Shown: positions 1 to 50,200 of the stretch, in pieces
Layout of the letters: each line of letters opens with the position of its first letter
Position numbering within the stretch: the first letter of the stretch is position 1
From: Alphaproteobacteria bacterium
GTDB lineage: Bacteria > Pseudomonadota > Alphaproteobacteria > Micropepsales > Micropepsaceae
DNA length: 50,200 bases
Assembly (NCBI GenBank): GCA_013697055.1
Contig: JACCXK010000103.1
Span: forward strand, 1-50,200
Reading direction: 5' to 3'
Made by a program: the position numbers and the translations under genes
The notes under the pieces: model-generated
Seen by the model: only the letters and a program-made list of their open reading frames with translations
Databases searched by the model: none
What the model was told of the DNA's origin: nothing

Positions 1-36
1 CCGCAGAACAGGACAATTCTGGTACTCATGGGCGGG

Positions 37-777
37 TCATGCTTGCGGCCGGGTCAGAATGCCCAGCTTCAGAAGAAGCTGGCGCAGGGCGATGTAAAGC
101 ACGAACAGCAGGCGATGGATCGCACCCCTTACCAGCTTCATGCTGCTGACGCCGGTGATGCGCGGCCGGTGGGTGATTGTGACTTCGACCGGCGTGATGC
201 CGCGTTCCAGAAGGCGCGAGGTCACTTCGGTGGAATAATTCATGCCTTTGGCTTCCAGCCCCAGCCCGCGCAAAGTCGGCCCCCAGACGAGTTTGAAGGC
301 CGAGTTGAAGTCGCGCATGTTCGCGCCATGCACTATATTGCACACCAGCCCGCTGGCCCAGCTTCCAAAGCGGGCAAAGGGCACGTCTTTCTTCTGGCGG
401 ATGCCGATGGCGGCCTTGGCGTTCGTGCGCCGCACCGCCGCCAGCATGTCCGGTAGGTTGGCAATGGGAAACTGCCCGTCGCTGTCCAGCAGCAACACCC
501 AGTCGCCGTGCGTAGAAGCGATGGCGTGATTGAGGGCCGCCGCCGCGCCCTGGTTCTGGGCGAAGTGCAGCGGCCGCAGTTGGGGAACGGGCAACGTCAA
601 ACGATCCAGTATGTCGCCGGTGCGGTCCGTGGCTCCGTCATTGCAGATCACGATTTCGAATTCTGACACATCATCGCAAGCCGACAGGAAGCTGTGCCAA
701 TCGGTGACCACGGCCTCGATGCCTTCGGCTTCGTTATAGGCCGGCGCGGCGACGGACAGGCGAATGGGTTCGCTCAT
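37..777 (-). CDS. Family 2 glycosyltransferase (246 aa)
   Basis: The protein is a GT-A-fold family 2 glycosyltransferase, which would transfer a sugar from a nucleotide- or lipid-linked donor. The N-terminus has the GT2 start 'LSVAAPAYNEAEGIEAVV', followed by 'EIVICNDGATDRT' and the metal-binding DxD-like 'LLLDSDGQF' near residue 98. It has no multi-span membrane domain, only a weakly hydrophobic C-terminal stretch, so it resembles dolichol-phosphate-mannose-synthase-like or wall-polysaccharide enzymes. The start ATG overlaps the stop of the upstream TPR/OGT gene by 4 bases, so the two are probably translated together. This suggests a role in glycosylating a surface structure or protein. The acceptor cannot be told from sequence. 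The gene ends 36 bases from the window edge. Confidence 0.9.
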   Translation of the reverse strand: MSEPIRLSVAAPAYNEAEGIEAVVTDWHSFLSACDDVSEFEIVICNDGATDRTGDILDRLTLPVPQLRPLHFAQNQGAAAALNHAIASTHGDWVLLLDSDGQFPIANLPDMLAAVRRTNAKAAIGIRQKKDVPFARFGSWASGLVCNIVHGANMRDFNSAFKLVWGPTLRGLGLEAKGMNYSTEVTSRLLERGITPVEVTITHRPRITGVSSMKLVRGAIHRLLFVLYIALRQLLLKLGILTRPQA

Positions 778-3020
778 GCCGCCTCCAGCATGGCGATATA
801 GGCCGCTTCCAACTCGCGGGTGAAACGGGCGGTATCGAACAGCGGCATGGTGGTGCGGGTCGCCGTCAGCTTGTCGCGGATGGTTTTCAGTGCAGCGGGA
901 TCGCGCGCCAGCGAGAGCGCCTGGGCTTCATAGGCCCCGAAATTGTCTGCGATCAGTTCGGGCAGTTGCGCCGCCTGCAGAATGCTGGCGGCGACGCGGG
1001 CCGGAAAAGACCGGCCCGGAACGGTCAGCAGCGGAAGCCCCGCCCACAGCGCATCGCTGGCGGTGGTGTGGGCATTGTAGGGCAGGGTGTCCAGGAACAG
1101 GTCCGCCAGTTGCTGGCGCGCCAGATGCGCCTCCGGCGTGGTGCGGCCGGCGAAAATCAGGCGATCGGGCGCCACGCCGCGCGCAACGGCGTGCCGGCGC
1201 AGATTGTCCCGAATGCTGGCATTACCTTCCAGCAGCCACAGCACACTGCCATCCACGTCGGTCAGCAGCCGCATCCAGATGTCGAACAGAGGCGGCGTGA
1301 TCTTCCAGTTGTGATTGAAGCAGCAGAAAATGAAACCGGACTCAGGCAGCCCGGCTTCTACACGTGAAGGCGGCGCCGGCACGTCGCGTTTGGTGTCGGT
1401 GACCCACAGGGTGGTGGGCAGGGCGGTGATCTTTTCGCTGAAGAAGCGGTCCTGGTCGGGCGGCACCACCATGCGGTCGGTGACGATGTAATCGACAAAG
1501 TCCGAACCCGATGTGCCGGGAAAGCCCATATACTTGGCCTGCACCGGCGCGGGGCGATGCGCCAGCACCCAGGGCCGCGCGCCGCTGGTGTGGCCGCCCA
1601 GATCCACCGCGATGTCGATCTCCCATTCGCGCAACATCTGGGCGACTTCGCGATCATTTTGCTGGCGGGCATCGACGAAACTGTCGAACGCCCCCAGCAG
1701 GCGCCGGCGCATGGCGCTGTTGTCGTCGGGGCCGAAGGATACTGCGATGGTCTCGAACCGCGTCCGGTCGTGGCACTCGAACATCTCCACCGTCAGGGCC
1801 GCGGTGACGTGCTGGTGGAAATCGGCTGACAGGTACGCAACGCGGATCCTGTCATGGCCATAGCGTTCGCCGGTCCACAGCGGCGGCAGCGGACCGGGGC
1901 CGGCCTGGCGGACATAGTTCTGCGAACAGCGCAGCTGCAGTTCATTGTCGTCGTGATAGCCCATCAACACAAAGGGCTGGATCACCGACTTGCCCGCCAG
2001 CACATCGGCCTTGAGCCGCGGCGCCAGTTCGGCGGTGCGCTTCCAGTCGCCAATGGTGAGGGCGGCATTGGCAAGCCCGCTGAGGGCGCTGGGGTGATCG
2101 GGCGCCAGCGTCAGGACTTGTTCGTAAGCCGCCGCCGCCTCTTCCGGCCGGTTGAGTTCGGCCAGCGCATTGCCGCGATTGTAATGCGCGTCGGCGAAAC
2201 CGGGCCGCAACGCCACCGCCCGATCGCAATCGGCCAGGGATTCCGCGAAACGTTTCAGGCTCCACAGCGCCACGGCGCGGTTGTTGAAGGCTTCGGCATA
2301 GTTGGGGCGCAAGTCCAGCGCCCGGTCATAGCTGTCCAGCGCATCGCCCATACGCTTGAGGTCGAACAGGATGATGCCGCGATTGTTCCAGGCTTCGGCG
2401 AAACCGCCATGCACCGTCAGCGCCCGCTCGACATCGGCCAGGGCGTCTTCCGGGCGCTTCAGCTCTTTCAGCAGCAAGGCGCGGTTGTTCAGACTGTCGG
2501 GAAAATTGGGCGCCAGCGCCAACGCCCGGTCATAACTGGCCAGCGCCTCATCGCCGCGTTTCAGCTCGGCCAGGATGACGCCGCTTGTATTCAGTGCCTC
2601 GACGAAATCCGGCTGGATCGCCAACGCGCGCCCAACGCTTTCCAGTCCCGCCTCCAGCCTCCCTAAGTCGCGCAGCACCATGGCGCGCTTGGCCAGGGTG
2701 GCGACATAATCCGGCTTGGCCGCCAGCGCCTTGTCATAGCTGGCCAGGGCTTCGGCGAAACGGCCTTCCGTCTTCAGCACATTGCCGTAGTTGGACAGAA
2801 CTTCCGGCGCATTGGGCCGCAGCTTCAGGGCCTTGCCCATCAGTTCCAGCGCCTCGCTGTTGCGGCCCTGCTGCGCCCGCACCACGCCCAGCAGGTGCGG
2901 GGCGGTGGGATCCAAAGGCACCGCTCGCATCAGTTGCAGGTACAGCCTCTCGGCATCCCCCAGATTGCCGGTCTGGTGGAAGGCAAGCGCCTGTTTGAGA
3001 AGACCGTCCGGATTCATCAT
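774..3020 (-). CDS. TPR protein with SPINDLY/O-GlcNAc-transferase-like domain (748 aa)
   Basis: Residues from about 5 to 330 are at least nine tetratricopeptide repeats with the usual pattern ('ALASYDKALAAKPDY', 'ALASYDRALALAPNF', 'ALDSYDRALDLRPNY'). From about 385 to 740 lies a glycosyltransferase family 41 domain, with 'RIRVAYLSADFHQHV', 'DIAVDLGGHTSGARP', 'GFPGTSGSDFVDY' and the C-terminal 'AHTTASDALWAGLPLLT' plus 'ARVAAS' nucleotide-sugar site. Family members add GlcNAc or other sugars to protein Ser/Thr. In bacteria they often lie with flagellin or surface-protein genes. No signal peptide is visible, so it is probably cytosolic. It overlaps the GT2 gene by 4 bases. It faces the plus-strand gene at 3141 across a 120-base gap that must hold both promoters. 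Confidence 0.93.
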   Translation of the reverse strand: MMNPDGLLKQALAFHQTGNLGDAERLYLQLMRAVPLDPTAPHLLGVVRAQQGRNSEALELMGKALKLRPNAPEVLSNYGNVLKTEGRFAEALASYDKALAAKPDYVATLAKRAMVLRDLGRLEAGLESVGRALAIQPDFVEALNTSGVILAELKRGDEALASYDRALALAPNFPDSLNNRALLLKELKRPEDALADVERALTVHGGFAEAWNNRGIILFDLKRMGDALDSYDRALDLRPNYAEAFNNRAVALWSLKRFAESLADCDRAVALRPGFADAHYNRGNALAELNRPEEAAAAYEQVLTLAPDHPSALSGLANAALTIGDWKRTAELAPRLKADVLAGKSVIQPFVLMGYHDDNELQLRCSQNYVRQAGPGPLPPLWTGERYGHDRIRVAYLSADFHQHVTAALTVEMFECHDRTRFETIAVSFGPDDNSAMRRRLLGAFDSFVDARQQNDREVAQMLREWEIDIAVDLGGHTSGARPWVLAHRPAPVQAKYMGFPGTSGSDFVDYIVTDRMVVPPDQDRFFSEKITALPTTLWVTDTKRDVPAPPSRVEAGLPESGFIFCCFNHNWKITPPLFDIWMRLLTDVDGSVLWLLEGNASIRDNLRRHAVARGVAPDRLIFAGRTTPEAHLARQQLADLFLDTLPYNAHTTASDALWAGLPLLTVPGRSFPARVAASILQAAQLPELIADNFGAYEAQALSLARDPAALKTIRDKLTATRTTMPLFDTARFTRELEAAYIAMLEAA

Positions 3021-3140
3021 CTGTTTCTAGACCATAGCCGGTTCCACGCCCGCAAGTCCGCCCGCTATTTTCATTGCCGGTTAAAGTGCTTACCATCCGG
3101 CGCGCGCCCCGGAAGAGGGTGCAGGCCAGAGGAAAATCCC

Positions 3141-3701
3141 ATGTCGTTTTTGGACCGGCGCGGCCTTTTGACGGGTGCGGCCGCCCTGTTGGGCGCGGAG
3201 ATCGCGGCGCCCCTGGCGCGGGCGCTGGCGGCCGAAGCGCCCCCCGGCTTTATCCCGAGCCGCGCCTATTTCACCGCCGACCAGCGCAGCCTGGTGGCCG
3301 CCGTGAGCGAGCGCATCGTTCCCGCCACCGACACGCCGGGCGCCATCGCCGCCGGGGTGCCCGCCTTCATCGAGATGATGTTGGCGGACTGGTACGAAGC
3401 CACCGACCGCAACGAGTTCATGCAGGGGCTGGGCGTCACCGAAGGCTATTGCCGGGTGCATTACGAAAAGCCCTGCGCGGCGGTGACGCCGCAGCAGCTG
3501 GACGCGGTGCTGACCCTCGCCATGGAAAACAAGATTTCCGGCCTGCCGGCCAATTTTTTCCAGCATCTGCGCCAGATCGTGGTGCTGGGCTATTACACCA
3601 GCGAGATCGGCTGCAAGCAGGAGCGGGTCTATCTGCCGGTGCCGGGCCGCTATGACGGCAAATATCCTTACGCCGATGTCCGGCGCGTCTTTTCGTCCTG
3701 A
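3141..3701 (+). CDS. Gluconate 2-dehydrogenase subunit 3-like protein, Tat-exported (186 aa)
   Basis: This is the small partner subunit (gluconate 2-dehydrogenase subunit 3 family) of membrane or periplasmic FAD sugar dehydrogenases. Known members assist export and electron transfer of the GMC flavoprotein. The ATG at 3141 is chosen over upstream in-frame starts because it gives a clean twin-arginine leader: 'LDRRGLLTGAAALL' followed by an Ala-rich hydrophobic segment ending near 'ALAAEA'. The mature part contains the family's 'YFTADQRSLVAAVSERIVPATDTPGA' region (residues about 42-67) and the terminal 'YPYADVRRVF'. The GMC gene starts 10 bases downstream, so the pair forms one transcript. The flavoprotein itself has no signal and would be exported by this subunit. 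Confidence 0.9.
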   Translation: MSFLDRRGLLTGAAALLGAEIAAPLARALAAEAPPGFIPSRAYFTADQRSLVAAVSERIVPATDTPGAIAAGVPAFIEMMLADWYEATDRNEFMQGLGVTEGYCRVHYEKPCAAVTPQQLDAVLTLAMENKISGLPANFFQHLRQIVVLGYYTSEIGCKQERVYLPVPGRYDGKYPYADVRRVFSS

Positions 3702-3711
3702 GCGGTGATGC

Positions 3712-5400
3712 ATGGCTTATGATTTCGACGCTATCGTTATCGGGTCCGGCATCAGCGGCGGCTGGGCGGCGAAGGAACTGACGGAAAAAGGCATGAAGGT
3801 CCTGATGCTGGACCGCGGCCGCATGGTCGAGCATCGCAAGGATTACATCACCGAAGGCAAGGGGCCGTGGGCTTTGCCGTTTCGCGGCAACCTGCCGCCC
3901 GAGCAGGTCGAGCGCGATTACCAGATGGCCAAGTGGGGCGGCGCCAACCTGACCCAGCAGACCCATTACTACAACAATGACCGGCTGAACCCGATCGACT
4001 ATGAGAATTCCAAGCCGTTCCGCTGGGTGCGGCCCAACCAGGTGGGCGGCAAGTCGCTGATCTGGGGCCGGGTGGCGCTGCGCTGGAGCAAGATCGACTT
4101 CGAAGCCAACAAGCGCGACGGCCACGGCAGCCCCTGGCCGATCGAGTATGACGAGGTCGCGCCCTGGTATTCCTATGTCGAAAAGTATGCCGGCATTGCA
4201 GGCTCGAAAGAAGGCTTGCCGCAATTGCCGGATGGCGAATACCAGCCGCCGCATCCGATGAACGCGGCGGAAATCTGGGTCAAGGACCGGTTGGAAAAGG
4301 CCATCCCCGGCCGCAAGCTGATCTCCACCCGCACCGCCAACATGACCGAGGACAAGCCGGAGCAGGGCCGCGCCCGCTGCCAGAGCCGTTCGATGTGCGC
4401 GCGGGGCTGTTCGTTCGGCGCTTACTTCTCCACCCAGGCGGTGACGTTGCCGGCGGCGCGCAAGACGGGAAACCTGACCTTGCTGTCCGACCAGGTGGTC
4501 ACAAACCTGGAATATGATCCCAAGACCAGGCGCGTTACCGGCGTGCGGGTGGTGGACGCCAATACCCTGCAGGCCAAGGTTCACACGTCGCGCATCGTGT
4601 TCGTCTGCGCCTCGGCCATGGCTTCGACGCAGATTTTGCTGAACTCGCGCCTGCCGGGCAGTGAACGCAGCTTTGCCGATTCCAGCGGCCTCTTGGGCCA
4701 TTACATCATGGACCATGCTTTCCGCACCGGCTTCTGGGGCACGGTGCCGGATCCGGCGCTGGAACCGTTCATCACCTATGGCCGCCGGCCCAATGGCGTT
4801 TACATTCCCCGCTTCCGCAACCTGAATGGCCAGGATACCGATGCCGATTTCGTGCGCGGCTATGGCATGCAGGGCGCCGCCGGGCGCAGTGTGGCGCAGC
4901 CGCGCGGCTTCGGCGCGGCGATGAAGGAGGGCATGCGCGGTTATGGTCCCTGGACCATCCGCTTCACCGCCTTCGGCGAGTGTCTGCCCTACAAGGACAA
5001 CACGCTGTCTTTGAACCCGGCCAAGCTGGACCGTTTCGGCGTGCCGCTGGCGGTGTTCAATGTCACCTTCCGTGACAATGAACAGAAGATGCTGCGCGAT
5101 GCGGCGTTGCAGGGCGAAGCCATGATGAAGGCCTCGGGGCTGGTGGATGTCGGCTCCTCCAACGAGGAGCATGTGCCCGGCGACGCCATTCACGAGATGG
5201 GTGGAGCCGTCATGGGCGCTGATCCGCGCGCGTCAGTGGTCAATCGCTGGAGCCAGTTGCACGACGCCGCCAATGTCTTCGTCACCGACGGATCGCAGAT
5301 GGCATCGACCTCTTGCGTCAATCCGTCGATGACCTTCATGGCGCTGACGGCGCGTGCCGCCGATCATGCGGTGAAGCTGGTAAAGGCCGGCACGATCTAA
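3712..5400 (+). CDS. GMC-family FAD oxidoreductase, sugar dehydrogenase type (562 aa)
   Basis: A flavoprotein dehydrogenase that probably oxidises a sugar, glycoside or polyol in the periplasm. The N-terminal dinucleotide motif is 'IVIGSGISGGWAAKEL' (GSGISGG at residues 11-17). The C-terminal catalytic signature is 'HEMGGAVMG' with His494 and 'CVNPSMTFMALTARAADHA' with Asn537, the His/Asn pair usual in bacterial glucoside or gluconate dehydrogenases. Internal 'CQSRSMCARGCSFGAYFST' is a Cys-rich loop also common in these enzymes. It has no signal peptide of its own. Export is inferred from the Tat-bearing subunit-3 gene 10 bases upstream. The closest functional comparison is glucoside 3-dehydrogenase. 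The exact substrate and oxidised carbon are not determined by the sequence. Confidence 0.93.
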   Translation: MAYDFDAIVIGSGISGGWAAKELTEKGMKVLMLDRGRMVEHRKDYITEGKGPWALPFRGNLPPEQVERDYQMAKWGGANLTQQTHYYNNDRLNPIDYENSKPFRWVRPNQVGGKSLIWGRVALRWSKIDFEANKRDGHGSPWPIEYDEVAPWYSYVEKYAGIAGSKEGLPQLPDGEYQPPHPMNAAEIWVKDRLEKAIPGRKLISTRTANMTEDKPEQGRARCQSRSMCARGCSFGAYFSTQAVTLPAARKTGNLTLLSDQVVTNLEYDPKTRRVTGVRVVDANTLQAKVHTSRIVFVCASAMASTQILLNSRLPGSERSFADSSGLLGHYIMDHAFRTGFWGTVPDPALEPFITYGRRPNGVYIPRFRNLNGQDTDADFVRGYGMQGAAGRSVAQPRGFGAAMKEGMRGYGPWTIRFTAFGECLPYKDNTLSLNPAKLDRFGVPLAVFNVTFRDNEQKMLRDAALQGEAMMKASGLVDVGSSNEEHVPGDAIHEMGGAVMGADPRASVVNRWSQLHDAANVFVTDGSQMASTSCVNPSMTFMALTARAADHAVKLVKAGTI

Positions 5401-5419
5401 AACAACCATGGGGGCAGGG

Positions 5420-6400
5420 ATGAAGATTTGGGCAGGATGTGTGTTGCTGGCTTTGCTAGCGGTACCAGTGATGGCGGCGGAGCCGCGCAAGCCGGGTGAA
5501 TATCCGCCGACGGCAGACTCGATCCCGCAACCCGGTGTGCCGAAAGGCAAGCTGATCGGGCCGCTGGAATTTCGCAGCAAGGTCATCGCGAACACGGTGC
5601 GCCGCTACTGGATCTATGTCCCCGCCAAGTATGATCCCAAATCGCCGCCCAACCTGCTGGTGTTTCAGGACGGCCAACGCGCGATCAATCCGCAAGGTCC
5701 GCTGAACATCCCGGTGGTACTGGATAATTTGATCGCCAAGGGCGACATTCCGCAGACTTTGGGCATCTTCATCACCCCGGGCAACACGGGTACTGAGCAT
5801 TATCCCGACGGGTTGGGACCGGCCGGCTGCACGGGATATGCCTGCACCGGCAATCCCAATCACCGGGCGCCGGAATATGACGCCCTCAGCGACGCCTATA
5901 CCCGCATGCTGATCGACGAGATCATGCCGGAAGTCGCCAAAACTTATAAATTCACCGATGACCCGAAGAAGCGCGCCATCGGCGGTACCTCAAGCGGCGC
6001 CATCTGCGCCTGGACAGTGGCGTGGCACCGCCCCGACGCCTTCGGCAATGTCATCAGCATGATCGGCAGCTACACCTCCATCGGCTATGTACCGGCGACC
6101 GCCGATCATCCCATGATCCCCGGCGGCGACACCTATCCCGGCCTCATCCGCAAAAGTCCGATCCGCCCCATCCGCATTTTCCTGCAGGACGGCACCGCGG
6201 ACCTCAACAACGAGCATGGCAACTGGCATCTGGCCAATGAGCAGATGGTGTCGTCGCTGCTCTGGGCCAATTCAAACGCCGATGAAAAGAAGATTCCCGG
6301 CGCGCGCTATGACGTGCGCTTTGAATGGGGGGACGGCGCCCATTCCGACGTCCATGGCGGGTGGTTGTTGCCGGGGATTTTGCGGTGGATGTTTGGGTGA
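5420..6400 (+). CDS. Secreted alpha/beta-hydrolase esterase, Fes/feruloyl-esterase-like (326 aa)
   Basis: The protein belongs to the putative esterase (enterochelin esterase/feruloyl esterase-like) alpha/beta-hydrolases. A Sec signal follows the start ('MKIWAGCVLLALLAVPVMAAEP'-type leader, cleaved after AMAA-like VMAA). An ATG twelve bases upstream at 5408 is also in frame. I prefer 5420 because it begins right at the Lys-hydrophobic leader. The nucleophile elbow is 'GGTSSGAICAW' (Ser near residue 191), with acid candidate in 'FLQDGTADLNN' and His in 'GDGAHSDVHGGW'. It sits 19 bases after the GMC gene and is likely co-transcribed. It may remove ester decorations from the same carbohydrate substrate. 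Two hairpins follow its stop codon. Confidence 0.86.
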   Translation: MKIWAGCVLLALLAVPVMAAEPRKPGEYPPTADSIPQPGVPKGKLIGPLEFRSKVIANTVRRYWIYVPAKYDPKSPPNLLVFQDGQRAINPQGPLNIPVVLDNLIAKGDIPQTLGIFITPGNTGTEHYPDGLGPAGCTGYACTGNPNHRAPEYDALSDAYTRMLIDEIMPEVAKTYKFTDDPKKRAIGGTSSGAICAWTVAWHRPDAFGNVISMIGSYTSIGYVPATADHPMIPGGDTYPGLIRKSPIRPIRIFLQDGTADLNNEHGNWHLANEQMVSSLLWANSNADEKKIPGARYDVRFEWGDGAHSDVHGGWLLPGILRWMFG

Positions 6401-6406
6401 GGAACG

Positions 6407-6447
6407 ACCGGCAAAGCCGGTCAAATCGGTCCAGTGGACCGATTTGA
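6407..6447. terminator. Two adjacent perfect hairpins between convergent genes
   Basis: Stem 1 is ACCGGC-AAA-GCCGGT (6407-6421). Stem 2 is a 12-bp perfect stem TCAAATCGGTCC-AGT-GGACCGATTTGA (6421-6447). They lie between the plus-strand esterase stop (6400) and the minus-strand amidohydrolase stop (6507), where transcripts from both sides must end. There is no long T run. A REP-like extragenic palindrome is the alternative reading. Confidence 0.6.
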
Positions 6448-6506
6448 GTGACGAACGCCGCGAGCTTGGGCGAGCGGCGGGTGGCTGCCGTTGAGGCGCG
6501 CTAAGC

Positions 6507-7448
6507 TCAGGCCTTCAGCCCCAACATCCGATGCGCGTTGGTCCAGACCAGCTTCCTGAACACCGGCTTTGACGTCGAGGCGGTGAGAAGCTTCAGGGTT
6601 TCCTGCGCCACGCATTTGCCGCGCATGCGCGGGGCAACGCGGTCGGAATTCTGTGCCGCGCCGCCGCCTTTGCCGTCCTCGCAATTGCAGTCGCTGCCGA
6701 AATGCAGCTTGTCCTGGTGGCGGTTCAGGAAATCCCTGGTGAAATCCGCATCGCGCGACAGGGCATTGTTGGCGGAGTTGGCGCTCATGTCGGCAAACAG
6801 GTTCGGATAGTCCGACAACAGCTTGTCGCTGACCCCGCCCGGCACGATCGGGCCGGTGGGATAGGCTTCCTGCTCATGATAGTCGGCGCTGATATTGGCC
6901 CAGAAGGCGTCGGCATGGGCGATGAACTTGGTGCGCGGATAGGCCTTGAGCATGCCTGCGAATTTCTTGATGCCGGTATTGTAGCCGCCGGGCGCCGCGG
7001 GCTGGCCGATCTCCTGGAAATGGATCAACACCGGCACGTTCAGTTCCGCCGCCAGGTCATAGACGCGGCGCATCTCCGGGCCGTCGGCCGCCACCGGATA
7101 TTTCAGTTCGCCAAAACCTTTTGCGCCGGCTTTCACCGCCTGAGTGAGAATCTGATCCGCGCCCGGCTTGGTGATGTCGGTCGCAGCGAACCAGCAAGGA
7201 AACATCGCGGAAGGCTTGGCCTGCCCAGGCCCCAAAGGCGCCGCCGGGTCGTAGCGGGTGAGAAGATTGGCAGCGGTGATGCCGGCGCCCTGCTGGTGGG
7301 CGATATTGAGTTCCGGCGTGGAACGCACATGGAAATGCATGTCGATCACCGGCGAGGACCAGGCCGGCGCCGTTTGTGCGCGGGCAGGGGCCACGGCAAA
7401 CGCGCCTAATCCTGTCAAAACGGTGCGTCTTTTTAAGCGGTTCGACAT
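6507..7448 (-). CDS. Tat-exported amidohydrolase, Amidohydro_2-type TIM barrel (313 aa)
   Basis: A metal-dependent TIM-barrel hydrolase or decarboxylase of the amidohydrolase_2 type. The start at 7448 is set by a strong ribosome site (GGAGGAACC before ATG) and gives a twin-arginine leader 'LKRRTVLTGLGAFAVAPARAQ'. Metal ligands appear as 'VIDMHFH' (His38, His40), 'VLIHFQE', 'KFIAHADAFW' and the acidic 'HFGSDCNCEDGKGGG'. The family includes 2-pyrone-4,6-dicarboxylate lactonase and amino-carboxymuconate decarboxylase relatives. Those are mostly cytosolic, so export is notable. The Cys-rich 'CNCEDGKGGG' insertion next to the catalytic Asp is unusual. It is divergent from the haem protein at 7657, with a shared upstream region of about 200 bases. 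Confidence 0.85.
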   Translation of the reverse strand: MSNRLKRRTVLTGLGAFAVAPARAQTAPAWSSPVIDMHFHVRSTPELNIAHQQGAGITAANLLTRYDPAAPLGPGQAKPSAMFPCWFAATDITKPGADQILTQAVKAGAKGFGELKYPVAADGPEMRRVYDLAAELNVPVLIHFQEIGQPAAPGGYNTGIKKFAGMLKAYPRTKFIAHADAFWANISADYHEQEAYPTGPIVPGGVSDKLLSDYPNLFADMSANSANNALSRDADFTRDFLNRHQDKLHFGSDCNCEDGKGGGAAQNSDRVAPRMRGKCVAQETLKLLTASTSKPVFRKLVWTNAHRMLGLKA

Positions 7449-7506
7449 GGTTCCTCCGGCAGGATTGGTTAGCGACCAAGCTAACCCATTGCGCCGGCTT
7501 GTGGAG

Positions 7507-7527
7507 GAATGCTGCATCGCAGCATTC
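7507..7527. promoter_or_regulatory. Perfect 9-bp inverted repeat in a divergent promoter region
   Basis: GAATGCTGC (7507-7515), ATC spacer, GCAGCATTC (7519-7527). It lies 59 bases upstream of the minus-strand amidohydrolase start and 130 bases upstream of the plus-strand haem-protein start, where an operator controlling both would be placed. A small hairpin in a leader transcript is the other possibility. Confidence 0.4.
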
Positions 7528-7656
7528 GTTCGCACTCGCGGTAAAGTTCCGTTCCAAACTGGTGTTCACTTTACTTGGAAGATCGGGGATAAGAAGTTTG
7601 GTAGAGGGACTCGCCAAAGGCGCAAAAGCGCCATGGCGACAGGGAGTTGCGCGTTC

Positions 7657-10104
7657 ATGCCGTTTGTCGGGCGTTTTGCCGTTTGCGTGATGGTGTTGGC
7701 CGGTGGTGCTGCGTTGTACAGCGGCGCCTTCGGCGAGACTGTCGCGTCCAATGCGCCCACGACAGCTTCGGGCGCCGCAACACCATCTTCTGTTACCGCT
7801 CCCACTGCCACGCCGGCAGACCACAAGAAGATGCTGATGCAGTACTGCACGGCCTGTCACAACGACAAGCTCAAGACCGCGGGAATGTCGGTGGTGCCGC
7901 TGGACGCCAACAATCTGCAAGCCAACCAGGCGACCTGGGAGAAGATCCTGCGCCGCGTCAGCCTGGGCGAGATGCCGCTGCGTGGCGCGCCGCGTCCGCC
8001 GAAGGAAAAGCTCCAGGAATTCACCAACTGGCTGGGCGCCACCCTGGATACCCAGGCCGCCGCCAGTCCCAATCCCGGCCACGCCACCGTGCGCCGCATG
8101 AACCGCACCGAATATGCCAATGCGGTGCGCGATCTGTTGGCGCTGGATGTGGACTTCACCAAGGACATGCCGGCCGACGATACCGGCTATGGCTTCGACA
8201 ATATCGCCGATGTGCTGACCGTCTCGCCCACCCTGATGGACCGCTACATCACCGTCGCCGGCAAGATCAGCCGCATGGCCACGGGGCAGGCGTCGCGCCG
8301 CACCATCACCACCGACTACAAGGTGCCCAAGGACCTGTTCAACAACGGCTTCGGGGTCGCCGCCTACAACGAGCGCGCCAGTGACGATCTTCCGTTGGAT
8401 TCGCGCGGCGGCGGCGCCTTCAAGTTCTATGCGCCCTATGACGCGACCTACAAGATTCAGGTTTTCCTCAATGCCAACACCTCCGAGGAAGGCGAAATCG
8501 GCATTGCCAACCGCTATGAGGTGACGGTGCCGCTGAAAGCGGGCCTGCGCACCCTCGGCGCCTCCTTCCCCAGGAGCCTGGCGCTGGACGAGCATGTCAC
8601 GCAAAAGACCATCCTGGGCGCACGCGAGCCTGCCGCCACGCCGCAACCCATCCCGATGGATGTGTCGGTGGATGGCGCGCGGGTGCAGCGCCTGACGGTG
8701 CCGTCGGTCGCAACCGGTCCCAATGTCTCGCAATCCTTCTACCTGCGCGACGTGATGCAGATTTCCGTGGTCGGTCCGTTCGACATCAAGGGCCCGGGCA
8801 ATACCGCCAGCCGCCGCAAGATTTTCATCTGTCGTCCGTCCGCGTCGTTGAGCGAGGAAGCTTGCGCCAACACCATCATCACCAATCTGGCGCGTCACGC
8901 CTATCGCCGTCCGGTCGCCCAAGCCGATGTCGCGCCGCTGATGAAGATCTATGCCGAAGGCCGCAAAGGCGCGGACTTCGATCACGGGATCGAGGCGGGC
9001 CTGGAAGCGGTGCTGGTGTCGCCCAGCTTCCTGTTCATGCGCGAAAGCGATCCGGTCAAGAGCGCGGCCGGCAATGTTCACCGCATCAGCGACCTGGAAC
9101 TGGCCACGCGCCTGTCCTTCTTCCTGTGGAGCAGCGTGCCTGACGATGCGCTGCTGAATGCGGCCCAGACGGGGCAGCTGCACAAGCCGGCGGTGCTGAA
9201 GGCGCAGGTCGCGCGCATGCTGGCCGATCCGCGCTCCAAGGCGTTGACCCAGAATTTCGCGGGCCAATGGCTCTATCTGCGCCGGCTGGAATATCAAAAG
9301 CCCGATCGCCGCGCCTTCCCGGATTTCGACGTGCGCCTGCGCAATGCGATGCAGACCGAAACCGAGATGTTCTTCGATGGCGTGGTGCGCGACAATCGCA
9401 GCGCGCTGGATTTCCTGGATGCCAACTACACCTATGTGAACCAGCGGCTGGCGGAGCATTACGGCATCCCCAATGTCTATGGCACCACCTTCCGCAAGGT
9501 TGAGCTCGATCCGGCGCTGCATCGCGGCGGCTTGCTGGGGCAGGGTTCGGTCCTGACCGTGACCTCCTACAACAACCGCACCTCGGTGGTGCTGCGCGGC
9601 AAGTGGATACTGGAAAATATTCTGGCCGCAGCGCCGCCGCCGCCGCCGCCCAATGTGCCGACCCTGAACGAAGCCAAGAACGGCAAGGCCATGACCATCC
9701 GTCAGCAGATGGAAGTGCACCGCGCCAACCCGGTCTGCGCCTCCTGCCACACCAAGATGGACCCGTTGGGCTTCAGCCTTGAGAATTACGACGCAGTGGG
9801 CAAATGGCGCACCGGCTATGCCGGTTCGGTGGTCGATGCTTCGGCGGTGCTGCCGGACGGCACCAAGTTCGAAGGTCCCAAGGGATTGCAGGACATCCTG
9901 TTGTCGCGCAAGGACCAGTTTGTCGAAGCCCTGACCGAGCGGCTGATGACCTACGCGTTGGGTCGTGGCCTTGAATCCTACGACATGCCGGCGGTGCGCA
10001 GCGTTCGCTACCAGGCGGCAAAGGACGATTACCGCATGCAGACCATTATCCTCGGCATTGTTCAAAGTGTGCCTTTCCAGATGAGAAGGACTCCCGAAAT
10101 ATGA
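7657..10104 (+). CDS. Di-haem DUF1587/1592/1588/1585-type protein (815 aa)
   Basis: This is the multi-domain exported protein family common in Planctomycetes, Verrucomicrobia and Acidobacteria. Its function is unknown. I use ATG 7657, which follows an AGGGAG site at about 10 bases; ATG 7633 is a longer in-frame alternative. A signal or anchor segment is at residues about 5-25. A class I cytochrome-like motif 'YCTACH' sits at Cys64/Cys67/His68. 'MNRTEYANAVRDLLALDVD' (DUF1587) follows. A central carbohydrate-binding-like region precedes the DUF1595/1592 segment with 'LSFFLWSSVPDDALL'. A second CxxCH, 'VCASCH', at Cys694/Cys697/His698, lies in 'KMDPLGFSLENYD' (DUF1588). The C-terminal DUF1585 ends with 'YRMQTIILGIVQSVPFQMR'. 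Two covalent c-haems are expected. It overlaps the DUF1552 gene by 4 bases (ATGA). Confidence 0.9.
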   Translation: MPFVGRFAVCVMVLAGGAALYSGAFGETVASNAPTTASGAATPSSVTAPTATPADHKKMLMQYCTACHNDKLKTAGMSVVPLDANNLQANQATWEKILRRVSLGEMPLRGAPRPPKEKLQEFTNWLGATLDTQAAASPNPGHATVRRMNRTEYANAVRDLLALDVDFTKDMPADDTGYGFDNIADVLTVSPTLMDRYITVAGKISRMATGQASRRTITTDYKVPKDLFNNGFGVAAYNERASDDLPLDSRGGGAFKFYAPYDATYKIQVFLNANTSEEGEIGIANRYEVTVPLKAGLRTLGASFPRSLALDEHVTQKTILGAREPAATPQPIPMDVSVDGARVQRLTVPSVATGPNVSQSFYLRDVMQISVVGPFDIKGPGNTASRRKIFICRPSASLSEEACANTIITNLARHAYRRPVAQADVAPLMKIYAEGRKGADFDHGIEAGLEAVLVSPSFLFMRESDPVKSAAGNVHRISDLELATRLSFFLWSSVPDDALLNAAQTGQLHKPAVLKAQVARMLADPRSKALTQNFAGQWLYLRRLEYQKPDRRAFPDFDVRLRNAMQTETEMFFDGVVRDNRSALDFLDANYTYVNQRLAEHYGIPNVYGTTFRKVELDPALHRGGLLGQGSVLTVTSYNNRTSVVLRGKWILENILAAAPPPPPPNVPTLNEAKNGKAMTIRQQMEVHRANPVCASCHTKMDPLGFSLENYDAVGKWRTGYAGSVVDASAVLPDGTKFEGPKGLQDILLSRKDQFVEALTERLMTYALGRGLESYDMPAVRSVRYQAAKDDYRMQTIILGIVQSVPFQMRRTPEI

Positions 10105-11444
10105 TGATCACCAAGAAAGCGATGGGCCGCCGCGCCATGTTGCGTGGGCTGGGCACCGTGATGGCGCTGCCGTTGCTGGAAGCCATGAGCTCCAGCGCCA
10201 GCGCGCTGGAAGCCTCGACCGCGGCGCGCAAGCGCCTGCAGGTCATCTACACGCCCAACGGCATGATGATGGAGAACTGGACGCCGAAGACGGCGGGCGA
10301 GGGCTATGAGCTGTCGCCGATCCTCAAGCCCCTGGAGCCCTATCGGGGCAAGTTCACGGTGTTCTCCAATTTGGCGCATGTCCAGGCCGAGGCGCTGGGC
10401 GACGGCGCGGGCGACCATGGCCGTTGCTGCGGCGGTTACCTGACCGCCACCCATGTCAAGAAGACCGAAGGCGCGGACATCACCGCCGGCGTGTCGATGG
10501 ACCAGGTTGTTGCCAAGCAGTTCGGCGAGAAGACCCAGATCCCGTCCATCGAAGTGGGCCTGGAACCTCCCTCGCTGGTCGGCTCTTGCGACAGCGGTTA
10601 CTCTTGCGCCTATACCAACACCCTGTCCTGGTCGAATGCCTCGACGCCGCTGCCGGTCACCATCAATCCGCGCGAAGTGTTCGAGCGGCTGTTCGGTGAC
10701 GGCGACAGCCTGGATGCCAAGAGCCGGCTGGCGCAGCTGCGCCGCCAGGCCTCGATCCTGGATTTCGTCGCCCAGGACGCCAAGCGCCTGTCGACCAAGA
10801 TGGGCGCCAGCGACAAGCACAAGCTGGACGAGTACCTGACCTCGGTGCGCGATATCGAAAAGCGCATTCAGAAGGTGGAGCAGGGCGGCACCGAAGCCAC
10901 CGCGCTCCCCGCCTATGCCCGTCCCTCCGGCGTGCCGGACAAGTTCGAAGATTATTCGCACATGATGATCGACCTGCAGGTTCTGGCCATGCAGGCGGAC
11001 ATCACCCGCGTCTCCAGCTTCATGGTCGGCCGCGAAGTGTCGGGCCGTTCCTATCCGGAGATCGGCGTGCCGGACGCGCACCATCCGCTCAGCCACCATG
11101 GCCATGATCCGGAAAAGATCGCCAAGCTGACCAAGATCAACACCCTGCACATGGAACAGGTGGCCTATTACCTGAAGCGCATGAGCGAGACCAGGGAAGG
11201 CGAAGGCAACCTGCTCGACACCACCCTGGTGATGGCGGGCGCCAGCCTGGCCGATCCCAACAACCACGACCATCGCGACCTGCCGGTGATCGTGGCGGGT
11301 GGGTTGATGAAGGGCAACCGCCATGTCATCGCCGCCAAGGATACGCCCATGGCCAACCTGATGCTGTCCATGATGGACACGCTGGGCGTGGAATGTCACA
11401 GCATCGGCGACTCCTCCGGCCGTCTTTCCACTTTCTCGGTGTAA
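10101..11444 (+). CDS. DUF1552 protein, Tat-exported (447 aa)
   Basis: DUF1552 proteins nearly always follow DUF1592-type genes and are related in fold to DUF1501/sulfatase-like proteins. Their activity is not established. The leader 'KKAMGRRAMLRGLGTVMALPLLEAMSSSASA' region is a twin-arginine signal (GRRAMLRG). Characteristic segments are 'VIYTPNGMMMENWTP', 'DHGRCCGGYLTATH', 'SGRSYPEIGVPDAHHPLSHH' and 'LVMAGASLADPNNHDHRDLPVIVAGG'. The many His, Asp and Cys in these blocks could bind metal. Its start overlaps the stop of the di-haem protein, so it is translationally coupled. Folded, Tat-exported and partnered with a haem protein, it is best read as one component of an extracytoplasmic oxidising complex. 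Confidence 0.92.
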   Translation: MMITKKAMGRRAMLRGLGTVMALPLLEAMSSSASALEASTAARKRLQVIYTPNGMMMENWTPKTAGEGYELSPILKPLEPYRGKFTVFSNLAHVQAEALGDGAGDHGRCCGGYLTATHVKKTEGADITAGVSMDQVVAKQFGEKTQIPSIEVGLEPPSLVGSCDSGYSCAYTNTLSWSNASTPLPVTINPREVFERLFGDGDSLDAKSRLAQLRRQASILDFVAQDAKRLSTKMGASDKHKLDEYLTSVRDIEKRIQKVEQGGTEATALPAYARPSGVPDKFEDYSHMMIDLQVLAMQADITRVSSFMVGREVSGRSYPEIGVPDAHHPLSHHGHDPEKIAKLTKINTLHMEQVAYYLKRMSETREGEGNLLDTTLVMAGASLADPNNHDHRDLPVIVAGGLMKGNRHVIAAKDTPMANLMLSMMDTLGVECHSIGDSSGRLSTFSV

Positions 11445-11455
11445 TCGGCGAGGCG

Positions 11456-12826
11456 ATGAAAAAGGCGTTATTGGGATTGTGCCTGCTTGGGGCGCTGCCG
11501 GCTTACGCCAGCAGCGGCGCCGACAGCCGGCTGGTGCAGGCGGTGCGCAGCGACGACCATGCCGCCATCAAGCGCCTGCTGGCGGCGCATCCGGATGTGA
11601 ATGCACCGCTGCCCGACAAGTCCACGGTCCTGTCCTGGGCGGTGGATCGCCAGGATGTGGAGTCCGTCCATCTGCTGCTGGCGGCGGGCGCCAAGCCCAA
11701 CATCGCTGATGTCTCGGGCGCCTCGCCCATGACCCTGGCTTGCGATCTGGGCAATCCGGAAATCGTCACCAGCCTGCTCAAGTCGGGCGGCAACGCCAAT
11801 GGGAGCCGCGCCGACGGCATCGCGGCGCTGGCGCTGTGCGCGGGCAGCTCCACCCCCGCCACCCTGGACATGCTGCTCGCCAAGGGCGCCAAGGTGGAGG
11901 CCACCAACCCGGAAGGCCAGACCGCCCTGATGCGGGCCGCCTTCAAGGGTCGCACCGACAATATCAAGTTCCTGCTGGCACATGGCGCCAATGCCAATGC
12001 GGTGTCGGTCAAGGGCTTCACGCCGCTGTTCTTCGCGCTTCGCTCCAACGAGCCGTCGGCGCCGCTGGCATTGCTGGATGCCGGCGCCAATTCCAAGACC
12101 ACCCTGCCGGACGGGACTTCCGTCGTTTCGGCTGCGGTCGCCAATGGCAATGTGCCCTTTGCCGTGACTGCGGTGTCGCGCGGCACTGAGCTGGAGCAGC
12201 ATGACTCCCAGGGCCGCCAGTTGATCCATGTCGCGGCCCTCAGCGGCAATGCCGAGCTGGTCAAGATGGTGCTGTCCAAGGGCGTCGATGCCAACACCAT
12301 GAGCGTACCGCCATCCGCGCCGCCGGCGCCGGTGCAGGTGGCTTCCGCTGGTGGCGGGCAGAAGCTCGCCCGCGCCGATGGCACTCGTCCGCCGCCGCCG
12401 GCCGCCCAGCCGCGCACGCCGCTGATCTTCGCCGCCGAAGCTGGCAGCGCTCCCGCCATGAAGGCCTTGGTGGAATCCGGCGCCAAGGCCAGCATTGCGG
12501 CGCCCGACGGGACCACGGTCGCGCTCGCCGCGGCCGGCAGTGGCAACCTGGATGCGGTGAAGTATGCGCTGGAGCTGGACCCGAAGCTGGATTACATCGG
12601 CCCCAACCATCGCAGCATCATGCACTTCGCCATCGCCAACAAGAATCCCGACCTGGCAATTCCGGTGCTGCAATATCTCGCCGACAAGGGCGCCAAGCTG
12701 GACGAGAAGAACGACAAGGGCGACACACCGGGCGATTTCATCAACCGCGGCGGCCAGCAGGATATTCGCCTTTTCTATATTCAGCTGCTCAAAGACCACA
12801 ACATCGTGAGCACCCACGACCACTAG
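11456..12826 (+). CDS. Exported ankyrin-repeat protein (456 aa)
   Basis: A Sec signal ('MKKALLGLCLLGALPAYAS') precedes about eleven ankyrin repeats spanning the rest of the chain ('STVLSWAVDRQDVESVHLLLAAGAK', 'QTALMRAAFKGRTDNIKFLLAHGAN'). A Pro/Ala-rich linker ('PPSAPPAPVQ', 'PPPPAAQPRTP') interrupts the array near residue 300. Ankyrin arrays bind proteins and have no enzymatic role. The start at 11456 is 11 bases after the DUF1552 stop. Exported ankyrin proteins recur beside DUF1592/DUF1552 pairs, so it may scaffold that complex in the periplasm, but this is inference from context. Confidence 0.9.
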   Translation: MKKALLGLCLLGALPAYASSGADSRLVQAVRSDDHAAIKRLLAAHPDVNAPLPDKSTVLSWAVDRQDVESVHLLLAAGAKPNIADVSGASPMTLACDLGNPEIVTSLLKSGGNANGSRADGIAALALCAGSSTPATLDMLLAKGAKVEATNPEGQTALMRAAFKGRTDNIKFLLAHGANANAVSVKGFTPLFFALRSNEPSAPLALLDAGANSKTTLPDGTSVVSAAVANGNVPFAVTAVSRGTELEQHDSQGRQLIHVAALSGNAELVKMVLSKGVDANTMSVPPSAPPAPVQVASAGGGQKLARADGTRPPPPAAQPRTPLIFAAEAGSAPAMKALVESGAKASIAAPDGTTVALAAAGSGNLDAVKYALELDPKLDYIGPNHRSIMHFAIANKNPDLAIPVLQYLADKGAKLDEKNDKGDTPGDFINRGGQQDIRLFYIQLLKDHNIVSTHDH

Positions 12827-12849
12827 CAGCGTCCGAACGGGGGATCGTC

Positions 12850-13707
12850 ATGCGCATGGCCGCCGCCTTTGCAGGTCTGATGGCCATGTGCCTGTCGGCC
12901 TCTGCCCAATCCGTGACACCGCCCGGCCTGCCGCCGCTGCCGCATCTGACGTCCCCGCGCCTGTATGTGCTGGACTGCGGCACCATCATCTCCCATGAGC
13001 CCGAGCGCTTCGGCCTCAGCCGCCAGGATGTCTCCGATCCAGATTTTTCCGATCCCTGTTTCCTGGTGATGCATCCCAAGGGCATCCTGCTGTTCGATAC
13101 CGGGTTGACGGACGCGCAGGTGGGGCGGCCCATCTATGAAAACAGAATCGGCTATGAAGGCCAGCTCAAGACCACCACCCTGAAAGGCGAGCTGGCCAAT
13201 ATCGGCGTCACCTCCGCCATGATCACCTATCTCGCCATTTCCCATTCCCATTGGGACCATGTCGGCAACGGCAACGCCTATGCCGGTTCGACCTGGCTGG
13301 CGCGCAAGGCCGAATATGACGTGATGTTCGGATCCGCCGCCAATGCCGTGGCGAAAAGCAACTATGCCGCCCTGGCGCATGCGAAGATCCAGTATATCGA
13401 GGGCGATCACGACGTGTTTGGCGACGGCAGCGTGATGCTGCTCTCCACCCCCGGCCATACGCCGGGCCACCAGTCTCTTTATGTGAAACTTGCCAACACC
13501 GGCGGCGTGGTGGTGTCCGGGGACCTGTATCATTACCCGGCGGAACGAACCCAGGGGAAAATGCCGGCCCGCGAAGTTGCCAGCGGCACGCCGGAGTCGC
13601 GGCTGAAAGTCGACGACTTTCTCGCCCGCACCCATTCCCGGCTTTGGATCGGCCACAGCATCGACTGGTTCCGCGATGCGGTGAAGGCGCCCGGCTGGTA
13701 CGACTAG
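12850..13707 (+). CDS. Exported metallo-beta-lactamase-fold hydrolase, lactonase-like (285 aa)
   Basis: A binuclear-zinc hydrolase of the metallo-beta-lactamase superfamily, closest in pattern to N-acyl-homoserine lactonase-like proteins. A Sec leader (residues 1-19, ending 'LSASAQS') is followed by the zinc motif 'SHSHWDHVGN' (His132, His134, Asp136, His137). Further ligands are 'STPGHTPGHQS', 'VVSGDLYHY' and the C-terminal 'LWIGHSIDWF'. The 'YVLDCGTI' start of the mature part and the Asp in 'LLFDTGL' fit the family. It starts 23 bases after the ankyrin gene and is probably in the same operon. It could open a lactone produced by sugar oxidation or quench signals. The sequence does not discriminate between these. 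Confidence 0.88.
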   Translation: MRMAAAFAGLMAMCLSASAQSVTPPGLPPLPHLTSPRLYVLDCGTIISHEPERFGLSRQDVSDPDFSDPCFLVMHPKGILLFDTGLTDAQVGRPIYENRIGYEGQLKTTTLKGELANIGVTSAMITYLAISHSHWDHVGNGNAYAGSTWLARKAEYDVMFGSAANAVAKSNYAALAHAKIQYIEGDHDVFGDGSVMLLSTPGHTPGHQSLYVKLANTGGVVVSGDLYHYPAERTQGKMPAREVASGTPESRLKVDDFLARTHSRLWIGHSIDWFRDAVKAPGWYD

Positions 13708-13807
13708 GCTTTCCCATGGGCGCCGGCGCTTGCTTTCGCCCGAATTCGTCCTACCATCCCCCAAAATAGCCGGGAAAATCCGGCGCTTGTGGGACGAAGC
13801 GCACATT

Positions 13808-16285
13808 ATGACCTTGAGCAAAGACGAACGCGGCCGGCTGGAAGATGTCGGCTTCATGACCTGCATGACGTTGGTTTTAATGGGCAACTATGCCCAGACC
13901 GGGCATTTCGGCGGGCCGCTGGCCTATACCCCCTTCAATGTCGCCGCCCATCTGATCGGGCCGGAGCGGGGCGGGCTGCGTTATGACTATCGCCGCCCCA
14001 AGCATCCCTTCGGCGACAAGTTCATGATGGCGGCGGGCCACAGCGTGCCGACCTGCTACGCGCTTTACATGGTGCTGGGCCAGGCGATGGAGCGCCGCTT
14101 CAAGCTGAGCGGCGACAAGCGCTATGCGGTGGATCCGCAGGTGGCGCTGCTGCCGATCGATGCGCTGGGGTTCCGGCGCGGCGCCGGCGCCATGAAGACA
14201 TTGCTGGCGGAGCAGGGGCTCACCGACGATCCCTTGTTCGCGCAGGCCAAGCCGCGCGGCATCAAGGCGCTGTCGGGCCATGCCGAGAGCATCGATGTCA
14301 CCAATGACGTCAATGGCGGTCCGTCCGGCGTCGGCGTCGCCACCGCGGCCGGCAAGGCCGCCTTCTGGGACATGGTGGGCGCGGTTGACGGGCCGAAGGT
14401 GATCGCCCTGGAAGGCGAATTCGCCATGACCGAAGGCCATGCTCAGGAATTGAAGACCCAGGCGCTGGCGCTGAAGGTGGGCAAGCGGCTGCGCGTCATC
14501 CTGTCGGATAACAATGCCGGCATCGACGATGTGCTGCTGGGCGGCGTTATCCCGAAAGAATTCACCGGCTACAAGCTGCATGAGCAGTGGACGTCCTATG
14601 GCTGGAACGTCCTGACCACAGAAGACGGCAGCGATTACGACCAGATCGTTTCGACCTTGTCGGCGATGGAAACCTCGGACGCCAGCGACAAGCGGCCGAT
14701 GATCGTGATCGCAAAGACCACCAAGGGCTATTGGCCGGCGGCGGCGGACGGCCAGTTGGGCAGCGTCAAGCAGATCGTCAGCTATGCCAGCCATCCCTAT
14801 GGCCACAAGATGAACTCCGAATATTTCATCGCCTTGGCGGAATCCTTCGAGAAACGCTACGGCATCACTTTCGAGGGCATCCGCAACGGCGCGGTCAGCG
14901 ATCCCAAGCAGCGGCTGATCCAGTTCAAGACCAATATCGACAAGGTGATGTCGCTGCTGGACCAGAACGGGTTGGGCGACTGGGTGGCGGACCGGCTGGT
15001 GGAGATCGGCGACACTATCCAGGACAGCCGCAAGATTGGCATCGACAACAGCAGCGATCCCTTCCAGGACGAGCGGCTGCGGGTGGCCAAGCTGCCGCTG
15101 GAGCTGCAGAAGCTCACTGCCAAGAATCCGAATTCCGGCGCCGAAAAGGAAGTTTCCGTGGCGCTGTTCCGCAAGGCCGGCGAAAGCCTGGGCGCGCGTC
15201 GCGCCATTTCCGAAATCATCAAATGGACCAATTATGTCACCGACAACCGCTTTATTACCCTGGCGGCGGACCTTTCGGACTCCATCAATGTCGAGCATGG
15301 CAGCCTGTGGGGCCATTACGACCCGGTGACCAATCCGTCCGGCACCCGCGTCAAGGCGGCGATCCAGGAAGCCGGCAATGTCGCCACCGCCATCGGGTTG
15401 GTGAGCCAGAGCGCGAGCGTCGATCCCGAGAAATTCTCCGGCGTCTGGGCGCTGTCGGGCACCTATGGCGCCTTCACGCCCCTGATGTACACGCCGGCCC
15501 GCGTCTGGAGCCAGCAGAACCAGGACAGCCGCTTCCGCATGGGGGTGCTGCATATCCTGGCCGGCCATTCGGGACCGGAAACCGCCGCCGACGGCCGCAC
15601 CCATTTCGGCATCTTCGCCACCCAGGTGTGGCGGCTGTTCCCGCGCGGGCAGGTTATCCATCTGAATTTCTGGGATTACAACGACGTGGCGCCGGGCTAT
15701 TTCGCCGCCGCCGAGATCGCGGCGCGCGATCCCAAGGTCGGCATCATCATCATCGAGGTGGCGCGGCCCGACAATCCGGTGGCTGACCGCGAGGCATTTG
15801 CCGACAAGGACATCAAGGCGGCGGCCAAGGGCTTTTATGTCATCCGTGATTTTACGCCCGGCAAACCACGCCATGGCACGGTGATTTCGCAAGGCGCGTC
15901 CTCCACCGTCAATCTGGTGAAAATCCTGCCCAAGCTGGATGCGGCGGGCATCAATGTGAAGATCATCTCCGCCATCAGCGAGGAATTGTTCGACCGCCAG
16001 AGCCAAGCCTATCGCGACGCGGTGCTGCCGCAGGCGGCGCTGTATGATGCGATGGTGGTTTCGACCGGAACGCGCCGCGTGATGCCGGTGAAAAACCTCG
16101 GTCCCTTGACCGACGAGTATTCGCTGACGTCGGACTGGGACAATCAGTGGCTGACGGGCGGGCTGGAACCGGAAGTAATCGCCGAAGCGCATCTGGATCC
16201 GGATTCCATTTTCGCCGGCATCCAGCGGTTCGCCGCCGATCGCGATGCGCGGCTGTCGCGCCAGGCGAATGCGCTGACATCATAA
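13808..16285 (+). CDS. Large transketolase-like TPP enzyme (825 aa)
   Basis: A thiamine-diphosphate enzyme with a transketolase-type layout. The N-terminal TPP domain has 'KFMMAAGHSVPTCYALYM' and 'GPSGVGVATAAGKAAFW'. The Mg/TPP motif reads 'LEGEFAMTEG', then 'VILSDNNAGID'. A central pyrimidine domain follows ('FITLAADLSDSINVEHG', 'GAFTPLMYTPARVWSQQ'), with a C-terminal transketolase domain ('HGTVISQGASSTVN'). At 825 residues it is longer than ordinary transketolase (about 660). The usual GDG Mg motif is replaced by GEF, so it may not do the standard pentose reaction. ATG 13808 is used; a GTG or TTG a little upstream cannot be excluded. It is the last gene before a hairpin. Confidence 0.85.
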   Translation: MTLSKDERGRLEDVGFMTCMTLVLMGNYAQTGHFGGPLAYTPFNVAAHLIGPERGGLRYDYRRPKHPFGDKFMMAAGHSVPTCYALYMVLGQAMERRFKLSGDKRYAVDPQVALLPIDALGFRRGAGAMKTLLAEQGLTDDPLFAQAKPRGIKALSGHAESIDVTNDVNGGPSGVGVATAAGKAAFWDMVGAVDGPKVIALEGEFAMTEGHAQELKTQALALKVGKRLRVILSDNNAGIDDVLLGGVIPKEFTGYKLHEQWTSYGWNVLTTEDGSDYDQIVSTLSAMETSDASDKRPMIVIAKTTKGYWPAAADGQLGSVKQIVSYASHPYGHKMNSEYFIALAESFEKRYGITFEGIRNGAVSDPKQRLIQFKTNIDKVMSLLDQNGLGDWVADRLVEIGDTIQDSRKIGIDNSSDPFQDERLRVAKLPLELQKLTAKNPNSGAEKEVSVALFRKAGESLGARRAISEIIKWTNYVTDNRFITLAADLSDSINVEHGSLWGHYDPVTNPSGTRVKAAIQEAGNVATAIGLVSQSASVDPEKFSGVWALSGTYGAFTPLMYTPARVWSQQNQDSRFRMGVLHILAGHSGPETAADGRTHFGIFATQVWRLFPRGQVIHLNFWDYNDVAPGYFAAAEIAARDPKVGIIIIEVARPDNPVADREAFADKDIKAAAKGFYVIRDFTPGKPRHGTVISQGASSTVNLVKILPKLDAAGINVKIISAISEELFDRQSQAYRDAVLPQAALYDAMVVSTGTRRVMPVKNLGPLTDEYSLTSDWDNQWLTGGLEPEVIAEAHLDPDSIFAGIQRFAADRDARLSRQANALTS

Positions 16286-16319
16286 AAAAAAGACCGCCTG
16301 GATTTGCACCCAGGCGGTC
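16284..16319. terminator. Hairpin with flanking A tract after the transketolase-like gene
   Basis: Perfect 10-bp stem GACCGCCTGG (16292-16301), loop ATTTGCAC, CCAGGCGGTC (16310-16319), directly after the TAA and preceded by a run of A (16284-16291). Read on the plus strand it is a strong hairpin without a T run. Read on the minus strand it is a classical stem followed by T8. Confidence 0.7.
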
Positions 16320-16528
16320 AGTTGAGCGCATTCGTTAGGGGAAATCCCACGAACACGGAGCTCGCCGCTAAGGGACGGCGAGCCAGTGAGGTAAAGGTTA
16401 GTTTATGTATTGGTCATTGCAAGCCGAATGTTAGCGGTCACATCTGCATACAGGCGGGCATAACAAGGATTATGCGAGCGCAAAAAAACGCGACCGTTTT
16501 TCGGGTGCGCCGCAGCATAAGCGCCGGA
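16320..16528 (+). other. Non-coding leader region with a perfect 8-bp hairpin
   Basis: No gene is seen in the 324 bases between the transketolase-like gene and the CHRD gene. Besides the terminator and the promoter, it holds a perfect hairpin GCTCGCCG (16360-16367), loop CTAAGGGA, CGGCGAGC (16376-16383), with a smaller GGG-GAAAT-CCC stem just before it (16338-16348). An A7 and a T5 run occur near 16483-16502. A small RNA or an upstream terminator is possible. Confidence 0.35.
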
Positions 16529-16556
16529 TTTACAAAGCTTTGCGCGACTCTATAAA
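16529..16556 (+). promoter_or_regulatory. Sigma-70-like promoter for the CHRD/quinoprotein operon
   Basis: TTTACA (16529-16534), 16-base spacer, TATAAA (16551-16556). This is close to the consensus and would start transcription near 16563, about 47 bases before the CHRD gene ATG at 16610. Confidence 0.55.
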
Positions 16557-16609
16557 TAGGATTGTTGCGTGCGCCGGGGCGCAGCACGCCATCCGACAGG
16601 GAATTTGGA

Positions 16610-17119
16610 ATGCTCAAACTGGCTTTACCGCTTTTGCTCGCCCTCTCGGCCGCGCCGGCTTTTGCCGCGGATTACCAGGCCAGCCTTGGCCCCATGCCGC
16701 TGGACGATGAGACCAAGGCGGTGATCGCGGGCCGGGGCGAGGCCACCGCCAGCTATGACGGCAAAATGTTGACAGTGAAAGGCAGCTTCCGCGGCCTGCC
16801 GTCCAGCGCCACCGAGGCGCATATCTTCCTCAGCCTCGCCACCGCCGTTCCGGGCAAACCGGTGCTGGATTTGGAGATCACCAAATCCACCAGCGGCACG
16901 CTGTCGGCCAGCACCAAACTGACCAGTGCCCAGGCCACCGCGCTGCGCACCGGCAAGCTCTATATCCAGATCAACAGCGAGAAGGCGCCCACCAACTATG
17001 AATGGGGTCCCAAGGGCACCTTGTGGGGCTGGATTTTTCCGGCACACGAAACCGTTGGCCAGAACGTGCCGCAGCAGGATCACTGGTTCATTCCCCAACT
17101 CGATACGCCGTCGCGTTAA
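16610..17119 (+). CDS. Exported CHRD-domain protein (169 aa)
   Basis: A Sec leader ('MLKLALPLLLALSAAPAFAADY') precedes a single CHRD (chordin-like) beta domain, recognised by 'GEATASYDGKMLTVKGSFRGLPS', 'EAHIFLSLATAVPGKPVLDL' and 'LRTGKLYIQINSEKAP'. CHRD domains have no known catalytic role. In bacteria they are secreted and often accompany redox proteins. The start 16610 is chosen for the signal peptide; an upstream TTG/ATG-extended frame lacks one. It is the first gene after the promoter and lies 15 bases before the quinoprotein gene, so it is part of that operon. Confidence 0.85.
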   Translation: MLKLALPLLLALSAAPAFAADYQASLGPMPLDDETKAVIAGRGEATASYDGKMLTVKGSFRGLPSSATEAHIFLSLATAVPGKPVLDLEITKSTSGTLSASTKLTSAQATALRTGKLYIQINSEKAPTNYEWGPKGTLWGWIFPAHETVGQNVPQQDHWFIPQLDTPSR

Positions 17120-17134
17120 GCAGAAAGACTTGCA

Positions 17135-19246
17135 ATGAAGAAGATCGGCTATCTGTTGGGTGCGGCCATATTGGGCTTTGGCGCGGTCGCGGCGTTCGGC
17201 CAGCAGGGGCGCATCGGTCCTTTCACGGCGGCGCAGATGAATGACGGTCGCACCGCCTATGGCGCCAACTGCGCCATGTGCCACCAGGCCAACATGAGCG
17301 GCGGCAATGATGCGCTGCCGCTGGCCGGCAAGGCCTTCATGGGCGCCTGGAGCAAGCGCAGCGCCGCCGATCTCTACAACAAGATTCACACATCGATGCC
17401 TCTAGGGCGCGGCGGCAGCCTGAGCGAAAAGCAATATACCGACATCACCGCCTATATCCTGCACGGCAATGGCGCCAATCCCGGCAGCACCGCGTTCACG
17501 CCCACCACCGCCGTGAATATCGCCAGCTTCGCCACCGGCCTTGTTCCGCCCGATGTGGCGCGCGGCGCCGCGGGCCGCGCCCCTGTCGCCACCGTGGCGC
17601 CCATCAAGCTGGGCCAGATCGTGGAAGGGAACGTCCAGAATTACGCGGCCGTGACCGATGCGATGCTGCGAACCCCGCCGGAAAGCGACTGGCTGATGTT
17701 CCGCCGCAATTATGCGGGCTGGAGCGATACGCCGCTCAAACAGATCGACACAGGCAATGTGTCGAACCTGCAGCTCAAATGGACCTGGATGCTGCCGGAA
17801 GGCGGCACCACCGAGATCACGCCCATCGTTCACAATGGCGTGATGTACATTTCGGGTAGCAGCAACACGGTCCAGGCGCTGAACGCCAGAACCGGCGAAA
17901 TGATCTGGGAAAACCGCCTGGGTCCGGCCGTGACGCATCATGGCCCCGGCGACTCCACGGTGGAGACGCGCAGCCTGGCACTCTATGGCAACAACGTCTA
18001 TGTCGCCACGCCCCAGGCGGTGATCTATGCGCTGGATGCGCGCACCGGCAAAATGGTATGGAAAACCAACCAAGTCGACAATCCGGCGGTGAAGGGCAAC
18101 AACACCGGCGGTGTGATGGCCATCAAGGGCAAGATTCTCACCGGCCTGAACCATTGCGGCAGTGCGGGCGGACCCGATCATTGCCAGGTTACCGCGTTGG
18201 ACGCCGAGACCGGCAAGGTGGTGTGGCGCTTCCTCACCACGGCGCTGAAAGGCCAGCCCGGCGGCGAGAGCTGGGGCGGCATGGCGGACAATGACCGCCA
18301 GGGCGCCGATACCTGGATCGCCGGCACGTACGATCCGGAATTGAATACGACCTATTGGGGCACGGCCCAGGCCAAGCCGTGGCGGCGCGACCTGCGCGGC
18401 TCCGGCAGTGGCGCGACGGACTATGCCAATTCCACGCTGGCGCTGGACCCCGACACCGGCAAGCTGAAATGGTGGTTCAACCATGCGCCGGGCGAGAGCC
18501 TGGACTTGGACGAAGTGTTCGAGCGTGTGCTGATCGATCACGGCCCGCAGAAAACGCTGATGACCATTGGCAAGGCCGGCATCCTGTGGAAGCTGGACCG
18601 CGTCACTGGCAAGTTCATCGCCGCCAAGGAGACGGTGTTCCAGAACGTCTTTACCGGCATCGACAAGAATGGCGTGCCGTCCTACCGCAAGGACATTGTC
18701 GACCAGAAGGTCGACCAGTGGCTGTCATCCTGCCCGGGCCCGGAAGGCGGGCATGACTGGCAGGCCACCAGCTACAACCAGGCCAATGACACCATCATCC
18801 TGCCTCTGTCGCAGAGCTGCGTGATGATGCTGGGCAACGGTTCGCAGGCATACTTCGAAATGCCGGGCAGCGACGGCAATATGGGCCGCCTGTCGGCCTA
18901 TCGCACCGCCGACATGAAGCCGCTCTGGTCGTTCCAGCAGCGCGCGCCGTTCCTCACCGGCGTGCTGTCCACCGCCGGCGGCGTGGCGTTCGTGGGCGAC
19001 TTCGACCGCGTGTTCCGCGCCGTGGACGTCAAGACCGGCAAGACCCTGTGGACCTCGCGCCTGGGCACCACGGTGAAGGGCTATCCCGTCAGCTTCAGTG
19101 TAGACGGCAAGCAGTATATCGCCGTGACCACGGGCCTTGGCGGCGGCAGCCCGGAAGCGAAACCCTCCACCATGCTGACCGAAGTGCATCGGCCGCTCTA
19201 TGGCCAGGCGCTCTATGTCTTCGCCCTGCCGGACGCGCCGAAATAG
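17135..19246 (+). CDS. Cytochrome c / PQQ-type beta-propeller fusion dehydrogenase (703 aa)
   Basis: A secreted quinoprotein with its own haem domain at the N-terminus. After a signal peptide (residues 1-22) comes '[15 protein letters not shown]' (Cys46, Cys49, His50) with a likely axial Met in 'TSMPLGRGG'. From about residue 188 an eight-bladed PQQ propeller follows ('[17 protein letters not shown]', '[11 protein letters not shown]', '[12 protein letters not shown]', '[15 protein letters not shown]'). Ordinary alcohol quinoproteins have a vicinal Cys pair and a 'D.WDYD' catalytic block. Here the first is absent and the second reads '[15 protein letters not shown]', so PQQ chemistry may be altered. 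It resembles quinoproteins amplified in Acidobacteria. It stops immediately before the GMC gene, suggesting electrons pass between them. Confidence 0.88.
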
Positions 19247-20947
19247 ATGGCTGCGAAATCACATCGGGAGTTTGAGCCGGACGTCGTGATCGTGGGATCC
19301 GGCGCCGGCGGCGGCATGGCCGCCTATGTCCTGACCCGCGCCGGCATCAAGACCCTGGTGCTGGAAGCGGGGCGCGATTACGACCCCATGTCCGACAGCG
19401 CCATGCTGAAATGGAACCATGAAGCGCCGCTGCGCGCCGCGCCGACCCCGGAAAAGGATTTCGGCTATTACGACGCCACCGTGAATGGCGGCTGGAGCGT
19501 GCCGGGCGAGCCCTATACCAGCGCGCCCGGTTCGGTCTTCCGCTGGTGGCGTTCGCGCATGCTGGGCGGGCGCACCAACCATTGGGGCCGTCATTCGCCG
19601 CGCTTCGGGCCCTATGACTTCAAGCCCTTCAGCCGCGACGGGCTGGGCATGGACTGGCCCATCTCCTATGCCGACATGGCGCCCTGGTATGACCGCACCG
19701 AAAAGCTGGTCGGGGTGATCGGCACCAATGTCGGGCTGGAAAACCATCCGGACTCCTCACCAGGCGTGCTGTTGCCGTCGCCCAAGCCCCGCGCCACCGA
19801 GTTGATGATCCAGGCGGCTGCCAACGATTTGGGCATTCCGTGCGTGCCGTCGCGTTATGCCGTGCTGTCGCGCGCCATCGATCATCCCCATGCCCCGCGC
19901 GAAGCCTGTTTCAATGCCTCGCCGTGCGGCCGCGGCTGCGGCATCGGGGCGGCGTTCCAGACCACCACCTCCTTGCTGCCCATGGCGATGGGAACGGGCA
20001 AGCTGCGCATCACCACCAACGCCACCGTTGCCCGCGTCTTGACCGACGCGCGCGGCAAGGCGAGGGGCGTGGAGTATTTCGACAAGGACGGCGTCTCGCA
20101 TTTCATCAAGGCGCGGGTGGTGGTGCTGGCGGCCAGCGCCTGCGACACCGCCAAGATCCTGCTGAATTCGAAAGACGGCGGCCTCGCCAATTCCAGCGGT
20201 GAAGTCGGCAAGAACCTGCTTGATACCACCGGCACAAACATCGCCGGCCATATTCCCGCGCTGGAAGGCCGTCCCCGCTACAATGAAGACGGCATGGATG
20301 TGGCCCATCTCTACATCCCGTTCTGGCTGTATAAAGAGCAGGCAGCGGGCAAGCTCGATTTCCCGCGCGGCTATCATTACGAGATCGGCGGCCGCTTCAA
20401 CATGCCGGGGGCAGGGCTGCCGCTGGGCGGCATGGAAGACGGTTACGGCCTGTCGCTCAAGGAGGATGCGCGCCGCTATTACGGCGCCCAGCTCTCCTAC
20501 ACCGTGCGCGGCGAGATGATCCCCAACAAGGATTCCTATTGCGAGTTGGACCCGGTGGTGAAGGACAAGGTCGGCATGCCCGTGCTGCGCTTCCACTGGA
20601 AATGGTCGCAGCATGAAATCCGCCAGATCGCCCATGGCATCAAGACCGCCAGGGAAATGATCCAACGCCTGGGCGGCACCGTCACCACGCCAGACTTGCC
20701 GCCGGAAAAGGCCATCGCCGATGGCGGCTTCATCATCCATGAACTGGGCACCACCCGCATGGGTGACAAGGCGTCCAATTCGGTTACCGACAGTTTCGGC
20801 AAGAGCTGGGACATCGACAATCTGGTGATCGCCGACGGCAGCGTCTTCACCTCGAACGCGCACAAGAATCCGACCTTGACCATTCTGGCGCTGTCGATGC
20901 GCAACTCCGCTCATCTGGCGCAGCGCATGAAGAAGGGCGAGTTATGA
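19247..20947 (+). CDS. GMC-family FAD oxidoreductase, second copy (566 aa)
   Basis: An FAD dehydrogenase for sugars or glycosides. The Rossmann motif is 'VVIVGSGAGGGMAAYVL'. The catalytic C-terminus is 'HELGTTRMG' (His498) and 'AHKNPTLTILALSMR' (His539, Asn541). A Cys-rich 'CFNASPCGRGCGIGAAF' loop matches that of the first GMC protein in the window. No signal peptide is present. The ATG follows directly on the quinoprotein stop, and the stop overlaps the subunit-3 gene by 4 bases, so export with that Tat-type partner is likely. The two GMC proteins of the window are clearly different paralogues. Confidence 0.93.
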   Translation: MAAKSHREFEPDVVIVGSGAGGGMAAYVLTRAGIKTLVLEAGRDYDPMSDSAMLKWNHEAPLRAAPTPEKDFGYYDATVNGGWSVPGEPYTSAPGSVFRWWRSRMLGGRTNHWGRHSPRFGPYDFKPFSRDGLGMDWPISYADMAPWYDRTEKLVGVIGTNVGLENHPDSSPGVLLPSPKPRATELMIQAAANDLGIPCVPSRYAVLSRAIDHPHAPREACFNASPCGRGCGIGAAFQTTTSLLPMAMGTGKLRITTNATVARVLTDARGKARGVEYFDKDGVSHFIKARVVVLAASACDTAKILLNSKDGGLANSSGEVGKNLLDTTGTNIAGHIPALEGRPRYNEDGMDVAHLYIPFWLYKEQAAGKLDFPRGYHYEIGGRFNMPGAGLPLGGMEDGYGLSLKEDARRYYGAQLSYTVRGEMIPNKDSYCELDPVVKDKVGMPVLRFHWKWSQHEIRQIAHGIKTAREMIQRLGGTVTTPDLPPEKAIADGGFIIHELGTTRMGDKASNSVTDSFGKSWDIDNLVIADGSVFTSNAHKNPTLTILALSMRNSAHLAQRMKKGEL

Positions 20948-21669
20948 GCGAGGTTTCCCGCCGCGTCACCCTGGCCTGGTTTGCCGCCGCTTCCGCCGGT
21001 GCGCTGGCGATGGAAGGTTGCGCCACAGCCGCACCACACAATTCCATGGCGCCGCCGCCCGCACCGGCGCCCGCTACGCCTGTTTCGCTATGGAAAGACC
21101 TGACGCCGCCGCCCATCACCGCGCCCGGCTATGGCTATGATCCCAATCTCAACAAGCCTGTCATTCCCTGGCCGCTGACGCTGGAGCCGCGGCAGCGCGA
21201 GGTGCTGCGCATCGCCGCCGACCTGATGCTGCCGGCCGATGCCCATTCGCCGTCCGGCTCGGCGTTGCACCTCGATGCCTTCCTGGATGAATGGGTCAGC
21301 GCGCCCTATCCCCTGCAACAAGCCGATCGCCGCCTGATCCTGTCGGGCCTCGCCTGGCTGGATGCCGAGAGCAACCAACGCTTCGGCAAGACCTTTGCCC
21401 AGGCGGATGATACCCAGCGGCGCGCGATTTTCGATCTTGTCGCCTATCGCGCCAAGGTGACGCCGGACTATCGCCGCCCGGCGCAATTCTTTGTCCGCCT
21501 GCGCGGCTTGATGCTGGCGGGCTTCTATTCCCAGCCCGAAGGCATCGCCGACATCGGCTACAAGGGCAACAATCCCACCCCGGGCATGTTTCCTGGGCCC
21601 ACGCCGGAAGCGCTGGCGCATCTCAACGCCGCCCTCACCAAGCTGGGTCTCAAGCCCGTCAGCGGCTGA
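20944..21669 (+). CDS. Gluconate 2-dehydrogenase subunit 3-like protein, second copy (241 aa)
   Basis: Partner subunit for the adjoining GMC flavoprotein. The leader 'EVSRRVTLAWFAAASAGALAM' is a twin-arginine signal. 'MEGCATAA' supplies a Cys that could be a lipidation site, although its lipobox is atypical. A Pro/Ala-rich linker follows, then the conserved 'PRQREVLRIAADLMLPADAHSPSG' and 'DIGYKGNNPTPGMFPGPTPEAL'. It is longer than the first copy (186 aa) because of the linker. The ATGA overlap with the GMC gene shows translational coupling. Its 3' end overlaps the convergent DUF1080 gene by 11 bases. Confidence 0.88.
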   Translation: MSEVSRRVTLAWFAAASAGALAMEGCATAAPHNSMAPPPAPAPATPVSLWKDLTPPPITAPGYGYDPNLNKPVIPWPLTLEPRQREVLRIAADLMLPADAHSPSGSALHLDAFLDEWVSAPYPLQQADRRLILSGLAWLDAESNQRFGKTFAQADDTQRRAIFDLVAYRAKVTPDYRRPAQFFVRLRGLMLAGFYSQPEGIADIGYKGNNPTPGMFPGPTPEALAHLNAALTKLGLKPVSG

Positions 21670-22540
21670 GACGACGGATCCAGATATTGCGGAACGAGAC
21701 ATGGCTGTCGGGATTGCCATGGTCCTGCAGCGCCAGCGGCAGTTCGGCCGCATGCGGCGTATAGGTGGCGACTTTGCCGTGCACCGTGGCGCCGATCAGC
21801 ACGGTATTGTCCTGCACCAGCACGCCGTTCAGCATCACCGTCATGCGCGCCGGATCCGTCACCGTGGTGCCGGTAAAACGCGGTGCGTGAAATGTAATGT
21901 CGTAGCATTGCCAGACACCGGGCGGCCGGCCGGCATTCACCAGCGGCGGGCTCTGGGTATAGATCGCGCCCACCATGCCGTCGGCATAGGTCTGGTTGTT
22001 GGTGCCGTCCAGGATCTGCACTTCGTACAGGCCCATGGGGAAGACGCCGCTGTTGCCGTGATACTGCGGATTGAGCGGCGGGTTGGGCTGGGCCGGTTCG
22101 CGGAATTCGACGTGGATCTGCGAGTCGCCATAGGACTGCTTGGTCTTGAGGAAATTATAGACCCGCGCCCCGGTGGTCACGACGCCGTTCTTCAGGGTCC
22201 ATTCCTCGACATGGTCGCCGGTCCATTTGCTGAGGTTCTTGCCGTCGAACAGCACATCGGCATCGCTGGGCGGGGCGGCGCTGCAGGCGGTGCCGGTTTC
22301 GATCTTTGGCGGCTGCGGGCGGCGAATGTCATCGGCGCGCCATTGCGAATTGGGCATCTGGGGACCGGCCAGGGTCAGCGAGGCCAGCTTGGGGTCGGCC
22401 AGCCACTTCGCCCATTCCGGATGCTGGGCCATGATCTGCTGCAGCTCGGTCTGGTCCACGACACCGGTCTGGCTGAGGGCGGGTACCGCCAAGCCGCAAG
22501 CGGCGGCAACACCCAAAGCAAGGCGATATGTCTTTTTCAT
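21659..22540 (-). CDS. DUF1080 / 3-keto-disaccharide hydrolase family protein, secreted (293 aa)
   Basis: A secreted jelly-roll protein of the DUF1080 family. The family is named for 3-keto-disaccharide hydrolases, which cleave glycosides after oxidation at C3. The Sec leader is at residues 1-23. The family blocks are 'VLFDGKNLSKWTGDHVEEWTLKNGVV', 'YGDSQIHVEFREP', 'GNSGVFPMGLYEVQILDG', 'WQCYDITFHAPRF' and the terminal 'DHGNPDSHVSFRNIWIRRL'. It is transcribed towards the GMC/subunit-3 operon and overlaps it by 11 bases. The location fits a pathway in which the GMC enzyme makes a 3-keto-glycoside and this enzyme hydrolyses it. Confidence 0.9.
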   Translation of the reverse strand: MKKTYRLALGVAAACGLAVPALSQTGVVDQTELQQIMAQHPEWAKWLADPKLASLTLAGPQMPNSQWRADDIRRPQPPKIETGTACSAAPPSDADVLFDGKNLSKWTGDHVEEWTLKNGVVTTGARVYNFLKTKQSYGDSQIHVEFREPAQPNPPLNPQYHGNSGVFPMGLYEVQILDGTNNQTYADGMVGAIYTQSPPLVNAGRPPGVWQCYDITFHAPRFTGTTVTDPARMTVMLNGVLVQDNTVLIGATVHGKVATYTPHAAELPLALQDHGNPDSHVSFRNIWIRRLSR

Positions 22541-22715
22541 TATTGTCTCCCCGAACGGCGCAGAGGGTATCCCAGATTTTCCATCCGCAAAGGGGTGCCG
22601 TGGCGGCCTTGCGGCGTTAATGCATGGCGGCAGGCTGCGTCAATAATCCACTGATATCGCAGAAGAATATCTGGTGATTTTCGACCGTAGGCGGACAATG
22701 TGGTTTGACCGGTCC

Positions 22716-22738
22716 GCGCAAGTCCGACACACTTGCGC
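22716..22738. promoter_or_regulatory. Perfect 8-bp dyad in the DUF1080/hyuA divergent region
   Basis: GCGCAAGT (22716-22723), spacer CCGACAC, ACTTGCGC (22731-22738), ending 23 bases before the HyuA-type ATG. It is a candidate operator for a repressor or for an activator of the divergent genes. No recognisable regulator gene is adjacent. Confidence 0.45.
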
Positions 22739-22761
22739 AAACAGGGGTAGCCACCAGACAC

Positions 22762-24864
22762 ATGACCATCGGAGCCCATCGAATCGCCATCGATGTGGGC
22801 GGCACATTCACGGATTTGGTTGTGTCCGGCTCGAATGGTTCGGCCCGTACCCTGAAGCTCTTATCCACGCCGGACGACTATTCCCGGGCTATCGCCGATG
22901 GGCTGGCGCGCCTGTTTGCGGACGGCGCCATCGAACCGGGCGCCGTGGGCAGCCTGGTCCATGCCTTCACCGTGGCGACCAACGCGCTGTTGACCGGCAA
23001 GGGCGCCAAGGTGGCGCTGCTGACCACCGCCGGTTTCCGCGACGTGCTGGAAATCGCCCGCCTGCGCATGCCCCAGCTCTACAATATGGACTGGGACAAG
23101 CCGCGGCCGCTGGTGCCGCGCCGGCTTCGCTTCGAGATTACGGAACGCATGGGCGCCGATGGCGCGGTGGTGACACAGCTCGATCCCGCCTCGGTGATCG
23201 CCGCGCTGGAGAAGATGCGCGGCCAGGACGTGGATTCGGTGGCCATCTGCCTTTTGCATTCCTATCTCAATCCCGAACATGAGCGCGCGGTGATGGACTT
23301 GGTAGCGCGGCATGCGCCGGGCCTGTCCATTTCCGCCTCCCATCAGGTGATGCCGGAAATCCGCGAATATGAGCGCACCAGCACCACGGTGGTGAATGCC
23401 TTTGTTAAGCCGGTGGTGGACAGCTATCTCGCCTCGGTGGAGGAGGGCATTGCCGGCATCGGCATCCGCGCCCCGCTGATGGTGATGCAATCCTCCGGCG
23501 GCATCGCCAAGGCCGATATCGCGCGCGCTTTTCCCGCCCGCTGCGTGGAATCCGGCCCCGCGGCCGGGGCCATCGGCGCGGCGGCGCTGGGCGAATTCCT
23601 GGGCGAGGCCAATATCATCGCCTTTGACATGGGCGGCACCACCGCCAAGGCCTGCCTGATCGAGGGCGGCGAGCCGTGCCTGACCGACGAGATGGAAGTG
23701 GGCGCCCGCATCAATGCCGGCCAGCGGCTTTTGGGCGGCGGCGGTTATCTGGTGCGGTCGCCGACCATCGATCTGGCCGAAATCGGCGCGGGCGGCGGCA
23801 GCCTGGCCTGGATCGACAAGGGCGGCGCGCTGCGCGTCGGCCCCGACAGCGCCGGCGCAGCGCCGGGGCCAGCCTGTTACGGGCTGGGCGGCACCCGTCC
23901 CACCGTGACCGACGCCAATGTGGTGCTGGGCTTTCTCAATCCGTCGCATCTGCTGGATGGCGGCATGCCGATCAATGCCAGCGCCGCCAAGGCGGCGATC
24001 CAAGAACATGTCGCTGGACCGCTGGGCCTGGCGCTGCACGAAGCGGCCTGGGGCATCCATGCGGTGGCCGATGCTGCCATGATCCGCGCCATCCAGGCGG
24101 TGTCCAGCGAGATCGGCCGTTCGCCGGGCGATTTCGCCATGGTGGCGTTCGGCGGCAATGGCGCGGTGCATGGCGCCACCCTGGCCGCGCATGCGGGCAT
24201 TTCGGAGATCATCATTCCGCCGGCCTCCGGCGTGTTCAGCGCGCTGGGGCTGTTGTTCGCGCGCATCCAGCATCGGCTGGTGGCGGTGTGCTGGTACGAC
24301 ATCGACAAGGCCGATTGCGCCGCGTTGAACGCGAGGGCCGAACAACTGTTTGAGGACGCGCGCGTCCTGATGACGGGCGAGGGCGTGGCGCTGGATCGCA
24401 GCGAACTGCAATTCACCCTGGAGTTGCGCTATGCCGGCCAGAGTTCGGAACTGGGCATCGCCGTGAAAGAGTCTGTTCTGACTCCTGCCGCCCTGGCGGC
24501 CGCCGCCGAACAATTCCATGTCGGACATGAGCGCACCTACGGCTATTGCAACCGCACCGAGCGGGTGCAGATCGTCAATCTGCGCTTGCGCGCCCGCAGC
24601 CTGGAACGCCAGGAGCATCTGCCGACACCGGCGGCGCTGCGGCGCAAAGCCACTGCCACGGAATCCTTGGAGCGGCCGGTCTATTTCGGCCCTGAAACCG
24701 GCTGGGTGACCACCAGGGTGATCCGCCGCCATGACCTGACCCAGGCGCCGCAAAAAGGCCCGCTGATCGTGGAGGAATATGACACCACCATCATCGTTCC
24801 GCCGGACGCCCAGGTGCATGTCGCGCGGGGCACGGTGCGCATTCGCCTGAACGGAAAAGCCTGA
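22762..24864 (+). CDS. HyuA-type hydantoinase/oxoprolinase subunit (700 aa)
   Basis: The ATP-binding subunit of the hydantoinase A/5-oxoprolinase/acetone carboxylase family. It phosphorylates a lactam, ketone or imide so that the partner subunit can hydrolyse or carboxylate it. The start at 22762 is preferred over 22705 because the actin-like phosphate motif 'IAIDVGGTFTDLVV' then follows at residue 8, as in the family. Other markers are 'HAFTVATNALLTGKGAKVALLTTAGF', 'VMQSSGGIAKADIARAFP', 'FDMGGTTAKACLIEGG' and 'FGGNGAVHG'. The stop overlaps the HyuB start by one base (TGATG). Family members act on hydantoins, 5-oxoproline, N-methylhydantoin or acetophenones. Substrate choice is not readable here. 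Confidence 0.9.
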   Translation: MTIGAHRIAIDVGGTFTDLVVSGSNGSARTLKLLSTPDDYSRAIADGLARLFADGAIEPGAVGSLVHAFTVATNALLTGKGAKVALLTTAGFRDVLEIARLRMPQLYNMDWDKPRPLVPRRLRFEITERMGADGAVVTQLDPASVIAALEKMRGQDVDSVAICLLHSYLNPEHERAVMDLVARHAPGLSISASHQVMPEIREYERTSTTVVNAFVKPVVDSYLASVEEGIAGIGIRAPLMVMQSSGGIAKADIARAFPARCVESGPAAGAIGAAALGEFLGEANIIAFDMGGTTAKACLIEGGEPCLTDEMEVGARINAGQRLLGGGGYLVRSPTIDLAEIGAGGGSLAWIDKGGALRVGPDSAGAAPGPACYGLGGTRPTVTDANVVLGFLNPSHLLDGGMPINASAAKAAIQEHVAGPLGLALHEAAWGIHAVADAAMIRAIQAVSSEIGRSPGDFAMVAFGGNGAVHGATLAAHAGISEIIIPPASGVFSALGLLFARIQHRLVAVCWYDIDKADCAALNARAEQLFEDARVLMTGEGVALDRSELQFTLELRYAGQSSELGIAVKESVLTPAALAAAAEQFHVGHERTYGYCNRTERVQIVNLRLRARSLERQEHLPTPAALRRKATATESLERPVYFGPETGWVTTRVIRRHDLTQAPQKGPLIVEEYDTTIIVPPDAQVHVARGTVRIRLNGKA

Positions 24865-26594
24865 TGGCCAAGGACGCGATCCGCCTGGAATTGATGAAGA
24901 ACGCCTTCGCGGCCATTGCCGACGAGATGGCGGCCACCGTTATTCGCACCGCCCGGTCCTCGGTGATCAAGGAGGCGATGGATTTCTCCACCGGCTTGCT
25001 GGACCCGCAAGGCAACCTGATCGCGCAGGGCCTGTGCCTGCCGGTGCATATGGGCTCGTTTCCGCCCACCTTAAGCGCCGTGCTGGAGAAATTCGCCGGA
25101 CAGATCCATCCCGGCGACGTCTTTGCCCTGAATGATCCCTATCTGGGCAATGGCCTGCACCTGCCGGACATCTTTGTCTTCAAGCCGATCTTCTTTGAAG
25201 GGCGCCTCCTGGCTTATGCCGCTGCCATCGGCCATCAGACTGATATCGGCGGACGCGTCGCCGGCGGCAATGCCTGCGACAATACCGAGATATTCCAGGA
25301 AGGCCTGCGTATCCCGCCTCTGCGCATCATCGCCCAGGGCAAGCCGGACGACACCTTCTTCGACATCCTGCGCCTGAATGTGCGGGTGCCCGAAACCGTG
25401 ATCGGCGACGTGCAGGCCACTATCGCCGCTTGCACCCGCGGCGAGCGCGCCTTGATCGCCTTGGCGGCCAAGCATGGTGCCGACGCGATTGTCGCCGACA
25501 TGTCGACCTTGTTGGATTATTCCGAAACCCTGACCCGCGCCGAACTGGCCGCTTTCCCCGACGGCACCTGGGAGTTCGAGGATTTTCTGGACGATGACGG
25601 GTTCAGCGAAGATGCCATCCGCATCTTCGCCAAGGTGATCAAAAGCGGCAGCGACATTACTGTGGATTTCACCGGCACCTCGCGCCAGGTAAAGGGCTCG
25701 ATCAACCTGCCCATCGCCATGACCCAGTCCAGCGTTTACGCCTGCTTGCGCTCGGTGATGGATCCGAACCTGCCGACCAATTCCGGCTTCATGCGGCCGA
25801 TCACGGTGATCGCGGAGGCCGGGTCCATCGTCAATCCCATCTCGCCGGCGCCGGTGGCGGCGCGCGGCCTTACCTCCATGAGGGTGACCGAGGCGGTCTG
25901 GGGCGCACTCGCGCGCATGTTGCCGGATAAAGTTTTCGCGTGCGGCGCGCAGGGCGATTTCGGCGTTACCATTGCCGGCTATCGTGCGGAAGGACGGCCC
26001 TTTGTGCTGCTGGAATTTCTGTTCGGCACCTGGGGCGGGCGGCCCAACAAGGATGCCATCGACGCCTTGTCGTCCCTGGCGGTGAATTACTCCAACACCC
26101 CGGTGGAAATCGTGGAACGCGAGCAACCCATCCGCATCGAGGAATATGGCTTTCGGCAGGATAGCTGCGGCGCCGGCAAATATCGTGGCGGGCTGGGTAT
26201 GGTGCGCGAATACCGTCTGACCCAGGTGGAGGAGGCGGTGCTGCAGGTCCGCAGCGACCGCCAGAAATTCCAGCCTTATGGCCTCAAAGGCGGCAATCCC
26301 GGCGCCAATGCCGGCAATGTGTTGCGCGATGTGGATGGCAAGCGCAGCGCCTTGCCGGGAAAATTCATGCGCACCTTCAAGCGCGGCGAATCCTATCGTG
26401 CCGAACTGGCCGGCGGCGGGGGCTGGGGCGATGCTTATGCCCGCGCGCCGGAACTGGTGTGGCAAGACGTGCTGGACGAGAAAGTGTCGCGCCAAAGCGC
26501 CGCCCGCGATTATGGCGTGGCGATAAGCGCCGACGGCGCGCTGGATGTGGCGGGGACCGAACGCTTGCGCCTGGCGCGGAGAGCGGCCGAATGA
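24864..26594 (+). CDS. HyuB-type hydantoinase/oxoprolinase subunit (576 aa)
   Basis: The catalytic partner of HyuA. Family features are 'MKNAFAAIADEMAATVIRTARSSVIKEAMDFSTGLLD', 'LNDPYLGNGLHLPDIFVF', 'IGHQTDIGGRVAGG', 'DFTGTSRQVKGSINLP' and near the end 'FGTWGGRPNKDA' plus 'ELAGGGGWGD'. The length of 576 is normal for the separate-subunit type. It is cytosolic, translated with HyuA through a TGATG junction, and its stop overlaps the PLP-enzyme start (ATGA). The three genes form a tight operon. Confidence 0.9.
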   Translation: MAKDAIRLELMKNAFAAIADEMAATVIRTARSSVIKEAMDFSTGLLDPQGNLIAQGLCLPVHMGSFPPTLSAVLEKFAGQIHPGDVFALNDPYLGNGLHLPDIFVFKPIFFEGRLLAYAAAIGHQTDIGGRVAGGNACDNTEIFQEGLRIPPLRIIAQGKPDDTFFDILRLNVRVPETVIGDVQATIAACTRGERALIALAAKHGADAIVADMSTLLDYSETLTRAELAAFPDGTWEFEDFLDDDGFSEDAIRIFAKVIKSGSDITVDFTGTSRQVKGSINLPIAMTQSSVYACLRSVMDPNLPTNSGFMRPITVIAEAGSIVNPISPAPVAARGLTSMRVTEAVWGALARMLPDKVFACGAQGDFGVTIAGYRAEGRPFVLLEFLFGTWGGRPNKDAIDALSSLAVNYSNTPVEIVEREQPIRIEEYGFRQDSCGAGKYRGGLGMVREYRLTQVEEAVLQVRSDRQKFQPYGLKGGNPGANAGNVLRDVDGKRSALPGKFMRTFKRGESYRAELAGGGGWGDAYARAPELVWQDVLDEKVSRQSAARDYGVAISADGALDVAGTERLRLARRAAE

Positions 26595-27655
26595 GCCTGG
26601 ACGCGATCGACACCCCGGCGCTGCTGCTGGACCTGGACAAGATGGAGGCGAATATCGCCTTTATCGCGGCGCGCTGCCGCGAGTTCGGCGTCAACTGGCG
26701 GCCCCATTCCAAGAGCCACAAGACCATCGAGATCGCGAAGGCGCAGATCGCGGCGGGCGCCATCGGCATCACCTGCGCCAAGCTGGGCGAGGCCGAAGTG
26801 CTGGCCGATGCCGGCATCAAGGACATATTGATCGCCAACCAGATCGTCGGGCCGCTGAAGATCGCGCGGCTGATGAAACTGCTGGATCGCGCCGATGTCA
26901 TCGTCTCGGTGGACGCCGCGGAAAATGTCGCGGCCTTGGCGGCGGGCGGCAAAAAATTGCGGGTGGTGATCGAGGTCAATACCGGCATGAACCGCGCCGG
27001 GGTAGAGCCGGGCGCGCCGGTGGTGGCTTTGGCGGGCGAGATCGCACGTCACCCGAACCTGCGCTTTTGCGGGGTGATGAGCTGGGAAGTCCATGCCGCC
27101 GCGATTGCCGATCCGGCGATGAAAGAGAAGACCACGGCGGAGGCGATTGGCATGTTGACCGCCAGCGCCGATGCCTGCCGTGCGGCCGGACATGATGTTT
27201 CGATCGTCAGCGCCGGCGGCACCGGCACCTTGCTTTATTGCATGCAGCAGCCTGGTGTCACCGAAGTGCAGATCGGCGGCGCCATTTTCAATGACGAGCA
27301 TTACCGCCTGCATTTCGGCGTCACCCTGCCGCAATCGCTGACCATCCTGACCACGGTCACCAGCCGCCCCAATCCCACCCGTGTGGTGGTGGATGCCGGC
27401 CGCAAGGCCATGAGCTGGGACGCCGGCATGCCCCGCGCCCTGGATGTGCCCCCGCTTGCATCGATCAAGCTGTCGGCAGAACACACGCAATTGGAACTGG
27501 AAGCGCCCAGCGCCACCCCCCGCATCGGCGATCATGTGCAGTTCGTTCCGGGCTATACCGACACCACCATTCACCTGCACGAAGAGATCGTCGCCCTGCG
27601 CGGCGGCAAGATCGAAGCGGTGTGGAAAGTCGCGGCGCGGGGCAAGATCAAATAA
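26591..27655 (+). CDS. PLP enzyme of DSD1/D-threonine aldolase type (354 aa)
   Basis: A fold-type III (alanine racemase-like) PLP enzyme, of the group that contains D-serine dehydratase, D-threonine aldolase and 3-hydroxyaspartate aldolase or dehydratase. The N-terminal 'DTPALLLDLDKMEANI' and 'WRPHSKSHKT' hold the PLP lysine (Lys41 or Lys44). 'VNTGMNRAGV' and 'SAGGTGTL' bind the cofactor phosphate. Many relatives have a zinc site near the C-terminus of the form P-x-H-x-D/C. Here that place reads 'FVPGYTDTTIHLHE', where Tyr takes the usual His position, so metal use may differ. The operon with HyuAB suggests that lactam or hydantoin opening yields an amino acid, possibly D or beta-hydroxy, for this enzyme. 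Confidence 0.85.
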   Translation: MSLDAIDTPALLLDLDKMEANIAFIAARCREFGVNWRPHSKSHKTIEIAKAQIAAGAIGITCAKLGEAEVLADAGIKDILIANQIVGPLKIARLMKLLDRADVIVSVDAAENVAALAAGGKKLRVVIEVNTGMNRAGVEPGAPVVALAGEIARHPNLRFCGVMSWEVHAAAIADPAMKEKTTAEAIGMLTASADACRAAGHDVSIVSAGGTGTLLYCMQQPGVTEVQIGGAIFNDEHYRLHFGVTLPQSLTILTTVTSRPNPTRVVVDAGRKAMSWDAGMPRALDVPPLASIKLSAEHTQLELEAPSATPRIGDHVQFVPGYTDTTIHLHEEIVALRGGKIEAVWKVAARGKIK

Positions 27656-27811
27656 TGCACGCGGTTAGCATCAGCGCTTGCTGTTATGTTCGGACTACAA
27701 TTCATTAATCGTGTTTTTTCCGCAGTGCCTGTTTTGCATAGTGAGACCGGAAGTCCTCTGTACGCAATCCTACACTGGAACTTAACATTTATTGGCTAAC
27801 CTGCCTGCATA

Positions 27812-27834
27812 TCGAAGCCGCAAAAGCGGCTCGA
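27812..27834 (+). promoter_or_regulatory. Leader hairpin before the PilZ gene
   Basis: TCG-A-AGCCGC, loop AAAA, GCGGCT-CGA (27812-27834): a nine-pair stem with one bulged A, ending 17 bases before the PilZ start codon and just upstream of the GGGAAG ribosome site. It could tune translation or be an attenuator. Confidence 0.4.
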
Positions 27835-27851
27835 ATGGTGGGAAGTAAGAC

Positions 27852-28469
27852 ATGACCATAACCGCGCAAAAGGCGCCGGATTTGGCATCCGGCTTGGGTT
27901 CGGAACAACGCGCCGACGAACGCATCAAGCTTCGTCTGGAGGGCAAGCTTTTCGTGCCCGCCGAGGAAATCACCTTGGATTGCCTGATCGTGGACCTGTC
28001 GGCCGGCGGCGCGGGCATCTATTGCGCCGAACCGCCGCCGCTCAACACCTTCGTCGTCCTTTATGTCAACGGCTTCGGCCGCTTTGAAGGCGTGGCCACC
28101 CGTTACATCAAGGGCGAGCTGGGCCTGCGCTTTGTCTGCAAGGACGCCAAGCGCAAGCGGCTCCAGGAAGACCTGGACAGCTATGTGAAAGAGGGTCTGC
28201 TGGGCATTACCCGCCTGCGCCGTTTCCAGCGCAGCTCGCCGCGCGCCCCTATCGACCATTTCACCCGCACCAATGGCAGTGTCGTTCCTTGCGAACTGAT
28301 CGATATTTCCCTGCAGGGCGTGTCGCTGCGGACCAAGGTGCATCCTCCGATCGGAGAAATCATCGAGGTGGGCGCGACCAAGGGTTGGGTGATTCGCCAT
28401 TTCGACGACTGCATCGGCGTCCAGTTCCTGCAGCGTCCCATTCCGGGCGCCGCTTCCGATGTCCGCTGA
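27852..28469 (+). CDS. Tandem PilZ-domain protein (205 aa)
   Basis: The protein consists of two PilZ domains in series. Domain 1 carries RxxxR as Arg20-Ala-Asp-Glu-Arg24 and D/NxSxxG as 'DLSAGG' (Asp48-Gly53). Domain 2 carries 'RSSPR' (Arg127-Arg131) and 'DISLQG' (Asp151-Gly156). Both c-di-GMP-binding signatures are complete, so each domain should be able to bind the messenger. There are no membrane segments or output domain, so it acts as a cytosolic receptor or adaptor. It ends inside the start of the next gene (11-base overlap), which is the obvious candidate partner. The preceding 196-base gap holds no other gene. Confidence 0.88.
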   Translation: MTITAQKAPDLASGLGSEQRADERIKLRLEGKLFVPAEEITLDCLIVDLSAGGAGIYCAEPPPLNTFVVLYVNGFGRFEGVATRYIKGELGLRFVCKDAKRKRLQEDLDSYVKEGLLGITRLRRFQRSSPRAPIDHFTRTNGSVVPCELIDISLQGVSLRTKVHPPIGEIIEVGATKGWVIRHFDDCIGVQFLQRPIPGAASDVR

Positions 28470-29574
28470 CCATTCCGTCCGCTGTCTCAGCGCGCTCAGT
28501 GGCGCCTCGTCGAACCGCGTCCTGAACCTAGTGGCGATCGGCGCCGCCAATGCGGAAAATCCCAACTATCGCAACGCGCCGCTGTTCAACTCCAAGATCA
28601 TCAACGGCGCCATCATCCTCAAGCACCGGCTCCGCCCCGACGAGATGGATTTCTTCCATGCTCGCCGGGTGCAGGCGACCAAGATCATCATCCCCTTCCA
28701 GCGCACCGACCTGGGCGCCGGCGGCCAGTCCCTGTTCATCGGCCAGCGGGGCTTTGAAGGCCTGCTCAAGGAAGTCGGCAATTATCGCGACCTGGACGAC
28801 ATGAAGCGCGACGTCGAAGTCATGCGCCTGATCGATGCCGTACCGTCGCTCGATCCCTTCCTGCTGCGCGAGCATCGGCGGACCTACGATTTCGAACCCG
28901 ATTCCAGCTATTTCGATATTTCCGCCGCGGACCAGAAGCGCATGTATGATTATGCTGCGCAGGAAGTCAGCCGGCTGACAGCGCTGGCCGGCGGCCAGGG
29001 CGGCAACAGCAGCACCTCTACCGGCCGCATGGTGGCCGCGCTTCTGTCCAGCGAAGTCAACGAAAAGCTGGAACCGCTGCGCGCCAGCCCCAACCTGGGT
29101 CCCGACGAGTTCAGCGAAGGCGTGTTCAGCTGGCGCGGCTTCATCTATTACAAATGGTGCCTGGAGCAATTCTGGCCGCACCTGATCCGGGCCTTGCGCG
29201 ACATCAAGACCATCCGGCCGGCCGGCAAGCTGATCGGCGACGAACGGGCCATCCTGGAGGAATGCAAAAGCCTGATCCTGCATGGCGCCAAGACCACCAG
29301 CAGCGAGATCCGCCGCATCATAGCCGTCTCTGACAAGGCCTATGATGACATGATCGACGAGAAGAACCCCAAGCTTTTCCGGGATTTTCTCTTGGGCGCG
29401 CCCAAGCTGTTCCTGGAAATCGGCGAGAAGATGGGGGCGATGCAACATATCATCAGCTTCTGGCAATACCGCTTTCCGACCGGCGCCCCCAAGCATGTCG
29501 ATGTGGAAGAGCTGATCACCATCTTCCAGGACTTCACCAAGGGCCTGACGGCGGAATTGCGCGCCGCGGCCTGA
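28459..29574 (+). CDS. Unknown soluble protein coupled to PilZ gene (371 aa)
   Basis: I do not recognise a family. The protein is soluble, mixed alpha/beta at the N-terminus ('IINGAIILKHRLRPDEMDFFHARRVQATKIIIPFQRTDLGAGGQSLFIGQRG') and mainly helical afterwards, with many acidic and basic residues. There is no signal peptide, membrane segment or obvious catalytic motif. Its start lies 11 bases inside the PilZ gene, in a different frame, so translation is coupled. 'GFIYYKWCLEQFWPHLIRALRDI' and 'EIGEKMGAMQHIISFWQYRFP' are hydrophobic helices that could form an interaction surface. The most economical reading is an effector or partner controlled by the tandem PilZ protein. Confidence 0.85.
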   Translation: MSADHSVRCLSALSGASSNRVLNLVAIGAANAENPNYRNAPLFNSKIINGAIILKHRLRPDEMDFFHARRVQATKIIIPFQRTDLGAGGQSLFIGQRGFEGLLKEVGNYRDLDDMKRDVEVMRLIDAVPSLDPFLLREHRRTYDFEPDSSYFDISAADQKRMYDYAAQEVSRLTALAGGQGGNSSTSTGRMVAALLSSEVNEKLEPLRASPNLGPDEFSEGVFSWRGFIYYKWCLEQFWPHLIRALRDIKTIRPAGKLIGDERAILEECKSLILHGAKTTSSEIRRIIAVSDKAYDDMIDEKNPKLFRDFLLGAPKLFLEIGEKMGAMQHIISFWQYRFPTGAPKHVDVEELITIFQDFTKGLTAELRAAA

Positions 29575-29646
29575 TCCGCAGGAGTCGGAAATCCCGCCCG
29601 TCTATGCTAACCCTGTGCCTTGGGGTTTCACACACCGCGGGGCAAC

Positions 29647-31962
29647 ATGCGGATACTTTCCTTTCTTCTTCTCCTCCTGACCGGTTTGGGGATGGCGCTG
29701 CCGGGTCTTTACCTGGCCTCGCTGGGCGGCTCGCTTTATTACGTTATCGCCGGGGTGCTGATCCTGGTGTCGGCCTGGCTGGTGCTGCGGGACCATCCCT
29801 TCGGCGCTACCCTGTTCTGGCTGGTGTTCCTGGGCAGTATCTTCTGGTCGCTGTGGGAAGTTGGGCTGGACGGCTGGGCCCTGATGCCGCGGCTGGTCTT
29901 TCTGGCGGTCGCAGCCCTGTGGCTGCTGATGCTGGGGCAGGGCGCCAAGCGGGTGGCGCTTGCCGGCTTTGTGGCGCTGCTGGTTATTGCCGGGGCGGTT
30001 GCCGTCACATCGCGTGCCGCTCCACCGGCGGCCGCGCTTGCCGCTTCCACGACACCGGCTGCCGCGTCCGGAGAATGGACCCATTGGGGTGGCGGGGCGC
30101 ATGCCACGCGCTATTCGCCGCTGGCCCAGATCACGCCGGCCAATGCAGACAAGCTGGAAGAGGCCTGGACCTATCATGCCGGCTTGCAGTCGGCCGACAG
30201 CCATTCGGCCCATCAGATCGAGACCACGCCCCTGATGGTGGACGGCATGCTGTATGGCTGCACGCCGCACAGCGCCATCTTTGCGCTGGACCCGGTGACC
30301 GGCAAAGAGATCTGGCGCCATGACACCAAGATCGACATGTCGGCCGGCGGCCGTGGTGTCTGCCGCGGGGTCAGCTTCTTCCGCGCCCCCACTGGTGTCA
30401 GCGAATGTCCCACCCGCCTTTTGGTCGGTACGGTCGACAACAAGCTGATCGCGGTCGACGCCAAGACGGGTGCCTCCTGCCGCGGTTTCGGCAAGGACGG
30501 CTCGGTCGATCTTTCCGAAGGCGAGGGGCTGGAGCCCGCCACCCGCGGCTGGATCAACCCGACCTCGCCGCCCGCCATCGTGCATGGCACGGCGGTGATC
30601 GGGTCCTATATAATCGACAACGCTTCCACCCGCGTGCCGCCGGGCGTGATCCGCGGCTATGATGCGGTGACAGGCGTGTTGAAATGGGTGTTCGATCCCG
30701 GCAAGCCCAACGACCATGCCCCGCTGGCGCCGGGCCAGACCTACACCGCTTCCACGCCCAACAGCTGGCCGCCGTTCAGCGGTGATGAGGAATTGGGCTT
30801 GGTCTATCTGCCGATGGGCAATGGCAGTCCGGACTATTGGGGCCTGCAACGCACGCCGGAGAATGATCGTTTCTCGGTCGCGGTGGTGGCGCTGGAAGCC
30901 GACACCGGCACGGTGCGCTGGACCTTCCAGGCGGTGCATCACGATCTGTGGGATTATGACCTGGCGGCCCAGCCGGTGCTGGCGGATTTCCCGACAGCAA
31001 ATGGCACGACACCGGCCCTGATCCAGCCCACCAAGACGGGGCAACTCTTTGTGCTGGACCGGCGTACCGGCAAGCCGCTTACCAAAGTCGAGGAGAAGCC
31101 TGTTCCCGCCTCTACCATTCCGGGCGAACGCTGGTCGCGCACCCAGCCCTATTCGACAGGAATGCCCCAATTCATCGGCACGGACCTGACCGAAAAAGAC
31201 ATGTGGGGCATGACGCCCTTCGATCAGCTTTATTGCCGCATCCGCTTCCGCCAGGCCACCTATCACGGCATGTTCACGCCCTTGCGCTTCGGATCGTCGG
31301 TGCGCACGCCCGGCGAATTGGGCGGCATCGATTGGGGCAGCGCCTCCGTGGACGAGGGCCGCGGCGTGCTGGTGGTCAATTCCAACCTGATGGCGGACTG
31401 GGACGAATTGATCTCGCGCGAACAGGCCGACCGCGAAAACCTGTTCACCACCCGCGATCCGCGCGCCAAGGGCGCGGGGAAATCGCCCTATCGCGGCGCC
31501 GCCATGGAAGGCACGCCCTATGGCCTGCACTTTGAAGGCTTCATGACCCCGAAACTGGGCATTCCCTGCCAGCAACCGCCTTACGGCTTCCTGACGGCGG
31601 TGGACCTCAAGACCCGGAAGGTGATCTGGCAGCGCACCTTGGGCAATGCCGCTAACAGTGGACCCTTCGGCATGGCGTTGGGCCTGCCGCTGCGGTTAGG
31701 CGCGCCCAATATCGGCGGCTCGATGGTCACGGCGGGCGGGGTGATCTTCATCGGCGCGACCCAGGACCAGTATTTCCGCGCCATCGATGAAGCGACCGGC
31801 AAGACACTATGGGAAGTGAAACTGCCGGCGGGCGGCCATGCCAACCCGATGACTTATCTGGGACGCGACGGTAAGCAGTATGTGCTGATCGCGGCCGGGG
31901 GGCAGGGGAGCTTCGGCACGGGCGTGGGTGACGGCTTCATCGCTTACCGATTGAAGTCCTGA
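29647..31962 (+). CDS. Membrane-bound PQQ-dependent dehydrogenase, glucose/quinate/shikimate family (771 aa)
   Basis: A quinoprotein that oxidises glucose or a similar polyol or cyclic acid in the periplasm and reduces ubiquinone. Residues 1-125 form about five membrane helices ('ILSFLLLLLTGLGMALPGLYLA', 'ALWLLMLGQGAKRVALAGFVALL'). The PQQ propeller begins at 'GEWTHWGGGAHATRYSPLAQI', has the substrate and PQQ signature 'AVHHDLWDYDLAAQPVL' with Asp433, and closes with 'GVIFIGATQDQYFRAIDEATGKTLWE'. The catalytic block is canonical, unlike the other quinoprotein of the window. ATG 29647 is preferred to 29620 because it begins the first helix. The next gene starts 13 bases on. Confidence 0.92.
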   Translation: MRILSFLLLLLTGLGMALPGLYLASLGGSLYYVIAGVLILVSAWLVLRDHPFGATLFWLVFLGSIFWSLWEVGLDGWALMPRLVFLAVAALWLLMLGQGAKRVALAGFVALLVIAGAVAVTSRAAPPAAALAASTTPAAASGEWTHWGGGAHATRYSPLAQITPANADKLEEAWTYHAGLQSADSHSAHQIETTPLMVDGMLYGCTPHSAIFALDPVTGKEIWRHDTKIDMSAGGRGVCRGVSFFRAPTGVSECPTRLLVGTVDNKLIAVDAKTGASCRGFGKDGSVDLSEGEGLEPATRGWINPTSPPAIVHGTAVIGSYIIDNASTRVPPGVIRGYDAVTGVLKWVFDPGKPNDHAPLAPGQTYTASTPNSWPPFSGDEELGLVYLPMGNGSPDYWGLQRTPENDRFSVAVVALEADTGTVRWTFQAVHHDLWDYDLAAQPVLADFPTANGTTPALIQPTKTGQLFVLDRRTGKPLTKVEEKPVPASTIPGERWSRTQPYSTGMPQFIGTDLTEKDMWGMTPFDQLYCRIRFRQATYHGMFTPLRFGSSVRTPGELGGIDWGSASVDEGRGVLVVNSNLMADWDELISREQADRENLFTTRDPRAKGAGKSPYRGAAMEGTPYGLHFEGFMTPKLGIPCQQPPYGFLTAVDLKTRKVIWQRTLGNAANSGPFGMALGLPLRLGAPNIGGSMVTAGGVIFIGATQDQYFRAIDEATGKTLWEVKLPAGGHANPMTYLGRDGKQYVLIAAGGQGSFGTGVGDGFIAYRLKS

Positions 31963-31975
31963 GAGGGGCAGTTTC

Positions 31976-34921
31976 ATGAAACGCAACCTGATCGCGCTGG
32001 CAGCTTTTCTCTGCCTGGCCGGCAGCGCCGTTGGTGCGCCACCCTTGAACGAGTCCAGGCCTGTCTCGGTCACGGTGGACGAAGGCACGTCGATGTCGGC
32101 GTCGGTGTCGCCCGACGGCCAGATGCTGGCCATGGACCTGCAGGGCAGCATCTGGGTACTGCCGGCCAGCGGCGGAGCGGCAAAGCGTATCACCGATGTG
32201 TTCAACGACGCGCGCCAGCCGGTCTGGTCGCCAGACGGCAAAACCATCGCCTTCTTCGCCTATCGCGACGGCGGCTATGACTTGTGGGCGATCAATCCCG
32301 ACGGCACCAACCAGCACCAGTTGACGCAAGGCGCCTTCGACGATCGCGAGCCGGTGTTCAGCCATGACGGCGCAGAGATCGCCTTCTCGTCGGATCGCGG
32401 CAGCCCACTGGGCAGCGACATCAACATCTTCGTGCTGGACCTGAAGAGCGGCGCCATCCGCCAGCTCACGCGCAACCCGGCCGAAGACACCATGCCGAGC
32501 TGGTCGCCCGACGACCGGCAGATTTCGTTCGTCTCCACCCGCGATGCCGGCAGGAACGTCTATGCGGTGGACTCCACAGGTGGCGAGGAACGCCGGCTGG
32601 TGGCCACCACAGCGCACATTGATGCGGCAAGTTGGGGCGGCGAGGTGGTCGCCCATGGCGTCGACGGCGCCAAGGGCTGGCTGGAGGTCAATGGCCGCAA
32701 CCTCACCGGCGACGAGCATGTCTTTCCCTTCCAGCCCAGCTTCCTGTCGCGCAACGAGTTCTTCTATGTCTCCGACGGCAAGATACGGAAACGCGATCTC
32801 AGCGGCAGCATCCAGACAATTCCCTTCACGGCGACCCTGGAGGTTACGCCGGTCAACGGCACCTATGTCCGCAAGAAGCGCGATTTCACCAGCCAGGCGC
32901 CGCGCAAGGCGCTGGGCATCGTGCGCCCCATGCTGTCGCCGGACGGCAAGTTCATCGCCTTTGCCGCCCTGGGCGATATCTATGTGATGCCGGTGACGGG
33001 CGGGACGCCCAGGAACCTGACCCATGACGCCGCTTACGACACCGACCCGGCCTGGTCACCGGACGGCAATGGACTGGTCTATACCTCCGACAAGGCGGGC
33101 GGCTTGCTGCAGCTATGGCTGCGCGACATGCGCAGCGGCAGCGAGCGCCAGATCACCCACCTGTCAACCCAGCCGATCTCGCCCACCTTTTCGCCGGACG
33201 GCAAGCGCATCGCCTTCCTGGACGTGGATGGCATGTGGCGGCGCTCCAGCATCGCGGTGATCGACGTCGACACCGGCGCCATCACCAAGATCCATGACTC
33301 GATTTTTGCGCCCGGCGCGCCCACCTGGTCGCCCGACGGCAAGCGCGTGATGGTGGCAATGGTGTCGCCCTATTCGGCCAAGTACCGCGAAGGCACCAAC
33401 CAGCTTCTGTCCATGTCCTCGACAGGCCCCGCCACGGCCAGCGACGACAAATGGTATGCGCCGGTGCCGAACCTTTCTATCGACAGCCGCGGTTGGAACG
33501 GCCCGGTCTGGTCGCCGGGCGGCACCCGCATGCTGGCCGTGTATGAAGGCTATTTGTCCGTGTTCCCAGTGTCAGCCGCGGGCGAGCCCTTGGGCGCGCC
33601 CCGCCGCATCACCACCGAGATCGCCTATGCCCCGAGCTGGGCCGGCGACAGCCGTCATGTCCTCTACCAGTCCAACGACAAGCTGCGGCTGCTGGACAGC
33701 GAGACCGGCGATGTCCAGACCGTGCCGCTGAACCTGACGTACCACGTCAATGTGCCCAAGACGCATCTTGTCGTGCATGTCGGCAAGCTGGTGGACGGGG
33801 TGTCCAAAACCGCCCGCAGCGACATGGACATCGTGATCGACGGCAATCGCATCACCGCCGTCGCGCCGCATGTCGCGGGCCGCGCGGCCATCGAGGCGCC
33901 GCAGCTCACCGCCATGCCCGGGCTGATTGATTTCCATTCCCACCGCCAGAGCGACTCCGGCGAGCAGCAGGGCCGCGAGTTCCTCGCCTATGGCGTGACC
34001 ACGGTGCGCAGTCCCGGCGGCCTTCCGTATGAAGCGGTGGAAGACCGTGAAGCCTCCGACGCCGGCATCCGCGTATCGCCCCGCATCTACGACACCGGCC
34101 ATCTGATGGAATGGCAGCGGGTCTATTACAAGATGGGCATCGCCATCTCCTCCAACGCCCATCTGGCGATGGAACTGGAGCGCGCCCGAATCCTGGGTTT
34201 CGACATGCTGAAAAGCTATGTCCGCATGCCCGACATTCAGCAGCGCCATATTGTGGAATTTGGCCACAGCATCGGGGTGCCGTCCTCCAGCCATGAAGGC
34301 TATCCCTCGGCCTTCAGCGGCATCGACAGCATGGAGCATACCGAGGGAACTTCGCGGCGCGGCTATTCGCCCAAGATGACATTGGGGCGCAGCTATAAAG
34401 ACGTGTTCAGCATTCTGGGCGCTGCGCATATGACCATGACGCCCACCCTGTTCTCCAGTATGCGGCTGTTGCTGGCCGATGAACCGGCGATGCGCGATGA
34501 CCCGCGTCTGGCGCTGGATCCGCCCTGGCTGAAGAACCAGATATTGGGGCCGCAGCCGGCGCCGGATATTTCCGGTACCGGCAAGCTGATCATCGATGTG
34601 CTGCATGCCGGCGGCCGCATCGTCGCCGGCACCGACCAGCCGGGACCGATGTACATGCATTCGGAACTGGCGGCCTATGTCCGGTTCGGCATGACACCGT
34701 ACGAGGCGCTGCGCGCCGCCACCGCCGTGCCGGCGGATTTCCTGCAGCTGGATGCGGGCGTGATTGCGCCGGGCAAGTTGGCCGATATTGTGCTGGTGGA
34801 GGGCAACCCGCTGGAAAATATCGGTAATGCCCATAAAGTGAAGCGCGTCATCGCCAATGGCCGGATGTTCAGCATCGAAGACCTGCTGTCCGGCCAGGCC
34901 AAGAATGCGCCGCGCCAATAA
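31976..34921 (+). CDS. Exported TolB-like beta-propeller fused to amidohydrolase (981 aa)
   Basis: After a Sec signal (about residues 1-21, ending 'GSAVGAP') there are repeated PD40/TolB-type blades ('QPVWSPDGKTIAFF', 'DPAWSPDGNGLVYTS', 'SPTFSPDGKRIAFL', 'APTWSPDGKRVMVA'), filling roughly residues 30-580. An imidazolonepropionase-type amidohydrolase follows from about 600, with the metal motif 'AMPGLIDFHSHRQSD', later His in 'PSSSHEGYPS', Asp in 'IVAGTDQPGP' and the usual ending 'GVIAPGKLADIVLVEGNPLENI'. Family members hydrolyse cyclic amides or dipeptides and similar substrates. The propeller may position a larger substrate. It probably shares a transcript with the quinoprotein upstream. Confidence 0.9.
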   Translation: MKRNLIALAAFLCLAGSAVGAPPLNESRPVSVTVDEGTSMSASVSPDGQMLAMDLQGSIWVLPASGGAAKRITDVFNDARQPVWSPDGKTIAFFAYRDGGYDLWAINPDGTNQHQLTQGAFDDREPVFSHDGAEIAFSSDRGSPLGSDINIFVLDLKSGAIRQLTRNPAEDTMPSWSPDDRQISFVSTRDAGRNVYAVDSTGGEERRLVATTAHIDAASWGGEVVAHGVDGAKGWLEVNGRNLTGDEHVFPFQPSFLSRNEFFYVSDGKIRKRDLSGSIQTIPFTATLEVTPVNGTYVRKKRDFTSQAPRKALGIVRPMLSPDGKFIAFAALGDIYVMPVTGGTPRNLTHDAAYDTDPAWSPDGNGLVYTSDKAGGLLQLWLRDMRSGSERQITHLSTQPISPTFSPDGKRIAFLDVDGMWRRSSIAVIDVDTGAITKIHDSIFAPGAPTWSPDGKRVMVAMVSPYSAKYREGTNQLLSMSSTGPATASDDKWYAPVPNLSIDSRGWNGPVWSPGGTRMLAVYEGYLSVFPVSAAGEPLGAPRRITTEIAYAPSWAGDSRHVLYQSNDKLRLLDSETGDVQTVPLNLTYHVNVPKTHLVVHVGKLVDGVSKTARSDMDIVIDGNRITAVAPHVAGRAAIEAPQLTAMPGLIDFHSHRQSDSGEQQGREFLAYGVTTVRSPGGLPYEAVEDREASDAGIRVSPRIYDTGHLMEWQRVYYKMGIAISSNAHLAMELERARILGFDMLKSYVRMPDIQQRHIVEFGHSIGVPSSSHEGYPSAFSGIDSMEHTEGTSRRGYSPKMTLGRSYKDVFSILGAAHMTMTPTLFSSMRLLLADEPAMRDDPRLALDPPWLKNQILGPQPAPDISGTGKLIIDVLHAGGRIVAGTDQPGPMYMHSELAAYVRFGMTPYEALRAATAVPADFLQLDAGVIAPGKLADIVLVEGNPLENIGNAHKVKRVIANGRMFSIEDLLSGQAKNAPRQ

Positions 34922-34948
34922 GGCAATAATCAGTACAAGTGAGGAAGC

Positions 34949-35896
34949 ATGAGTAGCGTAGCGATTATCGGGTCGGGTTTTATCGGCCGCGCCTGGGCCA
35001 TCAGTTTTGCCCGTGCCGGGCATGACATCGCCTTGTGGGACAATGATTCCGCCGCCGGCGCCAACGCGCTGAGCTATATCGAAGGCGTCCTGCCAGACCT
35101 GGAAGCCAATGATCTGCTGAACGGCCTGTCGCCCAAGGCCGTGCTGGGACGCATGCGCGCTGTTGGGACTTTGGAAGAGGCCATGGAAGACGCCGCCTAT
35201 GTCCAGGAAAATACGCCCGAGGTCGTGGACATCAAAAAAGATATGTTTGCGCGGCTGGATGCGCTGGCGGGGCCTGACACGATCCTGGCCAGTTCCACCT
35301 CGGCCATCCTGCCGTCGAAGTTCACCGAGGAATTGAAAGGCCGTCACCGCTGCCTTGTGGTGCATCCCATCAATCCGCCTTACCTGATCCCCGCCGCCGA
35401 AGTGGTGCCGGCGCCCTGGACCGACAAGGCGGTGGTGGCGCGCACGGCGGACTTCCTGCGCGCCGCCGGCCATGCTCCCATCGTCATGAAACAGGAACTG
35501 GACGGTTTTGTGATGAACCGTATGCAGGGCGCGCTGCTGGAAGAAGCCTTTCGGCTGGTGGCCGACGGCTATGCCAGTATCGAGGATGTCGATGTCGGTA
35601 TCCGCGAAGGCCTGGCGCTGCGCTGGTCCTTCATGGGACCGTTCGAGACCATCGACCTCAATGCCCCGGGCGGGGTGCGCGACTATTGCCAGCGCTATGA
35701 ACATATTTATATCCGGCTGCAGGCTTCCATGCAGCGGCGCGCCGACTGGAATGGTCCGGTGCTGGAAACCATCGTGGCGGACCGCCGCAAGGCGTTGCCG
35801 GAAGACAAGTTGCAGGAACGCCAGGCCTGGCGCGACCGGCGGCTGATGGCGCTGGCGGCCCACAAGCGCCGGGCAGACAAAGATATCGGCAAGTAG
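34949..35896 (+). CDS. 3-hydroxyacid dehydrogenase, lambda-crystallin/L-gulonate dehydrogenase-like (315 aa)
   Basis: An NAD-dependent dehydrogenase of the 3-hydroxyacyl-CoA dehydrogenase fold that acts on free 3-hydroxy acids. The NAD motif is 'VAIIGSGFIGRAWA' (residues 4-17). The catalytic region is 'ILASSTSAILPSK' and 'HPINPPYLIPAAEVVPAP', and the C-terminal domain contains 'DGFVMNRMQGALLEEAFRL' and 'GPFETIDLNAPGG'. The whole chain resembles lambda-crystallin (L-gulonate 3-dehydrogenase) and L-carnitine dehydrogenase in length and motifs. It is followed 15 bases later by a beta-keto-acid cleavage enzyme. The product of this enzyme, a beta-keto acid, would be the substrate of that one. Confidence 0.88.
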   Translation: MSSVAIIGSGFIGRAWAISFARAGHDIALWDNDSAAGANALSYIEGVLPDLEANDLLNGLSPKAVLGRMRAVGTLEEAMEDAAYVQENTPEVVDIKKDMFARLDALAGPDTILASSTSAILPSKFTEELKGRHRCLVVHPINPPYLIPAAEVVPAPWTDKAVVARTADFLRAAGHAPIVMKQELDGFVMNRMQGALLEEAFRLVADGYASIEDVDVGIREGLALRWSFMGPFETIDLNAPGGVRDYCQRYEHIYIRLQASMQRRADWNGPVLETIVADRRKALPEDKLQERQAWRDRRLMALAAHKRRADKDIGK

Positions 35897-35911
35897 AAAA
35901 AGGAATTGAGC

Positions 35912-36844
35912 ATGTCATTGGGTGACAAGGTCATCATCACCTGCGCCGTCACCGGCGCGATCCATACTCCGTCCATGTCGAAATACCTGCCGGTGACGCC
36001 GGACGAGATTGCCGAGGCCGCCATCGGCGCGGCCGAGGCCGGCGCCGCCATGGTGCACCTGCACGCCCGGAACCCTGCGACCGGCAAGCCCGACCAGACA
36101 CCGGAAGCCTTCGCGCCCTTCCTGCCGCGAATCAAGCAGGCGACCAATGCGGTGATCAATTTGACCACGGGCGGCGCCCCCTACATGACGGTGGCGGAGC
36201 GGGTGAAGCCGGCCGAGCATTTCAAGCCCGAAGTGGCCTCGCTCAACATGGGATCGATGAATTTCGGCCTGTTCCCCATGTTGAACCGCTTCAAGGAGTT
36301 CAAGCATTCCTGGGAGCGCGAGGCGCTGGAAGGTTCGCGCGACCTGGTGTTCCGCAACAGCTTTGCCGACATCGAGTTCGTGTTGAAGAAGATGGGCGAT
36401 GCCGGCACGCGCTTTGAGTTCGAATGCTATGACATTTCGCATCTCTACAACCTGGCGCATTTCCTGGAGCGCGGGCTGGTCAGGCCACCTTTGTTCGTCC
36501 AGTCGGTGTTCGGCATCCTGGGCGGCATCGGTCCGCATCCGGAAGACGTGCTGCATATGAAGCGCACGGCGGACCGGCTGTTCGGCGATCAGTACAAATG
36601 GTCGGTGCTGGGCGCCGGCAAGAACCAGCTCGTCATCGCCGCCCAGGCGGCGGCCATGGGCGGCAATGTCCGCGTCGGTCTGGAAGACTCGCTCTGGGCG
36701 GGCAAGGGCAAGCTGGCGGAGTCCAACGCAGAACAGGTCCGCATGGTGCGCCAGATCATCGAAGGCTTGGGCCGCAGCATCGCCACGCCCGACGAGGCGC
36801 GCCAGATGCTGGCGCTCAAAGGCGGCGACAAGGTCGGCTTCTAA
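35912..36844 (+). CDS. BKACE (DUF849) beta-keto acid cleavage enzyme (310 aa)
   Basis: A zinc TIM-barrel enzyme that condenses a beta-keto acid with acetyl-CoA and splits it into acetoacetate and a CoA ester. Zinc ligands are in 'AAMVHLHARNP' (His49, His51) and the acid in 'VRVGLEDSLW'. 'VINLTTGGAP', 'ASLNMGSMNFG' and 'FGILGGIGPHPEDVLHM' are family blocks. ATG 35912 with an AAGGAAT site just upstream is chosen over TTG 35906. It pairs with the 3-hydroxyacid dehydrogenase, as in carnitine-degradation clusters, but the cluster lacks the thioesterase usually found there. Substrate remains open. It overlaps the convergent amidase by 4 bases. Confidence 0.92.
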   Translation: MSLGDKVIITCAVTGAIHTPSMSKYLPVTPDEIAEAAIGAAEAGAAMVHLHARNPATGKPDQTPEAFAPFLPRIKQATNAVINLTTGGAPYMTVAERVKPAEHFKPEVASLNMGSMNFGLFPMLNRFKEFKHSWEREALEGSRDLVFRNSFADIEFVLKKMGDAGTRFEFECYDISHLYNLAHFLERGLVRPPLFVQSVFGILGGIGPHPEDVLHMKRTADRLFGDQYKWSVLGAGKNQLVIAAQAAAMGGNVRVGLEDSLWAGKGKLAESNAEQVRMVRQIIEGLGRSIATPDEARQMLALKGGDKVGF

Positions 36845-38232
36845 AGCGCAGGCGACATCTTCTGCCAGTCGGTGATGCTTTCCAGCGCCCAGCCGATGCG
36901 CAGCGCCATGGCTTCGTCGCCGCTGCGGCAGGAGATCATCAGCGACAGCGGCAATCCGCCTTTGGTCATCCCGTTGGGCAGCGATAGCCCGCAAAGGTCG
37001 AGATAATTGGCCCAGCGGGTGGAGAAGGCCGGGGTGCTGGCCTGGTCCACCGTATCCAGCGGGATGGCCGGGGTCAGGGTGCTGGGGGTCAGCACGGCAT
37101 CAATGCCGTCAATGCGGGCGGCAAATTCCACCTTGGCTTTCTCGCGCGCCGCCAGCACGTCGCGATACTGGCGCGAGGAAATGGAGGCACCGGCGCGCAC
37201 CCGCGCCCGCACCGCCTGGTCGAGCGGCAGGGTATCGCTGTCCACCAACTCGGCCAGCTCGGGATAGCTTTCGGCGGAGATGATGCGGCCGACAAGATCG
37301 CCGCTTTCGCGCAAGGTACGGCCGCCGGGCGCCAGCTCCACGATGTCCGCGCCCATCGCTTCAAGTTCTTTCAACGACCGGTCGAACGCCGACCGCACCT
37401 CGGGATCGAATTCATTGCGCTCGGCATCCGGCAGCCGCGCCAGCTTCAGGCCCTTCACGCCGCGCCGCAGGGTGGGCATCGGATTGCTCGGCGGCAGCGC
37501 CGCCGTCAACGGATCACGCGGGTCATAGCCTTCCAGTATTTCCAGCAGGACGGCGCAATCTTCAACACTCCGCGCGAACGGCCCGGGCGTATCCAGGGTT
37601 GGGCTGAGTGGCAGGACACCATAGGTGCTGATGCGGCCCACTGACGTTTTCAAACCCGTGATGCCGCACCAGGACGCGGGAATACGCACCGAGCCACCGG
37701 TATCGGTGCCGATGGCACAAGGCGCCATGCGTGCTGCCACCGCCACTGCCGAGCCGGAAGACGATCCTCCCGGGGTGCGCTGGGTCTGCATGTCCCAGGG
37801 ATTCCACGGCGTGCCCATATGCTCATTGGTGCCCCAGGCGCCATAGGCGAACTCCACCGTATGGGTTTTGCCCAAAACGATCATGCCTTGGCCCAGCAGT
37901 TTCTGCGCCAAGGTGGCGGTGTAGGTCGAAACCCGATCCTTCAACACCGCGCAGCCACGGGTGGTGACATGGCCCTTGAACTCCACCAGGTCCTTCAGTG
38001 CGATCGGAATGCCATGCAGCGGCCCCAAGCCGTGCCCGGCGCGGATCGCCTTGTCGGCGGCTTCGGCGGCCAGCTGCGCCCCCGCGGCATGGACATGAAC
38101 AAAGGCATGCAGCCGCGGCTCCAGCGCTGCGATGCGGGCGAGGCAAGCCTCTACCACATCCACCGGCGAGAATCGGCGTGCGGCGATGCCGGCCGACAGG
38201 TCGTGGAGGGAAAGATCGGTCAGTTCGCTCAT
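36841..38232 (-). CDS. Amidase signature enzyme (463 aa)
   Basis: A Ser-cisSer-Lys amidase that hydrolyses carboxamides, or transfers amide groups in relatives such as GatA. The catalytic Lys is in 'GIPIALKDLVEF' (Lys80), the cis-Ser in 'TPGGSSSGSAVAVAA' (Ser157-159) and the nucleophile in 'GTDTGGSVRIPAS' (Ser181). The start 38232 fits the family N-terminus ('LTDLSLHDLSAGIAARRFSPVDVV'); longer upstream frames would add unlike sequence. It is cytosolic. It runs against the BKACE gene and away from the SelA-like gene, with which it shares a 79-base upstream gap containing a small AAAGCC-TCGC-GGCTTT hairpin (38245-38260). Confidence 0.92.
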   Translation of the reverse strand: MSELTDLSLHDLSAGIAARRFSPVDVVEACLARIAALEPRLHAFVHVHAAGAQLAAEAADKAIRAGHGLGPLHGIPIALKDLVEFKGHVTTRGCAVLKDRVSTYTATLAQKLLGQGMIVLGKTHTVEFAYGAWGTNEHMGTPWNPWDMQTQRTPGGSSSGSAVAVAARMAPCAIGTDTGGSVRIPASWCGITGLKTSVGRISTYGVLPLSPTLDTPGPFARSVEDCAVLLEILEGYDPRDPLTAALPPSNPMPTLRRGVKGLKLARLPDAERNEFDPEVRSAFDRSLKELEAMGADIVELAPGGRTLRESGDLVGRIISAESYPELAELVDSDTLPLDQAVRARVRAGASISSRQYRDVLAAREKAKVEFAARIDGIDAVLTPSTLTPAIPLDTVDQASTPAFSTRWANYLDLCGLSLPNGMTKGGLPLSLMISCRSGDEAMALRIGWALESITDWQKMSPAL

Positions 38233-38311
38233 GGCAGGTCTGAAAAAGCCTCGCGGCTTTGCGTAGCACAAAGGCAATCTTCGGACTAACATCAAAGCAA
38301 CGGGGGACAAA

Positions 38312-39547
38312 ATGACAAAAACACGCCGCAGCTTCTTTTCCTGGACCCGCAACCTGATGGCCGCCGGTGGGGTCGCCAGCATCGCGCCGGCCGCCGAGGC
38401 TGCCGTTCCGGCCACCGACTATTACGCCAAGCTGGGTGTCACCAATATCATCAATGCGGCGGGCACCTATACGGCGCTTACCGCTTCCACCATGCCGCCG
38501 CAGGTACGCGCGGCGGTCGATCTGGCGGCCACCAGTCCGGTGCGGCTGGCCGAGCTGCAGCAGAAGTCCGGCGAATACATCGCCAGCCGCCTGAAGTGCG
38601 AGGCGGCGATGGTGACGGCCGGTGCGTCCTCGGCGCTTACGCTGGGCACCGCCGCCTGCATGACCTTGGGCAATCGCGCCGCGGTTATTCAGTTACCGTT
38701 GGACACCGCAAATTTGAAGAACGAAGTCATCGTCCAGCGCGGCCATCGCTACGGCTATGACCATGCCATCAGGAATTGCGGTACGCGCTTTGTCGAGGTG
38801 GAAACGCTGGAACAGTATGAAGCGGCTTTCACGCCCAAGACGGTGATGTGCCACTTCTTCAATGCCGCCGAACACGGCCAGATCAGCCGCGAGGACTGGG
38901 TTCGGGTGGCCCACGCCCATGGCGTGCCCTGCTTCAACGATGCCGCCGCCGATGTCCCACCGATCTCCAACCTCTGGGCCTATACCCAGATGGGCTTTGA
39001 CCTTGTCACCTTCTCGGGCGGCAAGGGTATCCGGGGCCCACAGAATGCGGGGCTGCTCTTGGGCCGCAAGGACCTGATCGAGGCCGCCACCTGGAGCAAC
39101 AGCCCGCGCGACGAAACCGTGGGCCGGGGCATGAAGGTGGCCAAGGAACAGATCGTCGGCATGGTCGCGGCGATAGACTGGTTCCTGTCCCAGACCGACG
39201 AGGGGATGCAGGCGGAGTTCCGCGCCCGGGCCGAGCGCATCGCCGCCCGGCTGAAGGACATTCCGGGGGTGAATTACGAGATCTTCATGCCGCCCCTGGC
39301 CAACGCCATCCCGCACCTGCTGATCCGCTACGACCAGACCAAACACCGCCCGCCGCTGGAGATTTCCGCTCTGCTGCGCGCCGGTACCCCCTCCATCGAG
39401 CTCAACCCGGCCACCGGGCGGCGCTCCGGCTCGGCGGGCCTGCCCAACGCCGAGGACGCCATCATCGTGGGCGTATGGATGCTGCAGCCCGGCGAGGATG
39501 TGATCGTTGCCAACAAGCTGCGCGCGGCGCTGCTGCAAGCCACATGA
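38312..39547 (+). CDS. Tat-exported SelA-like PLP enzyme (411 aa)
   Basis: A fold-type I PLP protein of the SelA/DgaE-like group (aminotransferase class V superfamily). Landmarks are 'YYAKLGVTNIINAAGTYT', 'EAAMVTAGASSALTLGTAACMT', Asp210 in 'GVPCFNDAAADVPP' and the PLP lysine Lys238 in 'LVTFSGGKGIRGPQNAGLLLG'. Known relatives are selenocysteine synthase and 2-amino-3-keto-gluconate-type aldolases or ammonia-lyases. Unexpectedly it begins with a twin-arginine leader ('KTRRSFFSWTRNLMAAGGVAS', cleaved near 'AEAA'), implying a folded, PLP-loaded enzyme in the periplasm. It is divergent from the amidase and 121 bases before the DUF1549 operon. Substrate unknown. Confidence 0.85.
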   Translation: MTKTRRSFFSWTRNLMAAGGVASIAPAAEAAVPATDYYAKLGVTNIINAAGTYTALTASTMPPQVRAAVDLAATSPVRLAELQQKSGEYIASRLKCEAAMVTAGASSALTLGTAACMTLGNRAAVIQLPLDTANLKNEVIVQRGHRYGYDHAIRNCGTRFVEVETLEQYEAAFTPKTVMCHFFNAAEHGQISREDWVRVAHAHGVPCFNDAAADVPPISNLWAYTQMGFDLVTFSGGKGIRGPQNAGLLLGRKDLIEAATWSNSPRDETVGRGMKVAKEQIVGMVAAIDWFLSQTDEGMQAEFRARAERIAARLKDIPGVNYEIFMPPLANAIPHLLIRYDQTKHRPPLEISALLRAGTPSIELNPATGRRSGSAGLPNAEDAIIVGVWMLQPGEDVIVANKLRAALLQAT

Positions 39548-39668
39548 GCGAGTCGGCGTAAAATGTTGCGCCGCAATGGTTTTCTCCTTCCGCCGCTGGT
39601 TGCTTTTTGACCCGGGCGGGTGAAAATACAGCAAAGAAGCCGCGACAGACGGCGTCCAGGGAAAGTTC

Positions 39669-42653
39669 ATGGGAAAGCCGGTGACATTGGCCGTGGTTGC
39701 GGTGCTTGCGACCGCCACGGTGGTTGTCGCCAGTACCATGGCGCTGCACTCCTCGACGGACTCGCACAAGGTCGACTTCAACCGCGACATCCGCCCCATC
39801 TTCAACGCCAACTGCATGGCCTGCCACGGCGGGGTGAAGCAGGCGGGTGGTGTCTCCTTCTCCTATCGCGAACAGGTGCTGGGCAAGGCCAAGTCGGGCC
39901 GCCCCATCGTGGTGCCGGGAAGCCCGCGCGCCTCCGAGCTGATGGCGCGGGTGACGTCCAACGATCCGGAAACCCGCATGCCGCTGCATGGCAAGCCGCT
40001 GCAGCCGGAACAGATCGCGCTCTTGAAGCAATGGATCGAAGAAGGCGCGGCCTGGGAGAATTACTGGGCCTTTGTCGCACCCAAGCCGCAAGCCTTGCCC
40101 GCCGTGAAGCTTCAGGGCTGGGCGCGCCAGCCGCTGGACCGCTTCATCCTGGCGCGGCTGGAGAAGGAAGGCCTGTCGCCATCGCCGGAAGCCGACAAAC
40201 CGGCGCTGCTTCGGCGTGTGTCGCTCGACATCACCGGCTTGCCGCCCACGCCGCAGGAACAGGCAGCTTTCCTGGCCGACACATCCAAGGACGCTTACGA
40301 GAAACAGGTGGACCGCCTGCTCGCGTCATTGCGCTATGGCGAGCGCTGGGCGTCGCTATGGCTGGATCTGGCCCGCTATGGCGACACCAAGGGGTTTGAA
40401 AAGGATCACAGCCGGCCGGTCTGGCACTATCGCGACTGGGTGATCGGGGCGCTGAACAGCAATCTTCCCTACGACCAGTTTGTCATCAAGCAGTTGGCGG
40501 GCGACTTGTTGCCCAAAGCCAGCTTCGATGACCGCATCGCCACCGCCTTCCATCGCCAGACCGCCGCCAATGACGAAGGCGGCACCGATGACGAGGAATA
40601 CCGCCTCGCTGCGGTGATGGACCGCGCCTCCACCACTTGGCAGGTGCTGAATGGCGTCACCATGAATTGCGTGCAGTGCCATTCGCACCCGTACGATCCG
40701 ATCCGGCACAGCGAATATTACAAATTCCTGGCCTTCTTCAACACCTCGCGCGACGCCGACATCGCCTTCGACCGGTCGCTCACCGATGATTGGCCGGTGC
40801 TGCAGGTGCCGACCGACAAGGCGCTCCAGGGCGAGGCCTATAGCCTGCAGCGCGAGGCCGAAAGCCTGCACAATGCGGTGGTCGATGCCAGCCGCCAAGC
40901 CGAGGCGCGGGCGAAATGGACGGTGATGCCCATTCGCAGCGGCACGGTGAGCGCGGAGCTGGCCCTGGAGCGCGCCATGGCCTTGCCGGAAAACAAGGAC
41001 CCCAAGCACCAGAAAGAGTTGCGCGCCGGCCTGGCGAAGGCCAAGGCCGAAGCGCCGCGCGCCGGCTTCAGGTTGAAAGACGGGATGGCGGAACAGACCG
41101 GCACGGTGCCGATGAATTCGGTGTTTGAGTTCGTGCTTGATGGTGGCCCGGCACAATTGACGGCACTACGTTTGGAAGTGGCCCCTAGCAACCCCGCCAA
41201 GGCGCGGCACTATCCGGAACGGGGCTTTGTCGCCAACCGGATCGATGCTTGGCTGGTGAAAGACGGCAAGGCCGAACCGGTCGCCTTCCGCCTAGTGGCG
41301 CCGGATTCGATCCCGGATGTCGAAGGCAATATCCGCCGCATGTTGCGCAACGCCGCAAAGCCCGGGCCAGTGATGCCCCGGCTGGCGCAAACCAGCGGCT
41401 TCATGGCCGATCCCGGCCTGTCGGTCGTCAAATGGGTGGTGGCGGTTCCGGAAAAACCGCTGGCGCTTGCCGCCGGGGCCAGCCTGAAGCTGCAACTGAC
41501 CCATGGCGAATTGATCAACGCAGCCCAATCGGCTGTGCCGCGACTGCGTGTGTCGGCCACGGCCGATCCGGCCTGGACGGCGCTGGCCAACGCGCCGGAT
41601 CTGGAACGGAAATATGCAAGGCTGGAAGCGATCGAGCACCGCCTCAAGGAGATCCCCGGCGTCGCCTTGCCGGTGATGATGGAGCAGCCCGGCTATGACC
41701 GGCGGCCCACCCTGGAATTCGAGCGCGGCAGTTTTCTCACCCAGGTCGGTCCGGATTTGCCGGCCGAAACACCGGCGCTGTTTCCCAAACTGCCGGCCAG
41801 CGGCCCACGCAACCGCCTGACCCTGGCGCGCTGGTTCTTCGCGCCGGATCAGCCCTTGACGGCGCGGGTGGCGGTGAACCGCGCCTGGGAGCAGCTGTTC
41901 GGCACCGGCATTGTCGAGACCTTGGAAGATTTCGGCAGCGCCGGCGAAATGCCCAGTCATCCCGAACTGCTGGACTGGCTGGCGCTGCATTTCCAGAACG
42001 ATCTGCATTGGAACCAGAAGGCGCTGCTGCGCGAACTGGTCACCAGCGCCGCTTACCGCCAGAGCGGCAAATCCAGCGCCGCATTACAAACCCGCGATCC
42101 CCGCAACCGGCTGTTGGCGCGCGGCCCGCAGCAGCGGTTGAGCGCAGAAATGATCCGCGACCAGGCGCTGCTAGCCAGCGGTCTCCTAAATCCCCAGATG
42201 GGCGGCCCGCCGGTGATGCCGCAGCAGCCCAACGGCGTGTGGAATGTCGAAGCCAATAACCCCGAACGCTGGAAGGACTCCACCGGCGCCGACCGTTATC
42301 GCCGCGCCGTCTATACCTTCATCAAGCGCACCGCGATCTATCCCAGCTTTGTCACCTTCGACGCCGCCGACCGCCAGCTTTCCACTCCGCGCCGCATCCC
42401 CACCAACACGCCGCTGCAGGCGCTGGTGACCCTGAACGATGCGGTGTTCCAGCAGGCGGCCGAAGCCCTGGCCAAGCGCATGACCCGGGAAGGACCCAAG
42501 GACGTGGATGGCAGGCTCAACTACGGTGCGCGGTTGGTGCTGTCGCGCGACCTGTCGCCGGGTGAATTGACGGTGCTGCGAAGACTCTACGGCCAATCGC
42601 CCAAAGCGGTGGCGAGCGCTTTGTTCAATCTCGATGCGGCGCTGACGAGGTAA
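39669..42653 (+). CDS. DUF1549/DUF1553 haem protein, planctomycete cytochrome type (994 aa)
   Basis: A large exported protein with an N-terminal PSCyt1-type cytochrome domain and then DUF1549 and DUF1553. A signal anchor occupies residues about 5-25. The first haem motif is '[10 protein letters not shown]' (Cys49, Cys52, His53), and '[21 protein letters not shown]' closes that domain. DUF1549 has '[15 protein letters not shown]', '[16 protein letters not shown]' and a second CxxCH at '[14 protein letters not shown]' (Cys334, Cys337, His338). DUF1553 contains '[25 protein letters not shown]' and '[19 protein letters not shown]'. Function is unknown. It is followed at two bases by the DUF1501 gene, the standard partner, and heads a run of five closely spaced genes after it. 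Confidence 0.92.
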
Positions 42654-42655
42654 TC

Positions 42656-44164
42656 ATGTCCGATTTCACAAGCGACGAGCTGTTGGCCGAATATCTGAAA
42701 GTCCAGGCGCAAACACGCCGCCAGTTTGTCGGTTGGGGCGCGGGCGGGCTGGGCGCCTTGTTCATGAATTCGGCCATGGCGGCGCCCGCCGCGCCGCATG
42801 CCGTTCCTGCATCGCTGAATTTCGCGCGCGATCCGGCGACGCCGCTGTCGGTGTTGCCGCCGCAGTTCGGCGCCAAGGTCAAGCGGGTGATCTACCTGCA
42901 CATGGGCGGCTCGCCCAGCCAGCTCGACCTGTTCGACTACAAGCCGGTGCTCAAGCGCTTCCACGGCCATGACTGCCCGCAATCCTTCCTTCAGGGAAAG
43001 CGTTTCGCCTTCATCCAGGGCGTGCCCAAGCTGCTGGGGCCGATGTTTCCCTTTCACCAGGCGGGCAAGAGCGGCGCCTGGATATCCGACCGGCTGCCGC
43101 ACCTGGAAAAGCAGGTGGATGATCTGTGCATCATCAAGTCGATGAAGACCGACCAGTTCAACCATGCCCCGGCGCAGCTTCTGGTCCATACCGGCGATCC
43201 GCGTTTGGGCCATGCGTCGCTGGGATCCTGGATCACCTATGGGTTGGGGAGCGAGAACCAGAACCTGCCGGGCTTTATCGTGCTGATCTCCAACGGCGGC
43301 ACCACCGCCAATGCCGGCAAGCCGCTTTGGGGATCGGGCTTTTTGCCGAGCGTCTATCAGGGCGTTCCCTGCCGTTCGGCCGGCGAGCCGGTGCTGTACC
43401 TGCAAAACCCGCAAGGCGTCACCCGGCCCGAGCGCCGCCAGGTGCTGGATGCGGTGGACGAGATCAATCGCGAGAATTTCAAGGAATTCGGCAATCCCGA
43501 AACCGTCACCCGCATCGCCCAGTATGAAATGGCCTTCCGCATGCAGCTGGAAGCCAGCGACGCCATGGACATCAAAAAGGAACCAGCCAAGGTGCTGGAA
43601 AGCTATGGCGCCGAGCCGGGCAAGACCAGCTATGCCAACAACTGCCTGGTGGCCCGGCGGCTGGCCGAGCGCGGCGTGCGTTTCATCCAGCTTTATCACT
43701 GGGGCTGGGATTCCCACGGCACGCCGGTGGACGAGGGCGTCAATGTCGGCCTGGTCAAGCGCTGCAAGGAAACCGATCAGCCTACTGCGGCGCTGCTGGC
43801 CGACCTCAAGCAGCGCGGGCTGCTGGAAGATACGCTGGTGATCTGGGGCGGGGAGTTCGGCCGCACGCCCATGTGGGAAAATCGCGGCGGCCAAGAAATG
43901 GAATTCATCGGGCGCGATCACCACCCGTCCTGCTTCACATTGTTTATGGCGGGCGGCGGCATCAAGCACGGCATCAGCCATGGCGAGACCGACGAGATGG
44001 GCTATTCCATCGTGCGCGATCCGGTGGAGGTGCGCGACCTGCACGCCACCATGCTCTACCTGCTGGGCTTCGATTACCACAAGCTGAGCTATCCCTACCA
44101 GGGGCTGGACCAGAAGCTCACCGGCGTGAAGCCCGCCCGCATCGTCTCCGAAATCCTGGCATGA
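42656..44164 (+). CDS. DUF1501 protein, Tat-exported (502 aa)
   Basis: DUF1501 proteins share the alkaline phosphatase/sulfatase fold and usually follow a DUF1549/1553 gene. The twin-arginine leader is 'AQTRRQFVGWGAGGLGALF', set unusually far from the N-terminus (Arg pair near residue 21). Family blocks are 'KRVIYLHMGGSPSQLDLFDYKP', 'NHAPAQLLVHTGDPRLGHASLGSW', 'RFIQLYHWGWDSHG', 'LVIWGGEFGRTPMWENRGGQEMEFIGRDHHP' in parts, and 'LGFDYHKLSYPYQGLDQKLTGV'. The His/Asp-rich ends of these blocks fit a two-metal site. Enzymatic activity is not established for the family. It overlaps none of its neighbours but is separated from them by only 2 and 15 bases. Confidence 0.92.
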   Translation: MSDFTSDELLAEYLKVQAQTRRQFVGWGAGGLGALFMNSAMAAPAAPHAVPASLNFARDPATPLSVLPPQFGAKVKRVIYLHMGGSPSQLDLFDYKPVLKRFHGHDCPQSFLQGKRFAFIQGVPKLLGPMFPFHQAGKSGAWISDRLPHLEKQVDDLCIIKSMKTDQFNHAPAQLLVHTGDPRLGHASLGSWITYGLGSENQNLPGFIVLISNGGTTANAGKPLWGSGFLPSVYQGVPCRSAGEPVLYLQNPQGVTRPERRQVLDAVDEINRENFKEFGNPETVTRIAQYEMAFRMQLEASDAMDIKKEPAKVLESYGAEPGKTSYANNCLVARRLAERGVRFIQLYHWGWDSHGTPVDEGVNVGLVKRCKETDQPTAALLADLKQRGLLEDTLVIWGGEFGRTPMWENRGGQEMEFIGRDHHPSCFTLFMAGGGIKHGISHGETDEMGYSIVRDPVEVRDLHATMLYLLGFDYHKLSYPYQGLDQKLTGVKPARIVSEILA

Positions 44165-44179
44165 CGGGTTAATGGGGCA

Positions 44180-45121
44180 ATGTCGGATTTTGGTCCCGGC
44201 CGGCTGTCCGCTGCGGCCTATTTCGGTTGTGTGGCGCTGTTGACCGCGTTGGGATTGGGCGTGGCGGCCTGGGCGCATCCGGCCTTCCTGCACAGCAGCC
44301 TGCAGACCATGGGACTGGAAGCGGTGCCGCACGCCGCGCCCGGCTCCTTTTATGTCACTCGGATCGCGCCATTGTTCGATGCACGCTGTCTCGGTTGCCA
44401 TGACGACACCCGCGCCAAAGGCCAGCTCAGGTTGGACAGTTTTGCGGCGGCGATGCGCGGTGGCAGGGATGGCCCGGTGATCGAGCCGGGCAATCCGAAG
44501 GGCAGCGAATTGTTCCGCCGCATCAGCCTGCCGTCTAGCGACGACAGGGCCATGCCGCCCAGCGGCAAGACGCCTCTCACGGCGGACGAGGTGACGGTGA
44601 TCAAGCTGTGGATCGCCTCGGGCGCCTCGGGCGAACTGCGCACCATCAAGGGTGCGCCAAGGCCGGTGGTGGAAGTGAAAATCCCCGAGAGTGATCTGGC
44701 GGCGGTGCAGAAGCAGCGCGCCCCGCTGGCCGCCGCGCTGAAGCAGCTTCAGGCGCGTTATCCCGGCGTCATCATTTATGAATCGCGCAATTCCGCCGAT
44801 CTGGAGGTAGATGCCTCGCTCAGAGGCGCCGCGTTCGGCGACGGTGATCTGGCGGCGCTATTGCCGCTTGCGGCACGGATCGTCCGCGCCGACCTTTCCG
44901 GCACTACCATCACCGACGCGGCCGCACCGACTTTGGTCGCCATGACCTCACTCACCAGGTTGCGGTTGGCGCACACCAAAATCACGGACAAAACGCTCGT
45001 AGCCCTGGTCGGGCTCAAGTCACTCAAATCCGTCAGTGTGGTCGAGACCAAGGTCAGCGATGACGCCTTGGCGCCGCTCAGGCAACACGGCGTCGCCACT
45101 TATGGGGGCGGCAATGAGTGA
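44180..45121 (+). CDS. Cytochrome c domain with C-terminal leucine-rich repeats (313 aa)
   Basis: An uncleaved or cleaved hydrophobic segment at residues 11-31 exports a PSCyt1-type cytochrome domain with 'DARCLGCHDD' (Cys70, Cys73, His74) and 'RAMPPSGKTPLTADEVTVIKLWI'. After a coiled region ('LAAVQKQRAPLAAALKQLQARYPG') come about three leucine-rich repeats ('LVAMTSLTRLRLAHTKIT', 'LVGLKSLKSVSVVETKVS'). A haem domain joined to LRRs suggests electron transfer plus protein docking. It overlaps the cytochrome b561 gene by 8 bases, so the two are probably made together. Confidence 0.88.
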   Translation: MSDFGPGRLSAAAYFGCVALLTALGLGVAAWAHPAFLHSSLQTMGLEAVPHAAPGSFYVTRIAPLFDARCLGCHDDTRAKGQLRLDSFAAAMRGGRDGPVIEPGNPKGSELFRRISLPSSDDRAMPPSGKTPLTADEVTVIKLWIASGASGELRTIKGAPRPVVEVKIPESDLAAVQKQRAPLAAALKQLQARYPGVIIYESRNSADLEVDASLRGAAFGDGDLAALLPLAARIVRADLSGTTITDAAAPTLVAMTSLTRLRLAHTKITDKTLVALVGLKSLKSVSVVETKVSDDALAPLRQHGVATYGGGNE

Positions 45122-45782
45122 CCCCAGGAAGGAGCATGTGCTGGTCTGGGATATCCCGACCCGCATCTTCCATTGGACCATCGTTGTCCTGGTGGCGGTG
45201 TCCTGGTTCAGCGCCGACAATGGCTATCTGCGCATGCATCTGTGGTCGGGCCTGACCCTGCTGGCGCTGCTGCTCTTCCGTGTGCTGTGGGGCCTGCTGG
45301 GCTCCACCACGTCGCGCTTCACCGATTTCCTGCATCCGCCGCGCAAGGTGATGGCTTATCTGCGCGGCCATGAAAAATCGCTCTATGCCGGCCACAATCC
45401 CGCCGGCGGCTGGATGGTGGCGGTGATGATCGGGGTGCTGCTGGCGCAAGCCGTGACCGGTCTGTTCTCCAACGACGGCCTGCATTTCACCGGGCCACTG
45501 GCGCTGTGGGTCAGCGATGATGTCTCCACCCGTATCACCGGCCTGCACGGCACCATCTTCAACATCATCGTGGTGTTTATTTGGCTGCATGTCGTGGCGG
45601 TGGGCTTCTACCTGCTGGTAAAGAACCACAATCTGGTGGGCGCCATGGTCACCGGCAAGAAACATCCGCACCTTGTGCCGGCCGGATTGAATCTGTCTTT
45701 CACCCGCCTTTATATTGCGCTGTTGTTGCTGGCCCTGACGGCCGGCATCGTGGCATGGGTCTTTTTCCAGGGGGTACCATGA
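45114..45782 (+). CDS. Cytochrome b561-type membrane protein (222 aa)
   Basis: A di-haem b membrane protein of the prokaryotic cytochrome b561/Ni-Fe hydrogenase b-subunit type. The four helices carry the expected histidines: 'WDIPTRIFHWTIVVL', 'LRMHLWSGLTLLALLLFRVLWGLL', 'ITGLHGTIFNIIVVFIWLHVVAVGFY' in parts. A C-terminal helix follows ('LYIALLLLALTAGIVAWVFF'). Such proteins pass electrons between periplasmic redox partners and the quinone pool. The start at 45114 overlaps the cytochrome c/LRR gene, and its stop overlaps the NHL gene start by 4 bases. It is the natural membrane exit for electrons taken by the haem proteins of this operon. Confidence 0.92.
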   Translation: MSDPRKEHVLVWDIPTRIFHWTIVVLVAVSWFSADNGYLRMHLWSGLTLLALLLFRVLWGLLGSTTSRFTDFLHPPRKVMAYLRGHEKSLYAGHNPAGGWMVAVMIGVLLAQAVTGLFSNDGLHFTGPLALWVSDDVSTRITGLHGTIFNIIVVFIWLHVVAVGFYLLVKNHNLVGAMVTGKKHPHLVPAGLNLSFTRLYIALLLLALTAGIVAWVFFQGVP

Positions 45783-46735
45783 AGAAACTGATTTGCGGCC
45801 TGATGTTCGTTGCGGCGATGGGCGCGGCTCATGCCGCCACTTTCACCATGGACCCCAAATATTTCGTCCCGCCCGACGGCATGGCGACCATCGGGGATTC
45901 CCATGGCGACATCGCCATTTCGCCCAAGGGCGATATCTATGTCAGCGTCCAGGGCGGTGCGAATTCTGGCATTCAGATTTACAGCGCCGACGGCCATTAC
46001 CTGCGCAATGTGCCGGGCGCGCAGACCGACTTTCATGGCTTCATCATCGCCAATGGCAACATTTACGGCGTCAGCCGGCTGACGCAGCACATTGTCGAGA
46101 TGCGCCTGGACGGCCGCACCGTGCTGGATATCCCGGCCAAGAGTGTGATTGCCGACCAGTATTTGGAGCACGCCGCCGGCAAACCCGCCACCAACCTGAC
46201 CGGCATCGCCGTGGCGCCCAATGGCGACATCTATGTGACTGACGGTTATGGCACGAATTACATTCACCGCTTCGACAAGACGGGGAAGTACATCGCCAGT
46301 TTCGGTGGCAAGGCCGAGCCTTATGGCTTCGACACCGCCCACAAGATCATGATCGATACCCGTTTCAAGCCGGCGCGGTTGCTGGCCACCGACCGGCGCC
46401 ACAACCGCATCGTGGCGATGGATCTGGACGGAAAAGTGCAGGGCGTGGTGGCCGAGAACCTGCGCCTGCCCAGCGCCATGTCGATCTACAAGGACGAGCT
46501 GGCGGTGGGCGAGCTGGATGGTAGGATCACCATCCTGGACAAGGAGGGTAAGGTCACCGCCACCATCGGCCAGAACGACACCGCCGACCAGACCAAGTCC
46601 AACAAGGCCACGCCCGACATCTGGCAGGGCGACAAGTTTTACGCCGTGCATGGCGTGACCTATGACAAACAGGGCAACCTGTTGGTGACCGAGTTCAACC
46701 AGTACGGCCGGATGACACGGGTGAAGCGGGAATAG
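45779..46735 (+). CDS. Exported NHL-repeat beta-propeller protein (318 aa)
   Basis: A Sec signal ('MKKLICGLMFVAAMGAAHAA') precedes a six-bladed NHL/SMP-30-like propeller: 'HGDIAISPKGDIYVSV', 'TGIAVAPNGDIYVTDGYGTN', 'YIHRFDKTGKYIASFGGKAEPYG' in parts, and 'HGVTYDKQGNLLVTEFNQYGR'. NHL propellers are mostly binding platforms, and some are lactonases or amidating lyases. No zinc-ligand set is obvious, so binding is more likely than catalysis. It is the last gene of the operon (ATGA overlap with cytochrome b561). A hairpin 11 bases after its stop belongs more naturally to the opposite strand. Confidence 0.88.
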   Translation: MKKLICGLMFVAAMGAAHAATFTMDPKYFVPPDGMATIGDSHGDIAISPKGDIYVSVQGGANSGIQIYSADGHYLRNVPGAQTDFHGFIIANGNIYGVSRLTQHIVEMRLDGRTVLDIPAKSVIADQYLEHAAGKPATNLTGIAVAPNGDIYVTDGYGTNYIHRFDKTGKYIASFGGKAEPYGFDTAHKIMIDTRFKPARLLATDRRHNRIVAMDLDGKVQGVVAENLRLPSAMSIYKDELAVGELDGRITILDKEGKVTATIGQNDTADQTKSNKATPDIWQGDKFYAVHGVTYDKQGNLLVTEFNQYGRMTRVKRE

Positions 46736-46741
46736 GCAAAC

Positions 46742-46764
46742 AAAAACGGCGCCCGAAGGCGCCG
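46742..46764 (-). terminator. Intrinsic terminator (minus orientation)
   Basis: CGGCGCC (46747-46753), loop CGAA, GGCGCCG (46758-46764), with five A's on the left (46742-46746) that become a T run on the minus strand. It sits 22 bases after the stop of the minus-strand PEP-CTERM remnant and just past the plus-strand NHL gene, which may use the stem as well. Confidence 0.7.
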
Positions 46765-46786
46765 CTCTCGCACAAAGTTGGTCTGA

Positions 46787-46888
46787 TCAGGCGTTCTGCG
46801 CCTTCTTGCGGCGGCGCAGTCCGGCGACACCCGCCAGCCCTGCCGCAACCAGTGCCAGCGTCGGAAGGGGAGTTCGCAGAGGACTTGG
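46787..46888 (-). pseudogene. Remnant of a PEP-CTERM-type (exosortase) protein C-terminus
   Basis: Minus-strand codons 46873 down to 46787 read 'TPLPTLALVAAGLAGVAG' then a basic tail 'LRRRKKAQNA' and TGA. This is the layout of an exosortase sorting signal (short Pro motif, hydrophobic helix, Arg/Lys cluster at the very end). An in-frame TAG occurs at 46891-46889 and there is no start codon in between. Nothing coding-like continues upstream, so the rest of the gene is lost. The terminator at 46742-46764 follows it in the right place. Confidence 0.6.
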
Positions 46889-46998
46889 CTAAAGCGTTGA
46901 TTTCAAGGGCGACAAGCCGATGCCTGCGCGATTGCTCGGGGTGTGCCAAAGTGCTACAAAAGCCATAGACCGCTGATCAGGCGGCAAGTGGGGGCGGC

Positions 46999-47316
46999 AT
47001 GAACTTTGTACCGCGGATAGCTACCACTTTTGGTGTGGCTTTTGCCGGCGCCATTTCGCCTGTGCTCGCCGGAGGCATCCAGCCAGGCAACGGCGGTGCC
47101 CCTGTTTTATCTCTGGCGATGCCTCATCCGCACGTTCAAAGCGCTGTTTCGCCCGTCGACGCTTTCGCGGGCCAGGACCCACTAGCGCAGAGGTTCGGTG
47201 TCCACGACGGCCGAATGGATTTCTTCTCCGGGCGACCGAGTGAAAGCGGTGAGTTTAAGCCGTTACTGCGCGGGGGTGTCGGCGATGGTGGTCTGCAACT
47301 TCAGTTGAAGTGGTAG
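46999..47316 (+). CDS. Small secreted protein of unknown function (105 aa)
   Basis: No family is recognised. A Sec leader ('MNFVPRIATTFGVAFAGAISPVLAGG') gives a mature part of about 80 residues that is rich in Gly, Pro and Phe and ends 'GVGDGGLQLQLKW'. The start is supported by a GGGGGCGGC ribosome site. A C-terminal aromatic residue can be a mark of outer-membrane or secreted proteins, but this is weak. The protein stands alone between two decayed sorting-tail remnants. Confidence 0.5.
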   Translation: MNFVPRIATTFGVAFAGAISPVLAGGIQPGNGGAPVLSLAMPHPHVQSAVSPVDAFAGQDPLAQRFGVHDGRMDFFSGRPSESGEFKPLLRGGVGDGGLQLQLKW

Positions 47317-47428
47317 AACGCAGGGCGGCGACCACCCCCATGCATGACTAGCTCCTAGCGATGTCCTGCATCTCCCGGTCCCGCAGGGAGCAACAGTCTT
47401 CCGAAATCAGCCAACGGGCGCTGGCAAG

Positions 47429-48151
47429 TCAGATGCGGTAAGCTGTTATGAGGTAATGAAAAGCGGAACACGCACTCGGAATTTGCAGTGCGAGCCTAAT
47501 TCGGAACGGGGCCCGTATGAGTAGCGCCTTCAACTCGGCCGCCTCTGACCCTCGCATGGGCATGCCTTCCGGTGACGTGCCGTTGTTGATAGTTAGCGGT
47601 CTCGGTGGCCCACAGCCGTAGGTCAAACTGTACCATTGCCGCGCAGTCGGAGCTACCGCCGTTCCAGAGCCTTTCACGCTTTCTCTGTTCGGTGCCGGTT
47701 TGCTTCGTGCAGGCGCGCTTCGTCGCCGCCAGCCGTAAGGCGAAGGCCAACTAGCCCTGAGTGACAATCCAATGAAAACGGCGCCCGATGTGGCGCCGTT
47801 TTTGTTAGCGGCCGCTTTGCTGTTAGGCGCGGAAGTGCTCCGCACATGAATAACTTTATACGCAGGCAGCATATGCCGGATACGGTCTACGATAGCCCGC
47901 TCGGCTAGGTGTTTTAGTTCGTCAGCGTCTCGCCTATCACCGCTCGGATGCATGTTCAGCGTGACGAGATACCCTTTTGGGCCGGGTCCGATGTCGGCGT
48001 GAAACATGCCGCCGCAGTACAAGTGCCAGCCCCGTATGTCTTTGCCATAGCTGTACGCCACCCATTCGCCAGGTGTCGGGGGTGTCGTGGTCGGAGCGGC
48101 AGTGGCGGAGTGCATGGCCAAGTTCGGATATGGGCATGCCAATTTCGACAT
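47429..48151 (-). CDS. Unknown protein, probably frameshifted (about 105 genuine residues of 240)
   Basis: The start at 48151 has a good GAGGA ribosome site, and residues about 28-103 look like a real soluble domain ('GEWVAYSYGKDIRGWHLYCG', 'GPGPKGYLVTLNMHPSGDRRD', 'ERAIVDRIRHMLPAYKVI'). The frame then runs straight through the terminator hairpin (residues about 117-126) and across the antisense of the PEP-CTERM remnant, which cannot be natural. A TAA in another frame at 47825-47823 lies 21 bases before the terminator, as expected for the true end. A one-base indel near 47826-47860 would explain this. Family not recognised. It is probably part of the small minus-strand cassette with the HTH gene. 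Confidence 0.45.
   Translation of the reverse strand: MSKLACPYPNLAMHSATAAPTTTPPTPGEWVAYSYGKDIRGWHLYCGGMFHADIGPGPKGYLVTLNMHPSGDRRDADELKHLAERAIVDRIRHMLPAYKVIHVRSTSAPNSKAAANKNGATSGAVFIGLSLRASWPSPYGWRRRSAPARSKPAPNRESVKGSGTAVAPTARQWYSLTYGCGPPRPLTINNGTSPEGMPMRGSEAAELKALLIRAPFRIRLALQIPSACSAFHYLITAYRI
47517..47738 (+). pseudogene. Decayed PEP-CTERM protein, canonical VPEP tail preserved
   Basis: Codons 47661-47738 read 'VPEPFTLSLFGAGLL' followed by 'RAGALRRRQP' and TAA: a textbook PEP-CTERM exosortase signal. In the same frame, upstream, an ATG at 47517 with a GGGG site opens a reading frame that is cut by TAG at 47619-47621, 14 codons before the VPEP motif. No long upstream coding part is recognisable, so this is a truncated remnant. 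The bidirectional terminator at 47775-47802 follows 36 bases later, as for a real gene end. Confidence 0.65.
47775..47802. terminator. Bidirectional intrinsic terminator
   Basis: AAAACGGCGCC (47775-47785), loop CGATGT, GGCGCCGTTTT (47792-47802), perfect 11-bp with A and T tracts on the two sides. It serves the plus-strand PEP-CTERM remnant (ends 47738) and the minus-strand gene starting at 48151. Confidence 0.85.
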
Positions 48152-48252
48152 GTCTAATCCTCATTGCGTGGATGATGTGGATTTCAACTCCTACTGTTAT
48201 CGCAAATAAACATCGAAATTTGCACTCCACGCCCGTAATTCCAGCCGTAGCG

Positions 48253-48354
48253 CTAGAGCCGCTGAATAACGGCAGAGATGATTTGGGCTAGGGCTGTGAT
48301 GATGGCCGCTGCGATGGTGGCTGTTTCCAGCTTCATCGGACTGCGACGTTTCAT
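48253..48354 (-). CDS. Short membrane peptide (33 aa, up to 50 aa from TTG 48405)
   Basis: A reading frame too short for ordinary gene calling, ending in TAG at 48253. From ATG 48354 it begins 'MKRRSPMKLETATIAAA' and ends 'ALAQIISAVIQRL', a basic start and one hydrophobic helix. From TTG 48405 it adds 'GERDLQGETPALKLEG', which also reads as protein. Frame, strand and position between the HTH gene and the gene at 48151 suggest a small phage-like membrane protein. The ribosome site is only fair (AGAAGG directly upstream). Confidence 0.35.
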   Translation of the reverse strand: MKRRSPMKLETATIAAAIITALAQIISAVIQRL

Positions 48355-48458
48355 GCCTTCTAGTTTTAATGCCGGAGTTTCGCCTTGCAAGTCCCGCTCG
48401 CCCAAGATGCAAAATAATTTGCCACCTTGCTTACGAGAGTGGGTGCCGCGTGGACCCG

Positions 48459-48659
48459 TTAGCCCAGCAAAGCCGTGACTCTGATCTCGCGATAATAACC
48501 CTCCGCGCTTACTGCGATCTTGTGCTGTTCGCTATATATGATGTGTTCGATGGTATTCGGAGTGATCAAGTATCTCTTCGCAAGCGCCTCGCGGCATTCC
48601 CCCGCTTTATAACGCGCGTAAATCTCGCGATTTCGCTTCGCTGTGCTTGCCTTGGCCAT
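48459..48659 (-). CDS. Small helix-turn-helix protein, phage-like (66 aa)
   Basis: The sequence 'KRNREIYARYKAGECREALA' followed by 'KRYLITPNTIEHIIYSE' matches a sigma-70-region-4/Mor-like helix-turn-helix (a helix, 'CREALAKRYLI' turn, recognition helix). It is basic, compact and short, as in phage or mobile-element regulators. A GGGGGCG site stands 6 bases before the ATG, and a CGCTTT-TTT-AAAGCG hairpin lies just upstream (48674-48688), possibly its operator. It heads the minus-strand cassette 48659 to 47800. Confidence 0.6.
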   Translation of the reverse strand: MAKASTAKRNREIYARYKAGECREALAKRYLITPNTIEHIIYSEQHKIAVSAEGYYREIRVTALLG

Positions 48660-48901
48660 GTTGAACGCCCCCGCGCTTTTTTAAAGCGTACACAAATATG
48701 TGGCCCCTTCAATCCCCGCGCGCGCGGGACCGTCATGCTCCTTAAAAGTTCCTTTGGAGGGCAACTTGAGGGGAGTTCAAAAAGCGGACGTAGTCAGCCG
48801 CGGTCGTTGCTCACCGCTTAGTGGTTCTGAAAAGGGGTAATCGCACATTTGTCCTCGCAAGCGAATTGTCGCGCCGTATTTCCACTTTGCCGCTGCAGGG
48901 C

Positions 48902-49008
48902 ACGTCTTTGCGCGGGTAGCAGGAGGGCACCCCGTCTGCATCGGGGCCGAGACGTTTTAAAGCGGCTGCGGAGCAGCCCTCCAAAACTTAGGCGGAAAGG
49001 ACGTCCGC
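48902..49008 (+). ncRNA. Candidate structured RNA segment
   Basis: Nested and adjacent complementary blocks: ACGTCT (48902-48907) with AGACGT (48950-48955), enclosing CCCCG (48930-48934) with CGGGG (48942-48946). Next are GGCTGC-GGA-GCAGCC (48964-48978) and GGCGGA (48991-48996) with TCCGCC (49004-49009). The stems are short and could occur by chance. No known RNA family is recognised. Confidence 0.2.
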
Positions 49009-49088
49009 CGGCATTCAGGATTAGCTCCTTGGCTGGACTGGCTTTTCAATCACACAGGGCAGGGCGCTTCCCGCGCTACTACCCACAG

Positions 49089-49159
49089 TGTCTGCTTTGG
49101 GTCAAAAGCGGTCATTCGTCCCCGGTCCCGCCAATGGCTGCTTTGACCCAAGGCGGACA
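49089..49159. repeat. Imperfect 27-bp inverted repeat
   Basis: Left arm 49089-49116 (TGTCTGCTTTGGGTCAAAAG start) and right arm 49133-49159, whose reverse complement begins TGTCCGCCTTGGGTCAAAGC. They share the core TTGGGTCAAA and differ at about five positions and one gap. A 16-base GC-rich centre separates them. It may be a dispersed alphaproteobacterial palindrome or a mobile-element end. Confidence 0.5.
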
Positions 49160-49813
49160 TCCGATTGGCCGCTACCGGGAGCAGGCTTTATCTCGTAACG
49201 GTCGTGAGGAGTGTGTTCACACCACAGTCGAGAAAACGTCCCGCATATTTGACCGGACTATCGGGTTGACAAACCGACGCCGTCTCATCAGGGCGATGTA
49301 ATCAAATTGCCCTCGGTTCGATGACCGGCCCATCACCAAATGGTTGGAATACGCCTTCCCCACTGATACGAGTATTGAGGTACGCGCGTCGGGTGGTGGG
49401 CGTTTCACTTGGTGAAACGCATGGCCATGACGAAGACACATACCGTGAGCCGGGTTTGGCACACACCAGTAATCTTGATCAGTCGATGGCTGAGAGAGAC
49501 CTGATCAATCCCGGCATTCCCACCATTTGGGGCGGCGACCTTGAGGAGCAATGCGACGATGAGGGCGTGGATACCGATCGCGAGCCGCCTGCCCACCCTG
49601 AGCATGTTGGGGGCAGTTATGGCGCACGGTAGGCTACCAAGGCCAAGTTTAACGAGCGCCTGAGCTCGTGGCATGTCCTCCTGGGCAACCCAGGAAAGAG
49701 ATTGGGTCCCCACTGGCACACATAATGCAAGTTTTGATGAGGCAAAACGGAATGTGCCGATCCGGGACGATCCGCTTTGCATCTTGGCGAGATCGTAGCC
49801 GCCGTAGGATGCC

Positions 49814-50200
49814 ATGCCGGCTCTTGTGTTTCACCGACTTACTGCTAGCAGGGTAGGCTTCGGCACGGGTGGTGTGCTGGCATCGCTTAAGCGACGGATT
49901 AAATCGTTCGCGGCCATCTTTTTAGTCTCGGTCCTGGGGCTCGCGTTTGCCTTTACCCTGCCGCCCTCCACGCTCTCCGCGGCGAGGCGTTCGGTGACTA
50001 CCGCACTGGTGGATCCCCTGAGCATATTCGCACTGCGTTCGCCGGGAGAGCGAGGCTCGGGCGTCCTGCTTTTCTCAAAGGGTCCCCATGAGCGGGTTGC
50101 CCCGGTGGTTCGTGAAAAAGGCGCGCCGGCCGCGCCGAGTCCTGACATAGGAGACCTAGGCGATACGTACGATGCAGGTCGGGGCTACCCAGCCTTGGAC
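49814..50200 (+). CDS. N-terminal part of a membrane-anchored or secreted protein, runs off the window
   Basis: The frame from ATG 49814 stays open for 129 codons to the last base. A TAGGA site precedes the ATG. After about 25 residues comes a basic stretch 'LKRRIKSFAAIFLVSVLGLAFAF' that is a clear signal anchor, then 'TLPPSTLSAARRSVTTALVD', 'SIFALRSPGERGSG' and a Pro/Ala-rich linker ('KGAPAAPSPDIGD'). The look is that of secreted alphaproteobacterial proteins with long Pro-rich stalks, some of which end in PEP-CTERM tails. This protein's C-terminus lies outside the window. An internal GTG at 49874 may be the true start. Confidence 0.5.
   Translation, partial: MPALVFHRLTASRVGFGTGGVLASLKRRIKSFAAIFLVSVLGLAFAFTLPPSTLSAARRSVTTALVDPLSIFALRSPGERGSGVLLFSKGPHERVAPVVREKGAPAAPSPDIGDLGDTYDAGRGYPALD

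Follow-up and report, generated by a model that had tools for sequence, protein, structure and literature searches.

A putative dihaem PSD/PSCyt3 protein, DUF1552 and an exported ankyrin-repeat protein form a recurrent bacterial three-gene unit

A 50,200-nucleotide contig stretch from a Micropepsaceae alphaproteobacterium (hereinafter, the window) carries a run of four genes that raises the question of which of them belong to one functional unit and what that unit might do. The run had been described, in an earlier note made from the sequence, as a DUF1592-type/DUF1552/ankyrin/lactonase-like operon; all four frames are present, and the Pfam matches of the products are above the respective cut-offs (Table 1).

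Table 1. Genes of the four-gene run, its upstream flank and the second unit in the window
Feature	Position	Strand	Basis or remark
GMC oxidoreductase, fructose-dehydrogenase-large-subunit-like	3712..5400	+	also in L065, L075
Carbohydrate-esterase-like protein	5408..6400	+	in 9/16 other alphaproteobacterial triad loci (two short)
Amidohydrolase_2 protein, divergent	6507..7535	-	in 7/16 other alphaproteobacterial triad loci (two short)
Exported 815-aa PSD3-PSD5-PSD4(DUF1592)-PSCyt3(DUF1588)-PSD2 protein, 2 CxxCH	7657..10104	+	Pfam, motifs, ATG 7657
DUF1552 (HXXSHH) protein, twin-arginine signal, predicted alkaline-phosphatase/sulfatase-superfamily fold	10101..11444	+	Pfam, alignment, model
Exported protein with ankyrin repeats, dedicated to the PSD/DUF1552 pair	11456..12826	+	open frame begins 11393; Pfam, alignment
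Exported AHL-lactonase-like metallo-beta-lactamase-fold hydrolase (MBL); lineage-specific accessory	12850..13707	+	Pfam, motif, alignment
DUF1549/DUF1553 protein of second unit	39669		
DUF1501 protein of second unit	42656		
PSCyt1 protein of second unit	44180		leucine-rich-like repeats by eye
NHL protein of second unit	45581		

The first protein combines in a single chain five Pfam domains of the PSCyt3/PSD family (DUF1592-DUF1588-DUF1585-DUF1587-DUF1595), namely, PSD4/DUF1592 (4.2e-49), PSCyt3/DUF1588, PSD2, PSD3 and PSD5, all above the cut-off. The ATG reading retains all five domains, with CTACH and CASCH as the CxxCH sites; a GTG start at 7258 (948 aa) was rejected, given that the 133 additional residues match no listed family and that the ATG suits a signal peptide by eye. 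Both motifs are conserved across 40 homologues and thus do not occur by chance: H68 and C694/C697/H698 (the site within the PSCyt3 domain) are invariant, and C64/C67 are conserved in at least 90% of the sequences. Among the 176 untruncated PSD proteins used from the 195 PSD-bearing rows, 82 of the 83 that have an ankyrin partner contain exactly two CxxCH motifs. The N-terminal cytochrome c domain scores under the Pfam cut-off (20.3 vs 27 bits), and searches for solved relatives yielded chance-level matches along with a weak cytochrome c match. Taken together, the motifs point to a putative dihaem, cytochrome-like protein, the chemistry of which cannot be read from its fold because, among the listed PDB matches of the predicted model, none is significant (best Z 6.3).

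The second protein is a clear member of the DUF1552/HXXSHH family (1.2e-107; 360 bits vs a cut-off of 30), with H328, H332 and H333 invariant in 50 homologues, as are both arginines of its N-terminal twin-arginine signal; the described succession of a large CxxCH protein and a Tat-exported partner, accordingly, is real. The partner had been called sulfatase-fold-like, and its predicted model indeed matches sulfatase and NPP chains (Z 15.8-17.2 over 242-280 residues). Direct profile comparison of DUF1552 with sulfatases is not significant (0.16%), and no solved structure related by sequence was found; such a comparison does, however, show DUF1552 and DUF1501 to be homologous (94.6%, E 7e-8), so that the assignment of DUF1552 to the alkaline-phosphatase/sulfatase superfamily is based on the modelled fold together with the profile link from DUF1552 through DUF1501 to sulfatases. 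The likeness is one of overall fold: the C/S-x-P-x-R nucleophile motif of the fGly-type sulfatases (CxPSR) is absent at the LTA/LTG site of DUF1552, which instead displays a His-rich conserved set. The invariant His106 probably occupies the position of the sulfatase catalytic Cys, in a register taken from the best local profile alignment, itself non-significant (0.16%). Along the profile bridge, DUF1552 has nothing that corresponds to the DN pair following the strand in sulfatases. The fold match would suit an ordinary alkaline-phosphatase-superfamily hydrolase with the cytochrome as a mere neighbour; the apparent His at the nucleophile position, the lack of the DN pair and the CxxCH partner that accompanies 195 of the 209 genes make this reading improbable.

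The third protein contains ankyrin repeats (Pfam 1.1e-45). The Met at residue 22 of its open frame is invariant in 15 aligned homologues and is itself the start in 12 of the 14 others, which places the start best at 11456; a signal-peptide-like stretch follows from there. By a loose rule, signal-peptide-like starts are found in 72 of 83 ankyrins, compared to 96 of 300 control ORFs. The score against the Dot/Icm ankyrin effector NCBIfam models is at best 77 bits vs the 600 required, and no relatives on viral contigs were confirmed.

The ankyrin gene recurs with the pair far beyond this genome. A PSD partner on the same strand accompanies 195 of 209 DUF1552 genes (identical sequences merged and envelopes under 200 residues excluded; 208 are distinct, L210 being a cut copy of L132), and 88 of these also have an adjacent ankyrin gene. 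The ankyrin adjoins 32 of 43 rows in genome G457 (the misses include L210, although the L132 gene of which it is a copy does have the ankyrin), 28 of 32 in G459 (among the misses, L235 carries the ankyrin next to a PSD frame that is broken) and 5 of 5 in G456, where the sixth copy, L145, has it too; it is found at 16 of 43 alphaproteobacterial rows, at 6 of 83 named rows and at only one of the four copies in the Akkermansiaceae genome G458. Of the 98 ankyrin ORFs, 11 were left without a pair: those of L074, L076, L264 and L270 and both of L246 in merged-copy loci, that of L235, two in L207 and one each in L208 and L236; one of the L207 ORFs belongs to the L132 pair, and the second, like those of L208 and L236, lies at a stretch end. 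The reciprocal analysis of the three whole genomes places 69 of the 78 listed ankyrin loci within 5.5 kb of a DUF1552 gene, compared to an expectation of 2-9% (G457, 33/37 vs 7.3%; G459, 30/35 vs 8.7%; G456, 6/6 vs 2.1%), the listed loci of two genomes being drawn from 150 scored candidates each, out of 213 and 202. In 13 further genomes from the order of G457, the ankyrin is present at 12 of 20 loci and missing from 8, and no ankyrin frame away from the pair was seen at these 20. The DUF1552 loci fetched are a part of those matched, one further set being the top of the list and not a random sample. The ankyrin, then, is a dedicated and not a chance neighbour of the DUF1552/PSD pair.

Phylogenetic analysis of DUF1552 (208 rows; L140, cut at a contig end, was excluded, and L235 was relabelled by hand as ankyrin-bearing) shows that 88 of the 89 ankyrin cases belong to one 98-member group that includes the window gene, 8 members of which lack the ankyrin and 2 are undecided. 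Outside this clade, 109 of 110 rows have no ankyrin, some of their contigs being too short to tell. The pair can exist without the third gene, as indicated by the ankyrin-free loci outside the clade, within it (8 of 98) and in the fresh genomes (8 of 20). Within G457, the ankyrin has diverged in step with the pair: among 29 triads, its distances correlate with those of DUF1552 (r 0.62) and PSD (r 0.57), with 0 of 2000 permutations as high. For the signal and distance comparisons, 83 triads were kept after exclusion of those with short PSD or ankyrin frames or no PSD in reach. The correlation also follows from joint duplication of the three genes and does not prove contact.

What, then, could an exported ankyrin do for such a pair? 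One answer is that it acts as a haem or folding chaperone of the dihaem protein and is absent from the finished enzyme, by analogy with two catalase partners. According to the accessible text of the sources, AnkB, called periplasmic in a title, is needed for the full activity of KatB in Pseudomonas aeruginosa, the two genes being adjacent, and Cj1386, titled ankyrin-containing, binds haem through Tyr57 and supplies KatA, although a review lists it as cytoplasmic (PMC2830190, PMC11442138). The resemblance consists in an ankyrin serving a haem protein: here, too, an ankyrin exported by the loose sequence rule is encoded next to a putative haem protein, with haem indicated by motif only. In the described cases, however, the partner is a catalase, whereas some genomes in our set contain dozens of paralogous triads. 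Furthermore, none of the columns conserved at 85% or more in the 83 ankyrins is Tyr or Cys. The conserved His279 and His411 occupy positions at which a normal ankyrin repeat often carries His. Haem is normally attached to c-type cytochromes by the Ccm system, and CcmE is encoded in the genome of the window. On balance, we consider the chaperone role unlikely.

The fourth gene fared differently. The MBL protein (Lactamase_B, 2.9e-13) carries HSHWDH, that is, the HxHxDH motif of the AHL lactonases of the AiiA/AttM family, and by eye, its later His/Asp/His align with the metal ligands of these enzymes; its best match to a solved N-acyl homoserine lactonase is 76 bits, yet it is far under the NCBIfam cut-offs (83.3 vs 390 and 79.4 vs 375). 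The neighbourhood comparison suggested in the earlier note has a split outcome: in contrast to the ankyrin, the MBL gene was seen only in the window and at four close orthologous loci (L061, L065, L075 and L077). These make up 4 of the 16 alphaproteobacterial triad loci besides the window (two of the 16 are short). In G457, G459 and G456, no MBL match lies within 3 kb of any of the 80 DUF1552 genes (phmmer with the window MBL, E 1e-3). We rejected it as a core component; it appears to be a local, lineage-specific addition. A sixth match, near L040, is weak (E 2e-5), lies on the opposite strand and was left out of the orthologues. The proposal that this enzyme could process a lactone product of the operon is not supported, and a single lactone-processing pathway of all four genes, with the MBL lactonase as the last step, is highly improbable for the same reason, even with an AHL-lactonase-like gene directly behind the ankyrin and dehydrogenase genes in the vicinity. 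A lactone substrate would come more simply from such dehydrogenases: a fructose-dehydrogenase-like GMC gene lies near the MBL, and L075 and L077 have GMC2 and gluconate-dehydrogenase subunit 3 genes there.

The surroundings of the triad also bear on the possibility that the module gives electrons to polysaccharide-active enzymes. In the accessible text on Cbp2D of Cellvibrio japonicus, this secreted protein resembles the PSD protein in its DUF1587 domain and pair of CxxCH domains, and one domain, X183, suffices by itself to donate electrons to two LPMOs; the protein differs in its own carbohydrate-binding and YceI-like domains, and neither DUF1552 nor ankyrin is mentioned with it there (PMC8981238). 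The carbohydrate-esterase-like gene upstream would fit, as would weak lectin- or galectin-like matches of PSD residues 217-375, which at Z 6.3 at best are below the safe level and serve only as hints. No LPMO family, however, was found in the scanned window proteins or among the 25 of 68 families listed for 91 of 295 neighbour ORFs of G457, G459 and G456, a mechanical ORF choice that admits false ORFs, and we regard this electron-donor role as quite unlikely. The same scan gave PQQ or related beta-propellers (3), glucose/sorbosone dehydrogenases (2), CarboxypepD_reg (3) and outer-membrane barrels (2), the rest being so scattered that these neighbours are uninformative on the substrate. Relatives of a PQQ protein encoded in the window at 29620 were detected by sequence in 15 of 74 stretches of the three genomes; no solved relatives of the amidohydrolase were found by sequence.

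A second unit in the window had been proposed to parallel the first as an analogous machine, each with repeat proteins of its own and, it may be, a different substrate. The PSCyt2(DUF1549/DUF1553)/DUF1501 pair likewise joins a CxxCH protein to a partner, and the parallel is corroborated by the homology of DUF1501 and DUF1552; the domain set is different, and PSCyt1 and NHL proteins take the place of the ankyrin. The PSCyt3 pair itself is already published: He et al. (2017, PMC5615132) describe in Verrucomicrobia a PSCyt3-encoding gene that usually adjoins a member of one unknown family, a pairing like the present one and with the PSD domain set in common. The accessible text of that paper names neither DUF1552 nor an ankyrin partner; the triad adds a dedicated exported protein and extends to other phyla. 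The ankyrin component was not found in the open-access literature, where searches, which are weak evidence of absence, returned no paper pairing DUF1552 with DUF1592, combining DUF1552 with ankyrin, or combining ankyrin, Vicinamibact- and cytochrome c.

We give about even weight to the reading that the triad is an exported redox complex with the ankyrin as its dedicated assembly or scaffold subunit. The core would be a three-protein module of the dihaem cytochrome-like PSD/PSCyt3 protein, the Tat-exported DUF1552 and the Sec-exported ankyrin, which might physically hold the other two together; AnkB, with its role in KatB activity, offers a precedent. DUF1552 would probably fold around a metal in the cytoplasm before export and serve as the substrate-handling subunit; electrons of this subunit, or of a substrate bound between the two proteins, could pass to the putative haems of the PSD protein and on to the respiratory chain. 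The substrate is perhaps a sugar-like or plant-derived compound, and the MBL, esterase, amidohydrolase and GMC dehydrogenase would be accessory genes for catabolism in the alphaproteobacterial lineage. We know of no redox enzyme in the alkaline-phosphatase superfamily, which counts against the redox reading. A CcmE search of G457, too, gave no match, so that either another haem attachment system is needed there or this MAG is incomplete. A bolder form of it, speculative and in our estimate fairly unlikely, is a new class of periplasmic oxidoreductases, in which DUF1552, its nucleophile replaced by an invariant His and its metal site rich in His, catalyses, the dihaem protein carries electrons and a paralogue-matched ankyrin assembles the complex; a genome would then run dozens of such copies in parallel on different substrates.

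DUF1592/DUF1552 pairs can reach dozens per genome (four genomes here have 43, 37, 36 and 35 DUF1552 matches) without a known function, and a third part provides a concrete handle on them. The sulfatase-like predicted fold, apparently devoid of the nucleophile, shows which chemistry not to expect. The ankyrin marks one clade and predicts a complex that could be pulled down, and the function of the pair would be testable by single-gene deletion.

The four genes form open frames in the order and at the positions that the earlier note had assigned to them, and the identities proposed for their products hold as well. The first encodes a large protein with the complete PSD3-PSD5-PSD4-PSCyt3-PSD2 domain set and two CxxCH motifs; the second, a protein clearly of the DUF1552 family, starting with a twin-arginine (Tat-type) signal; the third, ankyrin repeats in series after a start that resembles a signal peptide, in line with predicted export; and the fourth, a lactonase-like protein of the metallo-beta-lactamase (MBL) fold with a start that, by eye, appears export-like. 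The PSD and DUF1552 genes (hereafter, the pair; the triad when an ankyrin gene is adjacent) overlap by 4 bases, and gaps of 11 and 23 bases separate DUF1552 from ankyrin and ankyrin from MBL, respectively. The first gap takes the ankyrin start at 11456 rather than at the frame opening 63 bases upstream, within DUF1552, because homologues favour the later start.

Coordinates of the features discussed (window positions unless a locus is named)
Feature	Position	Strand	Content
GMC gene	3712-5400	+	GMC oxidoreductase
Esterase	5408-6400	+	carbohydrate-esterase-like
Amidohydrolase	6507-7535	-	Amidohydrolase_2
PSD/PSCyt3	7657-10104	+	DUF1592-type
DUF1552	10101-11444	+	
Ankyrin	11456-12826	+	
MBL	12850-13707	+	
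CHRD	16562-17119		CHRD-domain protein
Oxidation genes	17135-21669		PQQ-type dehydrogenase with cytochrome domain, then GMC and gluconate-2-dehydrogenase subunit 3
Parallel unit	39669-46735		PSCyt1-DUF1549-DUF1553 protein, DUF1501, PSCyt1 protein with leucine-rich-like repeats, then NHL-repeat protein
Second triad	L054:5231-10696		PSD-ankyrin-DUF1552
DUF1552 partner	L044:7673-9346		single CxxCH

The association with ankyrin that the earlier note expected of DUF1552 neighbourhoods was recovered. Among 209 DUF1552 rows (208 distinct), a PSD partner is present at 195, and an ankyrin gene lies within 800 bases of the pair at 88: 16 of 43 rows from alphaproteobacterial relatives, 6 of 83 named loci, 32 of 43 in the Vicinamibacterales genome G457 (24 of 34 with full flanks), 28 of 32 in G459 (labelled Acidimicrobiia), 5 of 5 in the gammaproteobacterial G456, 1 of 1 in the genome G346 and 0 of 2 in the Akkermansiaceae genome G458, two further copies of which, L129 with ankyrin and L144 without, are tallied among the named loci. 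The ankyrin gene is downstream on the same strand in 55 cases, upstream on the same strand in 15, upstream on the opposite strand in 18 and downstream on the opposite strand in 1 (one gene has two). Conversely, among the matches listed for whole genomes (E down to about 6e-12), 33 of 37 ankyrin loci in G457, 30 of 35 in G459 and 6 of 6 in G456 are within 5.5 kb of a DUF1552 gene, compared to expected shares of 7.3%, 8.7% and 2.1%. In a fresh sample, in which the 20 DUF1552 loci came from the head of the list for 13 other genomes of the G457 order, the PSD gene is present at all 20 and ankyrin at 12, always adjoining the pair.

Within the genus, the order PSD-DUF1552-ankyrin recurs around close DUF1552 orthologues in 14 stretches (L059-L072), and the DUF1552 proteins of 13 aligned orthologues are 64-95% identical to that of the window. 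At the loci examined, some on contigs that end nearby, the remaining DUF1552 genes of these genomes have a PSD partner and no ankyrin, except for the second triad, L054, on contig C123 of the window's own genome. Among 80 named loci, ankyrin is found at the alphaproteobacterial L074-L077 and at L081 (labelled Acidimicrobiia), L129 (Akkermansiaceae), L132 (Vicinamibacterales) and L145 (Gammaproteobacteria), and at none of the rest, where the contig of the alphaproteobacterial L140 ends before the ankyrin position. On its contig, L076, labelled Rhizobium sp. Q54, is positioned just as L070 is in G036, which is related to the window at genus level, and its label is probably wrong. In the stretches around them, most DUF1552 pairs of G457, G459 and G456, the genomes behind L132, L081 and L145 with 43, 35 and six DUF1552 matches, respectively, adjoin an ankyrin gene. 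Matches to DUF1552 versus the sulfatase family number 43 and 10 in G457, 35 and 4 in G459, and 4 and 78 in G458.

The window's genome, a 3.77-Mb draft in 256 contigs, carries six DUF1552 genes; the nearest named relatives come from alphaproteobacterial MAGs (95, 87 and 86% identical). DUF1552 was detected in 11 of 61 genomes (the window's own, 36 listed as the same genus and 24 as the same class), all 11 from the window's genus, and in 8 of 398 drawn from the phylum, the window's own included; thus, the family occurs rarely and patchily across this phylum. It is present in 21 of 40 genomes sampled from the G457 order, G457 included.

The midpoint-rooted tree, built from 208 DUF1552 proteins, contains a group of 98 in which 88 members bear ankyrin, 8 lack it and 2 are undecided; outside it, ankyrin occurs at 1 of 110 (L054). 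The node uniting the 98 has a support of 0.58, and the node of 97 nested inside it one of 0.97; also within the 98, the alphaproteobacterial ankyrin cases cluster with G346 as a group of 18 (support 0.999). Judging from its placement outside this main clade, the L054 triad would either have arisen separately or go back to an old rearrangement. The G459 copies, most of the fetched ones with ankyrin, are intermixed with those of G457, and the Acidimicrobiia label may be wrong. Distances are correlated across 29 G457 triads (r 0.62 for ankyrin/DUF1552, 0.57 for ankyrin/PSD and 0.73 for DUF1552/PSD; 0 of 2000 permutations as high) and 28 G459 triads (0.63, 0.64 and 0.75); thus, the three genes are duplicated and diverge together, which supports a role of ankyrin as a dedicated partner of the pair, joint divergence alone being no proof of contact.

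The sulfatase-like fold ascribed to the DUF1552 protein is borne out on its AlphaFold2 model (mean pLDDT 82): Foldseek matches (E down to 3e-6) include sulfatases of steroids and of carrageenan, and VIA-align gave Z of 15.8-17.2 over 242-280 residues for its 50 best entries, of which most are sulfatases or nucleotide pyrophosphatases. Comparison of profiles built from 50 DUF1552, 9 DUF1501 and 6 sulfatase sequences linked DUF1552 to DUF1501 as a homologue (94.6%, E 7e-8, 82 columns), substantiating the proposed parallel with the DUF1549/DUF1501 unit, and linked DUF1501 in turn to sulfatases (93.5%, E 2e-7); the direct DUF1552-sulfatase comparison yielded no significant match. Its best stretch places YLTA of DUF1552 over LLTG of the sulfatase motif, and in the register of this non-significant alignment, the invariant His106 would occupy the catalytic Cys position. 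The invariant H328, H332, H333 and H389, with the nearly invariant D385 and N387, could form a putative metal site.

The PSD protein model (pLDDT 83.5) has no significant match in PDB; a beta domain at about 217-375 gives weak galectin-like matches. Among untruncated PSD proteins, exactly two CxxCH motifs are present in 82 of 83 with an ankyrin neighbour; the 93 without one have two in 74 cases, one in 18 and three in 1. CcmE is encoded in the window's genome. Ten DUF1552 partners (L044, L045, L046, L047, L048, L052, L053, L056, L057 and L058) are 537-586 aa long with a single CxxCH; in the window's genus, the pair thus also exists in a putative one-haem form, haem being predicted from the motif.

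The expected association with MBL was not supported: among 16 other alphaproteobacterial triad loci (locus copies counted once; L061 and L071 are short), MBL is found in 4 (L061, L065, L075 and L077), the amidohydrolase in 7 (L059, L060, L063-L065, L075 and L077) and the esterase in 9 (L059, L060, L062-L066, L075 and L077). The MBL sequence is AHL-lactonase-like, under curated cut-offs. In L075 and L077, MBL is followed by GMC2 and gluconate-dehydrogenase-subunit-3 genes, and the product of the window's own GMC gene, at 3712, is similar to fructose dehydrogenase (E 4e-40). Given this company, MBL may be part of a set of genes for sugar oxidation and lactone opening that has come together next to the triad in this lineage. 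The window is rich in sugar/alcohol oxidation genes (GMC at 3712 and the block from 17135), the CHRD gene lying ahead of the PQQ dehydrogenase; L057, from the same genome, encodes two relatives of the CHRD protein and three of the PQQ protein.

A possible role of verrucomicrobial PSCyt proteins in carbohydrate degradation has been raised (PMC5615132), and a cytochrome domain of Cbp2D, a protein with DUF1587, is described as donating electrons to lytic polysaccharide monooxygenases (PMC8981238). PSCyt3 genes are reported usually to adjoin one unknown gene family, in a paper whose main text does not contain the term 'DUF1552' (PMC5615132). In the literature searched, we found no ankyrin as a third part beside the pair. 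AnkB-KatB (PMC2830190) and Cj1386-KatA (PMC11442138) are described precedents of an ankyrin serving a haem protein. The most likely reading of the triad is a redox complex of the periplasm in which a metal-bearing DUF1552 protein would handle the substrate, the dihaem PSD protein would take up electrons, and the ankyrin protein would assemble or stabilise the two. Export by two routes, with Tat carrying a protein already folded around its cofactor and Sec those completed outside, would fit such a complex.
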